A stretch of 64,000 nt of DNA from Arthrobacter sp. U41 (GTDB taxonomy: Bacteria > Actinomycetota > Actinomycetes > Actinomycetales > Micrococcaceae): NCBI RefSeq assembly GCF_001750145.1, contig NZ_CP015732.1, positions 372,001-436,000 of the forward strand, written 5' to 3'. The position numbers and the translations under genes were made by a program. Below the pieces are notes generated by a model. It made no database searches. It was not told the DNA's origin and saw only the letters and a list, made by a program, of their open reading frames with translations. Below, piece after piece: positions 1-64,000 of the stretch (positions within the stretch are counted from its first letter, which is position 1; every line of letters starts with the position of its first letter).

Positions 1-405
1 GGCCCCATAACAATTGAGGAACTCGCTGAGTCCAAACTAGTGCTCTACGACGCCTTCGCTGGCTGGCGTGACCCCACCCGCCGGCAGATTTTGGAGCGTG
101 CCCGCCTCAAGGGGCTGAAAATCGAACCGGCCATCGAGGTGGAGCATGTCGATACCGCCCTTGGGCTGGTGGCCGCCGGAGCGGCGGACACTTTTGTTCC
201 CCAAGCGATCGTCAGCGGGCCGGGCTTTCCGAGAAATATCCACGCCGTCCCCTTTGCCGAACCTTTGTACGACACGATCGCGCTGGTTCAGCGGGAGGGC
301 GCATATTTGTCACCGGCGACACGGAAGATGGCCCAAATGGCCGCGCGGACCCTCCTGTCCAAAGTGGCACCCGGACAAGACATCAGGCGCGCAACGGTGA
401 AATAG
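1..405 (+). CDS. LysR-family transcriptional regulator, C-terminal part (cut by window edge)
   Basis: The reading frame is open from base 1 to a TAG at 403-405, so the gene begins upstream of the window. The 134 visible residues look like the second half of a LysR-type effector-binding domain: a segment like EELAESKLVLYDAFAGWRD, then an alternating alpha/beta pattern with VEHVDTALGLVAAGAADTFVP (the loop usually read as hydrophobic effector-domain core), and a final helix ending AARTLLSKV. The DNA-binding half is absent, so target and effector cannot be guessed. A substrate-binding protein of another family is a weaker alternative. Confidence 0.6.
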   Translation, partial: GPITIEELAESKLVLYDAFAGWRDPTRRQILERARLKGLKIEPAIEVEHVDTALGLVAAGAADTFVPQAIVSGPGFPRNIHAVPFAEPLYDTIALVQREGAYLSPATRKMAQMAARTLLSKVAPGQDIRRATVK

Positions 406-598
406 CACGGCAGCGGACGCCGTCATCGCGCGGCGGTCGAAGGTCATGGTCAGTTCGGTGACCTTCCGGCAGCAGCACTTCGCACGCCGAGAACTCAGGG
501 AATTCTTGGCCACTTCAGGCCGAATTACTCATGCCACGGCTGCAATAGGCGCGCACACTGATGCCATTCTCGATTTCAATCTACTGGGGGCGGTTCAG

Positions 599-2569
599 AT
601 GATCCGAGTCAGGCCAGGCGGTCTGCAGCGAAGTTTCAATCCTCAACGCCGAAGACTGTGGACTTTCATGGGAGGCTCAGCGGCCCTCCTTTCGCTGCTC
701 CTGCTGTCCGCCGGTGCCACCGGCGCCGCGGCGCCACAGGATCTGCAGTCTTCGTGCAACGCGGCGAAGGAATTGACCGCTGCCGATCATCCGCAACTGG
801 CCTTGGATCTGATTGAGAAAATCCGCGGACCCCTGGACCTGCAGGTGAAGACTCCCAGCATCGCCTGCGAAGCCGAAAGACTCGATGCCGTTGCCGCCCT
901 CGGGGCCGCCCAGCTCAAGGACCAAGCCAAGGCCGGTGCGAAAGCGGCGAAGGAAGAGCCCGCGACGGGGCTGCCCGCAGGCTGGGATGCCTTCGTGAAG
1001 TCATGGGTCATTCCCCTGCAGAGTCCGGTCATGGCAGGGCTGGGGATGGTAGCGGCCCTCCTAGTTCTGGCGAGGCTGTGCGTTTTTATTCCTGGCATGC
1101 CGCCGGCAGCATTGCCTTGGAAACAGCATTCGCTGCGGCTGGGACGGAACTTCCTGTTCGGCGGCCTTCTGCTGATCCTTGCCGCGCCCATTGGCATCAC
1201 TTACACCTTGTCAGGCATTCCGGGTGGAACGGCCGCCGCCTGGTCGCCGGCAGCTTCGCTGGCGATCTGGCTTGGAGTTGGGGTGGCCGGCGCCTTCGCG
1301 TTGAGCCTGTGGATGTCGAGCCGGCTGCGCGTTTCCATCGAAGCCCGCGACAGCAAAGGGGAAGTCAGCGAGGCAGCCACCAACCGTATGGTGGCGCTCC
1401 TGAACGAACTCGGAGGCACCCGTCCTCGAGGGCTGGAGATTCCGCGAGGTACGGACGTCACCGCGCTCAATGACAGCCTGGCATCGGCCAGTTCAAGCAA
1501 CAAAGTATTGACAGCGCTGAGGGCCATCGTCCAGCTCATCTTTGGTGCCGTCCCGTGGCGGGTTTCCATCACGGAGGGGCCTAACGATCACTTAGCCGTG
1601 GTGATCACCCGGAACGGCTGGGCAGCCGGTGCCGCCACCATCACGGGGGACAACGCAGAACTTTTTCCTGCACAACCCGGCGCCTCCCGCAGCGAGGATC
1701 TCCATCTGGACAAAATGGCCGCGGCGTTCATCCTCACCACGATCGCCACACGGCATCAGGGGTTTGAAGGACTGTGCGGGGCAACTGATTGGCGAAGCGT
1801 CGGGCTACAGTTCATCGCGACAACCGACTTCAACGACGCCGAGGACAGGTGCCGCATGCTTCTGGCGAGGGCCACCGACTTTGACCCAAAGAACCTGCTG
1901 GCCGAGGTGGCGCTTCAGAACAAGATGCACCGGAGAAGTACGGACCCGCGGGAGTTGGAATCTTACGCCGAGTGGCTGTGGAAGAAGCAATCCGAGCTCG
2001 GGCAGAGGGGCCGGAACGGAAAGCTCGCAAGCCCCGAGTTTGCAAGCCTGCTATTGCGCCTCCGGCTCACTTATCTCTGCGTCACCCTCAACCTGGCCAG
2101 CAGCTCGGCCGGCTACATCATCGGCGCCGAGCCGCGAGCCGTGGCCCATGAGCTGATGAAATCGCTCAAAGCGCCCTCTCCGGATAGCGAGCCCCTGGCA
2201 CTGCAAATGCGGGCCCGGGCGGCTGTTCTTTGCGCAGCCTTCGATTGTCCTGTCACAGCTGATGAGGACTTCAATACATGGCAGAGGGAAGGGCTGGAGT
2301 CTCCTGCGCCCTACCCGGCCTACAGCGCGGCGTGCCACTACGCCCGTGAGGCTCTGAGACATGAGGGGTCCGCGCGTGCCCAGGCCGCCGCAAAGGCAAA
2401 GGACCGGCTACAGTATTCTTTTGTCGATCCCGAGCTCAAAGCTTGGGCTTCCAAGGACCCCGAGCTCCAGAGGCTGGCCTACCTCGATCCTGAATTCCGA
2501 GCCTTCCTGGACAGCGACGTCAGCCAGGAAGTGCGGACATCCCTCAGCATCATCGTTGTCGACGTATAA
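599..2569 (+). CDS. Unknown membrane protein with large C-terminal soluble domain
   Basis: I do not recognise this 656-residue protein. The start is placed at ATG 599, about 7 bases after a GGGGGCGG ribosome site; an upstream in-frame start at 446 lacks one. It has a signal-like hydrophobic segment at residues about 24-45, an acidic/alanine-rich stretch, then three further membrane segments at about 145-165, 180-200 and 215-235. The remaining 400 or so residues are soluble, with helical repeats near RCRMLLARATDFDPKNLLAE that resemble tetratricopeptide repeats. It is flanked by an unrelated regulator fragment and a convergent GAF-ANTAR gene, so context gives no function. Confidence 0.7.
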   Translation: MIRVRPGGLQRSFNPQRRRLWTFMGGSAALLSLLLLSAGATGAAAPQDLQSSCNAAKELTAADHPQLALDLIEKIRGPLDLQVKTPSIACEAERLDAVAALGAAQLKDQAKAGAKAAKEEPATGLPAGWDAFVKSWVIPLQSPVMAGLGMVAALLVLARLCVFIPGMPPAALPWKQHSLRLGRNFLFGGLLLILAAPIGITYTLSGIPGGTAAAWSPAASLAIWLGVGVAGAFALSLWMSSRLRVSIEARDSKGEVSEAATNRMVALLNELGGTRPRGLEIPRGTDVTALNDSLASASSSNKVLTALRAIVQLIFGAVPWRVSITEGPNDHLAVVITRNGWAAGAATITGDNAELFPAQPGASRSEDLHLDKMAAAFILTTIATRHQGFEGLCGATDWRSVGLQFIATTDFNDAEDRCRMLLARATDFDPKNLLAEVALQNKMHRRSTDPRELESYAEWLWKKQSELGQRGRNGKLASPEFASLLLRLRLTYLCVTLNLASSSAGYIIGAEPRAVAHELMKSLKAPSPDSEPLALQMRARAAVLCAAFDCPVTADEDFNTWQREGLESPAPYPAYSAACHYAREALRHEGSARAQAAAKAKDRLQYSFVDPELKAWASKDPELQRLAYLDPEFRAFLDSDVSQEVRTSLSIIVVDV

Positions 2570-2605
2570 AAGGCCCTGCCCCGAGATTCGCCCAGCCCGA
2601 GTGTC

Positions 2606-3343
2606 TCAGACATCGAAGTGCGTGTGGACTTCCCCGCCGGTGAGGTTGCGGAGGACGTCGGCGGCGACGTCTCTGAGCTTCTGGTTCCGGTTGCTGGAGA
2701 CCTGGGTGAGGATGCCCATGGCTTCCTCCTGGGTGCAGCGGTTCTGGGCCATTACGACTCCGCAGGCCAGGTCGATCGAGGTGCGGTGCTCCATTGCGGC
2801 CTTGAGGTCGTCGGCCCGGGACTGCGCGGTACCGATCCGTACGGCCAGGCGCAGGGAGCGGCCGGCGAGGTCGGCGAAGCCGGCGGCCTTGGCAATGAGC
2901 TCCGGAGTGAACAGCCCGGTGTCCGAGCCGAAGAAGTTCAGCGCGGCGGCCGCGTCCGGGCCGATTTCCAGGGGCACTCCGAGGGTGCTGCGGACGCCCT
3001 GGGCGGCGAGCTGCTGCTGGTAGGCAGGCCAGCGCGGATCGGTGTCGACGTCGGCCAGCAGAACCACGGACTTGGTCCGCAGCGCCTCGATGCACGGGCC
3101 GTCTCCGATGGCCTGCTCGATGCGGTCCAGGATGACGGCCTGGGGGCTGCTTCCCGCCACCGTCATGGTCTTCTTCCGGCGCTGCAGCGTCACACCGCAT
3201 TCGATCTCGGCGCCGGCGGCGGCGCTGAGCATGGCCGCCGAGAATTCAGCGAGTTGGCCGAGGAAGTCCTCGACGTTCTCCGTGCCCATCAGGAGGTCCT
3301 GCAGCTGTAGGGCGGCGGCTTCGTCCTCGGCGTTGTTGGTCAT
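2606..3343 (-). CDS. GAF and ANTAR domain-containing response regulator
   Basis: A 245-residue protein with a GAF sensor domain (about residues 20-165; segment AIGDGPCIEALRTKSVVLLADV followed by GVRSTLGVPLEI is typical of actinobacterial GAF-ANTAR proteins) and an ANTAR RNA-binding domain at about 175-235, with AMEHRTSIDLACGVVMAQN and the EEAMGIL helix. ANTAR proteins bind paired hairpins in nascent RNA to prevent termination; the ligand of this GAF domain is unknown. The gene is convergent with the 599-2569 gene and divergent from the PqqD-like gene at 3460. Only about 115 bases separate the two starts, so they may share a control region. The family call is firm; the target is not. Confidence 0.85.
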   Translation of the reverse strand: MTNNAEDEAAALQLQDLLMGTENVEDFLGQLAEFSAAMLSAAAGAEIECGVTLQRRKKTMTVAGSSPQAVILDRIEQAIGDGPCIEALRTKSVVLLADVDTDPRWPAYQQQLAAQGVRSTLGVPLEIGPDAAAALNFFGSDTGLFTPELIAKAAGFADLAGRSLRLAVRIGTAQSRADDLKAAMEHRTSIDLACGVVMAQNRCTQEEAMGILTQVSSNRNQKLRDVAADVLRNLTGGEVHTHFDV

Positions 3344-3459
3344 GCCTCAATCTAGGCCGGTCCTCGGCGCGAAACAACTCGCCGGCCGCGCGGTAGCATG
3401 AAGCCTTGCGAGGGCGCCGCGTGAAGCAAAATGGCCTCTCTAGTGTCGGCGGAGGTCTC

Positions 3460-3759
3460 ATGGCGGAACAGGTGTGGCGCGTCGGTCCGGACGTCGCCTT
3501 TGTCCAAAGTCCCGACGGCGGCCGCGTCGCAGTCCTGAACCTTGAGCAGGAGGTACCGGTCATCCTGGTCGGAACGGCCGCCTCCGTCTGGAACGGGCTG
3601 GACGGGATCAGGACCGAACCCGAGCTCATCGAAGAACTCGCCCGCGACTACGGTACCGATGCCTCCGCGATCCACGGAGACGTAATGGGCTTGATCCACG
3701 ATTTGAGCAGCAGCGGAACGATTGAACTGTCTCCCCGCGAGAGCGAAGCGAAACAGTGA
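3460..3759 (+). CDS. PqqD-like small peptide-binding protein
   Basis: A 99-residue protein. ATG 3460 is preceded at a good distance by GGCGGAGG, which decides this start over an earlier GTG at 3406. The pattern of a short beta segment (VAVLNLEQEVPVILVGTAASVW), then a helix-turn-helix (TEPELIEELARDYGTDASAI) and a last helix (VMGLIHDLSSSGTIE) is the PqqD/RRE-like winged-helix fold. In RiPP systems this fold binds a leader peptide, but PqqD-like proteins also occur beside polysaccharide genes with no known peptide. Its TGA overlaps the next ATG by one base (TGATG), so it is translationally coupled to the nucleotidyltransferase. No pqqA, pqqE or other PQQ gene is nearby. Confidence 0.75.
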   Translation: MAEQVWRVGPDVAFVQSPDGGRVAVLNLEQEVPVILVGTAASVWNGLDGIRTEPELIEELARDYGTDASAIHGDVMGLIHDLSSSGTIELSPRESEAKQ

Positions 3760-4655
3760 TGGAAGGCGCGCAATCCCTGCACCAGGATGAAGCCGTCCTC
3801 CTGGCCACGGCCCTCGTGGACTACGTGGCAGCATCAGCAGGCCTCCAGGTGTTATTCATCAAAGGTCCCGCCGCCACTATGATGGGCCTCCGTGAAAATC
3901 ATGTCTCCGCGGACGTGGATGTCCTGGTACGACCGGATCAGCTGGACAAGATGGTGGAGCTCCTGGGCGCCAGAGGCTGGCTCGAAAGGCAATCCGGCGT
4001 GTCAGTTGTCCGCCAGTACTTGCACTCCCGGACGCTGTACCACCCGCAATGGAACTGCGATATCGACGTGCACGACAGGTTCCCTGGGATGGAAGCCCCG
4101 CGAGAGAAAGCCTTTGAAACGCTCTGGCGCGACAGGCAGTACCTGGTCTTGGCGACCAGGACCATCCACGTTCCTTCCATACCGGCAGCCGTGATCTTCC
4201 AGGCGCTACACAGCCTCCGGGCTATGGACGATCCCCGCCATCAGCGAGAGTATTCAGGGCTGCTCCAGCGGGTTGATGCCACCCTGCACCAGGACATCGT
4301 TGATCTCAGCGCGGAGCTCGAGTCGACAGCGGCGCTGAAACCGTTCCTGGACGACCTGGGCATGGCAGATCTGCCGGTACGGCAGGGAACCGTCAGCGAG
4401 GAGTGGCGCCACCGCACTTCTGTACACGGCACCGGGACGGCCTACCTGGTCGCGCTCATGGAAAGTCCGTGGCGGGCCAAACCGCGGGTCCTCGCCCGCG
4501 CAATCTTCCCGTCGCGGCTGAGCCTTCGGCACGATGACCTCTATCTTGACGACTCCGTTACCGGGATTGTCAGGGCCTACGTTTCGCGGTGGGGCCGCGG
4601 AATAGCTAGCCTTCCATCAGCAGCCCGGAGAATCAGGGCTACACGCCGCGGGTAG
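3759..4655 (+). CDS. Nucleotidyltransferase family protein (NTP_transf_5 type)
   Basis: A 298-residue protein. The start is ATG 3759, sharing one base with the stop of the PqqD-like gene; a GTG at 3756 is possible. It shows the pattern of uncharacterised nucleotidyltransferases of the NTP_transf_5 group: LFIKGPAATMM near residue 33, then the metal-binding D-x-D motif in SADVDVLVRPDQLDKMV, an ARGW turn, and WNCDIDVHDRFPG with a second acidic pair. These proteins often sit beside PqqD-like and HprK-like genes in cell-surface loci. The substrate is unknown. It most likely acts together with the 3460 protein. An HprK-PqqD fusion lies at 50681-51871 on the other side of the polysaccharide locus. 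Confidence 0.75.
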   Translation: MEGAQSLHQDEAVLLATALVDYVAASAGLQVLFIKGPAATMMGLRENHVSADVDVLVRPDQLDKMVELLGARGWLERQSGVSVVRQYLHSRTLYHPQWNCDIDVHDRFPGMEAPREKAFETLWRDRQYLVLATRTIHVPSIPAAVIFQALHSLRAMDDPRHQREYSGLLQRVDATLHQDIVDLSAELESTAALKPFLDDLGMADLPVRQGTVSEEWRHRTSVHGTGTAYLVALMESPWRAKPRVLARAIFPSRLSLRHDDLYLDDSVTGIVRAYVSRWGRGIASLPSAARRIRATRRG

Positions 4656-5166
4656 CGGGCGATTGGAATCAACTGGGGCTGCATCCTGGGCAGCCTGGGC
4701 ACTCTCCAGCTTGGACTCTTCGTGGAAAAACGGTCCGCACCAAAGCGCTCATGCCGATCGCAGGAAGCAAGATGAGTCCGGCTGTGATGGACAAGCTGGT
4801 CCAACCCAAATCGTGAAGAATGTCTCCGGCCGGACGCTCGGGCCGCGGACGCCGCCAAGGACTGCCATCTATGAGGTTCAACATGTCTTGAGCGTAAGAG
4901 GCAGCATCGCCTGTCCGCCCGAGTAGTGGGTACCCGTCTCTGGACCGCACGGCACTTGGCGCCTTCCCGTGTGTGCCCCTACCCACAACGATTAGCGGGG
5001 CAACCCGCAGGTCTAGAGGTGCCGTGTCGGCTACACAAGACCAGACCTGTGGCAGAAGCGCCCGCGCTTTCCGATAGCCTCATGGAGGTCACCCCGTCTC
5101 GAAAACCGTATATTCGACGGCGCGGAGCACAACAGGAACCTTCTATCTCCCTAAGGCTTCATACCG
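4656..5166. other. Gene-poor stretch with one doubtful membrane-like frame
   Basis: No convincing gene. On the minus strand a 105-codon frame (4669-4986, GTG start, no ribosome site) encodes one hydrophobic stretch near LSITAGLILLPAIGMSALV and reads somewhat like protein, so it may be a decayed gene. A short stretch near 5096-5112 recalls a serine tRNA anticodon arm, but the rest of a tRNA is absent. No terminator hairpin was seen. Confidence 0.35.
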
Positions 5167-6504
5167 TCACTTGTACCCGTCCACGATGGCGGCCGCGATT
5201 TCCTTGTAGGCGCGCCGAGTTTCGGGCCGCAGCACATCCAGGGTGACCAGGTCCCCGTCGGCCACGCCGCGGTCGTGAGGTACGGCGATCAGCTGCCGGC
5301 AGATCCCGGACAGGTGGTCCTCGATCGCGTCCTTATCCACGCGCGAGGAGACCTCGTCCTTGTCCGTGATCACCACGATGGCGTTGCGTGCCAGTTCCTC
5401 ATAGCCGTGGCCGGCCAACCAGTGCAGCGTGCTGCGGGCGCGCTTGGCGCCGCTGACGGCATAACCGGCGGCGATGATCAGGTTGTCCGCGGACTGCAGG
5501 ATGCCGCTCATGGCGTTGTGCGTGACGCCGGTGCCGCAGTCGGTCAGGGCCACCGAGTAGTAGCCGGAGATGAGCTTGCGGATCCGCAGGTATTCCTCGG
5601 CGGTCAGCGAGTCCGAGACCTCGGGGTCCTGTTCGCCGGCGATCAGGTGCAGCCGGCCGGCGTGGTGCATGAACCGGGCGAGAGCCGTCAGCGAATCGAC
5701 GGATTCAATGTTCTTGAGCAGGTCTGTGATGGTCCGAGGGCTCTGCTGCTGGTAGATGCCCTCGCCCAGGGCGCGCTCCACAAGGTCGCCGGAGTCCGGG
5801 TTCGCATCGATCGCGCACGGCGGGTCACCGCGGTATTCCGCCAGGGTCAGTCCAACGCCGACCGTCGTTGAGGTCTTGCCGATGCCGCCCTTGAGGCTCA
5901 GCACGGCAGTGTTGTAGCTGCCCTGGAGCTGGCGGGAGATCCGCCGGCCGAGCTCGTCTTCCTCCCGTTGCCGGGCGCCCGGGCCGAGGTTCAACCCGCC
6001 GCCGGTCATCTTGTAGAGGGCTCCGCGGAAACCGCCGACGGGGCGGGGCTTCTGCTCGCGGACGAAGAGCCCGGGTGAGCTGATGAAGTCCGGAGCGGGG
6101 GCTGCCAGTGCGGCAGCGCGGCTTTCAGACCGGCTGGACCGGACCGGCATTGGCGGCACGGAGGGTGCGGTCTCCGGCGCGGCGGGCACGGCCGCACGCG
6201 AAGGATTCAGCGCGTCCGGGTTTGCGGAGGCCGCGTCAACCGGGACCGAGGCGATGGGAGCGCTGTCCAGCGGGGCACGGCTCGGCGCCGCCGGCGCGTC
6301 CGCTGCGGCGGCAGCCTCGGCCCAGGAGCCGCTGCGGGCTGTGCGCGCTGGTGGGCTGTCGACCTCGTCGGTCGTGATGATGGGCATGGTTCCTGTCCGG
6401 GGGTCGGGGTCCTCGCCGCGGCGGCGGACACGCCGGCGCCGGAGTGCTGGCTGTTCCGCCTCCATGTCAGGGTTGGCTGTGTCGTTGTCCACCGGATCGG
6501 GCAT
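5167..6504 (-). CDS. EspI-like MinD/ParA-family ATPase with proline/alanine-rich N-terminus
   Basis: A 445-residue protein starting at ATG 6504 behind AGGGGGGACC. Residues 1-150 are low-complexity Pro/Ala/Ser/Arg. Then comes a linker containing GGFRGALYKMTGGGLNLGP, and a P-loop ATPase domain with a deviant Walker A (LKGGIGKTSTT, residues 204-214), AIDANPDSGDL and LTDCGTGVTHNAMSG. This order (disordered N-terminus, basic-aromatic linker, ParA/MinD domain) is that of mycobacterial EspI and its relatives linked to type VII secretion. No ESX gene (WXG100, EccC, mycosin) is present here, so it is an orphan. A septum or chromosome-positioning role is possible. It may form a unit with the LysM protein upstream on the same strand. 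Confidence 0.75.
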   Translation of the reverse strand: MPDPVDNDTANPDMEAEQPALRRRRVRRRGEDPDPRTGTMPIITTDEVDSPPARTARSGSWAEAAAAADAPAAPSRAPLDSAPIASVPVDAASANPDALNPSRAAVPAAPETAPSVPPMPVRSSRSESRAAALAAPAPDFISSPGLFVREQKPRPVGGFRGALYKMTGGGLNLGPGARQREEDELGRRISRQLQGSYNTAVLSLKGGIGKTSTTVGVGLTLAEYRGDPPCAIDANPDSGDLVERALGEGIYQQQSPRTITDLLKNIESVDSLTALARFMHHAGRLHLIAGEQDPEVSDSLTAEEYLRIRKLISGYYSVALTDCGTGVTHNAMSGILQSADNLIIAAGYAVSGAKRARSTLHWLAGHGYEELARNAIVVITDKDEVSSRVDKDAIEDHLSGICRQLIAVPHDRGVADGDLVTLDVLRPETRRAYKEIAAAIVDGYK

Positions 6505-6628
6505 GTTGGTCCCCCCTGGGACTCACAGCGCAGACCGCTGCGGTGCTCGGTTGAATTAGTTCAACCGCAAGTCTAGGCGCACACGCATTGGCAAGCGGAC
6601 CATCAAGCATCCGCACATATCGATCCGC

Positions 6629-7525
6629 TCAGTTCAGCGCGATCAACAGCATCTGGTTCGTGCCGGGAATGCAGGTCTGCAGGATCGCCCGGGGAAAGCC
6701 CCCGAAGACGGCAGCGACGGCATTGGTGGTAGCGCCCTGGGCGACCTGTCCGCGGCCACTCGCGGTGTACGTGCCGTAACCGGAGATGACGACGGTTTCA
6801 CCGACGCCGATCCCCGAGAACCGCGCCCACCCGCCGCAGAAGTCGTGCTCGGTGATGAACAGCGCATAGGCATCCGTGGGCGTGAAATGGATCGGGCCGA
6901 TGCACTTATCCACCATGGCCTGGCCGCCCGAGCCCGCCACGAAGATGGTCCGCGCTGCGGGAGCCACCGGCGCAGACACCGCCGGGGCTGCAGGCGCCAA
7001 GGCCGGTGCCGGAGGCGCCGCGGGTACGGCCACCGGCGGGCCCGACAGCTTCAGTGTCTGGCCCGGCAAGATAATGCTGTAAACGCCCAGCCCGTTGGCT
7101 GCAAGCATTGCGTAAACATCAACGCCTAAGCGTGACGCGATGTCGCCGACCGTGTCCCCGGCGACCACGACATACAGGTTGGAATCGACGCCGACGCCGG
7201 CCTCCGGAGGAGCCGCTGCCGGGGGTTCAGAAACTGCACCTGCGGCGGAAGCCTCCGGAGCAGCTGCCGGTGAAGGTTCAGAAGCTACAGGTTGAACGGC
7301 GACCGGCAGCTCGGGCGATGGTTCCGCTGCCTCCGGTGACGAAGATTCCGCCGCCGAAAGGCTCTGGCCGGCCGCGGTTGTTGTCACGCCGGCAGGCGGT
7401 TGAAGCGCCAAGGAGGCGGCCAGAATGCAGGCGATCAGCAGCGGCCCCGCGGCGATCAGCGATCTGGGAGTGCGTGTCGTCGTGCTGTTGCCCGTGAGAC
7501 CGTACTCGTTCAGAACCATCTGCAT
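6629..7525 (-). CDS. LysM protein with sortase-like C-terminal domain
   Basis: A 298-residue envelope protein. It has an N-terminal membrane anchor or signal (residues 22-42), a long Pro/Ala/Glu linker, one LysM peptidoglycan-binding module (about 117-161, YVVVAGDTVGDIASRLGVDV through PGQTLKL), a second Pro/Ala linker and a 105-residue C-terminal domain. That domain reads like a sortase barrel: FITEHDFCGGW (His227), then GVGETVVISGYGTYTASG, and ILQTCIPG (Cys285) near the end, matching the sortase order His ... TC. The usual catalytic arginine after the TC motif is not obvious (TNQMLLIAL follows). Activity as a transpeptidase is therefore uncertain. ATG 7519 is an alternative start. Confidence 0.7.
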   Translation of the reverse strand: MQMVLNEYGLTGNSTTTRTPRSLIAAGPLLIACILAASLALQPPAGVTTTAAGQSLSAAESSSPEAAEPSPELPVAVQPVASEPSPAAAPEASAAGAVSEPPAAAPPEAGVGVDSNLYVVVAGDTVGDIASRLGVDVYAMLAANGLGVYSIILPGQTLKLSGPPVAVPAAPPAPALAPAAPAVSAPVAPAARTIFVAGSGGQAMVDKCIGPIHFTPTDAYALFITEHDFCGGWARFSGIGVGETVVISGYGTYTASGRGQVAQGATTNAVAAVFGGFPRAILQTCIPGTNQMLLIALN

Positions 7526-7782
7526 CAGCCCGCTTCATGACCAGCGCCAACCGGGCCTGACCGTGAGACGAGCTCAAGACTTCAAGGTGGCTGCCCACTC
7601 GTCAAGACGAGGTGGCAGACGCCCCGAACCTGGCAGGAGACCTCTGGCAGTTCCGGACTTGGCCTGAGCCTATTAAGAGGAAGGGCCGCCCACACGCGTA
7701 CCCGCTACTCGGGTTTTTTCCCGGACCACTTGCGCGCCCAGCGGTTTACGCGGATGTGCCGAGCTGGGCGGCGCTGCAGCAG
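7526..7782. other. Intergenic region upstream of the LysM gene
   Basis: About 250 bases between the LysM gene start and the end of the small membrane-protein pair. It should hold the promoter of the LysM/EspI-like genes on the minus strand. I see no clear promoter boxes, no hairpin with a T-run and no convincing additional frame. Confidence 0.4.
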
Positions 7783-7902
7783 CTATCGGGGTGTCAAGGC
7801 CAGAATGACGACGACGACCGTCAACACTGCGAGGACTAGGAGACCAACGTAGGACCACCATTTTGGGCGGTTGCGGTGCGGGTTGATGTCGATGTACGGC
7901 AA
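7783..7902 (-). CDS. Very small membrane protein (39 residues)
   Basis: A 39-codon frame starting at TTG 7902 and ending at TAG 7785-7783. It encodes a polar, basic head (PYIDINPHRNRPKWW) followed by one uninterrupted membrane helix (YVGLLVLAVLTVVVVILAL) and TPR. The start lies two bases after the stop of the preceding 44-codon gene, which suggests translational coupling and makes up for a poor ribosome site. I do not recognise the family. A chance frame with such a clean charged head and single helix is unlikely but possible. Confidence 0.5.
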   Translation of the reverse strand: MPYIDINPHRNRPKWWSYVGLLVLAVLTVVVVILALTPR

Positions 7903-7904
7903 AA

Positions 7905-8039
7905 CTAGGACGCCTGTCGTTTAGGGGCGGACGTCTGCCGCCGGCGTTTGAGGCGCAGGATCCCGTAAGAAAGGGTGGCGAGAAGCACAAGGCTTCCCAA
8001 CAGAACGCATAGGGCGAGAACGTATCCGGACAGAGTCAC
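7905..8039 (-). CDS. Very small membrane protein (44 residues)
   Basis: A 44-codon frame from GTG 8039 to TAG 7907-7905. A strong ribosome site, AGGAGG, lies 8 bases before the GTG, the best evidence that it is translated. The product is one hydrophobic helix (YVLALCVLLGSLVLLATLSY) followed by a basic tail (LRLKRRRQTSAPKRQAS), so the tail should face the cytoplasm. It is followed after two bases by the 39-residue membrane protein. No family is recognised. Such short bitopic proteins often modulate a larger membrane partner, but no partner is indicated here. Confidence 0.6.
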   Translation of the reverse strand: MTLSGYVLALCVLLGSLVLLATLSYGILRLKRRRQTSAPKRQAS

Positions 8040-8208
8040 AGGTGAGACCTCCTGAGAGCAGCGTCATCATTTGACGCGCGCCATGGGATCCCCATCCTCC
8101 GGGCGAGCTGAGCGCTAGCGGGATTGGACCCTGGGTTGCAGATCCTCCACGAGGTTACTCACGGGCCACTGCAGTTGTCCATGTGACGCGCCGCGGGCTC
8201 TGCGCGAG

Positions 8209-9024
8209 TCAGTGGTGCGCGCGGGTTTCCTGCAGACGCTTGATGAACCAGCGGGACTGTTCCGGCCCATAGGGCAGGATCGGGATGGCCTTCGTGGCAT
8301 CATCCGGGGTTTCCCGCGTCGCCTGGGTGGCCTGCCGCACCGCCGTCGTCATGGTGTTGGCCATGGTCTTGACGAACTGGTCGCTGCACGGTTCCCCGTG
8401 CCCGGGAATCAGGAATTCGTAACGGTGACGCAGCGCGGAGACATGCCGCAGGACGTCCGCCCATTCTTCGGGGTAGGAATCCTCGAAGGACGGGTGTGAG
8501 CCCTGCTCCACCAGGTCCCCTGCGAAGAGGGTGGTGGCCGTGCCGACCAGGAGATCGCCGTCCGTGTGTCCGCGGCCAAGGTAGAAGAGCGTGACACTCT
8601 GCCCGCCAAGATCCACCAGCACAGGCTGGTCCTTCACGATTGCGTTCGGCACCACGAGCTCCACGTTGACGCCCTCGCCGGCAGCCATCTCCGGCTCATC
8701 CGTCCCGACGGCTCGGCGCTGGCTGTCGCCGTTCTCCTCGATCTCCGCGGCACAGTTCTCGTGCGCCCAGAACTCGGTCACTCCGGCGTCGGCGAACACC
8801 GCGTTGCCGAAAAAGTGGTCATAGTGGGCGTGCGTGTTGACGACGACGAGCGGCGACCGGGTCTTTTCCCGCACGGCGTCAAGGATCTCCTGCCCCTGCC
8901 GCGGTCCGCCGCCGGTGTCGACCACCATGGCGCGTTCGGAGCCGACAACCAGCCCGGTGTTGAGCAGGGATCCTTGGGTGGTCAGGACGTAGTTGTCCGG
9001 GCCAACCTCGAGCCATCGTGACAT
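8209..9024 (-). CDS. Metallo-beta-lactamase-fold hydrolase
   Basis: A 271-residue protein starting at ATG 9024 with GGAGA close before it. The zinc ligands of the MBL fold are all visible: NTHAHYDHFFGN (HxHxDH), the downstream GRGHTDGD histidine and the IPGHGEP histidine, with SLLNTGLVVGSERAMVVDTGGG at the N-terminus. Proteins of this subgroup are usually hydrolases of thioesters, lactones or cyclic phosphodiesters; the substrate cannot be read from sequence. The C-terminal 50 residues are helical. No operon partner: the upstream side is a mobile-element region. Confidence 0.85.
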   Translation of the reverse strand: MSRWLEVGPDNYVLTTQGSLLNTGLVVGSERAMVVDTGGGPRQGQEILDAVREKTRSPLVVVNTHAHYDHFFGNAVFADAGVTEFWAHENCAAEIEENGDSQRRAVGTDEPEMAAGEGVNVELVVPNAIVKDQPVLVDLGGQSVTLFYLGRGHTDGDLLVGTATTLFAGDLVEQGSHPSFEDSYPEEWADVLRHVSALRHRYEFLIPGHGEPCSDQFVKTMANTMTTAVRQATQATRETPDDATKAIPILPYGPEQSRWFIKRLQETRAHH

Positions 9025-9490
9025 TAAATCTCCGTATTCCGGCGTTGTTGTTGCGATGTTTAGGCCTCGATTCTACCCACTCCACCGGCGCCAATCAGGA
9101 ACGCGACTCTTCCCTCGATGGCTGGCCCGGGTCGCACCCCGAGTTCAGTGCCGATTGGCCACCAACACACTAGAAGATGTATCGCGAGACCTGGCCTCGG
9201 CGAAGACCAACCGGTGTAGTTCTTTACCGCGCTCAATGTTAGCGCTCCCCGCACCGAACGCGTCGCACACTCGTGGCCAGGTTCAATGACTTGCGGAGAA
9301 CCGCCTCTCGGCCTCATCAGTGCCGATAGCGAGGTCCCGAAGGGAACACTAAGCCTGAAGGACCGGTGCCGAAATTTGCTTGGGATGAGCGGATACTTCA
9401 GCGCCGCTGTCAGTTCCGTATTGAGGAAGGGCGCCAATGTCTTTGCGTACGTGGCCGTGATGTGGGCAGCGGCACCTCGGTAGACAATCG
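9025..9490. other. Degenerate region next to IS110 remnant
   Basis: No intact gene. Directly downstream (minus strand) of the recognisable IS110 fragment, a different frame reads TIVYRGAAAHITATYAKTLA and on through ALKYPLIPSKF. It may be further decayed transposase or a scrap of another gene that I cannot name. The region includes the promoter of the MBL-fold gene. Confidence 0.4.
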
Positions 9491-9878
9491 TATTTCCGGT
9501 GCCGGAAACGCATGAGATCTCCTCTGGCGTCTTCCCGGGCGCGGACCAGGTCCCGCGCTGCCTCTTGGTCCGCGGAAGGGATCCGGACCGCGGTAATCTC
9601 GCCGAGTTTGAGCAGCCGGGCCAGGTGTAGTGCGTCGTTCGCCTCGGTTATTACCCGGTCCCCCGACGGACGCTGGAGTTTCGACGGGGTCGCGACGAGA
9701 GTGTCGACTCCGGCGGCCAGCAGGAACCAGGCCAGCCCAAAACCGGTCGTGCCGGCTTCGTAGACCACGCGTACCGGGGACGGAAGGGACACGATCCAGG
9801 CAAGAATCTCCGTATGGTCCGGAGTCATCCGGTGCGGAATGATTTCGCCGGTCTGCGCATCCAAGGGCGCACGCGGCA

Positions 9879-11306
9879 GGTAGTGCCCATTAGCGTGGTG
9901 TAACGCCCCGGCCCCGGGCGTGTTGTTCCCGAACGTGAGGCGGCCATCGCGTGATTCTTGGAAAGACCGACCAAAGTCTTCTCTCAAGGAGTTTCCACGC
10001 GATGACCGCACCCCATGTTATCGACCCTGCCCGTTTCCTGTCCGAGCAGCTCGAGCAGGCCTCTCCGGATCTGATGCGATCCATGCTCACGACCTTTATC
10101 AACGCGCTGATGAGCGCCGAAGCGGACGCGGTCTGCGGCGCCGAATATGGTGCGCGCTCCGAGGCCCGCAGCAATTCCCGGAACGGGTACCGGCACCGGG
10201 ACTTCGACACCCGCACCGGAACCCTGGACGTCGCCATCCCCAAGCTCCGGCAGGGCTCGTATTTCCCGGACTGGCTGCTGGAGCGCCGCCGCCGGGCCGA
10301 GGCCGCACTCACGACCGTGGTCGCGACCTGCTACCTGCTCGAGGTGAGTACCCGGCGGATGGAAAAACTCGTCGAGACCCTGGGGATCACCCGGCTTTCG
10401 AAGTCCCAGGTCTCGGTCATGGCCGCGGACCTCGACGGCCAGGTCGAGGCGTTCCGCACCCGCCCGCTGGACGCCGGCCCGTACACGTTCGTGGCCGCCG
10501 ACGCCCTCGTCCTCAAGGTTCGCGAAGGCGGGCGCGTCGTCAACGTCCATGCCATGGTCGCCACCGGGGTCAACGCCGACGAACACCGCGAGGTCCTGGG
10601 CATCCAGGCCTCCTCCGCCGAGGACGGCGCCGGCTGGCTGGGCTTCTTCCGGGACCTGACCGCCCGAGGCCTGACCGGGGTGAAGCTGGTAACCGCCGAC
10701 GCCCACGCCGGGCTGGTCGCCGCGATCGGCGCGACCCTGCCCGGGGCAGCCTGGCAACGCTGCCGCACGCACTACGCGGCGAACCTCATGGCCGCCACGC
10801 CGAAGGCGTCCTGGCCGTGGGTGACAACCCTCCTGCACTCGGTCTACGACCAGCCCGACGCCGCCGGCGTTCAGGCCCAGTTCGACCGGGTCCTGGATGC
10901 CCTCGCTGAGAAGCTGCCCCGCGTCGCGGACCACCTCGAAGCCGCCCGCGAGGACATCCTCGCGTTCATGCCCTTCCCCAAAGGCCTCTGGCGCCAGATC
11001 TGGTCCAACAACCCGCAGGAACGCCTCAACCGGGAAATCCGGCGCCGCACCGACGTCGTCGGGATCTTCCCTGACCGCGCCGCGCTGATCCGGCTCGTCG
11101 GCGCCGTCCTGGCCGAACAGCACGATGAATGGATCGAAGCCCGCCGCTACCTCAGCCTCGAACTCATCCAACAATCACAGACCGTCGGGACCATGCCCGC
11201 GGCCAACACCGAACAGGAGGACACCAACCCCGAACTGGCGCTCAGCGCCTAAGCAATCCCAAGAATCACGCAACAACCCCGCTACACCACGCAAATGGAC
11301 TTGACC
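9879..11306 (+). mobile_element. IS256-family insertion sequence with 8-bp target duplication
   Basis: A 1428-bp element. The imperfect terminal repeats run inward from 9879 (GGTAGTGCCCATTAGCGTGG) and from 11306 on the other strand (GGTCAAGTCCATTTGCGTGG). The 8 bases ACGCGGCA occur directly outside both ends (9871-9878 and 11307-11314), the target duplication size expected for IS256. A second, inner and perfect 13-base inverted repeat (GCGTGATTCTTGG, 9949-9961 and 11259-11271) lies closer to the gene and could be a transposase binding site. The element sits inside an IS110 remnant. Confidence 0.9.
10002..11252 (+). CDS. IS256-family (Mutator-type) transposase
   Basis: A 416-residue transposase starting at ATG 10002 (MTAPHVIDPARFL), with an upstream in-frame alternative at 9951. 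Family hallmarks visible: NSRNGYRHRDFDTRTGTLDV, IPKLRQGSYFPDWLLERRRR near residue 75, the first acidic residue in VAADALVLKVREGG, VTADAHAGL for the second, WQRCRTHYAANL, and NNPQERLNREIRRRTDVVGIFP carrying the last glutamate. No frameshift or stop is seen, so it may be active. Confidence 0.93.
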   Translation: MTAPHVIDPARFLSEQLEQASPDLMRSMLTTFINALMSAEADAVCGAEYGARSEARSNSRNGYRHRDFDTRTGTLDVAIPKLRQGSYFPDWLLERRRRAEAALTTVVATCYLLEVSTRRMEKLVETLGITRLSKSQVSVMAADLDGQVEAFRTRPLDAGPYTFVAADALVLKVREGGRVVNVHAMVATGVNADEHREVLGIQASSAEDGAGWLGFFRDLTARGLTGVKLVTADAHAGLVAAIGATLPGAAWQRCRTHYAANLMAATPKASWPWVTTLLHSVYDQPDAAGVQAQFDRVLDALAEKLPRVADHLEAAREDILAFMPFPKGLWRQIWSNNPQERLNREIRRRTDVVGIFPDRAALIRLVGAVLAEQHDEWIEARRYLSLELIQQSQTVGTMPAANTEQEDTNPELALSA

Positions 11307-11362
11307 ACGCGGCAACAGAACGGGCATGGACATCCAAGCCGACGCTTGTACGCTCGAACATA

Positions 11363-11452
11363 GCTGGAACCTCCAAATTTCAAATGTGGCTCTACCTGTC
11401 CGCCAAGTCTGTCAGGCAACCCACGTCTTGCTTTGAAAAGGGAGGTTCCAGC
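11363..11452. repeat. 12-base inverted repeat between two IS110 elements
   Basis: GCTGGAACCTCC at 11363-11374 is repeated inverted as GGAGGTTCCAGC at 11441-11452, with TTTCAAA-like sequence just inside both arms. The left arm contains the ribosome site of the minus-strand IS110 gene. The right arm therefore looks like the leader of a second, inverted copy or a folded IS110 end. The rest of 11453-11744 is the non-coding leader of the next IS110 element. Confidence 0.55.
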
Positions 11453-12761
11453 CCCAAAACCCGGCTACCTCATTTCTCTAATGGTTAGTGACCAGCCCGA
11501 GGTTGGTTGGCAGACTGCTTTCCGGGACTGCCGGGCGTGACTCCCTTCATATCTGACCCGCCACCTGCGGTGTCTTTTAGACGACCTGTCCGCCCGGCGG
11601 GCCCGGAAGCAGCCGGCCCACACCGGTGGCTTGATAGAAGACTGTCCGCTTCGCCCCGGTGGTGCTGCGTGACCCTTAGAGATTTGCCTCAGGGTGATTC
11701 TCCCGGCTGGTTCCGACTGGACCTCTTCGGACAGGAGCAAGCAAATGACCAGAGTCGCAGAGCAGTACACACACGTCGTCGGCGTGGATACACACGCCAA
11801 GACACACACATTCTCGATGCTCGCCGCCGCCACAGGCGCGGTGATCGGGACCGACACGTTCCCTACCACCGGAGCAAGCATGAGTCGGGCAGTGGAATGG
11901 ATCCGCCGCCGCACCCCGACCGGGAACGTCCTGGTCGCGGTCGAGGGGACGAGCTCCTACGGGGCAAGGCTGACGCGCCTGCTCGAGGTCGAATGCTTCG
12001 CCGTCTGCGAGGCCAGACCGCCCCGGCGGCAATCCCGCAGCGCACACGGGAAAACCGACGCGATCGACGCCGTCACAGCCACCCGGACCGTCCTGGGAAC
12101 GGCCACGACCAAACTCGTCAGCCCCCGGGCCGAGGGCTTCAGGGAAGCGCTGCGGATCCTCCTGGCCGCCCGGCGCTCGATGGACACCCAGCGAACGGGT
12201 GCGCGCAACGCGCTGACCGCCCTGGTACGGACCCTCGATCTTGGAATCGACGCATGCTCCCCGCTGACCGCTGCCCAAATCGCGACGGTCCAAGGCTGGC
12301 GGGCCAGACAGGGAGACGGTGCTGCCGCCGCCGTCGCACGGGCCGAGGCGCGGCGCCTCGCGTCCGCCTTCATCGCCCTCGGCACGGAGCTGGAAGACAA
12401 CCAGCGGGCCCTGGCCGAGCATGTCGAGCTCATGGCCCCGGAAATCCTGGACATCCACGGGGTGGGCCCGGTGACCGCTGCGATCATCCTCGCCGCGTAC
12501 TCGCACCACGGCCGGGTCCGCTCGGAAGCGGCCTTCGCAGCCCTCGCCGGCGCCAGCCCCATCCCGGCATCCTCGGGCAACACGAACCGATAACGGCTCA
12601 ACCGCTTTGGGGACCGGCAACTCAACCGCGCAATGGACGTCGTCGCCCGGACCCGAAGCCTCACAGACCCCGACACCCGAGCCTACATCGAGTGGGCTGC
12701 CGCGGAGATCTCGGACAGTGGGCCCCCTTAAAATGGGGGTCTACCGAAAGTAGAGATCAGC

Positions 12762-13052
12762 ATGACCGCATCACGCAAGCGTTTTCCCCAGGAGTTCAAG
12801 GACGAGCTGTGCCGCGAGGTGATCACCACGTCCAAGCCGATCAAGGACGTGGCCACCGCCTACGGTGTCGGGCCCGAGACGCTCCGCAACTGGCTGGTCA
12901 AGTACCGCGAGGCCAACGGCGGCACGGAGGTGGATCTGACGGTCTCGGAACGGGCCCGGCTGAAGGAGCTCGAGCGTGAAGTTCAAGAGCTGCGGGCGGA
13001 GACTGCCTTCCTGAAAAAAGCCAGCGCTTACTTCGCGCGGGAGCAGCGGTAG
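12762..13052 (+). CDS. IS3-family transposase OrfA
   Basis: A 96-residue helix-turn-helix protein (KRFPQEFKDELCREV, VATAYGVGPETLRNWLVKYR) with a C-terminal leucine-zipper-like helix (RARLKELEREVQELRAE). It overlaps orfB by one base (TAG/GTG at 13052). A run of six A at 13014-13019 near the end could allow -1 slippage to make the fused OrfAB transposase, since orfB lies in the -1 frame and that frame is open across the junction. The codons at the run are AAA AAA rather than the classic AAA AAG arrangement. Confidence 0.9.
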   Translation: MTASRKRFPQEFKDELCREVITTSKPIKDVATAYGVGPETLRNWLVKYREANGGTEVDLTVSERARLKELEREVQELRAETAFLKKASAYFAREQR

Positions 13053-13945
13053 TGAGCAAGTATGAATTCATCGATTCCCAAAAAGCTGAGCCCGCCAATC
13101 TAAACTCGGTGGTGAAAATGTGCCGCTGGCTGGCCGTCTCAACCTCCGGTTTCTATCACTGGGCCACCCGTCCGCAATCTGCCACCTCGGGGCGCCGGCA
13201 GGCCCTGACAGCGCGGATCCAGCACTTCTTCGAGGAGTCCGAGGGCACCTACGGGTACCGGCGCATCCACGCCGATCTCGCCGCGGAACAGACCGAGTGC
13301 TCTCCCGAGCTGGTGCGGCAGATCATGCGCCACCAGGGTCTGGTGGCCTGTCAGCCACGCCCGTTCCGCATCACCACCGAGGCTGACGCTGAGGCCGCCG
13401 CGGGCATGCCCGACCTCGTCAACCGGGATTTCACCGCCGACCGCCCCGGAGTGAAGTTCGTCGGCGACATCACCTACATCCACACCTGGCAAGGGTTCGT
13501 CTATCTCGCCACCGTCATCGACTGCTACTCAAAGAAAGTCGTCGGCTGGTCCATCGCCGATCACATGCGCACCGAGCTCGTGACCGATGCGCTTAGGAAC
13601 GCCGCCGCGACAACCCGGATCGAGCCGTCCGCGATCTGGCACTCCGACCGGGGCAGCGTCTATACCTCGACGGATTTCAGGGCCCTGGTGGCCGGCCTCG
13701 GTATGCGCTCCTCGATGGGACGCACCGGCGTGTGCTGGGATAACAGCATGGCCGAATCGTTCTTCTCCGCCCTGAAAAACGAGCGTGTCTACCGGACCGT
13801 TTACGCGACCAAATCACAAGCCCGGAGCGATCTCATCCGCTACATCGAGGGGTTTTACAACAGCCGGCGCCGTCACTCCGCGCTCGGTTACCGCCGGCCC
13901 AACGAAGTCCACTATGGTTATCAACAGCCAGCCTTGGCAGCGTAG
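13052..13945 (+). CDS. IS3-family transposase OrfB (integrase core)
   Basis: A 297-residue DDE recombinase. The HTH_21-like region EGTYGYRRIHADLA is followed by the rve core with the three acidic residues in FVGDITYIHTW (Asp), WHSDRGSVYTS (Asp) and DNSMAESFFSALKNE (Glu), then YIEGFYNSRRRHSALGYRRP. It starts at GTG 13052 if translated alone; production as OrfAB by -1 frameshifting is the family norm. The frame is intact. Confidence 0.93.
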   Translation: MSKYEFIDSQKAEPANLNSVVKMCRWLAVSTSGFYHWATRPQSATSGRRQALTARIQHFFEESEGTYGYRRIHADLAAEQTECSPELVRQIMRHQGLVACQPRPFRITTEADAEAAAGMPDLVNRDFTADRPGVKFVGDITYIHTWQGFVYLATVIDCYSKKVVGWSIADHMRTELVTDALRNAAATTRIEPSAIWHSDRGSVYTSTDFRALVAGLGMRSSMGRTGVCWDNSMAESFFSALKNERVYRTVYATKSQARSDLIRYIEGFYNSRRRHSALGYRRPNEVHYGYQQPALAA

Positions 13946-14150
13946 AAGAATCCACTAATTCCGCTGTCCGAAATCCCCGCAGCAGCCCAGAGCACTGCAG
14001 AAGGCAAGAGTCCACGGGAAATCCGCCGTTGCCTCAAACGCTTCATCGCCAGACATATCTTCCGCCAGCTTCAGACACTTATGGCTTGACTCACCACCGT
14101 AGAAGGGTCGTCTAGACCGACTCCGCGTAGCTACTCAAGCATTTTTGGGT

Positions 14151-15110
14151 CTATGCCTTCTTCTGCTTGATCATTACTTCACTCGTTGCGCGGCGGGGCG
14201 AGCGTGCCACACGGTGTCCGTCACGCCCATAACCGACTGCTATCTGCATGATGATTAGCTCGTACTCGGGGATGCCCATTTTGGCACGCAGCGCCGTCGT
14301 AACATTATTCGGCTGGCTCATGTTCAGCATGCAACTATCGACGCCCAAGCTGTGCAGTGCCCATACGAGGCTCATCGAAAACAACCCGCCCTCGATCCAG
14401 GGCTGGTTACGTTCGCCCACCCCAGCAGACAGACGTGCATCGACGGTGACTAGCGCCACGACGGGCACGTCGCCGATCCCTGCATTGCCGTTCTGGTAGC
14501 TTAGGACCGAAGCCTTATCGTCGGCGTCGGTGTAAAAGCGAACGCGCCAGGATTGCCGGTTACAAACTGACGGGGTATGAATGGCAAGCCGGACAGCCTC
14601 GGTGAGTAATCCCTCGGGAACGGGACGGGGATCGAAATCACGGATGCTGCGCCGGGAAGCAAAGAAACCTTCTGCACCGATCTCGCGTTCCACATCATCT
14701 CGGACCGGGCTGACCTCGGCAGAAACAGCGCCCGACTCATTCCAATCCAGCAGGGCAACACGGGCGGAGCGGGCATAAGCTACATATTCGTCATCAACGC
14801 CCCGGGCATCGGCTAGGGGGAGTAACATGTCAAGCCGGCCTAAGACTGCGGCACCGAAGGGTCGCCGTGGATCGTTGAGCGCCAGACCCTTCTCAACCCG
14901 GTGGTAGTCCTTAGTCAACTGGGTCTCCAGTTGCCGGTCGGACAGTCGCACACTAGCTGCACTGTCGTCCGGAGCAGAAAACCGCTCGTACCGCCTCCGA
15001 TCCAGAATGGATTCCCGTCGCTGGGTCAGGCGCGTTTTCACGCCGAGTGCATAGCTGAGCATCGGGGCAGGAAGTAGCTGCTTGATCATCCGTTTCATGC
15101 CCCCAAGCAT
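14151..15110 (-). CDS. Nitroreductase-family flavoprotein
   Basis: A 319-residue protein with an N-terminal extension of about 150 residues before the nitroreductase fold. The FMN-binding core is seen in RRSIRDFDPRPVPEGLLTEA, then IHTPSVCNRQSWRVRFYTD, and later WIEGGLFSMSLVWALHSLGV with SCMLNMSQPN. Family members reduce nitro or quinone groups or carry out unusual flavin chemistry; longer forms with this N-terminus are often found in polysaccharide loci. ATG 15098 (MKRMIK) is a possible second start. It stands alone between the IS region and the bkd operon. Confidence 0.75.
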   Translation of the reverse strand: MLGGMKRMIKQLLPAPMLSYALGVKTRLTQRRESILDRRRYERFSAPDDSAASVRLSDRQLETQLTKDYHRVEKGLALNDPRRPFGAAVLGRLDMLLPLADARGVDDEYVAYARSARVALLDWNESGAVSAEVSPVRDDVEREIGAEGFFASRRSIRDFDPRPVPEGLLTEAVRLAIHTPSVCNRQSWRVRFYTDADDKASVLSYQNGNAGIGDVPVVALVTVDARLSAGVGERNQPWIEGGLFSMSLVWALHSLGVDSCMLNMSQPNNVTTALRAKMGIPEYELIIMQIAVGYGRDGHRVARSPRRATSEVMIKQKKA

Positions 15111-15305
15111 AAGCGGTCGTCAGTCTCGGCCGGTTAATGTCCTCAGGCCGAGCCAGGGACCCCTTACATTCGCACTGCCGGGATGATAGTTGGAACTAAT
15201 CGGCGCACGCCAGGCTGACTCGGAACCTCCAAGCACGGCGAAAGCTCGACATTCAGTCACTATGCCACCCGCCAAATCCACTGGAGCCGGGCCCGCTCTC
15301 ACATG
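15111..15305. other. Intergenic region downstream of bkdC
   Basis: About 195 bases upstream of the nitroreductase gene and downstream of bkdC on the same strand. No T-rich hairpin and no clear promoter boxes were found. Confidence 0.35.
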
Positions 15306-16760
15306 TCACATGTCCGCCAGCACCGACCCCGGGTTCTCGATCGCGTCGGCCACGTAGCGCAGGAAGCCGCCGGCTGTGCCGCCGTCGCAGACGCGGTGGT
15401 CGAAGGTGAGGGTCAGCTCGGTGACTTTGCGCACGGCCAGCTCGCCGTTGACCACCCAGGGCTTGTCGATAATGCGCCCGACGCCGAGGATGCCCACCTC
15501 TGGGTGGTTGATGATCGCGGCGGAGCCGTCCACCCCGAACACACCATAGTTGTTCAGCGTGAAGGTGCCGCTGCCGAGCTCCGCCGGGCTGGCTTTGCCG
15601 TCGCGGACGACGGCGGTGAGTCGGCGGATTTCCGCGTCCAATTCGCGGGCGCTGAGTTTGTCCGCGTTGCGCACCGACGGCACCATCAGGCCGCGGTCGG
15701 TCTGGGCCGCGAAGCCGAGGTTGACCCCGTCGAAGGCGACAATCTCTTGGGACGCTCCGCCGGTGGCCTCCTCGGTGGTGATGATCCGGGTGTTCAGCTC
15801 CGGGAATTTCTTCAGCCCGGCGGTGACGAAGCGGGCGATGAAGGCCAGCAGGCCCGGGGTGTGGTGCGGGTCGGCTTTTTTCAGGGCGGCGCGCATCTCC
15901 ACGAGGGCGGTGGCGTCGACATCGACCCAAACCGTGGCTTCCGGGATTTCGGAGCGGCTGCGTGTCATGTTCGCCGCGACGGCCTTCCGCACGCCGCGGA
16001 CGGCGGTCCGCCCGGTGATGCCGAGCCCGGTGCGGGCGTCGGTGTCGCCGGGGGCCAGGACCTGCGAGGTTTCGGCGGGCTCTGCCGCCGGGCGCTCAAG
16101 CGCCGAAGGCTTGATGACCGCCTCGACATCGCGGCGCATGATCAGCCCGCTTGCCCCGGAGCCCTGGAGCTCGCCCAGATCAACCCCGTGGTCCCGAGCC
16201 ATCCGTCGGACCAGCGGTGAAATGACAGCCCCCAGTTTCCCGGGCACCCGGGTCCGCATCAGCAGAAGGTCATCGGCAGCCTTGCCGGCCGCGGACACCC
16301 GGGCTACCGGCTCAACCACCGCAGTCCCGGCCGGGGACTTCCGTGGCCGCGTCCTGCGGGCAACCCCGTGCCCGCCCGGCGTCCCGTACCCGATCAGGAC
16401 GTTCCCCGACCCGGCTTTCTCCTCCTCGCGATACACCCCGGCCGCAATTTCAGCAGTTTCGGCCGGCTCAACCTCCGAGGTTGGGGTTTCCGCGGCAGCC
16501 GCAACCGCCGGGGCACCGGCCGGCGTCACGGAGATCAGCGGCTTGCCGACTTCGAGGGTCTGGCCGGGCTCGCCGTGCAGCACGGCGACGGTGCCGGCGT
16601 ACGGGGAGGGCACCTCCACCATGGATTTGGCCGTCTCGACCTCGGCGATGGGCTGGTCGACGCGGATTTCGTCGCCCACGGCCACGAGCCAGTTCACGAG
16701 TTCGGCTTCGGTGAGTCCCTCGCCGAGGTCCGGGAGGAGGAATACTTTCGGTTCGCTCAT
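15306..16760 (-). CDS. bkdC: Branched-chain 2-oxoacid dehydrogenase E2 (dihydrolipoyl acyltransferase)
   Basis: A 484-residue E2 starting at ATG 16760, two bases after the E1-beta stop. Domain order: one lipoyl domain (about residues 3-78, lipoyl lysine in VETAKSMVEVPSP), a Pro/Ala-rich linker, a peripheral subunit-binding domain (PLVRRMARDHGVDLGELQGS, GLIMRRDVEA), and a catalytic domain ending in LTFDHRVCDGGTAGGFLRYV with the HRxxDG motif. It transfers the acyl group from E1 to CoA. The divergent Lrp/AsnC gene supports a branched-chain substrate, but a pyruvate dehydrogenase cannot be excluded. The E3 gene is not in the window. Confidence 0.88.
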   Translation of the reverse strand: MSEPKVFLLPDLGEGLTEAELVNWLVAVGDEIRVDQPIAEVETAKSMVEVPSPYAGTVAVLHGEPGQTLEVGKPLISVTPAGAPAVAAAAETPTSEVEPAETAEIAAGVYREEEKAGSGNVLIGYGTPGGHGVARRTRPRKSPAGTAVVEPVARVSAAGKAADDLLLMRTRVPGKLGAVISPLVRRMARDHGVDLGELQGSGASGLIMRRDVEAVIKPSALERPAAEPAETSQVLAPGDTDARTGLGITGRTAVRGVRKAVAANMTRSRSEIPEATVWVDVDATALVEMRAALKKADPHHTPGLLAFIARFVTAGLKKFPELNTRIITTEEATGGASQEIVAFDGVNLGFAAQTDRGLMVPSVRNADKLSARELDAEIRRLTAVVRDGKASPAELGSGTFTLNNYGVFGVDGSAAIINHPEVGILGVGRIIDKPWVVNGELAVRKVTELTLTFDHRVCDGGTAGGFLRYVADAIENPGSVLADM

Positions 16761-16762
16761 GG

Positions 16763-17875
16763 TCAGTCTTCCCACTGGAGGTCGTCAACGGCGTCGAGGA
16801 TGCGGTCCACGCCGGGAAGGTAGTAGTGCTCGAGCTTGGGCGCCGGGTATGGGATGTCGAAGCCGGTGACGCGGCGGATCGGCGCGGCCAGGTGGTGGAA
16901 ACAGCGTTCCTGGACCCGGGCGACGATCTCCGAGGCCACTGAGGCGAAGCCATGGGCCTCGGCGATAACCACGGCGCGGCCGGTCTTGCGGACCGAGGCG
17001 CAGACCGTCTCATCATCGAACGGCACGATCGAGCGGACGTCGATCACTTCCAGCGAGCGTCCCTCCTCGGCGGCCGCCGCGGCGGCGGCAAGTGCTGTGG
17101 GGACGGAAGGCCCGTAGGCGATCAGTGTCGCGTCGGTGCCGGCGCGGGCGACGGCGGCGCGGCCTTCGGAGGAGGTCCCGCGTTCGGTGTTCTCGGTGTG
17201 TTCGGCGCGGAGTGCGTCCAGGTCCACCTGGTCCTTGGACCAGTACAGTTTCTTGGGCTCCATGAACATCACGGGGTCATCGGAGTCGATGGCCTCGCGG
17301 AGCATCCGGTAGCCGTCGGCGACGGTGGCCGGCGTGAAGACCTTGAGACCGGCGGTGTGGGCATAGTAGGCCTCGGAGGAGTCGCAGTGGTGCTCCACTC
17401 CCCCGATCCCGCCGGCGTAGGGCACCCGGATGACCATGGGAAGCTTCACGGCGCCCTTGGTGCGGTTGTGCATCTTGGCGACGTGGCTGACGATCTGTTC
17501 GAAGGCCGGGTAAGCGAAGGCGTCGAACTGCATCTCGATGACCGGGCGCATGCCGTTCATCGCCATGCCGACGGCCATGCCGACGATGCCGGACTCGGCG
17601 AGCGGGGTGTCGAAGCAGCGGCTCTTGCCGAAGGTTTTGGTGAGCCCGTCGGTGATCCGGAAGACGCCGCCGAGCATGCCGACGTCCTCGCCGAAGACCA
17701 GGACCGAGGGATCCGCGTGCATGGCGTCGGCCATCGCTGTGTTCAGGGCCTTGGCGAGGGTGACGGTCTGCGGTCCGGTTTGTTCGGCTGCAACTGCGGC
17801 CTTGGCGGCGGCGCGAGCGGTGGCGGCGCTGACGTTGCCGTTGGTCTCGGACGAGGTGGTGATGGTGGGGCTCAT
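16763..17875 (-). CDS. bkdB: Branched-chain 2-oxoacid dehydrogenase E1 beta subunit
   Basis: A 370-residue transketolase-like subunit. Seen: TLAKALNTAMADAMHADP, VFGEDVGMLGGVFRITDGL, FDTPLAESGIVGMAVGMAM and the C-terminal transketolase domain with LEVIDVRSIVPFDDETV. With the alpha subunit it forms the thiamine-diphosphate-dependent decarboxylase of valine, leucine and isoleucine oxoacids. It overlaps the alpha gene by four bases (ATGA) and is followed by E2 after two bases, so the three are one operon. The first 30 residues are a variable Ala-rich extension. Confidence 0.88.
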   Translation of the reverse strand: MSPTITTSSETNGNVSAATARAAAKAAVAAEQTGPQTVTLAKALNTAMADAMHADPSVLVFGEDVGMLGGVFRITDGLTKTFGKSRCFDTPLAESGIVGMAVGMAMNGMRPVIEMQFDAFAYPAFEQIVSHVAKMHNRTKGAVKLPMVIRVPYAGGIGGVEHHCDSSEAYYAHTAGLKVFTPATVADGYRMLREAIDSDDPVMFMEPKKLYWSKDQVDLDALRAEHTENTERGTSSEGRAAVARAGTDATLIAYGPSVPTALAAAAAAAEEGRSLEVIDVRSIVPFDDETVCASVRKTGRAVVIAEAHGFASVASEIVARVQERCFHHLAAPIRRVTGFDIPYPAPKLEHYYLPGVDRILDAVDDLQWED

Positions 17876-19122
17876 CGTGCGGCCTCTGTCTTCGATGCGG
17901 CGTCGCGGGCGAGTTCGTCAGCGAGCATGGCGGACTGTTCCTTCAGCTGGGGCGTGGGGGTGGAGAAGACGTACTTGAAAAGATCCTGCGGTTCCACCGG
18001 AACTTCCTCGCTCAGGCCCTCGCGTAGCTGGGTGGCAACGGCCTCGGCCTTCTCCGCGATCCCGGCGGCGCGTGCGTCGTCGAGCAGACCGCGGCCCGTC
18101 AGGTAGGTCTTCATCCGGCTCAGCGGATCCTTGGCCACCCATTCGGCAACTTCGCTGTCCTGGCGGTAGCGGGTGGCGTCGTCGGCGTTGGTGTGGGCCT
18201 GCATGCGGTAGGTGTGGGCCTCCACAAGCAGCGGGCCGGAGCCTTCGCGGGCGAGCCGGACGGCACGGCCCAGCACGGCGAGGAGGGCGACGATGTCATT
18301 GCCGTCCACCCGTTCCCCGGCCATGCCGTAGCCCACGGCCTTGTGGGCGAGCGACGGCGCGACGGACTGATGCGCGAGCGGCACGGAGATCGCGTACTGG
18401 TTGTTCTGGACAAAGAACACCACCGGCAAGTGGAACACCGCGGCGAAGTTCAGGGCCTCGTGGAAGTCACCCTCACTCGTGGCGCCGTCCCCGCACATGG
18501 CCAGGACGACGGTGTCCTCGCCGCGCAGTTTGGCGGCGTGGGCGACGCCGACTCCGTGCAGCAGCTGGGTGGTCAGCGGGGTGCACTGGATGCCGACCTT
18601 GTGCTTGGCGGGGTCGTAGCCGCCGTGCCAGTCGCCGCGGAACAGCGTCATGGTCTGGACGGGGTCGACCCCGCGGGCCATCACGGCCACGGAGTCGCGG
18701 TAGGTGGGGAACATCCAGTCGCCCTCGGACAGGCAGAGGGCGGCGGCTGCCTGGCAGGCCTCCTGGCCGTGGCTGGACGGGTAGACGGCCATGCGGCCCT
18801 GCCGGACGAGGGCGGAGTTCTGGTCATTGACGCGGCGTCCGACGACCAGCTGCTCGTAGGCGGCCATCAGTTCCGCGTCGCCGGGGAGCGTGTATTCGTG
18901 GCCGGGCTGGGTGCCCTGTTCGGTGTGGGGGTTCAGGGTGCCGTCCGGGCCGACCATCTGGATCTGGTGCCGGGCCGGCAGCATGTAGTCCTCGACCGTG
19001 ATGCCGAACTTGCGCACGGCCTCGCTTGCGGCGTCTTCCGGCGCGTTGCCGGGTGCTGCGGCGCCGGGTGCCTGGTCCTCGGCTGCCGGGTGCTGCGCAG
19101 TGTGGTCTGCGGAGATCGTCAT
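17872..19122 (-). CDS. bkdA: Branched-chain 2-oxoacid dehydrogenase E1 alpha subunit
   Basis: A 416-residue thiamine-diphosphate enzyme. The cofactor motif MCGDGATSEGDFHEALNFAA with QNNQYAIS is complete; YPSSHGQEACQAAAALCL, ARGVDPVQTMTLFRGDWHGG and EAHTYRMQAHTNADDATRYR are family text. ATG 19122 has AGAAGGACGG just upstream. It is the first gene of bkdABC and is read divergently from the Lrp/AsnC regulator across about 160 bases. Confidence 0.88.
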   Translation of the reverse strand: MTISADHTAQHPAAEDQAPGAAAPGNAPEDAASEAVRKFGITVEDYMLPARHQIQMVGPDGTLNPHTEQGTQPGHEYTLPGDAELMAAYEQLVVGRRVNDQNSALVRQGRMAVYPSSHGQEACQAAAALCLSEGDWMFPTYRDSVAVMARGVDPVQTMTLFRGDWHGGYDPAKHKVGIQCTPLTTQLLHGVGVAHAAKLRGEDTVVLAMCGDGATSEGDFHEALNFAAVFHLPVVFFVQNNQYAISVPLAHQSVAPSLAHKAVGYGMAGERVDGNDIVALLAVLGRAVRLAREGSGPLLVEAHTYRMQAHTNADDATRYRQDSEVAEWVAKDPLSRMKTYLTGRGLLDDARAAGIAEKAEAVATQLREGLSEEVPVEPQDLFKYVFSTPTPQLKEQSAMLADELARDAASKTEAAR

Positions 19123-19194
19123 TGGTCCGTCCTTCTGTAGCCACTATTCGTTCCAAGTATGGCGCTGGACGATGTTTCGTATCCAGCTCCGCCG

Positions 19195-19244
19195 CGAATC
19201 GTGGAGAAGTCGAGAAAATTGTCCTATTCTGGAAGACGAATCGT
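19195..19244. promoter_or_regulatory. Paired CGAATCGT sites in the bkd/lrp divergent promoter
   Basis: The octamer CGAATCGT occurs at 19195-19202 and again at 19237-19244, exactly 42 bases apart (about four helical turns), in the gap between bkdA and the regulator. Same-face repeats at such spacing suit an Lrp-type octamer or dimer array. No binding consensus is known to me for this protein; the operator role is inferred from position. Confidence 0.4.
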
Positions 19245-19281
19245 AAGTGTCAGCTGGATTACCGGGGGAGGTTGTGGACAA

Positions 19282-19746
19282 ATGGCTGAGCCTGAGGCGG
19301 ACCAGACGGCGGTGCCGCTGGATGATGTGGACCGGAACATCATTGCGGAGCTGACCCGGGACGGCCGGATGTCCGTCACGCAGGTCGCGGAGAACGTCCA
19401 CATCTCGCGCGCCCACGCCTACACGCGGATTGCCCGGCTGACCGGCGAAGGGGTCCTGACCAAGTTCACGGCGCTGGTGGATCCAATCAAGGCTGGCCTG
19501 AAATCCTCGGCCTATGTGACTCTGAAGGTCCGGCAGCATTCCTGGCGGGAACTACGGGAGCTTCTGCGCGCCATCCCCGAGGTGCACCACATCGCCCTGG
19601 TGGGCGGGGACTTTGACGTCATCCTGCTGGTGCGGGCCGTGGACAACGTCGATCTGCGCCGGGTGATCTTCGACCAACTGCAGTCCATGCCCGGGGTGCT
19701 GGACACGCAAACGTTCCTGGTGTTTGAGGATGTGGATACGCGGTAG
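19282..19746 (+). CDS. Lrp/AsnC-family transcriptional regulator (probable bkd regulator)
   Basis: A 154-residue protein. ATG 19282 follows GGGGGAGG at the right distance; longer frames upstream lack this. N-terminal winged helix: LDDVDRNIIAELTRDGRMSVTQVAENVHISRAHAYTRI. C-terminal RAM/effector domain: GLKSSAYVTLKV, PEVHHIALVGGDFDVILLVRAVD and the final beta strand. Divergent position next to bkdABC indicates that it controls the operon in response to branched-chain amino acids, as BkdR does elsewhere. Confidence 0.88.
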   Translation: MAEPEADQTAVPLDDVDRNIIAELTRDGRMSVTQVAENVHISRAHAYTRIARLTGEGVLTKFTALVDPIKAGLKSSAYVTLKVRQHSWRELRELLRAIPEVHHIALVGGDFDVILLVRAVDNVDLRRVIFDQLQSMPGVLDTQTFLVFEDVDTR

Positions 19747-19976
19747 GAACGGCGCCTGGGTCTGCCCTTGGAGGGGAACTTACGTGCGGCGCGAGTCTCC
19801 GTACTGCCGCAATGCACTCCCTGAGCTTGAACACATGCAGGTCAGATCGGCAGGACGCCTGCCTGGACCAATTGCACGCCCAAATGACGGGTACAATTGG
19901 CGGGACCGCACGAATACTGCCGTTCTGGTGGCACGCCGTTGGGGTGCCCCGGCAATCGACACAGGGGGACCCCGGT

Positions 19977-21494
19977 TTGGACTTACGCGATTATCTGCGC
20001 TTAATACGACGGCATTGGATGCTCATAATTGCGTCAACGTTGATCGGTGTCCTCATCGGCGGAGCTGCATCCGTTTTGACCAAACCGATCTACACAGCAG
20101 AGACGCAACTATTTGTGGCTATTCAAAGCTCCGGGTCCGCCCAAGAACTTCAGCTCGGCAACAACTTCAGTCAGGCTCGGGTTCAGTCGTACGTAAAGAT
20201 AGTTGGATCGCCCGCCGTACTCCAGCCAGCAATTGACTCGCTTGGTCTTCAGGTCACAGCCGACGAACTTGCCGCCAATGTCAAAACCAGCACAGAGACA
20301 AGCACCGTTCTGATCAACATTTCGGTTTCGGACACCTCCGCAGTGCAAGCTGCCGCAGTGTCCCAAGCGGTGGCCAACAGCTTGATCAAGGTTGTCGACA
20401 CATTGGAGAAACCGCGAACGGGCGGGACATCGCCAGTCAGCCTTTCGGTTATCAAGCCTGCCGTAGCACCAGTGACTCCCTCTTCGCCCAATACCAAACT
20501 GAATCTTCTCCTCGGACTGCTACTCGGACTCGCTATTGGTGTCGCCGCGTCTATTCTGCGGAGCACCATGGATAGCCGTATCCGGAGCGAAGCGGACCTG
20601 CGCCAGGTAACAAACGCACCCCTCCTTGGAGGTATATCTTTTGACCAGGATGCGACGAAGAAGCCACTGCTGACACAGACGGGAGCACAGAGCCCGCGCG
20701 CAGAGTCGTTCCGCCAGCTGCGGACAAATCTGCAGTTCGCCAATGTCTCTGGGAAGGCCAAGACTGTACTGATCACTTCTTCAGTACCCGGTGAAGGCAA
20801 GAGCACTACTGCAACCAACCTCGCCATAGCGTTAGCTCAAGCCGGTCAGACTGTGTGCCTGGTGGATGCTGATCTCAGACGCCCGATGGTGAACGAGTAT
20901 CTGGGCCTCGAACGCAATGCTGGCCTCACAACTGCACTAGTTGGCGCCAGCGACGTAAATGATTTGCTCCAGCCTTGGGGAAACGAAAATCTTTACGTAC
21001 TTACATCAGGCCAAGTTCCGCCAAACCCGAGCGAGCTCTTGGGATCGAAGGAAATGCAGGATCTTATCAATCGCTTGGAACAGGCATTCGACACGGTCTT
21101 AATTGATGCACCACCACTTCTTCCCGTAACTGACGCCGCGGTCCTTTCCCAGCATGTAGGCGGCGTAGTCCTCGTGGCTGGCTCGCAGAAACTTCGTCGA
21201 CAGGATCTAGAGAAGTCCCTCAGCTCCCTCGCAATGGTTGGGGCAAACCTGTTGGGCGTCGTCCTTAACCGGCTGCCCGCCAAAGGACCCGACGCTTATG
21301 CATACGCGTATTACGGGCATGATCAGAAGTCCTCACCAAATGGCCAAACGCTGGAGAAGTCAGACAGAAGACCGCGGCCGGTGCCTCAAGATGCGGGAAG
21401 CCATGTTCGGAACGATAGCGAGTTCGAGGAAATACTAACGGATCATGGCGCACAGGCGGCCAAGAGCTTCCCGTCCAGTCGCTTTCGCGACTAG
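19977..21494 (+). CDS. Polysaccharide co-polymerase fused to BY-type tyrosine kinase (Wzz/CpsD-like)
   Basis: A 505-residue protein with TTG start at 19977 behind CAGGGGGAC; an upstream frame to 19812 reads as non-coding. It has a Wzz-type N-terminus (DLRDYLRLIRRHWMLII, first membrane helix), a periplasmic domain, a second membrane helix near LLLGLLLGLAIGVAASIL, then a cytoplasmic ATPase: Walker A SSVPGEGKSTTATNLA, Walker A' CLVDADLRRP and Walker B DTVLIDAPPLLPVTDA. A short tyrosine-rich tail (AYAYAYYGH) may be the autophosphorylation site. It controls chain length and export of the polysaccharide. A second copy of this architecture lies at 49129. Confidence 0.9.
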   Translation: MDLRDYLRLIRRHWMLIIASTLIGVLIGGAASVLTKPIYTAETQLFVAIQSSGSAQELQLGNNFSQARVQSYVKIVGSPAVLQPAIDSLGLQVTADELAANVKTSTETSTVLINISVSDTSAVQAAAVSQAVANSLIKVVDTLEKPRTGGTSPVSLSVIKPAVAPVTPSSPNTKLNLLLGLLLGLAIGVAASILRSTMDSRIRSEADLRQVTNAPLLGGISFDQDATKKPLLTQTGAQSPRAESFRQLRTNLQFANVSGKAKTVLITSSVPGEGKSTTATNLAIALAQAGQTVCLVDADLRRPMVNEYLGLERNAGLTTALVGASDVNDLLQPWGNENLYVLTSGQVPPNPSELLGSKEMQDLINRLEQAFDTVLIDAPPLLPVTDAAVLSQHVGGVVLVAGSQKLRRQDLEKSLSSLAMVGANLLGVVLNRLPAKGPDAYAYAYYGHDQKSSPNGQTLEKSDRRPRPVPQDAGSHVRNDSEFEEILTDHGAQAAKSFPSSRFRD

Positions 21495-21767
21495 GAGCAA
21501 GCTGGCGGTGACATCGCCACCGCAGAGCGAGATGCGGACGCGCTGAGCGTCGTGAATCAATGCGAGTGGGATGCAGTGGCCGGCGGTTGAGTAAGACCTC
21601 GGGCGCCCCAAACCACAGGAGACTTGGCTCGGGACTGTGCTGGCAAGTGTTCACTCGCAAGAGCTCGCCAACAATGTCTGGCCGGACTTGCTAGGTGTCA
21701 TCTTCGCCCCCAATCCGGCCACCGTGCGAATTCTTAAGGCTGTTATAGAAAGCGACCACCTAGTCCG

Positions 21768-23225
21768 ATGACGACATCCACGGCACACAGAGCCGCCAGA
21801 GGTGGCCTGGTCACCCTTGCTGGCCAGGCCATCAAGATGGTTCTACTCCTGCTGAATCTAGTGGTCTTGGGCCGTCTCCTGACCCCAGAGGACTTCGGCC
21901 TAGTGGCAATGGTTACCGCAGTGGTGGGCATGGCTGAGCTGGTGAGGGATTTTGGGATCACCACCGCCAGTATTCAGTCCCCAACCCTATCGATGATCCA
22001 GAAGAATAATCTCTTTTGGATTAATTCTGCACTGGGCCTCGGTCTCGCCGTCGTTGCCGCTTTGCTCAGTCACCCATTGGTCTTGTTCTATGGCGACTCC
22101 CGACTCGTTCCAATTACACTGGCGATTTCGTCCGTATTTTTAATAAATGGCATTCAGGCGCAGTACCAAGTTGAGCTGACCCGATCGCTCCGATTTAAGG
22201 CGCTAGCTCTAACTGATATTTCTTCGAATGCGGTCGCGCTCGGTGCTGCAGTCGCTGCCGCTTCACTGGGCGCCGGCTATTGGTCGCTCGTTATCATGCA
22301 ATTGACTTCGGCCCTACTTCTTCTCATTAGTCGCATGTTTGTAAGTGAATGGCACCCAGGAATGCCAGGAAGAAATGGGCAGGTACGGAAATTCCTCCGC
22401 TATGGCGGAAATCTCGGAGTCGCGCAGTTCCTGAATTACATAAGCGCCAACGCTCCGAGCGTTCTCATGGGCTATGCATACGGGGCGAGCGCCTTGGGCT
22501 CCTATTCGCGCGCTTCCCAAATAGCCACTATACCCGTCAATCAAGTATTTGGCCCGCTAACAAACGTTGCACTCACGACGCTCGTGCGAATTACTGACAA
22601 CAGCGCCTTCAATCGGGCCGTTGGAATAATGCAAATACTGCTGGGCTACACAGCTTCCCTTGGCTCGTCATTCCTAGTCGTATTTTCGGCGCCAATTATC
22701 CATCTCCTTCTAGGCGATAAATGGGGATCGGTCAGCCCTCTACTCCAGATACTGGCTGTCGGTATAACGTTCCAGGCAGCCACATTCGTCTCCTACTGGG
22801 TATTTCTCGCCAAGGATCGCACAGTATCACTTTTACGTTACAACTTGTTGACCAAGAGTATCGTCTTGTCGCTGACCCTGGTTGGTGGTTTCTTTGGAGT
22901 CGAAGAGATGGTTTGGGGCTACACCGCCGGCCTTATCTTAGCTTGGCCAATTTCAGTCCTCTGGTTGCGCACGATGGGAGTCCCCTCGGCAATACCGCTC
23001 TCAGGAGGGTTACGTTTCATTGGGCTCGGACTTGTTGCGACAATGGGCGGTCTTCTGATGCCACTTACTGGTGTCGTTGAGCTACCAGTGCTCGCTTCGG
23101 CTATCGGATGGTCTGTTGGACTTGTAGTTCCATTACTATTTCCCCAGACAAGGATGGATCTCAGAGTAATTTTTATGACCATGAGGCAACTTATCCGACC
23201 GAAACCATCTATCAAAGGAAACTAG
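21768..23225 (+). CDS. Wzx-type polysaccharide flippase (MOP superfamily)
   Basis: A 485-residue polytopic protein with about 12-14 hydrophobic helices. Family text: RGGLVTLAGQAIKMVLLLLNLVVLGRLLTPEDFGLVAMV and later YGASALGSYSRASQIATIPVNQVFGPLTNVA. It belongs to the lipopolysaccharide/teichuronic-acid exporter branch (TuaB/WzxC-like) and should move the lipid-linked repeat unit across the membrane. Its stop overlaps the GTG of the pyruvyl transferase gene. Base composition is visibly lower in GC than in the neighbouring housekeeping genes, as usual in polysaccharide loci. Confidence 0.9.
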   Translation: MTTSTAHRAARGGLVTLAGQAIKMVLLLLNLVVLGRLLTPEDFGLVAMVTAVVGMAELVRDFGITTASIQSPTLSMIQKNNLFWINSALGLGLAVVAALLSHPLVLFYGDSRLVPITLAISSVFLINGIQAQYQVELTRSLRFKALALTDISSNAVALGAAVAAASLGAGYWSLVIMQLTSALLLLISRMFVSEWHPGMPGRNGQVRKFLRYGGNLGVAQFLNYISANAPSVLMGYAYGASALGSYSRASQIATIPVNQVFGPLTNVALTTLVRITDNSAFNRAVGIMQILLGYTASLGSSFLVVFSAPIIHLLLGDKWGSVSPLLQILAVGITFQAATFVSYWVFLAKDRTVSLLRYNLLTKSIVLSLTLVGGFFGVEEMVWGYTAGLILAWPISVLWLRTMGVPSAIPLSGGLRFIGLGLVATMGGLLMPLTGVVELPVLASAIGWSVGLVVPLLFPQTRMDLRVIFMTMRQLIRPKPSIKGN

Positions 23226-24502
23226 TGACGACATTCTCAACTCGGCGCCAAGGTTTTAGTTCGCTTATGAGCCTCAGATCAAAGGCTTCATCCGTCCTCC
23301 AACACCCATTGGCGCTTCGGCTAATGATGCTTGGCGACCGCGCAGTGCTCCACCTGGCGCTTTCGGGAAAACACGAACGACTGGAAAAGCACGTAATTCT
23401 AAACTCGCCCGGGGATGGAAACATCGGCGATCAAGCCATGTTCGAAAGCTTCGTTAATAACGTTTCCCAGCAAGTGATAGCCGTCGTCAAGTCCCCTGAT
23501 GCTTATTCCACTGATGATATTGCCGATAAAAACAAGGTGGCTTTTCTCGTACTGCCCCACCTGATATATTCTAAATTTTTTGGTCATTATAGAGATATTT
23601 GGGCCATGGGACGTTCAATTCGCGGCGCTGAAAGTTTTTCGGTGATGGGGGCGGACATCATGGATGGGGGCTACGGCGTCCATTCTTCCATGGTCGAGTG
23701 GAACCTTGCGAGGACAATTCAGGAGGCTGGAATTCCCGCCAGGATATTGGGCTTCAGCTGGAATGGCCAAGCTAATCCCGAAGTAATCAGGCAAGCCCAG
23801 AAGGCTGGGCGCGCAGGAGTACGTATCCTACCGCGAGATCCGGACTCACTGGAACGTCTGGTTAAAGACAATATCGAGGGCGTCGTTCAAGCCGCAGACC
23901 TTGTTTTCGCGTTCCCTACCGATAGCTCAACAGCTCGCCCGGACAATTCTGGGGAACCCGGAGGGAACGAGGACGAAAAGCTGGCCGTTGTGAACGTGAG
24001 TGGACTCATCGGCCGCAAAATTGAACAGGATTCTGAATACGAGCACATCCTGCAAACGCTTGACGCGCTTGGATACAGGTGCCTGCTTCTGCCTCACGTG
24101 AGCCATTCTAAGGCAGACGATATTGCTGCCATCTCGAAGCTGCGCAGAAAGAGCCCAATGGCCCGACGTGCCGACGTTGTGGAAGCTCTGATCTCCCCTA
24201 GTGAAGTTCTTTCGCTTGTAAGAAGAGCAGACATGGTCGTAACCGGGCGGATGCACTTGTCAATTCTGGCCCTTTCTGCCGGCACGCCAGTCATAGTTCT
24301 GGCGACGCAAGGCAAGGTTTCCGGATTGATGAAACTGTTTGGCATTCCCGACCACTGTGTCGAACCCACCCTAGGGTTCGGCAAGAGAATCTCAAAGCTC
24401 CTTCGTGAAATTGAGAAGGATCGCTCCAGTATTTTCGATACGACGGCATCGAATCTTCAGGCCGTACGCGCCCTTTCTCAGGTCAACTTCCGCCACAGGT
24501 GA
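23225..24502 (+). CDS. Polysaccharide pyruvyl transferase family protein
   Basis: A 425-residue protein. GTG 23225 is chosen because AAAGGAA lies just upstream and it overlaps the wzx stop by one base. Seen: VILNSPGDGNIGDQAMFESF near the N-terminus, VMGADIMDGGYGVHSS in the middle and the C-terminal VVTGRMHLSILALSAGTPVI with a conserved histidine. Such enzymes transfer pyruvate from phosphoenolpyruvate to a sugar as a ketal, giving the polymer negative charge. It is the last gene of the left half of the locus; mobile elements follow. Confidence 0.88.
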   Translation: MTTFSTRRQGFSSLMSLRSKASSVLQHPLALRLMMLGDRAVLHLALSGKHERLEKHVILNSPGDGNIGDQAMFESFVNNVSQQVIAVVKSPDAYSTDDIADKNKVAFLVLPHLIYSKFFGHYRDIWAMGRSIRGAESFSVMGADIMDGGYGVHSSMVEWNLARTIQEAGIPARILGFSWNGQANPEVIRQAQKAGRAGVRILPRDPDSLERLVKDNIEGVVQAADLVFAFPTDSSTARPDNSGEPGGNEDEKLAVVNVSGLIGRKIEQDSEYEHILQTLDALGYRCLLLPHVSHSKADDIAAISKLRRKSPMARRADVVEALISPSEVLSLVRRADMVVTGRMHLSILALSAGTPVIVLATQGKVSGLMKLFGIPDHCVEPTLGFGKRISKLLREIEKDRSSIFDTTASNLQAVRALSQVNFRHR

Positions 24503-24614
24503 CAGTTCCCCTGCGCGAAAGAAGTGGTAGGAAACCGCGGCGAGAAATGCGGTGTCCTCGGGGATGACTGGCGCCGAGAAACATGTGGTCTACCCGTATC
24601 CCGTTCGAATAATG

Positions 24615-25706
24615 GGCGGTGTCATACCCTCGAAGCAACAACACGTTGAATAGAGGGGTTGCCGGTGGCGCGCAGGGCGTTGACTTTTTCGGATCGGGCG
24701 GATATCGCGGTGGGGCTTCAGGCCGGTAAAACGGACCGGCAGATCGGGTCCGATATCGGCCGGGACCACACGATCGTGTGGCGTGAACGGCGGCGGAATT
24801 CCACCAAGACCCGTGGCTACCGCCCTGTCACCGCAGACGTGAGGGCGGAGCGGAAACGCAGCCGTCCGCAGGCCCGGAAGATGGACACCGATCCTGTCCT
24901 CGCGGCACGGGTGAAGGCTGACCTGTTCCGGTCCAGGACGCCGCGGCAGATCGCCGGGCGCTTGCGTTTGGAAGCCACGGAGACCAGCGTTGAGACCATG
25001 GTTAAATCTCCTGACGCGCAAGGCCGGACCGTCTCCCACGAGGCCATCTACCGGTGGATCTACGCCCTGCCCAAGGGCGAGCTGGCGAAGTCCGGGATCC
25101 TGCTGCAGTCCAAACGAACCAAGCGAAAAACCCGCAAGCCGTTGGGTGAGCGGACAGGCGGGAGGATCATCGGCATGGTCAGCATCGATGACCGCCCGGA
25201 AGAGGCCGCGGACCGGCGGGTTCCAGGGGCGTGGGAAGGGGATCTCGTGGTCGGCAAGGCCGGCAGGACCGCTGTGGCCACGCTGGTGGAGCGGAACAGC
25301 AGATTCCTGATCATGCTCGGCCTTCCCGACGGCAAAAAGTCTGCAGGACTGGCCGATGTGCTGATCGAGAAAGTCAATGACCTGCCGGCACTGATGCGCG
25401 GATCCCTGACCTGGGACCAGGGCACCGAAATGGCCCGCCACGCCCAGCTGACACTCGCCACGGACCTGCCCGTGTACTTCGCCCACCCGCACTCACCGTG
25501 GGAGCGGCCCAGCAACGAAAACACCAACGGCCTCATCCGGGAATACCTGCCCAAAGGCGAAGTCCTTCCCAGCCACCAGCCGTTCCTGGACTCCATCGCC
25601 GATGAACTCAACGACAGACCACGCGCCGTCCTGGGCTACTTCACACCGAGGGAAGTATTCACCAAGCTACTCAACGACGACGTTGCTAAGACGGGTTGAC
25701 ACCGCC
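24615..25706 (+). mobile_element. IS30-family insertion sequence, copy 1
   Basis: A 1092-bp element whose ends read GGCGGTGTCATACC (24615) and, on the other strand, GGCGGTGTCAACCC (from 25706). ATG flanks both sides (24612-24614 and 25707-25709), a 3-base target duplication. It is identical to copy 2 at 26336-27427 wherever I compared them, including the complete protein, so at least one is a recent arrival. Confidence 0.93.
24665..25699 (+). CDS. IS30-family transposase (copy 1)
   Basis: A transposase of about 344 residues. I prefer GTG 24665, six bases after AGAGGGG, over TTG 24659, which touches that site. N-terminal HTH (LTFSDRADIAVGLQAGKTDRQIGSDIGRDHTIVWRE), then the DDE core with WEGDLVVGKAGRTAVATLVE (Asp), LTWDQGTEMARHAQL (Asp) and SPWERPSNENTNGLIREYLPKG (Glu). 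The frame is intact and likely active. Confidence 0.93.
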   Translation: MARRALTFSDRADIAVGLQAGKTDRQIGSDIGRDHTIVWRERRRNSTKTRGYRPVTADVRAERKRSRPQARKMDTDPVLAARVKADLFRSRTPRQIAGRLRLEATETSVETMVKSPDAQGRTVSHEAIYRWIYALPKGELAKSGILLQSKRTKRKTRKPLGERTGGRIIGMVSIDDRPEEAADRRVPGAWEGDLVVGKAGRTAVATLVERNSRFLIMLGLPDGKKSAGLADVLIEKVNDLPALMRGSLTWDQGTEMARHAQLTLATDLPVYFAHPHSPWERPSNENTNGLIREYLPKGEVLPSHQPFLDSIADELNDRPRAVLGYFTPREVFTKLLNDDVAKTG

Positions 25707-25862
25707 ATGGGCTACGGGCCCTCGACACAGTGACCCGTTCCGGACCACGAGGAATTCCTGGCCGCCGTGCTGTCCCGGGAAGTCGCCGCGGCTCTTCGTG
25801 GTTCGTGGGGAATTGAGTGAGGTGTGTCAAGGATGTGAGACAGCCGGTTGGTTTCTTTTTGG

Positions 25863-26022
25863 TTAGGCGGCCACGGGTAGTGGCTGGTTTTTGGTCTTGA
25901 AGTTGGCCATCGCCGTGGCCGGCGGCAACCCGTCATTGTTGGTATGGGGCCGCCAGCGGTTGTAGAACACCTCGATGTAGCGCATGGTCGCCCGGCGGGC
26001 GTCCTGCCGGGTAGCGAAGCTG
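25863..26022 (-). pseudogene. IS3-family OrfB C-terminal scrap
   Basis: The minus strand reads FATRQDARRATMRYIEVFYN, RWRPHTNNDGLPPATAM and ends NQPLPVAA followed by TAA at 25865-25863. This is the last 50 or so residues of an IS3-group integrase-type transposase, different from the nearby IS3 copy. It is cut off at its 5' side by the left end of the IS3 copy at 26023. The stretch 25710-25862 between it and IS30 copy 1 shows no gene. Confidence 0.75.
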
Positions 26023-26335
26023 TGAGCTGCCGCGGAGATATCGGACAGTGGGCCCTCTTAAAATGGGGGTCTACCGAAAGTAGAGATCAGCATGACCGCG
26101 TCACGTAAGCGATTTACCCAGGAGTTCAAGGACGAGCTGTGCCGCGAGGTGATCAACACGTCCAAGCCGATCAAGGACGTGGCCACGGCGTATGGTGTCG
26201 GGCCCGAGACGCTCCGCAACTGGCTGGTCAAGTACCGCGAGGCCAACGGCGGGACGGAGGTGGATCTGACGGTTTCGGAACGGGCCCGGCTGAAGGAGCT
26301 CGAGCGTGAAGTTCAAGAGCTGCGGGCGGAGACTG

Positions 26336-27427
26336 GGCGGTGTCATACCCTCGAAGCAACAACACGTTGAATAGAGGGGTTGCCGGTGGCGCGCAGGGCG
26401 TTGACTTTTTCGGATCGGGCGGATATCGCGGTGGGGCTTCAGGCCGGTAAAACGGACCGGCAGATCGGGTCCGATATCGGCCGGGACCACACGATCGTGT
26501 GGCGTGAACGGCGGCGGAATTCCACCAAGACCCGTGGCTACCGCCCTGTCACCGCAGACGTGAGGGCGGAGCGGAAACGCAGCCGTCCGCAGGCCCGGAA
26601 GATGGACACCGATCCTGTCCTCGCGGCACGGGTGAAGGCTGACCTGTTCCGGTCCAGGACGCCGCGGCAGATCGCCGGGCGCTTGCGTTTGGAAGCCACG
26701 GAGACCAGCGTTGAGACCATGGTTAAATCTCCTGACGCGCAAGGCCGGACCGTCTCCCACGAGGCCATCTACCGGTGGATCTACGCCCTGCCCAAGGGCG
26801 AGCTGGCGAAGTCCGGGATCCTGCTGCAGTCCAAACGAACCAAGCGAAAAACCCGCAAGCCGTTGGGTGAGCGGACAGGCGGGAGGATCATCGGCATGGT
26901 CAGCATCGATGACCGCCCGGAAGAGGCCGCGGACCGGCGGGTTCCAGGGGCGTGGGAAGGGGATCTCGTGGTCGGCAAGGCCGGCAGGACCGCTGTGGCC
27001 ACGCTGGTGGAGCGGAACAGCAGATTCCTGATCATGCTCGGCCTTCCCGACGGCAAAAAGTCTGCAGGACTGGCCGATGTGCTGATCGAGAAAGTCAATG
27101 ACCTGCCGGCACTGATGCGCGGATCCCTGACCTGGGACCAGGGCACCGAAATGGCCCGCCACGCCCAGCTGACACTCGCCACGGACCTGCCCGTGTACTT
27201 CGCCCACCCGCACTCACCGTGGGAGCGGCCCAGCAACGAAAACACCAACGGCCTCATCCGGGAATACCTGCCCAAAGGCGAAGTCCTTCCCAGCCACCAG
27301 CCGTTCCTGGACTCCATCGCCGATGAACTCAACGACAGACCACGCGCCGTCCTGGGCTACTTCACACCGAGGGAAGTATTCACCAAGCTACTCAACGACG
27401 ACGTTGCTAAGACGGGTTGACACCGCC
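26336..27427 (+). mobile_element. IS30-family insertion sequence, copy 2
   Basis: Same length and ends as copy 1. CTG flanks both sides (26333-26335 and 27428-27430), so it arrived by its own transposition into the IS3 orfA and not by tandem duplication. With copy 1 it forms a 1721-base-spaced direct repeat that could delete or mobilise the 629 bases between them. Confidence 0.93.
26386..27420 (+). CDS. IS30-family transposase (copy 2)
   Basis: Protein identical to the copy at 24665, with the same GTG choice behind AGAGGGG and the same three catalytic acidic residues. Its insertion truncates the IS3 orfA reading frame, which now ends in the IS30 leader. Confidence 0.93.
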   Translation: MARRALTFSDRADIAVGLQAGKTDRQIGSDIGRDHTIVWRERRRNSTKTRGYRPVTADVRAERKRSRPQARKMDTDPVLAARVKADLFRSRTPRQIAGRLRLEATETSVETMVKSPDAQGRTVSHEAIYRWIYALPKGELAKSGILLQSKRTKRKTRKPLGERTGGRIIGMVSIDDRPEEAADRRVPGAWEGDLVVGKAGRTAVATLVERNSRFLIMLGLPDGKKSAGLADVLIEKVNDLPALMRGSLTWDQGTEMARHAQLTLATDLPVYFAHPHSPWERPSNENTNGLIREYLPKGEVLPSHQPFLDSIADELNDRPRAVLGYFTPREVFTKLLNDDVAKTG

Positions 27428-27452
27428 CTGCCTTCTTGAATTATCCTGATGT

Positions 27453-27527
27453 CCGGATTATGCCGATGTCTGCCTGAACCCGCAGCTCAGGGCCGGGAAG
27501 GTGCCGGAAATGTTCGGCATAATCCGG
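27453..27527. repeat. 14-base perfect inverted repeat upstream of a recombinase remnant
   Basis: CCGGATTATGCCGA at 27453-27466 is repeated inverted as TCGGCATAATCCGG at 27514-27527, separated by 47 bases and placed about 50 bases before a tyrosine-recombinase start. Paired sites in front of tandem recombinase genes are a feature of RIT-type elements, so this may be the crossover or terminal site of such an element. That link is inferred. Confidence 0.55.
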
Positions 27528-27576
27528 CGACTGTCTGATACTTGTCCTCCCGTCTTCTCTCGGAAGGACAAGGATC

Positions 27577-27759
27577 ATGAGCGATCCTGCCAAGGTACGT
27601 GTCCGCGGCCCGCTGGCCTCACTGTTTCCAGGGTTCCGCGTCAGGCTGGCTGCGCTGGGCTATTCGCCGGGACCAGGTCATCTGCGAGCACGCCCGACGG
27701 CAGGGCCGGAAAGGCCAGTATTCCACCGATGTCGCGCATGTGTGTTTCGTCAAGTTTAA
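27577..27759 (+). pseudogene. Tyrosine recombinase N-terminal remnant
   Basis: ATG 27577 follows GGAAGGACAAGG. The first 30 residues (MSDPAKVRVRGPLASLFPGF, RVRLAALGYSPG) look like the start of a phage-integrase-type recombinase of the kind found in threes in RIT elements. The text then stops resembling a recombinase, and a TAG ends the frame just before the left end of IS21 at 27760. The catalytic domain is missing. A second frame reading DQVICEHARRQGRKGQYSTD follows the break and is not recognised. Confidence 0.5.
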
Positions 27760-27824
27760 GTAGGCCGTTTCAGCGCTAAGAATTAGGCCACGTCGGCTCT
27801 TTTCTGGTCCATTTCAGCGGTTGG

Positions 27825-28556
27825 CTATTTCATGAGGGCATTTTTGACCCGGTAGGACTCGCCGCGGAACTGCAGAAGCCGCCCGTGGTGGACCAATCTG
27901 TCAATGACGGCGGCGGCCATGTTGTCGTCTCCGAACACGGTGCCCCAGCGGGAAAACTCCAAATTTGTTGTGATGATCAGGCTTCGTTTTTCATACCCGT
28001 CCGCGATCACTTGGAAGAGTAGCCTGGCCCCTTCGGCGTCGATCGGGAGGTAGCCCAGCTCGTCGATGGCCAGGAGCCGGTTCTTGGCCAGGGAGGCCAG
28101 TTCCTTGTCGAGGCGGTCTTCGTCCTTGGCGCGGCGCAGCATCATGACCAGGGCGGAGGTGGTGAAGAACCTGGCGGGGATGCCCTGCCGGCAGGCGGCG
28201 GCCACCAGGGCGGTGGCCATGTGAGTTTTGCCGGTGCCCACGTCGCCGTAGAGGACCAGGTCCTGGGCCCGGTTGATGAAATCCAGGGATTCGAGAGGTC
28301 CGCGGCCGTAGTCCTCCGGGAACCTGACACTGCTGTAGTCGAACCCGGTGAGTGTTTTCATGGCCGGCAACCTTGCGGCCTTCAACAGCCGCTGGCGCCG
28401 TGACTCCTGCCGGGATTCGTGCTCGGCGACCAGCACCCCGTGCAGGTATTCACGTTGCTTCGGGGTGCCCTTCTCGGCCCAATCGGTCAACACGCTGCCG
28501 GTCAGCGAGGCGTGCTTGCCCGCCTCAAGGAGGTCCTGGACGGTGATCGTGCTCAT
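27825..28556 (-). CDS. istB: IS21 helper ATPase IstB
   Basis: A 243-residue AAA+ ATPase. Walker A is in LVLYGDVGTGKTHMATALVAA, Walker B in KNRLLAIDELGYLPID, and sensor text is LIITTNLEFSRWGTVFGDD. It loads on target DNA and recruits IstA. It overlaps the end of istA by four bases (ATGA). The frame is intact. Confidence 0.93.
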   Translation of the reverse strand: MSTITVQDLLEAGKHASLTGSVLTDWAEKGTPKQREYLHGVLVAEHESRQESRRQRLLKAARLPAMKTLTGFDYSSVRFPEDYGRGPLESLDFINRAQDLVLYGDVGTGKTHMATALVAAACRQGIPARFFTTSALVMMLRRAKDEDRLDKELASLAKNRLLAIDELGYLPIDAEGARLLFQVIADGYEKRSLIITTNLEFSRWGTVFGDDNMAAAVIDRLVHHGRLLQFRGESYRVKNALMK

Positions 28557-30031
28557 GCTATTTCTCCTGTGGTGGTGTTCAGGGTGGTGAAGGTGTCATA
28601 GACGCTCAGGTCCACGTTCGTTGCCTCCGGTTCGGTGCCATCAGCCAGACGGCGGGCCAGCATGCCCAGCATGGCCATGTCCGGTGCATCCCCGCGCTGG
28701 ATCAGGGTGTCGGCAGCGGCCACCGCGGCATCGAATCCCGCCACCGATGAGGCAGCATCCACCGAGTTGAGCAGCCGGCGCCGATCCGTGGCCGTGGCCC
28801 GGTCCAACCAGTCACGCACCGGGTCCGTCACCAGGGCCCGCAGCGGCGAATGGGACCACGCCCCGGGCTTCGTCACCAGCAACGGCACCAGGGAAGCAGG
28901 GTCAAAGACCGTCTCGGCCTGCTTGCCGAAGACGCGCGGGAACGTGCGGACAGGTTCGGAATGCTCATCAAGGATCTGCACCACGTCGTGTCCCAACCCC
29001 ACCGTGAGCATTCGCCCGTGGAAAGCGGGCCCGGCGGCGTACGTGTTCCCGTCAATGAGCAGGTTCCCGGTCTTGTCGGCCTTGCGCGATTCGTAGCGCA
29101 CGGCATCGAAACCGATCCCCGGCAGGTCTATGGACGCCGCAACGTCCTGGGCGAACAGCTCACCCAGGGGCAGGCCCTTGCGGTAGTGCACGGTGGTGGC
29201 CAACGCGTCGCAGCGCGCCATGAGGTCCTTGTTCAGCCCCTCCAGGGTGGCGGCCTCCGGCTCGGGGACCATGAAGTTCCGGCGCAGGAACCCCACCGCG
29301 TTCTCCACGTTGCCCTTCTCATGGCCCGAGTACGGATTGCAATAGCGTGACTCGGACCTGTAGTGGAGTTTGAAGGCGCCAAACAGCTTCGTCTCGGTCA
29401 CCCGGGTTCCCACCCGATTTCCGATGCCCGTGGCATTATCAAAGACCATGTGCCGCGGCGCAGCCCGAATGTGCTCAAACACCCTCCGCAGCCCGTGGGC
29501 CACGCATTCGGCGGTCTCGCCCCGATACGCCTGCACGAAGCGCATGTTCGAGAACGGGAAGGTCACCACCAGGATATGCAGGACCTGCCGGATCCCGGCA
29601 ACGATGGCCTCGGCCTGACCGAAGTCGACCTGCACGGTGCCGGCAGGCCAGACCAGTTCGGTAAACCCCTCACCGGGCTGCCGGTGGGCGGCCAACCATT
29701 TCTTCACGTACCGCTGGACCGGTGAATAGGTGGCGGTAAAACCATGCTCGTCAACGAGCCGGTCGAAGATCCGCTTCGCCGTATGCCGCTGCTTGCGGTT
29801 CCGGCGCTGATCCTCGATGAGCCACCGCTCAATGATGTGCTCGAACCCGGTCAGCACCGAGGCCCCCGGCCTGGCCAGCGGTGCCCGCGGCGCCGGGGAG
29901 AAGTCCTCCTGCTCGGCGTACTTGGCCGCCGAGGTCCGGCTCACTCCAAGCCTTCGGGCGATCTGACGCACCGGGACTCCCTGGGAGTCGAGTCTTCTGA
30001 TATTTTCTTGAACGGACATGGGTACCGTCAT
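28553..30031 (-). CDS. istA: IS21 transposase IstA
   Basis: A 492-residue transposase. ATG 30031 follows GGAAAGTGAG; a longer frame to 30121 crosses non-coding text. N-terminal HTH: ENIRRLDSQGVPVRQIARRL. The DDE core includes TVQVDFGQAEAIVAGIR (Asp), HMVFDNATGIGNRVG (Asp) and SGHEKGNVENAVGFLRRNF (Glu). The C-terminal beta domain is present and there is no internal stop. Confidence 0.93.
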   Translation of the reverse strand: MTVPMSVQENIRRLDSQGVPVRQIARRLGVSRTSAAKYAEQEDFSPAPRAPLARPGASVLTGFEHIIERWLIEDQRRNRKQRHTAKRIFDRLVDEHGFTATYSPVQRYVKKWLAAHRQPGEGFTELVWPAGTVQVDFGQAEAIVAGIRQVLHILVVTFPFSNMRFVQAYRGETAECVAHGLRRVFEHIRAAPRHMVFDNATGIGNRVGTRVTETKLFGAFKLHYRSESRYCNPYSGHEKGNVENAVGFLRRNFMVPEPEAATLEGLNKDLMARCDALATTVHYRKGLPLGELFAQDVAASIDLPGIGFDAVRYESRKADKTGNLLIDGNTYAAGPAFHGRMLTVGLGHDVVQILDEHSEPVRTFPRVFGKQAETVFDPASLVPLLVTKPGAWSHSPLRALVTDPVRDWLDRATATDRRRLLNSVDAASSVAGFDAAVAAADTLIQRGDAPDMAMLGMLARRLADGTEPEATNVDLSVYDTFTTLNTTTGEIA

Positions 30032-30299
30032 CTCACTTTCCAGCCCTTCCGGCGCATACGCTTCGCAATGGCAGCACCGTAAGGAACCTATCTGGGGGTG
30101 GCGGGCCCATGTCCCCAACACTCTGGGAAAGGCCCCCGACCACCCGGGTGATCTCTAACTTCAGGCAAGCCCCCGAAACCTGATTCCGGGAAGAAAAAAC
30201 TGGCCTAATTCTTACCGCTCTTTTGGCCTGAAACGAGCCACCAACATGGCTCAAATTCCTGGCTGAAACGGCCTACAGATAGTCGATCACACACAGCAT

Positions 30300-30733
30300 G
30301 CCCCGACCCGGCACCGGGGTATCGACGGGCTGTGGTCCAAGCGGTGGTTCACGGACCGCGCCCGGGGCTTCGGGCCAGCCACCGAGGCGGTCATCGCCGG
30401 GATCATCGACCGACACGCTGTGGAGGCCCAAGGCTATCTGGACTGCCAGAACATTCTGGAGTCCCTGGGCAAGCGGAACAAGGCCCGCCTGGAGGCCGCC
30501 TGCCAGGTCCTGCTCGACACCGGTCAGGGCCCGGGAACCTACAGCACGATCAAGCGGATCATGGCCACCATCGACTCCGACACCAAGAAGCCCAGAACGG
30601 TCACACCGGCGGCGGCCACCCGCAAACCCGCCGCCGGCGCCGACCCCGGCGCCGGCCTCGGGGCCGCGGGGCCGCGGTGCACGTGCGCTCGGCCGAGCAC
30701 TACCGGCGCGGCGGCCAGGGAGGCGAGGGCTGA
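30300..30733 (+). pseudogene. IstA C-terminal fragment of a second IS21
   Basis: Opposite in direction to the complete IS21. It reads GIDGLWSKRWFTDRARGF, then AVIAGIIDRHAVEAQGYLDC and STIKRIMATIDSDTK, the C-terminal part of another IstA type. Near 30650-30680 the frame shifts: the expected ending VHVRSAEHYRRGGQGGEG is in another frame and closes with TGA 30731-30733, overlapping the istB ATG. The first three quarters of istA are missing, lost at the junction with the complete IS21. Confidence 0.8.
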
Positions 30734-31500
30734 TGTTCACCAGCGAGGACCATGAGAAATTCCGGGCCCTGCGCATCGCGCACCTGGCCGTGCGATTCGA
30801 GGAACTGATCACCGACGAGGCCAATGACGAGCTCACTCCCGAGCAGATCTTCCTCACCGCCGTGGACGACGCCCTCGAACAGCGCCGGGCCCACCGGATC
30901 GACAAGCTCATCCGGGCCGCCAGGTTCCCCATCACGCAGGCCTCGGTCGCCGAGATCAACTACCAGGAGGGACGCGGGATCACCCCGGTGCGGATGAAGC
31001 GCTATGCCGCCCACCAATGGCGCCAGGACCCCACGAACCTGCTGGTCATCTCACCGACCGGTGGTGGCAAGACCTACCTGGCCTGCGCGATCGGGATCGC
31101 CGCCTGCCAGAGCGGACACACCGTCGCCTACACCCGGATGGACGACCTCGCCCGCCGGTTGGTCATCGCCCGCGGTGACGGCATCGGCCACCAGAAGCTG
31201 CTCAACGAGCTCTCGGGCGTGGACCTGCTGGTCATCGATGACGTCCTCACCGTGGGCATCGACCCCGAAGCGGCCAACGACCTCTTTGCGGTCCTGGCCA
31301 ACCGGGAACACCGCCTGCCCACGCTCATCGCCTCGCAGTCCGGTCCGGCCTACTGGGTCGAGGCCCTACCGGACCGGGTGGTCGCGGACTCGATCGTGAA
31401 CCGGCTGGCCAACAACGCCCGCCAGCTCAACCTCGGCGACGTGGACATGCGACGGCACCGCGACGACAGGGCCCGGGCTCAACCGGACCACTGGGAATAG
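30733..31500 (+). CDS. istB: IstB-type ATPase of a second IS21
   Basis: A 255-residue AAA+ protein with Walker A ISPTGGGKTYLACAIGIAA, Walker B GVDLLVIDDVLTVGIDP and ASQSGPAYWVEALPDRVVAD. It is intact but orphaned because its istA is a broken fragment. It differs clearly from the IstB at 27825, so this is a separate IS21 lineage. ATG 30733 overlaps the istA stop. Confidence 0.9.
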   Translation: MFTSEDHEKFRALRIAHLAVRFEELITDEANDELTPEQIFLTAVDDALEQRRAHRIDKLIRAARFPITQASVAEINYQEGRGITPVRMKRYAAHQWRQDPTNLLVISPTGGGKTYLACAIGIAACQSGHTVAYTRMDDLARRLVIARGDGIGHQKLLNELSGVDLLVIDDVLTVGIDPEAANDLFAVLANREHRLPTLIASQSGPAYWVEALPDRVVADSIVNRLANNARQLNLGDVDMRRHRDDRARAQPDHWE

Positions 31501-31546
31501 ACCCCACCCAGGACGTGGTGCCGGCCCCGAGCGGACATGCGGAGGG

Positions 31547-31600
31547 CCGGTACCAAGTTCCCGGAATGCCGGTACCAACCATCCAGACCAGCGGTACCAA
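31547..31600 (+). repeat. Three direct repeats at 22-base period (IS21 right end)
   Basis: CCGGTACCAA at 31547 and 31569 and GCGGTACCAA at 31591 are spaced exactly 22 bases apart just after istB. Multiple terminal direct repeats of about this period are transposase binding sites of IS21 elements, so they mark the right end of the second IS21. Confidence 0.65.
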
Positions 31601-31603
31601 CTG

Positions 31604-31684
31604 AAGCTATCTGTCATCAAGAACATAAAACGCACCGCCCGTGGCTATCGCAACCCCGCCAACTACAATCAGTTATTCTCTTGA
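31604..31684 (+). pseudogene. Transposase C-terminal scrap (ISL3-like)
   Basis: The frame reads KLSVIKNIKRTARGYRNPAN and YNQLFS then TGA at 31682-31684. IKR..RGYRN.xNY is the common end of ISL3-group transposases. Only about 26 codons remain. Confidence 0.5.
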
Positions 31685-31752
31685 GAAGTGCCGTCCGGAC
31701 GGCGGCATGACACTCATCCGGGAATCCATTTCCCCACGAACCTTGAAGAGCC

Positions 31753-31914
31753 AGCTTCGCCCGCTGGGGCGATGTCTTCGGGGACCAGGTCGTCGCCTCC
31801 GCGATGATCGACCGCATCGTCCACCACACGGAAGTCGTCACCCTCAAAGGCTCCAGCTACCGGCTCAAGAACCACCAGATCGAAGCCCTGCCCTCAACGA
31901 CCGAAAACTACGGC
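31753..31914 (+). pseudogene. IstB C-terminal scrap of a third IS21
   Basis: FARWGDVFGDQVVASAMIDR followed by IVHHTEVVTLKGSSYRLKN is the C-terminal end of an IstB of the same kind as the intact one at 27825 (which has FSRWGTVFGDD and VIDRLVHHGRLLQFRGESYR). The rest is missing. The following 31915-32078 contains TGGCTCAGTTTTCACC and GGCTCACTTTTCGACC, probably the terminal repeats of this IS21, and nothing else that I can name. Confidence 0.75.
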
Positions 31915-32078
31915 AGAATATTTTCGTCAACGTGGCTCAGTTTTCACCCCACGAAACGGCTCACTTTTCGACCAGCACTGACAGCTTGACAGGTCGAGAA
32001 CGTCGAGGTCCAAAGATGATTCCCGACACGGAGCAGTTCTACCAAGGGTGCGATGCGACATTCTTACCAGTCAGGGTC

Positions 32079-33398
32079 TCATCGAATATCCGTTGCAAAA
32101 GCGAGGGATCGATCGCTCACCTTGTTCGAGAGCTGTTGCTGGAAACAAAAAGCAGCAAGGAACAGCCAGAGCGGGAGCACGTCGCTCATCATGCCCCACC
32201 CAGTGAGTGCCACGAGAGAGATTCCCGGCAATGCCGAAACATAGGCTCTAGCAAAATCACCGGTCTTCGAATCTTCACGACGGCGACGCCATGCAACACC
32301 AAAAGCGACTAGCAACGGCATAAAAAGAAGAATGGTGCCCAACATCCCGATCTCGACCGCCGCAAGCAGTACGGAATTATGCACAGGCCATCCCTGGGCC
32401 GTGAGCATGTCAGTGGGGCCGGCTGTGGTGATGTAAGTATTGGGTCCAGTGCCGGCAAGCGGATTGCCGGGAATCAAGGCAAGCGCCACTTCATTGAAGT
32501 GCTGTCTCGTCGATCCTTCAGGGTCTTCTTCAAACCTCGCAAACCAGACGCCCGCTGATGCGAACCCCACAACTGCCACCCCCAGAGGAATCGCAACCTT
32601 GCTCGCCAAGGCTCGGCCGCGAGGCAAGAGAAGCGTCCAAAGCAAGATCATGACCACTGCCGAGAAGAAGTTTGCTCTACCGCCGGACAACACAAACATC
32701 GGGAACGATGCAGCAACGGCAGCCCATGCTGCTGAACGCGTCCGGCGCAACGTAGACCTGGTGAAAGGCAGAGAAGCCATTATGAAGAGTAGAAGTACTT
32801 TACCTAAGGTTGTCGGGTGTCCGAAGGATCCGTTTACTCTGCTACCAACAAGTTCAGAGGTCACCGCATTCGTTGGGAACAACTGAAGACCCACAAACTG
32901 AAGCACCGAAATGCCCAATTGTAAGAGAACTGTTGCCAGGATCCAGTAAATAAAGATCTGTCCGTTCTTCTGGTCCCTCTCCACGCATGAGGCCGCATAG
33001 GCGCCTGCGGCCCAGGCTGCCGCGGCCGTTAGCATGTGAATCATGCCAGCCTGGACTTCACCCGTTTGCGTCCAAACGAACGAGTAGCAGAAAATGAGGA
33101 AAGCCACGAAAGGGAAGAACAGACGATTCGACTCCAAGCGCCTGCCAGTTAATAACCCTAGAACGGCAATGACAGCAATCCCTACGGTGTAAGTCATTAC
33201 ACGGGGCTCGGAACTGGATATACCACTTCGAGTCACGTCCGCTAATGATCCGCCGTACAATACCTTGGGCAAAAAGCACATTGTCGACATGGAAATTACC
33301 ATAATTGTGTTGACTCGACCAGCCAGAGCGTGAAATATAAATAATCCCACGGCTGCCAATATGAGAATGACAATTGTCATCGAAGCGGCGCCTTTCAT
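32079..33398 (-). CDS. O-antigen ligase/polymerase family protein (Wzy-like)
   Basis: A 439-residue integral membrane protein with about 11-12 hydrophobic helices and one large loop between the later ones (SAGVWFARFEEDPEGSTRQH, then GNPLAGTGPNTYI and GWPVHNSVLLAAVEIGMLGT). The loop with NPL.G.GPN and the HN.LL..ME-like helix is characteristic of the Wzy_C/O-antigen ligase family. It should join repeat units exported by the Wzx protein. It is the last gene of a minus-strand operon (36297 to 32079) facing the mobile elements. Confidence 0.85.
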   Translation of the reverse strand: MKGAASMTIVILILAAVGLFIFHALAGRVNTIMVISMSTMCFLPKVLYGGSLADVTRSGISSSEPRVMTYTVGIAVIAVLGLLTGRRLESNRLFFPFVAFLIFCYSFVWTQTGEVQAGMIHMLTAAAAWAAGAYAASCVERDQKNGQIFIYWILATVLLQLGISVLQFVGLQLFPTNAVTSELVGSRVNGSFGHPTTLGKVLLLFIMASLPFTRSTLRRTRSAAWAAVAASFPMFVLSGGRANFFSAVVMILLWTLLLPRGRALASKVAIPLGVAVVGFASAGVWFARFEEDPEGSTRQHFNEVALALIPGNPLAGTGPNTYITTAGPTDMLTAQGWPVHNSVLLAAVEIGMLGTILLFMPLLVAFGVAWRRRREDSKTGDFARAYVSALPGISLVALTGWGMMSDVLPLWLFLAAFCFQQQLSNKVSDRSLAFATDIR

Positions 33399-33444
33399 GA
33401 TGACGTGTGAACCGAACTAGCCGCTGGAGCTACTTCCGGGTGTA

Positions 33445-34494
33445 TCAGGACAGCTTGAACCCAGAGCGCCGCAACAAATCCCCCACACCTTCTGTGAAGC
33501 TGGACTCGCTAAACCGCGAATGCATCGCGCGGAGGGGTGCCACTTCCAGATTCCTATGATCATCATTCATAAGGTCGTAAACGTCACCAATATATTTCCA
33601 AAACGATGGATCAAAACCACTACGCACGTGTTCGGTTCCGTATATCGGCACACCGTAAACCATTGCCTCGAGAGCTTTCACTTTAATGCCACCACCGTGG
33701 TTGATGGGAACAATGACAGCATCAACGGCCGAATAGAAGGCTGCTACGTCGCCCACGGCGCCGAGTACAGTAACCTGGCTGGTCCACGACTTGACGACCT
33801 CTGAACCATAGCCCGCGACCACGAGTTCCATTCCCATCAGCCCCAACCGATCAGCGTACGTCGATAGGAACTGCTTTAGAGACATGACATTTGGTGGATA
33901 ATTCATGTTTCCAAGAAACCCGATGCGGCGAGGCCTCTTCGATGGCCGAGGCACGATGGATTCTGGCCATTCGACTGGGGTAGGCAGCCAAGCAGAAGGC
34001 ACTCTCCGGGAACGAGACAGTGACAAGAAGTCCTGGTGGCCGGCAAATGCATTGCCCGCAGCCTTCACCGGCAATCGTGACTCCAGCCTTCTCCACCAAA
34101 GAGATTGAGCAAGCCCCCCGGGCCGGAGCGACCGTGACGACTGGGCCATGGTCCTCGCGTTTACACTCCACAAGTCCATCCAATCAAAGAGCAACGTTGA
34201 TTGATTAAGACTTCGGCCCGCGGAGGCAAAAACGGATGGAACCGTGATGACATTGAGGTCAGCGGCAGGCAGATTGGGCAGGCGGCCCTGAAGGGGCATA
34301 GGGATGACCCGCTTTTTGAAATTCCTCAGTCGGCTTTGTTTGGCTGCTTGGGGTTCCGTCGACCTAAGTGCATGGATGGATGCTTCATAGCCAAGATCGT
34401 TGAGTGCCTTATGCCAAGCAAGGGCTCGGAGGCCGCCCCCGTCTCGAGGCATCTCTGACAAGCCATACCAATAAACGATATTAGCTCTGCGCAT
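33445..34494 (-). CDS. Glycosyltransferase (GT1/GT4-like)
   Basis: About 349 residues, starting at ATG 34494 (MRRANIVYWYGLSEM), which overlaps the upstream gene by 14 bases; ATG 34515 is possible but would overlap more. GT-B fold signs: PRRIGFLGNMNYPPNVMSL at the start of the donor domain, LVVAGYG, VTVLGAVGDVAAFYSAVDAV, and GGGIKVKALEAMVYGVPIYG, the nucleotide-sugar binding segment. The sugar transferred is not predictable. Confidence 0.82.
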   Translation of the reverse strand: MRRANIVYWYGLSEMPRDGGGLRALAWHKALNDLGYEASIHALRSTEPQAAKQSRLRNFKKRVIPMPLQGRLPNLPAADLNVITVPSVFASAGRSLNQSTLLFDWMDLWSVNARTMAQSSRSLRPGGLAQSLWWRRLESRLPVKAAGNAFAGHQDFLSLSRSRRVPSAWLPTPVEWPESIVPRPSKRPRRIGFLGNMNYPPNVMSLKQFLSTYADRLGLMGMELVVAGYGSEVVKSWTSQVTVLGAVGDVAAFYSAVDAVIVPINHGGGIKVKALEAMVYGVPIYGTEHVRSGFDPSFWKYIGDVYDLMNDDHRNLEVAPLRAMHSRFSESSFTEGVGDLLRRSGFKLS

Positions 34495-35638
34495 ATGCTT
34501 CGCCAGAGTCTTCAATCTTCATCTTGTGCCAAAGTTGGCGAAATCGCCCACGATATGCCTCTATGGAAAAGTTCTCTTCGTAACTCCGGCGAGCATTTCT
34601 CCCCATTTCCTGCGCCATTCCTCTGTCAAGAGAATTGAGCACCGACGCCAGCCCGGATGCGCTTCCCACTGGGAATAACCAACCGTCAGTTCCCCTAGTG
34701 ACGACGTCCAGGACACCGCCCGCCTCGCTGGCAATGACTGCCCGTCCTCGGGCGAACGCCTCCAGCAGAACCAAACCAAACGGTTCCGGCTTGTCCGAGG
34801 GAAGTATGAGAAAATCCGCCGCATCAATATATGATGCGATATCGTCCACTTCCCCCACCACCGATATGTGTTCCCGGTGTCTTAGCCCACTGACCAGCCC
34901 CGGAACGTCGATTCCTGTCCCCATCGTCGGAGGCCCTCCAAGTATGACGAGGTCGCCAGGGCACACCTCTTCATCCCAGGCGCGGAGCAAGGTGCTATGA
35001 CCCTTCCAAGCATTCCACCGACTAGCGACGACGAACCTAAGCTGTTCACCCTCGGGAGGAACTGGCACAAGTCTTACTTCAGAGTCACTGTGCGCGTTGA
35101 ACAGTATTTCTGCTCTGTTCTGCAATTTCGCCGGAAGCGCGTCCCGCGCTGCCGTCGAGATACAGAAAATTCGATTAGCACCCCGGGCAAACAGGCCCAA
35201 CACCGCAGCCTCCCTAGGCGACCATATCTCCTGCACATGGAGAACGATCTGCTTCACTCCGGCGACCCGAGCCAGCAACAGGCAAATCACCATTGCTGAA
35301 GTCGTGCAATAAACAACTTCCGGTCGAAGCCTCTTTAGCATCCTGGATGTCTTCCAAAGCCGAATGGGCAAGGGCCAGATACCAGATGGTGAGAGATATT
35401 TGCGCCTGAGAACCGGTGCAGGGCTGGGAAAATTCGGTATTCCCCTGGCTCTGAGCTCGGAGCTTAGGCGATTTTGCCCTTCCGGCAGATCGTCCGGCAA
35501 CCAGACAACCGAGCGCCGCAAATCTACGTCAGGGAGGCTGCTGAGGACTTCTAACAGTATTTTGTCGGCACCATACATTTCGTTGGATGAGTGAATGAAG
35601 ACAATTTCTTGCGGGGTGATATGGCTCTCAGTGCTCAC
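34481..35638 (-). CDS. Glycosyltransferase family 4 protein
   Basis: A 385-residue GT-B enzyme. GTG 35638 overlaps the stop of the acyltransferase gene (GTGA). Seen: IVFIHSSNEMYGADKILLEV at the N-terminus, VASRWNAWKGHSTLLRAWDE for the second domain, and the EX7E-type segment PEPFGLVLLEAFARGRAVIA with EAGGVLDVV. It adds one sugar of the repeat unit on the cytoplasmic face. Confidence 0.87.
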   Translation of the reverse strand: MSTESHITPQEIVFIHSSNEMYGADKILLEVLSSLPDVDLRRSVVWLPDDLPEGQNRLSSELRARGIPNFPSPAPVLRRKYLSPSGIWPLPIRLWKTSRMLKRLRPEVVYCTTSAMVICLLLARVAGVKQIVLHVQEIWSPREAAVLGLFARGANRIFCISTAARDALPAKLQNRAEILFNAHSDSEVRLVPVPPEGEQLRFVVASRWNAWKGHSTLLRAWDEEVCPGDLVILGGPPTMGTGIDVPGLVSGLRHREHISVVGEVDDIASYIDAADFLILPSDKPEPFGLVLLEAFARGRAVIASEAGGVLDVVTRGTDGWLFPVGSASGLASVLNSLDRGMAQEMGRNARRSYEENFSIEAYRGRFRQLWHKMKIEDSGEAYAQS

Positions 35639-36300
35639 CGCAGTCTCACAACCTTTGCGGGCACGCCTGCTGCGACGGAATTATCTGGAAGGTCGCGGGT
35701 GACGACACTGCCCGCAGCGATGATCACACCCGACCCGATGCACACCCCCGCAGTTATTGTGGCCCCACTACCAATCCACACATTATCTCTGATTGTCAGA
35801 AAATAGCGTTCAACCCCCTGGGCCTTTATCGGGAGGTCAGTCTCCGAAAAAATATGGTTTTCCGAGAATAGCCTGACGCCTGGCCCCAACATCACATCGT
35901 TGCCTATCCTGATCTCACCTGAACAGCCAATGAAACAGCCAGCGCCGAAGCTTGTTCGGTCCCCGACCCAGAGACCTTCGCCAATTTCACCGCCGTAATA
36001 GCTGCTGGGACGAATCTGTGTCGAACGCCCGATCGACACTTCGTTTCCAAAGTTGAGTCCATGCTTCGAAAGGCCCTGAACCTCGGCGAAGTCCTCAATG
36101 ACCAGGCGCCCGTCGTGAGAGATTAGTTGGGGGTTCTTGAGTCGCGCCCCCCTGCCAACAAATAGGGGCCCCTTAGACCGTCTCAACCACGGCTTCGTTA
36201 GGCCCCCTCGAAGAAGCATGGGTCCGGAGCGCGCCACCATTTGAGCAGTGGCTACCAAGTTCGCTCCGTTGGTTAGCCCTTCGTAGCGCAATAAGTTCAT
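35635..36300 (-). CDS. Hexapeptide-repeat acyltransferase (WbbJ-like)
   Basis: A 221-residue protein. ATG 36300 overlaps the stop of the upstream glycosyltransferase gene (ATGA), which decides it over a longer frame. The C-terminal half is a left-handed beta helix of hexapeptide repeats (IGNDVMLGPGVRLFS, then WIGSGATITAGVCIGSGVII, ending GVPAKVVRLR). It most likely adds acetyl or another acyl group to a sugar of the polymer. Confidence 0.87.
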   Translation of the reverse strand: MNLLRYEGLTNGANLVATAQMVARSGPMLLRGGLTKPWLRRSKGPLFVGRGARLKNPQLISHDGRLVIEDFAEVQGLSKHGLNFGNEVSIGRSTQIRPSSYYGGEIGEGLWVGDRTSFGAGCFIGCSGEIRIGNDVMLGPGVRLFSENHIFSETDLPIKAQGVERYFLTIRDNVWIGSGATITAGVCIGSGVIIAAGSVVTRDLPDNSVAAGVPAKVVRLR

Positions 36301-37418
36301 GACAGTACTTTGCTGTGGGGGAACTGCGCGACCTGCTGAGTCAAAGCATGGTCGTAGGATGCGCAAACAGAGTCCCAGGTATAGCCCTCCTGAAGGCGCT
36401 GAAGTGAAACTTCCCTCAATCGGCGCTGTTCCTCACGGGACTCCATGACTGCGCGGATGGATTCCTCTATGCTCCGGGCGTCTGGTTGGCAGAACCTACC
36501 CTGCGGACCAAGCACCTCCCTGTTGTAAACAGTGTCCCGGGCGACAGTTGGTGCTCCGTTAGCCATGGCTTGGACTAGCGCTGGATTTGTTCCTCCGACG
36601 CTGTGCCCATGAAAATAGGCCGCACAATGCTTCCAAAGGGACAACAGACGCTGGTCGTCAGCCACGTGGCCCAGCCATTGAACATTGGCCTTATCAGCGA
36701 CAAGCTTTTTTACATCATCTTCTAGCTGGCCGCCGTAGCCCGAAGACCCCACGATAACCACTTGGTAGTCAGCCGAGAGTGCTCTCACAGCCTCGAAAAA
36801 CTCCGGGATCGTGTTTTCCGGTACGAATCGAGCCACCGCAAGAATGTAGCGATGTTTGAGGAACGACTCTTCAACAACGTCCTCGACGCTGGCGTCACCG
36901 CCGTATGGAATGAAGAGAGAGGATCGAGAAAATTCGTTCTGCCATCTACGAGATATTTCTTTTGAATCTGCCACGAGGACCGTGCCGAATCGCGCCGTGA
37001 GCTTGGCGCCCCATTTGAAGACTAGCTTTGCGATTCGTCCCCATTTGGCACGCTCCCATTCAATCCCGTCGACGTTCACCACAGTCGGTATCCCTCGCAT
37101 GGCCAACAGAGGTAACCAGAAACCGTTGGCCACGTTCATTACCAATGCGACGTCGGGCTTCTTCCACGCCGCATGTAAACAAGCCATCAATCCGTATGAG
37201 AGCGTGCTGAGAGACTTGTTCTCGATTCCGCCGGTCGTCACAACGTTGACTCGCGCATCGCGGTTCGGGTCCCCTGGTGTGGGAGACGAACGGCCGTAGA
37301 CCGTGACGTCCCATTCGTGATCAGCCAGATATGGGGCCAACTTTCGAACGGCGGTCTCAAATCCTCCGTAGAAGCTCGGATACCCGCGGGTCCCAATAAT
37401 CGCAACAGATCGACTCAT
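36297..37418 (-). CDS. Glycosyltransferase with DUF1972 domain (rhamnosyltransferase-like)
   Basis: A 373-residue enzyme. ATG 37418 follows GGGGGAG; longer frames start in non-coding DNA. N-terminal DUF1972 signature VAIIGTRGYPSFYGGFETAV with DVTVYGRSS; C-terminal GT4 part with YILAVARFVPENTIPEFFEA, YFHGHSVGGTNPALVQAMAN. Relatives transfer rhamnose, which fits the dTDP-rhamnose genes at 54.6-58.0 kb. It is the first gene of the minus-strand glycosyltransferase operon. Confidence 0.87.
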   Translation of the reverse strand: MSRSVAIIGTRGYPSFYGGFETAVRKLAPYLADHEWDVTVYGRSSPTPGDPNRDARVNVVTTGGIENKSLSTLSYGLMACLHAAWKKPDVALVMNVANGFWLPLLAMRGIPTVVNVDGIEWERAKWGRIAKLVFKWGAKLTARFGTVLVADSKEISRRWQNEFSRSSLFIPYGGDASVEDVVEESFLKHRYILAVARFVPENTIPEFFEAVRALSADYQVVIVGSSGYGGQLEDDVKKLVADKANVQWLGHVADDQRLLSLWKHCAAYFHGHSVGGTNPALVQAMANGAPTVARDTVYNREVLGPQGRFCQPDARSIEESIRAVMESREEQRRLREVSLQRLQEGYTWDSVCASYDHALTQQVAQFPHSKVLS

Positions 37419-37761
37419 GAACGCTCCCCCATTGTTGACACATCTTTCAGGCTCCGACACAGTGCCAGCGTCAAGAATATCATTCGAGATTTGGACATCT
37501 AACCCCCCATAGGCATCCAGGTGCCGCGGCAACGGTTGGTGCCTACGGATCGCTTTCGCCTTAGTCACGCAGGATCGTGTGACCAAGACGGCGGATCACC
37601 GAGCTCGCGTGCCCCCGAGCAAAAAGACATGCGGCTGGTGGCGCGTCTGCACATGCGCCGGCCGCCGGTAATCGCAAGATTACGACCGGTTCGCCGACCG
37701 ACTGTATCCTTTCGACAGGGATCTCCCTTGAGCGGAGTTACTAACCTTTGGGGGATGTTTA
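37419..37761. promoter_or_regulatory. Divergent control region of the two polysaccharide operons
   Basis: About 340 gene-free bases between the divergent glycosyltransferase (minus) and sugar transferase (plus) genes, so promoters for both must be here. The only site I can support is the GGGGGA ribosome site at 37750-37755 before TTG 37762. No clear -35/-10 pair or long hairpin was found. Confidence 0.5.
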
Positions 37762-39198
37762 TTGAGCGCCGTGTCGGATTGGCGGGTACGGACTTCACGA
37801 ACGCTGCGTTTTGTGGATGCGTTCGTTGTGATTTGGGCCGTTGCAGGTGCATACGTAATTAGGTTCGGCGTCGAACCTAATTTTGGCGCATCGGGGGACG
37901 AGTCAAACTATATATGGTTTTCAGCTGCACTAAGCGTTGCTTGGTGGCTGATGTTGGAGGCCTGGAACAGCAGGAATAGCAGAATTCTGGGTTCTGGACC
38001 CGACGAGTATAAGCGAGTGGCCGCGGCCTCTCTTTGGCTTTTTGGCCTGGTGGCCATCTTCTCCTACGTTTTCCGAGTCGAAACAGCACGTGGCTATGTA
38101 GGGATTGCGCTGCCCGTCGGACTATTGGGACTCATAATGGGTCGCTGGCTCCTCAGACAGCACCTCAGCGTGAACCGCCAAAGCGGCGCGAGCATGTCCC
38201 GCCTAATGCTCTTGGGCGGTCCTAGCGCCGTTGCGCATTTGGCGTCGAGCCTCGTCGCGGCCAAGCACGCGGGATATCTTCCGATTGCGGCATATATACC
38301 CGGAGTACAGGAAATCCTCGCGACAGAACCTGAATCTGGCCTCCCGGTCCTTGGCCACGACCCAGAAGCACATGCGATTTTGGAGGCTATTGACCGGTGC
38401 CAGGCCGACGCAGTCGCGGTTTCGGCCGGCGTTCAGTTGCATCCCCAAACCCTTCGGCACCTTGGGTGGGAGCTAGCGGCGCGGAACGTTGGACTTATCA
38501 TGGCACCCGCGCTCACTGACATTGCGGGGCCACGTATCCACACCCAGCAAGTGGCTGGCCTTCCATTGATTCACGTCACCACGCCAGCGCTTGATGGCGG
38601 TCAGCGTGTAGCCAAAAGGCTGTTCGATGTCGGAGTTTCAGGGGCCCTAATCGTCCTCGCATCTCCCGTTCTCATCATCATTGCACTGGTGCTCAAGCTA
38701 ACCGACCCTGGTCCGGTGCTCTTCAAGCAGGAACGAGTCGGCATCGAGGGAACACATTTCGGCATGCTCAAATTCCGCTCGATGGTTGTTGATGCCGAAC
38801 GACGACTCGCGGCGCTCGAAAATCAGAACGAGGGTAACGGTGTCCTTTTCAAAATGAAGGACGACCCCCGAATCACACCGGTCGGAAGATTTCTTCGAAA
38901 ATACAGCCTCGACGAGCTACCCCAGCTCTTCAACATATTTACCGGCTCTATGAGTCTCGTTGGCCCACGTCCGCCCCTTCCTCGCGAAGTCGCAGCCTAT
39001 GAGAAAGATGTCCGGCGAAGGCTGCTGGTAAAGCCGGGACTGACCGGACTCTGGCAAGTTAGCGGCCGATCGAATCTGTCATGGCAGGACTCAGTTCGCC
39101 TTGACCTTTACTACGTGGAGAACTGGTCACTGGCTGGCGACCTCGTAATCATCCTGAAGACAGCGCGCGCTGTCTTCAACAGCACGGGCGCCTACTAG
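37762..39198 (+). CDS. Polyprenyl-phosphate sugar-1-phosphate transferase (priming enzyme)
   Basis: A 478-residue protein with TTG start at 37762 behind GGGGGA. The N-terminal half has four or five membrane helices and a CoA-binding-like domain ([18 protein letters not shown]). The C-terminal half is a bacterial sugar transferase: [70 protein letters not shown] and [12 protein letters not shown]. It puts the first sugar phosphate on undecaprenyl phosphate. The nearby GalU suggests UDP-glucose or galactose as donor, but this is inferred. Confidence 0.92.
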
Positions 39199-39275
39199 TC
39201 ACACCGACGGCGTTTTGACCACGGCCCCCAGCGGGGTCGTGACCGAAGACCCCTAGTGGGGAAGGAACCCGCTTC

Positions 39276-41150
39276 ATGACTGAACCAAGCAAGATGGAAC
39301 CCGACGAATACCAACAGAGCCACCTCAGCCGTTCAGTGAGGCGCCCAGCACGCCGGCGTCTTTACGTGATCGCAGCTGCATGTCTGACAGCCGCTGCGGT
39401 CATCGCAGTAGTGGCAGCATCGTGGCTGGGCACCCGAGCCTCTATCATCAAGGATGAACTTCAGGCCACCATTGACCTCATCCCCGTCCTTAAAGGCAGT
39501 ATTTCAGGAGACAAGCCACAAGAGGCCATAGCTGCGGCCAATCAGCTTCGGGCCCACGCAGCGGCAGCACGCGAAGCCTCCGGAGATCCGCTTTGGACCC
39601 TGGCCGCTTCGGCGCCTTGGGTCGGAGCCAATTTCGGAGCCATTTCAGAAGTTGCCCGATCAGCGGACGATGTTGCCAGCCTGGGTGTCGTGCCCTTGGT
39701 GAAGGTCTACGAATCGCTCGATTGGGGTAGTCTCCTGCCTAGCAGTTCGGGGACGAACCTAGACCCGATCCAAGATGCATCCCCCAGCATTTCAACCGCC
39801 GCCCACGCCGTACGGGCCTCCGCCGAAAGGCTGTACAGAATCGACGCGAGCAACCTGTGGCCCCAGGTCGCTGAACCGTTGAAGCGGGCCCGGGAGCAGC
39901 TGCGCGAAGTAACAGGCGCCCTCGATGCCTCCGCAAACGCCGCCCAAATAGCGCCTAGCATGTTGGGAGCCGACGGCGAGCGGAACTACTTACTCATGAT
40001 CCAGAACAACGCCGAAGCCCGCGCCTCCGGAGGTATTCCTGGAGCACTGGCAGTCCTCCAATTGGACAACGGCAAGCTGACGCTGGGGGCACAGAGCAGC
40101 GCCGGGGACGTTGGCGTGATGTCGCCCGTGGTTCCTGTGGACGCGGAGCAGCAGCAGATCTACTCGACGCGTCTCGGCAAATACATGCAGGACGTTAATC
40201 TGACCCCAGACTTTCCCACCGCGGCTTCCACTGCACAGGCCATGTGGGAGAAGAAGTCCGGCCAGCGGGTGGACGGCGTGATCTCCATGGATCCAATCTC
40301 GTTGGGGTATGTCCTTGACGCAACCGGACCCGTGGAAATCACGGAGCCCGAGCTCCTTGCCTTGGCTAGCCGCGGACTGCCGACCCAGCTGAGCGGCAAG
40401 AATGTCGTACCAACTCTTCTTTCCGACGTCTACGCCAAAATTCCCGTGCCAAAATATCAGGATGCTTACTTCGCCGGAGTGGCCAAAGAAATCTTCGGCG
40501 CGCTTTCCACCGGTGCACACGGCGACGCAAAGGGCCTCATCGACGGCATTTCCCACGGAACGTCAGAAGGGCGAATTCTGCTTTGGTCGGCCGCTGCGCA
40601 GGAGCAGTCAGTTCTTGCTAAGTATCCGTTAAGCGGATCAATCGCTGGCCCAAGCGTCGCCCCCGCGCAGTTCGGCGTCTATTTCAACGACGGCACGGGG
40701 GCAAAAATGGATTATCATGTCAAGCGGACGGTCCAACTTGTCAAGCAGTGTTCCGTCGGCGGCTACGAACAAACATCCGTGCGCATTACCAGCACCAACA
40801 CGGCCCCCGCAGATGCGGCCACTTCGCTGCCGGCCTACGTCACCGGCGCTGGCGCTTTCGGTGTTCCGGCAGGCTCTGTCCGCACCAATGTGATCGCGTA
40901 CGGCCCAGTGCAGGCCAACGTGGAAACAGCCTCAGTAGACGGCAAGAAGGCGGACTTCAACGCGCAGCGCCATGCCAATCGACCCGTAGGAACAGTGACC
41001 GTCACCTTGGCGCCGGGCCAAAGCAGCACGGTTGAGCTGACCTTCGGCAAAATCGTCCAGCACACGGAACCTAACGTGGTTGTCACGCCCACAGTCCAGC
41101 CTGTCAAAGACGTGAAACTCGCCACTGAGGAAGCAGTCTGCAATCAGTGA
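39276..41150 (+). CDS. DUF4012 domain-containing surface protein
   Basis: A 624-residue protein. ATG 39276 follows GGGGAAGGAA. Basic N-terminus (RRPARRRLYVIA), one membrane helix at about residues 28-52, then a large extracellular part. The DUF4012 core is seen in ERNYLLMIQNNAEARASGGI, VMSPVVPVDAEQQQIYST and AQAMWEKKSGQRVDGVISMD. DUF4012 proteins have no proven biochemical role but are constantly found in actinobacterial and Gram-positive polysaccharide loci. Some resemble LCP-like or polymer-attachment proteins in layout. It is followed by an LAXTG protein. Confidence 0.85.
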   Translation: MTEPSKMEPDEYQQSHLSRSVRRPARRRLYVIAAACLTAAAVIAVVAASWLGTRASIIKDELQATIDLIPVLKGSISGDKPQEAIAAANQLRAHAAAAREASGDPLWTLAASAPWVGANFGAISEVARSADDVASLGVVPLVKVYESLDWGSLLPSSSGTNLDPIQDASPSISTAAHAVRASAERLYRIDASNLWPQVAEPLKRAREQLREVTGALDASANAAQIAPSMLGADGERNYLLMIQNNAEARASGGIPGALAVLQLDNGKLTLGAQSSAGDVGVMSPVVPVDAEQQQIYSTRLGKYMQDVNLTPDFPTAASTAQAMWEKKSGQRVDGVISMDPISLGYVLDATGPVEITEPELLALASRGLPTQLSGKNVVPTLLSDVYAKIPVPKYQDAYFAGVAKEIFGALSTGAHGDAKGLIDGISHGTSEGRILLWSAAAQEQSVLAKYPLSGSIAGPSVAPAQFGVYFNDGTGAKMDYHVKRTVQLVKQCSVGGYEQTSVRITSTNTAPADAATSLPAYVTGAGAFGVPAGSVRTNVIAYGPVQANVETASVDGKKADFNAQRHANRPVGTVTVTLAPGQSSTVELTFGKIVQHTEPNVVVTPTVQPVKDVKLATEEAVCNQ

Positions 41151-41184
41151 ACGTAAACACTGCGTTAACGGTATGTAAAGCAAC

Positions 41185-41214
41185 TTGATTCACTTTGGTC
41201 ACACCCGTTATCAG
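41185..41214 (+). promoter_or_regulatory. Possible promoter of the LAXTG gene
   Basis: TTGATT (41185-41190) and TATCAG (41209-41214) are separated by 18 bases and lie about 110 bases before the ATG at 41323. Each box matches four of six consensus positions. Weak evidence by sequence alone. Confidence 0.3.
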
Positions 41215-41322
41215 TGCTATCGTCGGCAGGGACTTAACTAATGAGATTCCATCTGGCGGCCACTGGGGGGTCGGGAATCTCCACATCGCGTGACACTCGT
41301 ATATACGGTCTCAGGGGGACTC

Positions 41323-41919
41323 ATGAAGAAAACACTTGCCGCGCTCACACTTGCCGGCTCTATTGCGCTCATCGGCGCAGTTCCGGCCATGGCCGCCAAC
41401 ACGACCTACCCGGCTCCGCCCGCAAACTCCGCCGTTTCTGATGGCACCGTTGGCCCGGGCGAGCAGTTCGTCTTCCGCGGCAAGGGCTTCAAGGCCGGCG
41501 AAGGCCTCACCATCAGTGTTACGCCGGGCGCCCGGCCGGCATCGACCGGCGCAAGCGTCGCTGGCCGCGGTATGACGGTGACCGGAAAGATCACACTGCC
41601 GCTGGCAGCGCAGAGCTTCCCCTCCGCAGCAGACGCCAATGGCGCGTTCTCCTTCCCGCTCACCATCAGTGAGACTGGTGTTTACACCCTGACCGCGACC
41701 GGTCTGGAGTCTGGCATTTCCGTCAGCTCGAGCGTCACGGTGGAGGGCCGCGCGGTTGGTGCTGGCCTTGCAAACACGGGTAACGGAACCGCACTGGCTA
41801 ACACCGGCGCAGATTCCAATCTGATGATCTGGTCCCTCGTGGGCGCTGGCGCCCTGGCTGCCGGCGTTACCTCCGTCGTGGTGGTTCGCCGCCGTGCCAA
41901 GGCTGACGTCACCGTCTAA
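41323..41919 (+). CDS. LAXTG-type wall-anchored surface protein
   Basis: A 198-residue protein; ATG 41323 follows CAGGGGGAC. Signal peptide 1-24 (MKKTLAALTLAGSIALIGAV, cleavage near AMA-ANT), then an immunoglobulin-like beta domain (about 40-142) ending TGVYTLTATGLESGISVSSS. There are two LANTG motifs in a row (residues 149-153 and 158-162), a membrane helix (MIWSLVGAGALAAGVTSVVV) and the basic tail RRRAKADVTV. LAXTG is the motif of class E sortases in high-GC Gram-positives; no class E sortase gene is in the window. The mature protein would be covalently linked to peptidoglycan. Confidence 0.85.
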   Translation: MKKTLAALTLAGSIALIGAVPAMAANTTYPAPPANSAVSDGTVGPGEQFVFRGKGFKAGEGLTISVTPGARPASTGASVAGRGMTVTGKITLPLAAQSFPSAADANGAFSFPLTISETGVYTLTATGLESGISVSSSVTVEGRAVGAGLANTGNGTALANTGADSNLMIWSLVGAGALAAGVTSVVVVRRRAKADVTV

Positions 41920-41940
41920 GCACAAGTAACACGCATCAAG

Positions 41941-41986
41941 AAGGTGGTGGTCTCCGGGATACTGGAGACCACCACCTTTTGCTTTT
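41941..41986 (+). terminator. Strong intrinsic terminator after the LAXTG gene
   Basis: A perfect 15-base-pair stem (AAGGTGGTGGTCTCC, 41941-41955, with its complement at 41964-41978), an 8-base loop, then TTGCTTTT. It lies 20 bases after the stop of the LAXTG gene and should end that transcript before the vanZ-like gene. Confidence 0.9.
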
Positions 41987-42006
41987 AATACTTCCCTGAG
42001 GAGCAT

Positions 42007-42441
42007 ATGAGGGCCACGGCGACTCCCCAGGCCTGGCGCGCGGTCCTGGCAGGGTTTTTGGCGTTCCTGGCGCTGGTTGGTTTCTGGCCCAGCCCGGTGG
42101 ACAAGCCAGTGCAGGGACAGGTTGCCGGATTCATCTTCTTTATCCACGCCCTTGGTGTTCCGGCATGGATTGGCTACGGCTTCATTGAGGCCTCCGCCAA
42201 TGTGGCCCTCTTTGTGCCCCTCGGCGTCGTGGCGGCTTTGGCGTTCCCGGGGAAACCGTGGTGGCGGATCGGCGCCCTTGGCCTGCTGGTCTCCGGATTC
42301 ATGGAGCTGGGCCAGCTGCTCTTTCTTCACAACCGCTTTCCCAGTCCGTTGGACCTTGCCACCAACACCGCCGGATGCATTCTGGGGGCTTTCCTGGTGA
42401 CGCAGGTAGTCCGCTCCCGGAGCGGCGCGAGGGTTAGCTGA
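42007..42441 (+). CDS. VanZ-family membrane protein
   Basis: A 144-residue protein with about four membrane helices. The VanZ pattern is visible in GFIEASANVALFVPLGVVAA, then RIGALGLLVSGFMELGQLLF and RFPSPLDLATNTAGCILGA, with the conserved N..LF.PLG and E..Q. VanZ-like proteins are tied to teicoplanin resistance in some species, but most have no known role. It overlaps the end of galU by 8 bases, in convergent orientation. A GAGG site precedes the ATG. Confidence 0.85.
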   Translation: MRATATPQAWRAVLAGFLAFLALVGFWPSPVDKPVQGQVAGFIFFIHALGVPAWIGYGFIEASANVALFVPLGVVAALAFPGKPWWRIGALGLLVSGFMELGQLLFLHNRFPSPLDLATNTAGCILGAFLVTQVVRSRSGARVS

Positions 42442-43324
42442 CGAAGGCTTTCATCCAGGCCTTGAGCTCTTCACCGAATTCGACCCGTTCCGAGGCGATG
42501 GATATGACGGCCTTCAGGTAACTCAGCTTGTCGCCGGTGTCGTAGCGGCGGCCCTTGAAGACCACCCCGTACACCCCGCCGCCCTCGCAGTCCGAGGTGG
42601 CGAGGGTCTGGAGGGCGTCGGTGAGCTGGATTTCGCCGCCGCGGCCGGGTTCCGTTTCCTCCAGGACGTCGAAGACCGCCGGGTGGAGCACGTACCGTCC
42701 GATGACGGCCAGGTTGGAGGGAGCATCGGCGCTCGAGGGTTTTTCCACCAGCCGGTTGACGCGGACATGGCCTTCGCCGTCGACGGGTGAAACGTCTGCG
42801 CAGCCGTAGGCGCTGATCTCGAACGGGTCCACTTCGATCAGGGCGATGACGGATCCTCCCGTCCGGGCCTGCACCTCGATCATGGTGCTCAGCAGCTCAT
42901 CGCGCTCGTCGATCAGGTCATCGCCCAGCAGGACGGCGAAGGGCTCATCACCCACGTGCTGGCGGGCGCACAGGACGGCATGTCCCAGCCCCTTGGGGTC
43001 CCCCTGACGGACGTAATAGAGGGGCCCCAGGGCGGACGCGTGCTGGACCGCTTCCAGCTTCTCGAAATCGCCCTTGAGTTCCAAGGCGCGTTCCAGGCTG
43101 GGCTCACGGTCGAAGTGGTCCTCGAGCGCGCGCTTCTGCCGGCCGGTGATCATCAGCAGATCGGTCAGGCCGGCGCGGACGGCTTCCTCGACAACGTACT
43201 GGATGGCCGGCTGGTCGACCACGGGCAGCATTTCCTTGGGCATCGCCTTGGTGGCGGGCAGGAAGCGTGTCCCAAGTCCCGCGGCCGGAATGACTGCTTT
43301 GGTTACTGGTTTCCCCGAAGTCAT
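42434..43324 (-). CDS. galU: UTP-glucose-1-phosphate uridylyltransferase
   Basis: A 296-residue enzyme making UDP-glucose from UTP and glucose-1-phosphate. The nucleotide motif AVIPAAGLGTRFLPATKAMP with KEMLPVVDQPAIQYVVEEAV is diagnostic, and FAVLLGDDLI and GGEIQLTDALQTL are in place. It supplies UDP-glucose (and by epimerisation UDP-galactose) for the polysaccharide. The end of the gene overlaps vanZ tail to tail. Confidence 0.93.
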   Translation of the reverse strand: MTSGKPVTKAVIPAAGLGTRFLPATKAMPKEMLPVVDQPAIQYVVEEAVRAGLTDLLMITGRQKRALEDHFDREPSLERALELKGDFEKLEAVQHASALGPLYYVRQGDPKGLGHAVLCARQHVGDEPFAVLLGDDLIDERDELLSTMIEVQARTGGSVIALIEVDPFEISAYGCADVSPVDGEGHVRVNRLVEKPSSADAPSNLAVIGRYVLHPAVFDVLEETEPGRGGEIQLTDALQTLATSDCEGGGVYGVVFKGRRYDTGDKLSYLKAVISIASERVEFGEELKAWMKAFVS

Positions 43325-43362
43325 AGGGGAACCCTACAAGCGCACCCTCGAAATGAGAATGG

Positions 43363-44142
43363 CTAGCCCTTGAAAACCGGCTTGCGCTTTTCCTGGAAAG
43401 CCCGGAAGCCCTCCGAGTAGTCCTCGGTCTTGCAGAGCCGGGCCTGCTCGGCGTTCTCCTCTTCCATGGACTCCCAGAGGCCGAGGCGCTGGTCCCGGAT
43501 GTGCGCCACGAGTTCCTTGCTGGCGGTGAATGCGCTGGTGGCACCGGTGGCAGCCTTGGCCACGATGGCGCGGGTGTTCTCCAGCAGCTCAGCCGCGGGC
43601 ATGGCCCGGCTGAACATCCCCTGGGCCACGGCGTCCGCGCCGGACATGAGCTCGGCGGTGTAGATCAGGTCCAGGGTCCGGTGCATGCCGAGGCGTTCGG
43701 TGAAGTACCAGTGGCCGCCCGAATCGAGGGTGGCGCCCAGATTGGCGAACGGTGAGCCGAATTTGGCGTTCTCCGCCACGTAGACCACGTCCGTGGCCAG
43801 CAGCAGACCCAGCCCCACGCCCAGGCAGGCGCCCTGCGCCGCCGCGAAGGTGGGGGCCGGGAACGCAGCCATCTTCTTCAGCAGCGGCTGCAGAAGCCCG
43901 CCCAGGTACGCCTGGACGTCATCCGTCTCCGGCGTCACGCCGGCGATGTCCCGGCCCGCGCAGAAAGCCCGGCCCTCTCCCCTGAGCAGCAGCGCCCGCA
44001 CTTCGCCCCGCGAGGCGGCGGCAGCGGCGTCGTCGTACGCCTGTGCTAAATCCCTGAGGGCCTGCCCGTCGAGCGAGTTTAGCTTGTGCGGGGCGTCAAG
44101 GACGATCTCGGCGATGCCGCCGGCGATGGAGAGGGAAATCAT
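43363..44142 (-). CDS. paaG: Enoyl-CoA hydratase/isomerase family protein (PaaG-like)
   Basis: A 259-residue crotonase. ATG 44142 follows CAGGAG; longer frames run into the paaE coding region. Oxyanion-hole segments: GEGRAFCAGRDIAG and AAQGACLGVGLGLLLATDVV. Where hydratases carry a catalytic glutamate this protein reads NLGATLDSGGHWYF, close to the PaaG pattern with Asp and GG-W. That favours ring-opening isomerase chemistry on epoxyphenylacetyl-CoA. It is placed 37 bases downstream of paaE on the same strand. Assignment to PaaG over PaaF is moderate. Confidence 0.7.
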   Translation of the reverse strand: MISLSIAGGIAEIVLDAPHKLNSLDGQALRDLAQAYDDAAAAASRGEVRALLLRGEGRAFCAGRDIAGVTPETDDVQAYLGGLLQPLLKKMAAFPAPTFAAAQGACLGVGLGLLLATDVVYVAENAKFGSPFANLGATLDSGGHWYFTERLGMHRTLDLIYTAELMSGADAVAQGMFSRAMPAAELLENTRAIVAKAATGATSAFTASKELVAHIRDQRLGLWESMEEENAEQARLCKTEDYSEGFRAFQEKRKPVFKG

Positions 44143-44179
44143 GGGGCTCCTGAGGTCGGGGCGGGAAGCGGGTGGGCTG

Positions 44180-45400
44180 CTAGACGTCGAAGTCGACGGT
44201 GACTTCCGGCGTCGTGGGGTGGGACTGGCAGGTGAGCACGTAGCCCTTATCCAGTTCGTCCTGCTCCAGCGCGTAGTTCTCATCCATGGTGACGGCACCG
44301 GTGACCACCTTGGCGCGGCAGGTTCCGCAGACGCCGCCGGCGCAGGCGAACGGCACGTCCGGGCGGACCCGCAGGGCCGCGTTGAGGATGGATTCGCGGG
44401 CGTGGGTGGGGCTGGCCACCTCGCCCTGGAGGCCGTCCAGCTTGAAGGTGATCTTGTAGGTTGCCTGGGACTCGTCCACAATCACGGGACGGCCGGCGTT
44501 GCCCTCGGGGCGGTCCGGCTTGCCGGTGGTGAAGAGTTCGAAGCGGATGTGGTCCGGGTTGACGCCGCGCTCGGCCAGGGTGTCCCGGCAGAGCTGGACG
44601 AGCTCGAAGGGCCCGCACAGGAACCACTCGTCGACGTCGTCGGCGTGGATCGCGGTCCCCAGCAGGGCCTGCAGTTTCTCCGCGTCGATCCGGCCGCTGA
44701 GCAGCGGGGCGATCCGTTGTTCGCGGGAGAGCACGTGGTGCAGGGCGAGCCGGGCCGGGTACTTGTCCTTCAGGTCGGCGAGCTCCTCGAGGAACATCAC
44801 GTCCATGGCGGCCTTGTTGGCGTAGACCAGGTCGAAGCGGGTTTCCGGGTGTGCCGCGAGCAGCGTGCGGGCAATCGCGATCACCGGGGTGATGCCGGAA
44901 CCGGCGGCAATCGCGACGAAGGAGCCCGGCTCCCCCGCCAGCTCCTCCGGATGGTTCATCGAGTTCATCAGGTTCTGCTCTTTGCCGTCGCGGCCGTGCT
45001 TGGACACGAACGCGCCCATCGGGCTCATGACGTCCAGGACGTCGCCGGCCTTGAGCTCGGCGTTCGCCCAGGTGGAGAACTGCCCGCCCAGGTCCTTCTT
45101 GATCGCGACCCGGATCTCGCTGCTGCCGTCCGCGAAGCTGCGCGGTTCGGCGCAGATCGAGTAGCTGCGCCGGATTTCCTTCGGCCCGCCGTTCTCATCC
45201 GGCAGCGTGGTGCGCAGGGCGACGTACTGGCCGGGGAGGTAATCGAACTGGCCGGCGAGCTCGGCCGGGACGCCGAAGGTGACCTCGATCGCGTCGTCGG
45301 TGAGCCGGCGGACCTCATCCACGGTCAACGGGTGGAAGGACGCGCGTCGGCGTCCGGTGGCTGCAGCCGTTTCAGCGGCGGTCTGGCGGACAACAGTCAT
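44180..45400 (-). CDS. paaE: Phenylacetyl-CoA epoxidase reductase subunit PaaE
   Basis: A 406-residue flavodoxin-reductase-type protein; ATG 45400 follows GGAACAGG. Order: FAD domain (YLPGQYVALRTTLPDE, RRSYSICAEP), NAD(P) domain (AAGSGITPVIAIARTLL), and a C-terminal plant-type 2Fe-2S ferredoxin (FACAGGVCGTCRAKVVTG with a fourth cysteine in LTCQSHP). It carries electrons from NADPH to the PaaAC diiron oxygenase. A 14-base gap separates it from paaD. Confidence 0.93.
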   Translation of the reverse strand: MTVVRQTAAETAAATGRRRASFHPLTVDEVRRLTDDAIEVTFGVPAELAGQFDYLPGQYVALRTTLPDENGGPKEIRRSYSICAEPRSFADGSSEIRVAIKKDLGGQFSTWANAELKAGDVLDVMSPMGAFVSKHGRDGKEQNLMNSMNHPEELAGEPGSFVAIAAGSGITPVIAIARTLLAAHPETRFDLVYANKAAMDVMFLEELADLKDKYPARLALHHVLSREQRIAPLLSGRIDAEKLQALLGTAIHADDVDEWFLCGPFELVQLCRDTLAERGVNPDHIRFELFTTGKPDRPEGNAGRPVIVDESQATYKITFKLDGLQGEVASPTHARESILNAALRVRPDVPFACAGGVCGTCRAKVVTGAVTMDENYALEQDELDKGYVLTCQSHPTTPEVTVDFDV

Positions 45401-45414
45401 GGGGCACCTGTTCC

Positions 45415-45939
45415 TTACAAAACTTTGAAGTAGTCGAACGGTTCCTTGCAGTCCTGGCAGACGTACAGCGCCTTGCAGGAGGTGGAACCGAAGCGGGTGA
45501 GTTCCTTGGTGTTCAACGATGAACACTGCGGGCATTTGACGGCGAGGGACAGCCGGACCGGCCCGGCGTGCCGCACGGCCGCCGAGTGGCCCGACGGCGG
45601 GGCGATGCCGTATTCCTGGAGCTTGGCCTTGCCTGACTCGGTCATCCAGTCCGTGGTCCACGCCGGGGAGAGCACCAGCTCAACCCGGACGTGGGGGTAG
45701 CCGGCATTGTGGAACGCCGTGGTGAGGTCGTCCCGGATGGCGTCCATCGCGGGGCAGCCGGAGTAGGTCGGCGTGATGGTGACCTGGACCGCGGGAACCT
45801 GCCCGCCGTCGTCGAACAACTGGACGTTCCGGAGAATCCCCAGGTCCGCGACCGTGAGGACGGGGATCTCCGGATCGCAGACCGTGGCCGCGATGTCCCA
45901 GGCCTTCTGCTCGGCCGTCTTGGTGTCCATCTCAGGCAT
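45415..45939 (-). CDS. paaD: Phenylacetate degradation protein PaaD (MIP18/DUF59 family)
   Basis: A 174-residue protein with the DUF59 N-terminus (VCDPEIPVLTVADLGILRNV, PTYSGCPAMDAIRDDL) and a C-terminal zinc-ribbon-like part with CPQCSSLNTKELTRFGSTSC and CQDCKEPFDYFKVL. PaaD is needed for maturation of the iron centres of the epoxidase. The paaC start is two bases upstream. Confidence 0.92.
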   Translation of the reverse strand: MPEMDTKTAEQKAWDIAATVCDPEIPVLTVADLGILRNVQLFDDGGQVPAVQVTITPTYSGCPAMDAIRDDLTTAFHNAGYPHVRVELVLSPAWTTDWMTESGKAKLQEYGIAPPSGHSAAVRHAGPVRLSLAVKCPQCSSLNTKELTRFGSTSCKALYVCQDCKEPFDYFKVL

Positions 45940-45941
45940 GA

Positions 45942-46883
45942 TTACCAGCTTGCTCCGGGGTACTCGCGGGCGAGCACCTGCATTTCGGCGAGGATGTAAC
46001 CGAGGTGCTCGGAGTGCAGTCCCTTGCGTCCGCCGCCGGGGGCGGGCTGGACCTTGGGGACGTCGAGTTCGGCCTCGGCGAGGACCTCGCCGGTAAGCCG
46101 GTCGAAATCGGCGCGCAGGCTGGACGGCTCGACGGCGGCACCGGCCGCGGCGAGGCGGGCGGTGAGTTCATCGTCGCGGAACAGCTCGTCCACGTAGGGC
46201 CAGACGACTTTGAAGCCGTGGATCATCTTCTCGCGGGACTCATCCGTGCCCTGGGCCAGGCGCAGCACCCACTGGGCGCTGTGGTCGCGGTGGTAATCCA
46301 CTTCCTTGACGGCCTTGGCGGCGATGCCGGCCAGGGTGGCGTCGGTGGACTCCACCAGGCGGCGGTACAGCTCGAACTGGTAGTAGCTGACGACGAACTG
46401 GCGGGCGATGGTGACGGCAAAGTCACCGTTCGGGATTTCGAAGATCTCCACGGAACGGAACTCGGGCTCGCGGCGGAAGTACGCGAGGTCATCCTCGCTC
46501 CGACCGTCGAGCCCGCCGGCGTAGCTGAGGAAGGACCGGGCGTGACCCAGCTGGTCCAGGGCGATGTTGCCGAGGGCGATGTCCTCCTCGAGCTCCGGGG
46601 CGCGGGAGATCCAGTGGCCAAGGCGCTGCGCGAGGATCAGCGCGTCATCGCCCAGGCGCAGGGCGAACTCGGCGACGTCCTCGCTCGGATTGGCGGTGCC
46701 GCGGCTGACGGCCAGGGCGATGTCCTCCGGGCGGAGGGCGTTGCCGGGGGTGATGCGGGTGGCGCTGGCCGTGGCCTCGCCGCTGCCGCTGGCTGCCTTG
46801 ACGCCGACGGAGACGTCCCCGTGGCCGGAGGCTTCTTCTTCTGCGGGGGCCGCTGCGGCCGCGGTTTCAGGTGAGGTGCTCAC
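45942..46883 (-). CDS. paaC: Phenylacetyl-CoA epoxidase structural subunit PaaC
   Basis: A 313-residue ferritin-like protein with GTG start at 46883 overlapping the paaB stop (GTGA). The first 60 residues are an Ala/Ser-rich extension not needed for the fold. Then EFALRLGDDALILAQRLGHW, ALDQLGHARSFLSYAG and KEVDYHRDHSAQWVLRL follow the family. PaaC pairs with PaaA; it has lost a functional diiron site in the characterised enzyme. Confidence 0.92.
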   Translation of the reverse strand: MSTSPETAAAAAPAEEEASGHGDVSVGVKAASGSGEATASATRITPGNALRPEDIALAVSRGTANPSEDVAEFALRLGDDALILAQRLGHWISRAPELEEDIALGNIALDQLGHARSFLSYAGGLDGRSEDDLAYFRREPEFRSVEIFEIPNGDFAVTIARQFVVSYYQFELYRRLVESTDATLAGIAAKAVKEVDYHRDHSAQWVLRLAQGTDESREKMIHGFKVVWPYVDELFRDDELTARLAAAGAAVEPSSLRADFDRLTGEVLAEAELDVPKVQPAPGGGRKGLHSEHLGYILAEMQVLAREYPGASW

Positions 46884-47185
46884 AGGTGCTTCACGCCCTC
46901 GCTCTTGGTGTAGTACGTCGCGTGCCGGTAGTCCTTGCCCTGGGGCGACTCGAAGAACGAGCCCTTGGAGTCCGGATCGCTGGAGGCGATGGCGTCAGCC
47001 GGGACAACCCAGATGGAGACACCCTCGTTGCGGCGGGTGTACAGGTCACGGGCGTTGCGCAGGGCCATGGCGGCGTCCGGCGCGTGCAGGGAGCCGGCGT
47101 GGACGTGGGAGAGGCCGCGGCTGGAGCGGACGAAGACTTCCCAGATGGGCCAGACGTTACCTGCGTGCGGTTCGGGGGTGGTCAT
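46880..47185 (-). CDS. paaB: Phenylacetyl-CoA epoxidase subunit PaaB
   Basis: A 101-residue small subunit. [40 protein letters not shown] and [13 protein letters not shown] are typical PaaB text. It bridges PaaAC heterodimers. It overlaps paaA and paaC by four bases each. Confidence 0.93.
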
Positions 47186-48213
47186 GCTGCGGATTCCTTT
47201 TCTGCTTGCTTGCGGCTCTGCTTTTCCGCGTAGGCGGCGGCGGCTTCGCGGACCCAGGTGCCGTTGTTGTGTGCTTCGCGGCGCCGTTCCAGGCGCTGGG
47301 CGTTGCAGGGGCCGCGGCCGGCGAGGACTTCGTGGAATTCATCCCAGTCCAGCGGGCCGTGCTCCCATTTCTTGGTCTCTTCGTTGAAACGGATGTCCTT
47401 GTCCGGGAGGGTGAGCTCCAGGACCTTGACCTGCTCCATCATCATGCCGACGAAGCGGTTGCGCAGTTCGTCGTTGCTGAAGCGCTTGATGTTCCAGGCC
47501 ATGGACTGCTTGGAGTTGGGCGAGTCGTCATCCGGCGGGCCGAACATCATCAGGGCCGGGGCGTACCAGCGGTTGACCGCTTCCTGGGCCATCTGCTTCT
47601 GCTCGGGGGTGCCGTGGGAGAGTTCCAGCAGGATCTCGAAGCCCTGGCGCTGGTGGAAGGATTCTTCCTTGCAGACGCGGACCATGGCGCGGCCGTAGGG
47701 GCCGAAGGAGGCGCGGCAGAGCGGCACCTGGTTGGCGATCGCGGCGCCGTCGACCATCCAGCCGATGGCACCCATGTCCGCCCAGGTCCGTGCCGGGTAG
47801 TTGAAGATGGAGGAGTACTTGGCCTTGCCGTCCATCAGGTCCTGGTTCATCTGGTCCCGCGGCTGGCCGAGGGTTTCGGCGGCGGAGTACAGGTACAGGC
47901 CGTGGCCGGCCTCGTCCTGGACCTTGGCCATCAGGATGGCCTTGCGCTTGAGGCTGGGGGCGCGGGAGATCCAGTTGGCTTCCGGCTGCATGCCGATGAT
48001 CTCCGAGTGCGCGTGCTGTGAGATCTGGCGCAGCAGGGTCTTGCGGTATGCCGGGGGCATCCAGTCGCGGGGTTCGATCCGCGAGTCTTCCGCCATGACT
48101 TTGTCGAAGTATGCCTGGCCTTCAGCGTCACGCCGGGCCGCATCTTCGAGGCTCTGTTCGTGCCGTGCCGCTGTTGGCTCTCCGGGCACTGACTGCAGGG
48201 TCTGCGCTGCCAT
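47182..48213 (-). CDS. paaA: Phenylacetyl-CoA epoxidase catalytic subunit PaaA
   Basis: A 343-residue diiron oxygenase subunit; ATG 48213 follows TAGGAGC. It carries the ferritin-like four-helix text [40 protein letters not shown] (Glu/His ligands) and [20 protein letters not shown] (second ligand set). It oxidises the ring of phenylacetyl-CoA to the 1,2-epoxide. First gene of paaABCDE. Confidence 0.95.
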
Positions 48214-48238
48214 GGTTGCTCCTATGCATTTCCGATAA

Positions 48239-48261
48239 ATAATTACCGACCGTTCGTTCAG
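48239..48261. promoter_or_regulatory. Possible TetR/PaaR-type operator before paaA
   Basis: The minus strand carries AACGAACGGTCGGTAATT, an imperfect palindrome close to the CGnnCGGT-centred motif described for actinobacterial PaaR regulators, 30 bases upstream of paaA. paaR itself is not in the window. The consensus is recalled from Corynebacterium, so the match is suggestive only. Confidence 0.5.
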
Positions 48262-48345
48262 GATATGCGGAAGGCGGGAGATGCGTCAAGCACCGGGGCT
48301 GAACCGGGGCGCTTTGGAGCGGATGGCCGGTGGTAGCTTGAACTC

Positions 48346-49062
48346 GTGAAGATCGGCACCGGCAAGCAGCTCCCCCTCTGGGCCTCCGTGGCCCGGAACA
48401 TGCTCATTGCCCTGGTGGCCGTGTCCCTGGTCCAGGGGTTCCTGGTGAAGGCCTACCGGATCCCGTCCGGATCCATGGAGCCGACGCTGCAGGGTTCTTC
48501 GGACGGCGGCGACAGAATCCTGGTGAACCGGCTCGCCTACGCCGGGTCAGAGCCGCGCACCGGCGACATCGTGGTGTTCACCCGGCCGGAGAGCTGGCAG
48601 GCGGAATCTGGGGTGCCACGCAGCGGCGGGGTGGCCGGGCTGGCCCGTTCCTTCGGCGACGTGACCGGGATCGGGCCCTCCAACGAGCAGTTCCTGGTGA
48701 AGCGGGTGGTTGCGAGCGGCGGCCAAACCATCAGCTGCTGCGGGGACGACGGCAAACTGCGCATCGACGGCCTGCCGCTGGACGAACCCTATGTTTTTGA
48801 GGACCTGCCGTTTGCCGCTGGCAGCCTGGACTGCCAGGGCAGCCCCCAGTCGCTGCGGTGTGTTCCCTCGTTCACCGTTCCTGAAGGTGAGCTGGTGGTG
48901 CTGGGCGACCATCGGTCCAACTCGGTGGATTCCGCCATCGCCTGCCGGAGCCTGACTGGTGAGGCCGGCGGGGACTGCGTCAGGACCGTTGGCGCCACGG
49001 CCGTCGTCGGCCAGGTGGCGGGCAGGTTCTGGCCGCTGAACCGTTTTGGTGGAGTGGGCTGA
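48346..49062 (+). CDS. lepB: Signal peptidase I
   Basis: A 238-residue protein starting at GTG 48346. One N-terminal membrane anchor (LIALVAVSLVQGFLVKAY), then YRIPSGSMEPTL with catalytic Ser43, DRILVNRLAY, VVFTRP, QFLVKRVVASGGQ with the general-base Lys119, and GDHRSNSVDS. It cleaves signal peptides outside the membrane. It has unusual inserts between the second and third motifs (residues 82-113). It is convergent with the BY-kinase gene and shares the terminator. Confidence 0.92.
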   Translation: MKIGTGKQLPLWASVARNMLIALVAVSLVQGFLVKAYRIPSGSMEPTLQGSSDGGDRILVNRLAYAGSEPRTGDIVVFTRPESWQAESGVPRSGGVAGLARSFGDVTGIGPSNEQFLVKRVVASGGQTISCCGDDGKLRIDGLPLDEPYVFEDLPFAAGSLDCQGSPQSLRCVPSFTVPEGELVVLGDHRSNSVDSAIACRSLTGEAGGDCVRTVGATAVVGQVAGRFWPLNRFGGVG

Positions 49063-49077
49063 CTTCTCCCGGACAGC

Positions 49078-49124
49078 AAAGATCCCCCGGAGCGGCTTTG
49101 AACTGCTCCGAGGGGATCTTTTCG
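49078..49124. terminator. Bidirectional terminator between lepB and the BY-kinase gene
   Basis: AAAGATCCCC...GGAGC pairs with GCTCC...GGGGATCTTT, a stem of about 16 pairs with one mismatch and an 11-base loop. T-runs leave on the plus side (TTTTCG) and, read on the minus strand, TTTGCTG. It lies between two convergent genes, so it can serve both. Confidence 0.85.
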
Positions 49125-49128
49125 CTTG

Positions 49129-50595
49129 CTAGCGCACGGGCTGCGACTCCGGCTCGCGGGACTGATATGCGGTGTAGTACCGGTACGAATCCGCCCCGGT
49201 GGTGGGCACCCGGTTGAGGATCGTGCCAAGTACGTTGCCGTTGACCCGCCCCAGGTTGCCGAGCGACTTCCCAAGCTCCTCATCGGTGGTCTTCCCGGAC
49301 CTGATAACAACAATTGCTCCGTCGGCAATGCGGGTGAGGACGGCGGCGTCCGTGACGGGAAGCAGCGGCGGGGCGTCGACGAGCACAATGGCGTCCTGCG
49401 CGAGCGTTCTGAGCAGAGTCTTCATGGCCTGCGAGCCCAGCAGCTCGCTGGGGTTCGGCGGGATCCGGCCGGAGCCGAGTACCCGCAGGTTGGGCATCGC
49501 GCTCCATTCCTGCAGCACGTCCTCCAGCTCGGCGTGGCCGCTCAGGACGTCGGTGACCCCGACCCCGGGGACCAGGTTGAAAACATCTACCAACGTGGGG
49601 CGGCGCAGATCGCCGTCGACCACCACCACGTTCTCGCCCGCGGCGGCCATGGTGACCGCCAGGTTGGCCGTCACCGTCGACTTGCCCTCGGCCGGAACGG
49701 AACTGGTCACCACGATGATCCGCGGGGGATTGTCGACGTCGACATACTGAAGGTTTGTCCGGAGCTCCCGCAGGGCCTCGGTGATCGCATGCGATCCTTC
49801 GCCTGCGGCGACCGGGCTGAACCCGTCGTCCAGTACGGTGCTTTTGCCATCCAGGCGGTGGTCCACCGGGAGCGTGCCCAGCACGGGCACGCCGAAGCGG
49901 CGCTCGATCGCCGTGGCGCTGCGGAGCCGGCGGTCCAGTCGGTGGCGAATGAGTGCATAAGCGAGCCCGAGAGCCAGGCCGGCCAAAGCTCCGATGGCCA
50001 GCGACAACTTCACATTGGGGGAAGTCGGGGCCGTCGGCAGCGTGGCTTCGCCCAGCGGAACCACACGAATTACCGGAACAGGAATGACGTCCGAGCCTTC
50101 CACCGCGGGGATGCTTTCCAGCTCCTTGACCTGCTCGGCCAGGCCCATGACCCAAGCATCCGCGACCTTTCGGGCCATTTCTGGGTTAGTGGACGTTGCG
50201 GTCACGGCAAGCTGGGCGCTTTCCTTCGGCACGGCCACGGTGACGGAGCCCAGCAGCGCGTCGGGCGATGTGGTGAGGCCCAGCGAGGTGACGACGCGCT
50301 CGGCCACGAGCCTGGACTTGGCCACAGACTCGTACTTGGCGGCCTTGGTCTGGGCCAGATTCTCGCTCATGAGCGAAAGGCTGAGGTTGTCCGAGCCGCC
50401 GGCCACCACGATCCCGCTGGACTGTGCGGCGTAAATCTTCGGCTGCAGGAGGGTCCAGCAGAAGGCGAGCACGGTCAGCGCAAGGGTGAACGCCAGAATG
50501 CCCTTCCAGCGGGCCCGCGCGATGCGCAGGTAGTCCTCCAGCGCCAGTCCCGCCGAAGTTTGACCGCTGTTGTCGGCCGTTTCAAAACCAGTCAC
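49129..50595 (-). CDS. Polysaccharide co-polymerase fused to BY-type tyrosine kinase, second copy
   Basis: A 488-residue protein. GTG 50595 follows GGGGGAGAGG. Wzz-like N-terminus (EDYLRIARARWKGILAF) with a first membrane helix, an outside domain, a second helix (LSLAIGALAGLALGLAYALI), then the kinase domain: Walker A TSSVPAEGKSTVTANLAVTM, Walker A' VVVDGDLRRPTLVDVFN and Walker B AIVLVDAPPLLPVTDAAVLT. Tyrosines near the C-terminus (DSYRYYTAY) are probable autophosphorylation sites. It is the same architecture as the protein at 19977 but clearly diverged. Next door lie an HprK-like kinase and a tyrosine phosphatase. Confidence 0.9.
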   Translation of the reverse strand: MTGFETADNSGQTSAGLALEDYLRIARARWKGILAFTLALTVLAFCWTLLQPKIYAAQSSGIVVAGGSDNLSLSLMSENLAQTKAAKYESVAKSRLVAERVVTSLGLTTSPDALLGSVTVAVPKESAQLAVTATSTNPEMARKVADAWVMGLAEQVKELESIPAVEGSDVIPVPVIRVVPLGEATLPTAPTSPNVKLSLAIGALAGLALGLAYALIRHRLDRRLRSATAIERRFGVPVLGTLPVDHRLDGKSTVLDDGFSPVAAGEGSHAITEALRELRTNLQYVDVDNPPRIIVVTSSVPAEGKSTVTANLAVTMAAAGENVVVVDGDLRRPTLVDVFNLVPGVGVTDVLSGHAELEDVLQEWSAMPNLRVLGSGRIPPNPSELLGSQAMKTLLRTLAQDAIVLVDAPPLLPVTDAAVLTRIADGAIVVIRSGKTTDEELGKSLGNLGRVNGNVLGTILNRVPTTGADSYRYYTAYQSREPESQPVR

Positions 50596-50680
50596 GCTAA
50601 GGTCCTCTCCCCCGTGCCTGGCCCCAACGACCCACACGAAAAGTTACTGTACGGTACGGTGACCGCGTTTGATGTGCACG

Positions 50681-51871
50681 TTAACCGCGCTGGAGCATTC
50701 CCTGCCGGACGAGTCCGTCCACGGCTGCATCGAGCAGGGCCTCGTAGCCTTCCGGCAGTCCATGCTCGGCTTCGATCCGGCTCGCCAGAGTTTGCATCGA
50801 GACTGGCCGCAGGGCGGATTTCCAGATGATGGGTCCTATTCCACTGAGCTGGGTGAGTTCGGCTTCCGTCAGGACCAGCAGGTCCCCGCCGATCTCCACC
50901 GCGTCAACTGCATGGGTCCTTTGCACCCAGCCCGCGGGGATTGGTTCTTGTGGTTTTTCTCCGGCGGGGTCTGCAGCTTGTTCCACTTCCGGCCCCAACT
51001 CCCCCAGTGCGGGTGACCATGCCTGGGCCTCCGACGGGTTGGCCGGCACCGTAAGAAAAAGCGGCGCGAGGCTGTCCTTCAGGTCAGCAGCTTCGGAATA
51101 GCTGACCCGGAACACTCCGCCCACGCTGTCAATCAGCCGGCAGAGCGATTGAAGCGGCTGGGCCACCGCAGCCTGGGAGGACGTGTCCGGAATGAGCGCC
51201 AGCACAGCCTCCACCAGGGGGACCGGTCCGATGACGGGCAGCTGGTGGTCCGCGCCGGCAACCCTGTCGAGCAGTGCGATGGCCGCGATACGGGGATTGT
51301 CCGAGGCGACCTGCAGGCCCAGCTCGTCCGGTCCAACCTGCAGTTTGGCGGCACCGGGCGTTGCCTGCTTAACGGACAACGGCTTGGGGTACGGCAGGAC
51401 AGTCCCGTCCGCCCGGATGGCGACGGTTTCGTCAGTTATGTAGCCGAAGGTCCGGGCGAGCTGCGACGAGGCCGTCGTCTTCCCGGTGCCGGACTTTGCG
51501 ACCAGGGCAATGACGGCTCCCCCAGGATCCGCGACTCCGCAGGCGTGCAGCATGGTCAGATCGCCGGCACGCTCGAGGATGGCGGCGATAGTGACTTCAG
51601 AGGTCACGGCCTCGGCCAATCCCTCGAAGGTGTCCGAGCCGAGGTGTCTCGCGCCGGCGTTCGGCAGCTTGGATTCAAAGTGGAGGGAGGCAGTGAAGGG
51701 TAAGCCTGAGGTGCCGGGCTCCACTTCCGGCACGAAGGGGCGCGGATCCCCCAGGCATCGACTCCAGGCCTCAGCCATCGAATGCCTCTGTCCGGCCGTG
51801 ACGGCTGATCCCCAAACAACGGTGAAGCTTGTGCCCAACACGTCAAGGTTCAAGTCGCCCGGTGCCCTCAA
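50681..51871 (-). CDS. HprK-like kinase domain fused to a PqqD-like domain
   Basis: A protein of up to 396 residues; the start is uncertain (TTG 51871 or later GTG). N-terminal region about 1-110 without clear motif. Then an HPr-kinase-like P-loop core: ALVAKSGTGKTTASSQLART (Walker A near residues 124-133), GYITDETVAIRADG with an acidic pair, and AIALLDRV. A Pro/Glu-rich linker (about 295-313) leads to a C-terminal 80-residue PqqD-like domain: VDAVEIGGDLLVLTEAELTQ, GIGPIIWKSALR, LASRIEAEHGLPEGYEALLD and VDGLVRQGMLQ. Separate HprK-like and PqqD-like genes are known together in HPr-rel-A type cassettes; here they are one chain. Phosphate acceptor unknown. Confidence 0.75.
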   Translation of the reverse strand: MRAPGDLNLDVLGTSFTVVWGSAVTAGQRHSMAEAWSRCLGDPRPFVPEVEPGTSGLPFTASLHFESKLPNAGARHLGSDTFEGLAEAVTSEVTIAAILERAGDLTMLHACGVADPGGAVIALVAKSGTGKTTASSQLARTFGYITDETVAIRADGTVLPYPKPLSVKQATPGAAKLQVGPDELGLQVASDNPRIAAIALLDRVAGADHQLPVIGPVPLVEAVLALIPDTSSQAAVAQPLQSLCRLIDSVGGVFRVSYSEAADLKDSLAPLFLTVPANPSEAQAWSPALGELGPEVEQAADPAGEKPQEPIPAGWVQRTHAVDAVEIGGDLLVLTEAELTQLSGIGPIIWKSALRPVSMQTLASRIEAEHGLPEGYEALLDAAVDGLVRQGMLQRG

Positions 51872-52050
51872 TCAGTCTCACCAATCCGGCAACGCCTCAG
51901 TAAATTGAATCCTTCTACCAGCCGGCGCCCGCACGGCCAGAACCCTCCCGGCATGGCGCCCCCAACATGATCCCGGCATTTTGCTTCTGGCCATTAGATC
52001 ACTTGTGGAATGCCGCCCGGACCATAATTTGGTGGCGGGAAGGAGTGTTA
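51872..52050. other. Intergenic region between HprK-like and secreted-protein genes
   Basis: About 180 bases between two minus-strand genes. No strong hairpin, no promoter boxes that I can defend. It may carry the promoter of the HprK-PqqD gene. Confidence 0.35.
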
Positions 52051-52641
52051 CTAGGTCAGTGTGATTTCAGAGCTGGCTGCCGGCGCGGCGGGGTGGGTGA
52101 GCGTTACCGTGATGGCGTATTTGCCGCCCGTAGCCAATTTCGCTCCGAGGTACTTGAACCCCCCGAGGTTAAAGATCTGGGATGCGCCGCCGGCAAGGCC
52201 GATCGAGTAAAAGATGGGGGCCGTGAAAACGTTGCCCGAGAAACTTCCCGCAGCCCCGGCTGTCGGCGTTGTCGTTTCAAACCCAACCCCCGTTGCGCCA
52301 GTGGTAACAGGCTGGATGGTGACAAAGCCCTGAATCGTGCCGGTGGGAACAGTTGAGGTGTTCTTGATTGTGAATTCCGCCGGGGCCAACCCACTCCTGT
52401 TCTGACCGGGCACCGGGTTCTCAACCCGAGTGAACGTGGCGCCAGCCGGAGCCTTAGCAAAGGACGCTGCAGCCGTAGCGGTCGTCGTAGACGCCGCAGC
52501 CGCAGCGGTCGTCGTAGACGCCGCAGCCGCAGGCGCTGCAATGGCTGCCGCGATGACGGGCACGCTCCACGCGGCGGTCTTTACAACGGTCCGGCGGTCG
52601 AAACTGGCTTTCGGTGCGGCCAGGCTCTTAATCTCCGACAT
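52051..52641 (-). CDS. Small secreted protein with Tat-like signal and Ala/Thr-rich stalk
   Basis: A 196-residue protein; ATG 52641 follows GGGGTAGAAG. Residues 15-18 are DRRT inside FDRRTVVKTAAWSVPVIAAA, a twin-arginine followed by a hydrophobic segment, so a Tat-type or ordinary signal with probable cleavage at APAAA-AS. Next comes an Ala/Thr repeat (ASTTTAAAAASTTTATAAAS) then a beta-rich domain of about 125 residues (GLAPAEFTIKNTSTVPTGTI, SNVFTAP-like strands, YAITVTLTHPAAP). No wall anchor. I do not recognise the family. Its place beside the HprK-PqqD gene and lepB makes it a candidate client of that system. Confidence 0.65.
   Translation of the reverse strand: MSEIKSLAAPKASFDRRTVVKTAAWSVPVIAAAIAAPAAAASTTTAAAAASTTTATAAASFAKAPAGATFTRVENPVPGQNRSGLAPAEFTIKNTSTVPTGTIQGFVTIQPVTTGATGVGFETTTPTAGAAGSFSGNVFTAPIFYSIGLAGGASQIFNLGGFKYLGAKLATGGKYAITVTLTHPAAPAASSEITLT
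52481..52533 (+). repeat. 27-base tandem repeat in the secreted-protein gene
   Basis: The unit beginning GTCGTCGTAGACGCCGCAG at 52481 is repeated at 52508 almost perfectly, preceded by a decayed third copy near 52463. It encodes the Ala/Thr-rich stalk. Such in-frame repeats can change number by slippage, which would vary the stalk length by 9 residues per unit. Confidence 0.75.
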
Positions 52642-52842
52642 CTTCTACCCCAAGTTCTAATGCGGCGGAGAAAACCCCTGTGCGGGCGCGCTCCTGCCGA
52701 GCGTTTCGGCAGCCTTTGCCGAGTGTACGCAGGAAAGCATGATTCTTCAATATCAAGCTTCTTTATTATCAAGAACAACAGAACGCGGCCCTATCTCCTT
52801 CCAACCGTCACGGCGGTGAAGGCGCGGCTAGACTCGGAAACC

Positions 52843-53475
52843 ATGCCGCAGGCACGAGTCCCGCTACTGGAAGTTGGAAAAACCTTGGAAGCGCTTCACC
52901 CCGTTCGGATCCTGACGGTCTGCACCGGCAACATCTGCCGCTCGCCGGTCGCCGAGCGCCTCCTGCAGGCCGGCCTGGACCAGGTTCAACCCGGCGCGTT
53001 TGTGGTGAGCAGCGCCGGAACCCGGGCCATGGTGGGCGATCCGATCCAGCCGCTCTCCGCGGAGATCATCAGGACGTACGGCGGAACGCCGGAGGGCTTT
53101 GCGGCCCGACAGCTGACGCCCAGGATCCTCAGGGAGTCCGATTTGGTGCTGGCGATGACCGCCAAACACCGCGGCGCCGTGATGCAGATGGACGCCTCCT
53201 TGCTGAAGCGGACCTTCACTATCCGCGAGTTCGCCCGGATGCTGGAGGTCCTTGGCCAGCGCGACGCGCCGTCCGCCGCCGTCGACCTTCCGGCGTTTTG
53301 GCGGGGACTCCCCGCCCGGGCGGCCTCCGCGCGGCACCTCGCGCTGGCCGCGGAAGCCGCCGACAACGATGTGGTGGATCCCTACCGGCGCGGGCCGGAG
53401 CTGTACAACCAGATGGAGGACGAGCTCGCCCCGGCCATCCTCGGCATTCTGCGGTTCGCCCGCGAGCACGGCTGA
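52843..53475 (+). CDS. Low-molecular-weight protein tyrosine phosphatase
   Basis: A 210-residue protein starting at ATG 52843. The P-loop VCTGNICRSPVAERLL (Cys27, Arg33) lies near the N-terminus and the general-acid DP pair at 179-180 (VVDPYRRGPELYNQM). Classic family length is about 150; an insert of some 40 residues at about 131-172 and an N-terminal extension of 20 account for the rest. In polysaccharide loci these enzymes remove phosphate from BY-kinases; two such kinases are in the window. Divergent from the secreted-protein gene. Confidence 0.88.
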   Translation: MPQARVPLLEVGKTLEALHPVRILTVCTGNICRSPVAERLLQAGLDQVQPGAFVVSSAGTRAMVGDPIQPLSAEIIRTYGGTPEGFAARQLTPRILRESDLVLAMTAKHRGAVMQMDASLLKRTFTIREFARMLEVLGQRDAPSAAVDLPAFWRGLPARAASARHLALAAEAADNDVVDPYRRGPELYNQMEDELAPAILGILRFAREHG

Positions 53476-53533
53476 CCATTTAATCTCCGTGCCGCCGGCA
53501 TCATCTGGCGGATGGCGGTGGTAGTGTCCGGCC

Positions 53534-54610
53534 ATGGGGATATCTCCGGAACCAGCAGCAGCCGCAGGCTCAGCCGCGGCACCGGGCGGAATGAACCGCC
53601 GTCGCACCATTGCCATCGCCGTCATCGCCGGGCTGGTGGTACTCGCCGTCGTCGTGGCAGCATTCCTGCTGAACCGGCCGCGCACCGAAACCGCGGCCCC
53701 GGTGGAAACCTCCGCCCCGGCGCCGGAGACCACACCGCCCGTAACGCCGGAGCCCACGCCCACCCCGACCCCGGATCCGCCGCCCACGGCACTGAACATC
53801 CTGCTGATCGGCAGCGACAGCCGCGTGAACGATCGGGCGGTCGCGGCCTCCGGCGGGACCTCGGACCAGCGCGGGGACGCCCTCGTCTTCGTCCATCTCC
53901 CGGCGGACCGCCAGAGTGTCTATGGCATCTCCCTCATGCGTGACCTGTGGGTGGACATCCCCGGCTACGGCGGGGGAAAGGTCAACGCCGGGCTCGAACT
54001 GGGCGGGGTGCCGCTTATGACGCAGACCGTGGAGGCCCTGCTCGGCCAGCACATCGACCACACCGTGATGGCGGACTTCCAGGGCTTCGCCGCCATGACC
54101 GATGCCCTCGGCGGCGTCGACGTCGACATCAAGCGGCCCTTCCAGGGCACGATCGACGACTTCGTGAATTTTCCGCCGGGTGTGAACAGGCTCAACGGCT
54201 CGCAGGCCCTGGCCTTTGTCCGGGAGCGCAAAGCGTTCGCGGACGGCGACTACCAGCGGGTCCGGAACCAGCAGACCTTTATCAAGGCTCTGATGGCCAA
54301 GATGGCGGCTGAGGGCGGACTGTCGGACCGCAACACCGTGAAGCAGCTGGTGGCGACCGTCCTCCCGCACGTCACGGTGGACCCCGGGCTCACGGTGGAG
54401 ACGCTGGAACGGCTCGCCTTCAGCCTGCGCAGCACGGCCCCCGGCAGCGGGGTTTTCTTTACACTCCCCACTGCCGGCGTCGGGACCACCACCAGCGGCC
54501 AGTCGGTGATCTGGCAGAACCCCGCCGCCACCGCGGCCGTGTCCGCCGCGCTGTCTTCCGGGACTTTGGCCGACTACGTCGCCGCCAACGGCCTGCAGAA
54601 CGGCAACTGA
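53534..54610 (+). CDS. LytR-CpsA-Psr (LCP) family ligase
   Basis: A 358-residue protein. Short cytoplasmic head, membrane helix at about 28-50 (TIAIAVIAGLVVLAVVVAAF), Pro/Thr linker, and an LCP domain from about residue 94: NILLIGSDSRVNDR, RGDALVFVHLPADRQSVYGI, SLMRDLWVDIPGYG, KVNAGLELGGVPLM, GGVDVDI and QALAFVRERKAFADGDYQRV with its RxR...D.RxxRQ-like segment. LCP enzymes transfer undecaprenyl-linked polymers to peptidoglycan. Here it could attach the locus polysaccharide. It begins 58 bases after the phosphatase gene. Confidence 0.92.
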   Translation: MGISPEPAAAAGSAAAPGGMNRRRTIAIAVIAGLVVLAVVVAAFLLNRPRTETAAPVETSAPAPETTPPVTPEPTPTPTPDPPPTALNILLIGSDSRVNDRAVAASGGTSDQRGDALVFVHLPADRQSVYGISLMRDLWVDIPGYGGGKVNAGLELGGVPLMTQTVEALLGQHIDHTVMADFQGFAAMTDALGGVDVDIKRPFQGTIDDFVNFPPGVNRLNGSQALAFVRERKAFADGDYQRVRNQQTFIKALMAKMAAEGGLSDRNTVKQLVATVLPHVTVDPGLTVETLERLAFSLRSTAPGSGVFFTLPTAGVGTTTSGQSVIWQNPAATAAVSAALSSGTLADYVAANGLQNGN

Positions 54611-54653
54611 CTGCCCCGCCGGGGCCGTGGCTACGGCCCCAAGTGAACCTGCG

Positions 54654-56075
54654 CTAGTCAGCCAGGACGTCAGCGAGGTAGTCCGCCAGGGGTTCTTTCA
54701 CGTGCCTCGGCTGGAACCCGCTTGCCTGGATCTTGTGCAGGGGCAGCAGGCTATTAAGAGGCCGTGGCGCCGCAGCTTTGCCTTGGAAGTATTCCTCCGT
54801 GCTGACGCCTGTCACGGCGGTCCGGGATCCCCCGGAGAGTTCGAACACATCCGCGGCGATGTCGGCCCAGGACTGGGAGGGCCCGTCGTTGCTGAGGTTG
54901 TAGATCCCATACGGGGCGCCCGTGGCGAGCAGGTGGCGGATACCCGCGGCGATGTCCTCGGTGAAGCTGAGCCGGCCGGTCTGGTCGTTGACCACCTGCG
55001 GCGCTATGCCGCGTTTCGCCAGGGAGGCCATGGTGCGGACGAAGTTGTTGCCGTCGCCGATGACCCAGCTGGTGCGCACGATGTAGTGCCGGGGCACCAC
55101 GCTGACGGCGGCGTCGCCGGCGGCCTTGGTCTGGCCGTAGACGCCCAGGGGCGAGACTGGCTCGTCTTCGGGGTGGATCTCACGGGTGCCGTCGAAGACG
55201 TAGTCGGAGGAGACGTGCACCAGGGTCAGGTTGTGCTCGACGGCGGTGCGGGCCAGGCGGGCGACGGCGGTGACGTTGATGGCCCAGGCGGCCCTGCGGC
55301 CTTCGGGGGTTTCGGCGGCGTCCACGGCGGTGTAGGCGGCGGCGTTGATGATGGTGGCGTAGTTTTTCCAGGTCCGGGCGGTGAAGGACTCCTCGGTGCC
55401 GAGGTCGAATTCCGCCCGGCCGGCGAACTCGACGGACGGGTCGCCGTCGTAGAGTTTCCGCAGCGCCGTGCCGAGCTGGCCGTCGGCGCCGACAACGAGG
55501 GTTTTCTTCGGCGGCATCGGGGCCACGTCCGCGAGCCGGGGGTGGTTTTTGTCCTTCTCGGAGAGTTCGGCCTGGTCCAGCGGGACCGGCCAGGGGATCG
55601 CGGCACTCTCGTCGGCGAGGTTCAGGAAGGTGTACCGGCCCTGGGCGTCGGCGGACCAGTGGTCGTTGACGAGGTAGGTGTAGGCGGTGTTGTCTTCCAG
55701 GGTCTGGAACGCGTTGCCCACCCCGCGCGGGATGAAAATCGCCTGGCTGGCATCCAGTTCGGCGGTGAACACCGCGCCGAAGGACGGTCCCTCGCGCAGG
55801 TCCACCCAGGCCCCGAAGATCCGGCCGGTGGCGACGGAGATGAACTTGTCCCACGGCTCGGCGTGGATCCCGCGGGTCGTGCCGGCCTTTTCGTTGAACG
55901 AGATGTTGTTCTGCACCGGCGCGAAGTCCGGCAGGCCCAGGGCCAGCATCTTTTCCCGCTGCCAGTTCTCCTTGAACCAGCCCCGGTTATCACCATGGAC
56001 CGGCAGGTCGTACAGGACCACGCCGGGAATCGGGGTGTGGTGCGCGGTGAGCTTTTTCGAGAACTCGATCGGCAT
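54654..56075 (-). CDS. rmlCD: RmlC-RmlD fusion: dTDP-4-keto-rhamnose 3,5-epimerase and reductase
   Basis: A 473-residue bifunctional protein. Residues 1-185 are a cupin-type RmlC (GVVLYDLPVHGDNRGWFKEN, VQNNISFNEKAGTTRGIHAE, PRGVGNAFQTLEDNTAYTYL with its catalytic His/Tyr region). Residues 190-473 are an SDR-type RmlD (LVVGADGQLGTALRKL, VHVSSDYVFDGTREIHPEDE, GVYGQTKAAGDAAV). It performs the last two steps to dTDP-L-rhamnose. The fusion is common in Arthrobacter relatives. It lies three bases after rmlB in the same operon. Confidence 0.92.
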   Translation of the reverse strand: MPIEFSKKLTAHHTPIPGVVLYDLPVHGDNRGWFKENWQREKMLALGLPDFAPVQNNISFNEKAGTTRGIHAEPWDKFISVATGRIFGAWVDLREGPSFGAVFTAELDASQAIFIPRGVGNAFQTLEDNTAYTYLVNDHWSADAQGRYTFLNLADESAAIPWPVPLDQAELSEKDKNHPRLADVAPMPPKKTLVVGADGQLGTALRKLYDGDPSVEFAGRAEFDLGTEESFTARTWKNYATIINAAAYTAVDAAETPEGRRAAWAINVTAVARLARTAVEHNLTLVHVSSDYVFDGTREIHPEDEPVSPLGVYGQTKAAGDAAVSVVPRHYIVRTSWVIGDGNNFVRTMASLAKRGIAPQVVNDQTGRLSFTEDIAAGIRHLLATGAPYGIYNLSNDGPSQSWADIAADVFELSGGSRTAVTGVSTEEYFQGKAAAPRPLNSLLPLHKIQASGFQPRHVKEPLADYLADVLAD

Positions 56076-56078
56076 AAT

Positions 56079-58016
<1,938 letters not shown>

Positions 58017-58112
58017 CACCGGACCGCCGCGGGGCCGACTCTGCGAGGCGGCCGAATACCCCCGTGGCGAAAGTGGGCGCCACGCGCCGGATGGCTCTAT
58101 ATATTGGGGAGC

Positions 58113-60356
58113 ATGACTGAGACTCCCGCCATTGATGGCCCATCCATCGCCGTGGAAAAATCCGCTGTAGCCGCACCCGTGGCCAAGAAAATCCCCGCCC
58201 TCCGCACACACCACGGAGATGCCTTCGAGGACAGCTATGAGTGGCTGCGGAACAAGGAATCCGCCGAGGTCGTGGAGCTGCTCAAGGCCGAGAACGCCTA
58301 CCAGGAGGCAGTGACGGCCCACCAGGAGCCGCTGCGCGAGGCCATCTTCCAGGAGATCAAGGCCCGCACCCAGGAGACGGACCTCTCCGTTCCCAACCGC
58401 AAGGACGGCTGGTGGTACTACACCCGCTCGGTGGAGGGCAAGGAATACGGCATCCAGTGCCGCGTCCGGGCCCGGGACACCGGGGACCGCGTCGCCGACT
58501 GGACTCCCCCCGCCGTCGAGGTTGGCGTCGAGATTCCGGGCGAGGAAATCCTGCTGGACGGCAACGTCGAGGCGGAGGGCAAGCCGTTCTTCGCCGTCGG
58601 CGGTGCCGCCGTGACCATCGACGGGAACCTCTACGCCTACGCCGTGGACAATTCCGGCGACGAGCGCTTCACCCTGCGCATCAAGGACCTGCGGACCGGG
58701 GAACTCCTTCCCGACGTGATCGAGAACGTCTTCTACGGCATCTCCTTCTCCCCCGACGGCACCCGGATCTTCTACACCGTGGTGGACGACTCCTGGCGGC
58801 CCTACCAGGTGAAGTCCCATGTCCTGGGCACGCCCGTCGCCGGTGACGAGGTCATCTACCAGGAGGACGACGTCGCCATGTGGCTGGGCTTCGAGCTCTC
58901 CGCCGACCGGCGCCACCTTGTCCTGGGCATCGGCTGCTCGGAATTCAGCGAGACCCGGCTGCTGCGCTTCGACGCGCTCGACGCCGGACTCCGCACCGTG
59001 ATCTCCCGGGACGAACGCATCCTCTACGAGGCCGAGCCGTTCCTCCTCACGGACGCCTCGGGGAAGCAGTCCGAGGTCATCGTCCTGACCCACAACCGGG
59101 ACGCCATCAACTCCATGGTCTCCCTCGTGGACCCGGCCGAGCTCGCCAAGCCGGTCGCCGAGCAGCACTGGACGACCGTCGTCGAGCACTCCGATGAGGT
59201 GCGCGTCAACGGCGCCGGGGTCACCTCGACGCACCTGGTGGTCTCCATCCGCAAAGACACGATCGAGCGCGTGCAGGTCCTGTCGCTGACCGGGCTGGGC
59301 ACGCCGGAGCAGGGCGCGCCGGTGGAGCCCGCCTTCGAGGAGGAGCTCTACACCGCAGGCGTGGCCGGCTCCGACTACGACGCCCCCGTGATCCGGATGG
59401 GCTACACCTCCTACTTCACCCCGACCCGGGTCTACGACTTTGTGCTGCCCACCACGGAGCAGCCCGCCGGCCAACTGCTGCTGCGCAAGGAAAGCCCCGT
59501 GCTCGGCGGCTACTCCTCCGCCGACTATGTCGCCACCCGTGAGTGGGCCGTGGCTTCCGACGGGACCCGGATCCCGCTCTCCGTGCTCCGGCACGCCTCG
59601 GTGAAGCGCGACTCCACCGCCGCGGGCCTGGTGTACGGATACGGCTCCTACGAGATGAGCATGGATCCCGGCTTCGGCATCCCACGGCTCTCGCTGCTGG
59701 ACCGGGGCATCGTGTTCGTGATCGCGCACATCCGCGGCGGCGGGGAACTGGGCCGGCACTGGTACGACACCGGCAAGAAGCTGCAGAAGAAGAACACCTT
59801 CACCGACTTCATCGCGGCCACCGACTGGCTGGCGGAGTCCGGCTGGGTGGACCCGGCCCGGATCGCGGCCATGGGCGGCTCGGCCGGCGGCCTGCTGATG
59901 GGCGCGGTCGCCAACCTGGCACCGGAGAAGTACGCGGCGATCGTGGCCGCCGTGCCGTTCGTGGACGCCCTGACCACCATCCTGGATCCGGAACTGCCGC
60001 TCTCGGCGCTGGAGTGGGAGGAGTGGGGCAACCCGATCACCGACCGCGCCGTGTACGAGTACATGAAGTCCTATACGCCGTACGAGAACGTCCGCGCGGT
60101 GGCGTACCCCAAAATCGCCGCGGTCACCTCGTTTAATGACACGCGGGTGCTGTACGTGGAGCCCGCCAAATGGGTGCAGCGGCTGCGCGAACTCAACACC
60201 GGCAGCGAGCCGATCGTGATGAAGATCGAGATGGAGGGCGGCCACGGCGGCGCCTCCGGCCGGTACGTGCAGTGGAAGGAACGCGCCTGGGACTACGCCT
60301 TCGTCGCCGACTCCCTGGGCGCGACCGAGCTCCTGCCGGGCGCCGGGGTCAAGTAA
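58113..60356 (+). CDS. S9-family serine peptidase (oligopeptidase B-like)
   Basis: A 747-residue prolyl-oligopeptidase-type enzyme; ATG 58113 follows GGGGAG closely (a TTG at 58104 is less likely). Residues about 80-440 form the beta-propeller that limits access. The hydrolase domain has YGSYEMSMDPGFG, IAHIRGGGELGRHWYDTGKK (a family signature), Ser590 in AMGGSAGGLLMGAVANL and the histidine in MEGGHGGASGR. The Arg-specific protease II branch is the best fit. Cytoplasmic (no signal). Stands alone after rmlA. Confidence 0.9.
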   Translation: MTETPAIDGPSIAVEKSAVAAPVAKKIPALRTHHGDAFEDSYEWLRNKESAEVVELLKAENAYQEAVTAHQEPLREAIFQEIKARTQETDLSVPNRKDGWWYYTRSVEGKEYGIQCRVRARDTGDRVADWTPPAVEVGVEIPGEEILLDGNVEAEGKPFFAVGGAAVTIDGNLYAYAVDNSGDERFTLRIKDLRTGELLPDVIENVFYGISFSPDGTRIFYTVVDDSWRPYQVKSHVLGTPVAGDEVIYQEDDVAMWLGFELSADRRHLVLGIGCSEFSETRLLRFDALDAGLRTVISRDERILYEAEPFLLTDASGKQSEVIVLTHNRDAINSMVSLVDPAELAKPVAEQHWTTVVEHSDEVRVNGAGVTSTHLVVSIRKDTIERVQVLSLTGLGTPEQGAPVEPAFEEELYTAGVAGSDYDAPVIRMGYTSYFTPTRVYDFVLPTTEQPAGQLLLRKESPVLGGYSSADYVATREWAVASDGTRIPLSVLRHASVKRDSTAAGLVYGYGSYEMSMDPGFGIPRLSLLDRGIVFVIAHIRGGGELGRHWYDTGKKLQKKNTFTDFIAATDWLAESGWVDPARIAAMGGSAGGLLMGAVANLAPEKYAAIVAAVPFVDALTTILDPELPLSALEWEEWGNPITDRAVYEYMKSYTPYENVRAVAYPKIAAVTSFNDTRVLYVEPAKWVQRLRELNTGSEPIVMKIEMEGGHGGASGRYVQWKERAWDYAFVADSLGATELLPGAGVK

Positions 60357-60374
60357 GGGGTCCTTCTCCTCTCG

Positions 60375-60434
60375 ATCGGTTGCTCCGTAACCGCCCTTTT
60401 GAGCCCGGATAAGGGCGGGTGCGGAGCAACCGAT
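60375..60434. terminator. Long two-part hairpin after the S9 peptidase gene
   Basis: A perfect 13-pair outer stem (ATCGGTTGCTCCG with CGGAGCAACCGAT), a 3-by-3 internal loop, a perfect 8-pair inner stem (CCGCCCTT/AAGGGCGG) and a 12-base loop, 20 bases after the stop. No T-run follows, so a terminator role is probable but not certain; a mobile REP-like sequence is the alternative. Confidence 0.6.
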
Positions 60435-60480
60435 TGTGCTCGCCGGGCTCGCCCGCGCCGGGTGCTCACCGATTCGTCAC

Positions 60481-60515
60481 AGATGGCCGCTATGGAGCTT
60501 TCATAGCGGCCATCT
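60481..60515. terminator. Second hairpin between convergent genes
   Basis: AGATGGCCGCTATG pairs perfectly with CATAGCGGCCATCT (14 pairs) around a 7-base loop. It follows the first hairpin by 46 bases and may terminate the ROK transcript coming from the other side. T content after the stem is low on both strands. Confidence 0.6.
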
Positions 60516-60705
60516 TCGTCGAATCGTTGGGGCAAGGGCTTCCGTTCCGACGATAACAATTTACGGGCCTCCCGGAGATCCTTGCCCGGCACTTCCCCGA
60601 AGCATCGACTAGCCCTGTGCAAGATTTGCTCGCCCACTGCAGCCGCCTTTGGTGGCCCTGAGTTCAACGACTTCGCCCATTAGATATCTGTCTCCGTCGG
60701 GCATT

Positions 60706-61959
60706 TCACCTTTTATGCGCACCGCGAAAGGAGAGGGTGCCGAGGCTTGCGGGATCGGCCAATACCCGTGTAAACGCCAGCTCTGCGGCTCCGATCATCA
60801 TCAGGTCCGAACCCAAGGCCGCCCGGTGGATCTTTGCCTGGCTGACCGGGCCCTCCAGAGCCTGGGAGAGGAGTAGATTGTCCAGTGTTCCGGGGGAAAG
60901 TGCGTACAGAACACCCAGAAATCCGTCGAGAATTATCGCTTCCGGGTTGAACGTGTTAACCGCGTTCCGCAGGGCTATTGCCAGATATCCCAGCTGCCGT
61001 GTCACTTCCACTGCCACTTCCGGGCTTCCGCTATTTTGGAGAGCTTGTTCGAGCTGGGATACATCGCCGCCGGTCAGCCCGGCAAGTTTGAAGAGCCGTG
61101 ACTGCGAGACCTCGGTCTCCAGGCAACCCGTAGCGCCGCAGTGACAGGTGCTCCCTGATGTGCGGACAAAGGTATGCCCCAGTTCCCCCGCATATCCCGA
61201 GGCACCGCGCAGCAGTGCGCCGTCGGAGATCACACCTCCGCCGATGCCACTGGCACCGCCATTGAGGTAGACCAAGTTTTGCCGTCCGGCGCCCGCGCCG
61301 AAGATGAGTTCGGCTTCTGCAGCCAGGGAAGCGTCGTTAGCGGCCTCGCAGGGGTAGCCCGTGGCCTCACTCAGCATCGTCGCTACGGGTTCATTTCGCC
61401 AGCCCAAGTGCGGGGCGTGTCGAACCACGCCCTCAGCCCGGTGTACCAAGCCCGGCACAGCCACTCCGATCCCCGTAATGCGGTAGGACGTATCGAGTTC
61501 TGAACGCATACCTTCGATAACTGCCGCAGCAATATTGACGGCTTCCCTCGCCGTGGGAATCCGTTCTGTGTCAAACCGGATCTTCTTTCGGACTGTCCCG
61601 CCGAGGCTCACCAGCCCGATTGTCACTGCATCGATCTCCGGATTGACAGCAAGTGCCGCCGTCGCCTGGCTGGGGCGCACCTCGGGGCTGGGCCTGCCCA
61701 CGTGGGCTTCGCCAGAAGGGGCCGATTCGTAGACTAAGCCCAATGCAACGAGTTGTCCGATCAGGGTCCCTACCGTGGACCGGTTCAGCCCGGTCCGCTT
61801 GGTCAGCTGTGCCCGACTGAGGACGCCGTGGTGATGGACCAAGGATGTGATGAGGGACAGGTTGTTCCGTCTAGAAGGATCTGGCTCGCTGGACGGCAGT
61901 AGTGGCTCTGTGAGTGACGGCGGCGGTGTGGCGGGCCGTTGGGTTTGGGAGGGCATCAA
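60706..61959 (-). CDS. ROK-family transcriptional regulator (XylR-like)
   Basis: A 417-residue protein. N-terminal winged helix (LITSLVHHHGVLSRAQLTKR, GLNRSTVGTLIGQLVALGLV), then a ROK sugar-kinase-like domain: ITGIGVAVPGLVHRAEGVVR, GASGIGGGVISDGALLRGAS, YAGELGHTFV with the zinc motif CHCGATGCLE. Lack of an obvious kinase role and the HTH make it a repressor answering to a sugar. Next to alditol oxidase and divergent xylA it probably controls xylose or related polyol use. Start at 61959 or the second ATG. Confidence 0.9.
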   Translation of the reverse strand: MMPSQTQRPATPPPSLTEPLLPSSEPDPSRRNNLSLITSLVHHHGVLSRAQLTKRTGLNRSTVGTLIGQLVALGLVYESAPSGEAHVGRPSPEVRPSQATAALAVNPEIDAVTIGLVSLGGTVRKKIRFDTERIPTAREAVNIAAAVIEGMRSELDTSYRITGIGVAVPGLVHRAEGVVRHAPHLGWRNEPVATMLSEATGYPCEAANDASLAAEAELIFGAGAGRQNLVYLNGGASGIGGGVISDGALLRGASGYAGELGHTFVRTSGSTCHCGATGCLETEVSQSRLFKLAGLTGGDVSQLEQALQNSGSPEVAVEVTRQLGYLAIALRNAVNTFNPEAIILDGFLGVLYALSPGTLDNLLLSQALEGPVSQAKIHRAALGSDLMMIGAAELAFTRVLADPASLGTLSFRGAHKR

Positions 61960-61969
61960 CGGGACGATA

Positions 61970-63238
61970 TCAGTTACCGAACACGGCGCGGCTGAGGAAG
62001 CTGTTGCGGAACTTCCCGGTGGGGTCTAAGCGGTCCGCCAGCGCAGTGAAGTCGTCAAAACGCGGGTACAGGGGCGCGAGCGAGGCCCGACCGCCGTCGA
62101 ATAGCTTGCCCCAATGCGGCCGGGCTGCGAATGGGGCCAGCTCCGCTTCGAGCAGGGGCAGTATTAGTTGAACGGCCGGCAGGTCCTGGCGCCAGGTGAA
62201 GTGAAGGCCGATGCCGTCACGGCCGTAGTTAGGGCTCAGCCACAGCTTGTCCGCCGCAATGGTGCGGATTTCGCTGACCAGCAGCAGCGGGGTCACCACG
62301 TCCGCGAGCTTGCGCATGGTGCGCAGGGCGCCCACTGCGTGCTCGCGCGGGATCAGGTATTCGCTTTGCAGTTCATCGCCCTTGCTCGGGGTGAATTCCA
62401 GCCGGAAGTGGGCCAGCCTGTCGGACCAAGGACCCGGAATGCCGAGTTGCTGCGTGCAGTTCCTGCCGGAGACCCCTGGAAGCGGATGCATGGCCGCAAC
62501 CGCCGGAGTACCGCCGAAAAAAGCTGACGGCACGTCGGTAGCCACGGGGTCGCCGACGCGACTCTTGAGCCAGGCCTGCCCCACGGTTCCTCCGCTCCAG
62601 TCGGTGAACAGGCTCACGCTGTAGGCAGCGGACGTCACCTGATCAAAGTCCTCCAGCACCTGCTCCCAGTCCAGGCTTTCAATTACCTGTTGGCCGATTC
62701 GGAAGCTGGGCTCGATGTCTAGGGTCACGCGCGTGACTATGCCTAGGGCACCCAATCCGACCACCATGCCGTCGAAGTCGACGTCGCCGCGTCGGACCGT
62801 GAGGATGTTGCCGTCCGCAGTGATCATTTCCAGTCCTGAGACTGCGGTGGCCAGGTTGCCGTTCGTATCTCCAGAGCCGTGTGTAGCCGTGGCAACTGCT
62901 CCGGCCACTGTGATGTGTGGCAACGAGGCCAAGTTATGCAGGGCGAAGCCGAGGCGTTCGAGCTCGCTCGCGAGCTTCCCGTAGTGCGTTCCCCCGCTGA
63001 CGGTCACCGTCATTTTGCGTACGTCGACACTAATTTCAGGGCCAAGCCGGTCAAGAACGACCAGTGGCCCCGAACTGTCCGCGATGTCGTTGAAGGAATG
63101 CCTGGACCCCAAGGGCCGTATCTTAGAGGCCCTAGCCACCCTCTCCTGCAGTTCTTCCAGGCTGCCCGGGTGGGCGATCTCCGGAGCTTGGTAGCCGTAG
63201 TTGCCAGCCCAATTTCGTTCGGTCACAAGCTGATCCAT
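61970..63238 (-). CDS. FAD-linked alditol/xylitol oxidase
   Basis: About 422 residues from ATG 63238; ATG 63283 would add 15 residues, and neither has a strong ribosome site. TERNWAGNYGYQAPEI at the N-terminus, RPLGSRHSFNDIADSSGPL with the histidine that carries covalent FAD in alditol oxidases, and VAGAVATATHGSGDTNGN of the PCMH-type FAD domain. The C-terminal ALO domain contains LHFTWRQDLPAV and HWGKLFDGG, ending with YPRFDDFTALADRLDPTGKF. It oxidises sugar alcohols such as xylitol or sorbitol with oxygen, giving peroxide. The ROK gene follows after 10 bases. Confidence 0.87.
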   Translation of the reverse strand: MDQLVTERNWAGNYGYQAPEIAHPGSLEELQERVARASKIRPLGSRHSFNDIADSSGPLVVLDRLGPEISVDVRKMTVTVSGGTHYGKLASELERLGFALHNLASLPHITVAGAVATATHGSGDTNGNLATAVSGLEMITADGNILTVRRGDVDFDGMVVGLGALGIVTRVTLDIEPSFRIGQQVIESLDWEQVLEDFDQVTSAAYSVSLFTDWSGGTVGQAWLKSRVGDPVATDVPSAFFGGTPAVAAMHPLPGVSGRNCTQQLGIPGPWSDRLAHFRLEFTPSKGDELQSEYLIPREHAVGALRTMRKLADVVTPLLLVSEIRTIAADKLWLSPNYGRDGIGLHFTWRQDLPAVQLILPLLEAELAPFAARPHWGKLFDGGRASLAPLYPRFDDFTALADRLDPTGKFRNSFLSRAVFGN

Positions 63239-63373
63239 CGTAGTTTCATCCCGGTCCGGATATCGCAGCAATGTTTGATGCATGAAACAACATAATAGTC
63301 CCCGCGACGCAAAACGACATCTTTTATCGCCCCCAAAAACGGTCGGGTCAGGACTTTGCCCTTGGCCAGCCTC

Positions 63374-63401
63374 TTGACATCAAGGGGAATAGCAATATGT
63401 T
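63374..63401 (+). promoter_or_regulatory. xylA: Probable xylA promoter
   Basis: A perfect -35 TTGACA at 63374-63379 and TATGTT at 63396-63401 with 16 bases between, about 75 bases before the xylA ATG. The region 63284-63481 also has to serve the divergent oxidase/ROK pair. No palindromic ROK operator could be pinned down by eye. Confidence 0.5.
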
Positions 63402-63481
63402 TGTCTTCGGAACAATTTACTGTGATCGCCGTTGGAAGGTGACCGCAGCACATCCAGCCCCTATATCTCCCGGAGCATTCA

Positions 63482-64000
63482 ATGACGATTCAGCCCACCC
63501 GTGAAGACAAGTTCTCGTTCGGTCTCTGGACCGTGGGCTGGGAGGCGCAGGATCAGTTCGGTTCCGCCACCCGCCCACCACTGGACACCGTTGAGGCCGT
63601 CAACCGCCTCAGTGACCTTGGTGCCTACGGCATCACATTCCATGACAACGATCTCTTCCCCTTCGGATGCTCCATAGCTGACCGGCAGCGGGAAATCGAC
63701 CGTCTGACCGGAGCGCTGAAATCCACCGGCATGGTGGTGCCCATGGTGACCACCAATCTTTTCAGCCACCCAGTCTTCAAGGACGGGGGGTTCACGAGCA
63801 ATGACCGCGGTGTGCGCCGCTTCGCCCTCCGCAAGGTTTTGGAGAACATCGACCTCGCCGCAGAGCTTGGCGCGGAAACTTTCGTCATGTGGGGCGGGCG
63901 CGAAGGCAGCGAGTATGACGCCGCCAAGGACATACGTGGTGCCCTGGAGCGCTACCGCGAAGCCGTGAACCTGCTGGGGGATTATGTCACGGACAAGGGA
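63482..64000 (+). CDS. xylA: Xylose isomerase, N-terminal part (cut by window edge)
   Basis: 173 residues are visible from ATG 63482, which follows [40 protein letters not shown] with the catalytic histidine (FHD), [20 protein letters not shown] and [20 protein letters not shown] match class I xylose isomerases of actinomycetes (about 390 residues in full). It converts D-xylose to D-xylulose. The reading frame is open to the window end. Confidence 0.95.

Follow-up and report, generated by a model that had tools for sequence, protein, structure and literature searches.

The stretch of DNA analysed here (the window) comprises 64,000 nucleotides of Arthrobacter sp. U41 (NZ_CP015732.1, positions 372,001 to 436,000) and encodes, side by side, a secreted protein and an HprK-like kinase joined to a PqqD-type RiPP recognition element (RRE). 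What does such a kinase act on? In the open-licence PMC papers we found no description of clients of RRE-associated HprK-like kinases beyond the lasso and LPP (linear polyphosphorylated peptide) clusters. From sequence we propose a class of clients with a named tag and a named acceptor serine: exported proteins that would be captured by an RRE, phosphorylated by the kinase, extended by an NTP_transf_5 nucleotidyltransferase and then exported. Such a leader-guided modification system, drawn partly by analogy with known systems, is in our judgement a reasonably probable reading of the locus.

The kinase gene has the following parts:

50681..51871, minus strand: HprK-like kinase fused to a PqqD-type RRE, 396 aa, intact open reading frame, model pLDDT 90.6
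51047..51628, minus strand: kinase core (residues 82-275), HprK/PEPCK fold, with H109, P-loop K131 and D147/E148
50684..50929, minus strand: fused RRE (residues 315-396), identified by a profile match to LppB/TbiB1/PbaB1 and by secondary structure

The gene encodes an intact HprK/PEPCK-fold kinase joined to a PqqD-type RRE, as the original prediction had it; fold, conserved residues and RRE profile agree. Scanning the fusion against Pfam and NCBIfam (hmmscan) yielded weak P-loop matches, weak chance-like matches and a sub-cut-off match to TIGR04352 (HprK-related kinase A), and therefore a family profile and a structural model were needed. The TIGR04352 score of 26 bits, against a curated cut-off of 200, reduces the suggested 'HPr-rel-A' type to a distant resemblance. 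The AlphaFold2 model is confident (pLDDT 90.6, pTM 0.88). Foldseek likened the kinase core to HprK/P and PEPCK, with no E-value below 1e-3, so the link to these families is distant. The best 50 VIA structure rows are of PEPCK type and span residues 1-341 at most, and for this reason are not informative on the RRE part.

The C-terminal part was assigned with a family profile searched against solved sequences. It matches LppB, the RRE of LPP, best (9x8z, E 5e-7), followed by TbiB1 and PbaB1; the structures matched (9x8z, 5v1u, 9x90) are all RREs, with LppB as the closest solved relative. The sequence from the window alone stayed below the cut-off. Family profile and secondary structure of the model together support a winged-helix RRE, as had been predicted for this domain.

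Among 96 family members H109, K131 and D147/E148 are kept in 99-100%, and D323, G344 and W350 of the RRE part each in about 96% or more, which argues that the fusion is no local accident. The H109/K131/D147/E148 set, read without an alignment, looks like the counterpart of the His-Lys-Asp-Asp motif that is common to lasso kinases according to the accessible part of PMC9266682, with Glu replacing the last Asp. The gene is single-copy in its own genome. When the 7997 candidates sharing most words were scored, 499 homologues were found at E<=1e-3; among the best 120 of these 499 the named ones belong to Arthrobacter and Pseudarthrobacter. The fusion is common across Arthrobacter-like and other Micrococcales genomes.

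The neighbouring gene, on the same strand, encodes the proposed client:

52051..52641, minus strand: tagged secreted protein, 196 aa, open reading frame, model pLDDT 66.7 (mature part mostly about 80)
52516..52641, minus strand: leader/signal peptide (residues 1-42) with R16 R17, W25, P28, P37 and S42
52516..52518, minus strand: codon of S42, the proposed acceptor serine

The analysis confirmed that this gene, adjoining that of the kinase-RRE protein, encodes a secreted beta-rich protein; its model resembled beta-sandwich and other beta folds only weakly. The leader has the pattern RR...WxxPxI...S, in which the Ser follows the Trp by 17 residues, and the layout of a Tat substrate, with a hydrophobic stretch after the twin arginine. 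All 62 kinase-linked partners show the twin arginine and, behind it, W, P (+3), P (+12) and S (+17). The signal peptide is the best conserved part of the protein. Its residues 16-42 are 94.8% identical among six close relatives, as opposed to 24.9% for the mature part; for 27 relatives the values are 84% and 29%. Signal peptides are as a rule more variable than the proteins they carry, and the reversal of this rule is the pattern of a RiPP leader.

For a broader view 182 profile matches in 200 loci were reduced to 112 non-redundant leaders. Three without [WYF]xxP were excluded, leaving 109 with WxxP. Of these leaders 107 have the twin arginine and 102 a Ser at +17, a number that rises to 108 if +18 is also accepted; this conservation is somewhat inflated because the collecting profile was built from leaders with these residues. 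Thr at +17 occurred in none of the 109, and positions +19 to +23 hold 9% Ser and 15% Thr. In a hand-made and noisy control of 20 RR signals, several of which look membrane-protein-like, W..P was absent and Ser stood at the same place in seven, a clear gap even with so poor a control. A cleavage site of A-x-A-S type could be enough to explain a preference for Ser at the leader junction. We also considered a C-terminal acceptor Ser of the paeninodin kind and dropped it because the C-termini of the partners vary.

The tag is carried by diverse secreted proteins. Among 26 diverse examples only R, R, W, P, P and S are invariant, the mean column identity is 13%, and just one protein has a Pfam match (Big_1). 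One order-level genome contains 12 tag matches, and at loci L251-L254 four to seven tagged secreted proteins follow the kinase, which points to one kinase serving many clients.

Further genes of the cassette and its surroundings in the window are:

3460..3759, plus strand: discrete PqqD/RRE, 99 aa, likely leader binder (PF05402, E 2e-9)
3759..4655, plus strand: NTP_transf_5 nucleotidyltransferase, 298 aa, its start codon overlapping the RRE stop (PF14907, E 1.6e-10)
48346..49062, plus strand: signal peptidase I of bacterial type, candidate leader peptidase (TIGR02227, 93 bits, cut-off 47)
49129..50637, minus strand: BY-kinase with Wzz-type domain, directly downstream of the kinase-RRE gene (TIGR01007, E 2e-49)
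52660..53475, plus strand: LMW protein phosphatase, divergent neighbour (PF01451, E 2e-21)
53534..54610, plus strand: LCP glycopolymer transferase, neighbour (PF03816, E 1e-39)

Of 100 loci retrieved, 97 had a called kinase. In 33 of the 97 a single strand carries, in this order, secreted protein, discrete PqqD/RRE, kinase-RRE, BY-kinase and NTP_transf_5, which bears out the earlier idea that kinase, PqqD/RRE and NTP_transf_5 form one cassette. A tagged partner lies on the same strand within 1 kb of the kinase in 62 of the 97 loci (52 upstream, 10 downstream); the 35 loci in which none was found within this distance on the same strand are mostly from other genera. Other families combine the parts in different fusions: at L251-L254 an LMW phosphatase domain is fused ahead of the HprK-like kinase (e.g. 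L253 7105-8568), and at L255 7870-9261 and L256 7715-9088 a single chain contains the kinase and two RREs, of which the second matches PF05402. These different fusions argue that the parts work together. One locus, L137, has tandem kinase-RRE genes (8337-9560 and 11710-12990), each with an RRE and a BY-kinase, and one NTP_transf_5 gene at the end.

In the window the discrete RRE and the kinase-RRE gene are 46 kb apart. At all seven loci of the window's clade RRE and NTP_transf_5 were absent within 7 kb of the kinase. NTP_transf_5 is encoded elsewhere in all seven genomes, with 72-80% identity in the six others, and lies about 40-46 kb from the kinase in the three clade genomes that have both on one contig. 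The region between the RRE/NTP_transf_5 pair and the kinase (about 11694-31500) contains identical-looking copies at 24659-25699 and 26380-27420, and is rich in what we take, from sequence reading, to be transposase-like frames. The cassette adjoins a minus-strand operon (43363-48213), presumably for phenylacetate degradation (paa). The apparent paa operon also adjoins the cassette in close-clade loci.

Eighty loci were named, including Arthrobacter, Pseudarthrobacter, Rathayibacter, Subtercola, Agromyces, Microbacterium, Nocardioides, Flexivirga and others. In the stretches examined, some of which end at contig ends, the tagged protein was present in 52, BY-kinase in 59, NTP_transf_5 in 38, phosphatase in 34, discrete RRE in 32 and signal peptidase in 24, and no tagged protein was seen in 28. 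That BY-kinase is near the kinase more often than the tagged protein could mean that the true target of the kinase is something else (BY-kinase, a glycosyltransferase or HPr) and that the secreted protein is a fellow member of a surface-polysaccharide operon. The HprK fold and the adjoining phosphatase and LCP genes are in keeping with this, yet the part that co-occurs with the kinase is the tag rather than a particular mature domain, a genome may have up to 12 tag matches, and WxxP is an RRE motif in a cassette that has RREs. A second, distant HprK-like family of the genus also speaks against another client (L351 7281-8465; L352 7573-8673; L353 7772-8875 and 16468-17568; L354 7594-8832): at its four loci no match to tag, RRE, BY-kinase or NTP_transf_5 was found within about 7 kb. 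Proteins of this second family have about 370-410 aa, and a glycosyltransferase-like gene lies directly downstream. We regard another client as unlikely. Linkage and co-occurrence with the kinase support the secreted protein as the likeliest client of the cassette, one of the two clients named in the original prediction.

The prediction further held that the fused PqqD part recruits the client. The cassette does contain RREs, and the leader's WxxP is the motif bound by lasso and LPP RREs, but the pocket of the fused domain is mostly degenerate. PbaB1 holds the leader Trp through Q79 and E75, and its cleft is divided by F83 (PMC13381572, available in part). Q79/F83 of PbaB1 were equated by spacing with D70/F74 of LppB. 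In the fused RREs the F74 position is Ala in 63 of 96 and the D70 position Ala or Leu in 63 of 96; the fused RRE of the window likewise has Ala at the F74 position and lacks the canonical leader pocket. Of 51 discrete RREs, 50 have Phe at the F74 position and 44 have Gln at the D70 position. This Gln/Phe pocket is that of PbaB1, which binds Trp, and makes them look built for the local Trp leaders. A point against this is the window's own discrete RRE, in which Leu, Asp and Thr occupy pocket positions that are mostly Phe, Gln and Leu in this group. Because the pocket residues are mostly missing from the fused RREs and kept in the discrete ones, the leader binder is probably the discrete RRE, and the fused RRE may be a docking or secondary site. 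Thus the recruiting role would belong to an RRE of the cassette, probably not to the fused one.

The steps of the proposed modification would then be as follows. The N-terminal signal peptide of the secreted protein would double as recognition leader, and its WxxPxI would be captured by an RRE, most likely that encoded at 3460-3759. The captured protein would be brought to the HprK-like kinase, with the fused second RRE as docking module, and the kinase would (poly)phosphorylate the Ser at the leader/mature junction (S42). The phosphate might next be extended by NTP_transf_5 with a nucleotidyl or sugar group. All of this could happen before export, since the Tat pathway transports proteins that are already folded and modified; the protein would leave through Tat, and signal peptidase I would remove the leader, placing a modified N-terminus on a surface beta-domain. 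The weakest step is the last: a surface glycan as end point, suggested by the BY-kinase/Wzz, LCP and sugar genes nearby. The surface-phosphorylation module of the original prediction is a possible inference.

That the RRE motif sits inside a signal peptide and that there are two RREs per system would also fit a different scheme, in which the RREs are signal-peptide chaperones, like those of Tat proofreading, that stay bound until the client folds, the HprK-like protein being an ATP-driven release switch that modifies nothing. This leaves no role for NTP_transf_5 or for the Ser at +17/+18 (108 of 109 leaders), and H109, K131 and D147 of the kinase are as well conserved as stated above. We consider the chaperone scheme quite improbable.

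Profiles of tag and kinase were run on 297 order-level genomes: 53 had both, five the tag only, five the kinase only and 234 neither (Fisher p 1e-46, in a test that ignores phylogeny). Here the tag cut-off was E<=1e-3, and matches between 1e-3 and 0.01 (six genomes) were left out; at a cut-off of 0.01 the numbers are 53, 11, 5 and 228. The genomes with one of the two alone count against the proposed system, as do the kinase loci without a tagged neighbour. Among 206 genus genomes 54 had both, one the secreted protein only, six the kinase only and 145 neither, the test again ignoring phylogeny. The secreted protein thus co-occurs with the kinase in other genomes, as the original prediction demanded. 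These cut-offs were set after the lists were seen. For the genus table a kinase match had to reach E 1e-20, which removed 46 of 106 genomes. Most of the weaker matches cover only about residues 82-168, and four such loci were inspected; one genome, G292, has a piece of 73 residues.

The single genus genome with the tag only is 68% complete. In three of the six kinase-only genomes (G200, G228, G379) the profile reveals a tagged protein beside the kinase (L180, L183, L174). The other three (G282, G291, G389) are without the other partners too. At L161, L167 and L169 no tagged protein, RRE, BY-kinase or NTP_transf_5 was found within about 7 kb of the kinase, and the genomes of these loci have no NTP_transf_5 match, an absence that we read as co-loss. 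That the N-terminus is an ordinary Tat signal, coupled to the kinase only by shared ancestry and linkage, is very hard to credit: although it is laid out like a Tat/Sec signal peptide and the Fisher tests ignore phylogeny, the tag (E<=1e-3) occurs in only five of 239 order-level genomes without kinase, the tag-kinase pairs cover eight families, this tagged protein is the only one in its own genome (the next match, E 1.5, lies inside a regulator-like frame), the leader is far better conserved than the mature part, and the small, noisy control had no W..P and Ser in seven of 20.

Given that kinase and tag are found together in many related bacteria, the pair may serve to mark a dedicated group of proteins shortly before they are exported. 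As a more tentative extension, possible but short of an even chance in our estimate, the Micrococcales would possess a tag-and-modify system in which any RR-WxxPxI-S protein is caught in the cytoplasm by an RRE, and the Ser that is to become its N-terminus is first (poly)phosphorylated and then glycosylated or nucleotidylated, by one kinase and NTP_transf_5. After export through Tat this group would anchor the protein to a surface polysaccharide, in the assembly of which the co-encoded BY-kinase would take part. If this is true, exported proteins are subject to RiPP-type leader-guided chemistry in which the signal peptide serves as leader, and the system may reveal a way of attaching proteins to surface glycans in these bacteria.

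Several known systems come close to the present one. HPr kinase/phosphorylase and the TIGR04352 kinases are like the present kinase in P-loop kinase fold and core residues; here an RRE is fused, and HPr is unlikely as client. Precursors with Sec signal peptides that are associated with RREs (DUF2063/DUF2282; PMC12710340) share with our proteins a signal-peptide precursor served by an RRE, but in the part of that paper available no specific RRE motif is mapped, unlike here, and its main text does not contain the words 'kinase' and 'HPr'.

Phosphorylated lasso peptides (paeninodin PadeK, ThcoK; pseudomycoidin PsmK/PsmN; PMC9266682) have a kinase for a precursor Ser, an RRE (B1) and a nucleotidyltransferase, as here, and the paeninodins also have a WxxP leader. 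According to the accessible text, lasso kinases act on the precursor, and PsmN, the lasso nucleotidyltransferase, adds a hexose to phospho-Ser. The client proposed here is instead a protein, with the proposed Ser at the leader junction and not at the C-terminus. The B2 leader peptidase (PF13471) had no match in the window's genome (G000), and the same search was positive in two of 14 control genomes; because B2 is absent from the genome, we did not file the system as lasso.

In the open-licence PMC papers nothing closer than LPP was found for the kinase/PqqD pair, the families or the motif. In the lpp cluster of Paenibacillus alginolyticus, as described in the accessible part of Popov et al. 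2026 (PMC13381572), the RRE LppB binds a YxxP leader, the HprK-like LppK phosphorylates core Ser3 one to four times (but modifies neither S3T nor S3Y), and the SpI-like LppS cuts the leader with the help of LppB; deletion of lppN, which encodes the NTP transferase, caused no detected change of product, a point against the mechanism proposed here. LPP shares with our system the discrete RRE, the HprK-like kinase, the NTP transferase, a nearby signal-peptidase gene, the polysaccharide-gene setting and precursors with a conserved N-terminus and a variable C-terminus. The [Y/W]xxP motif is common to both, with Ser 18 residues after the aromatic residue in LPP and 17 here. This match of motif and spacing, and the specificity of the LPP kinase for Ser over Thr and Tyr, support the proposed mechanism.

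The leader consensus of LPP, YxxPxVLxHQxIxFETxxS, is not that found here, where Trp replaces Tyr and HQxIxFET is missing. The peptidase of LPP is an archaeal-type (SipW-like) SpI, whereas the neighbour here scores as bacterial type (TIGR02227 93 bits; TIGR02228 22 bits, below its cut-off of 52). Because consensus and peptidase type, both tested, differ, the system was not filed as LPP. LPPs are called restricted to Bacillota in the part of that paper available; the present system is in Actinomycetota, its leader is laid out as a twin-arginine signal peptide, its clients would be proteins of about 150-500 aa with a signal peptide, the kinase carries a second, fused RRE, BY-kinase is a constant neighbour, and no MsbA-like transporter was noticed in the gene lists. 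We therefore regard it as an actinobacterial system without earlier description in the open-licence PMC literature, in which kinase modification of the LPP/lasso kind appears to be aimed at exported proteins.
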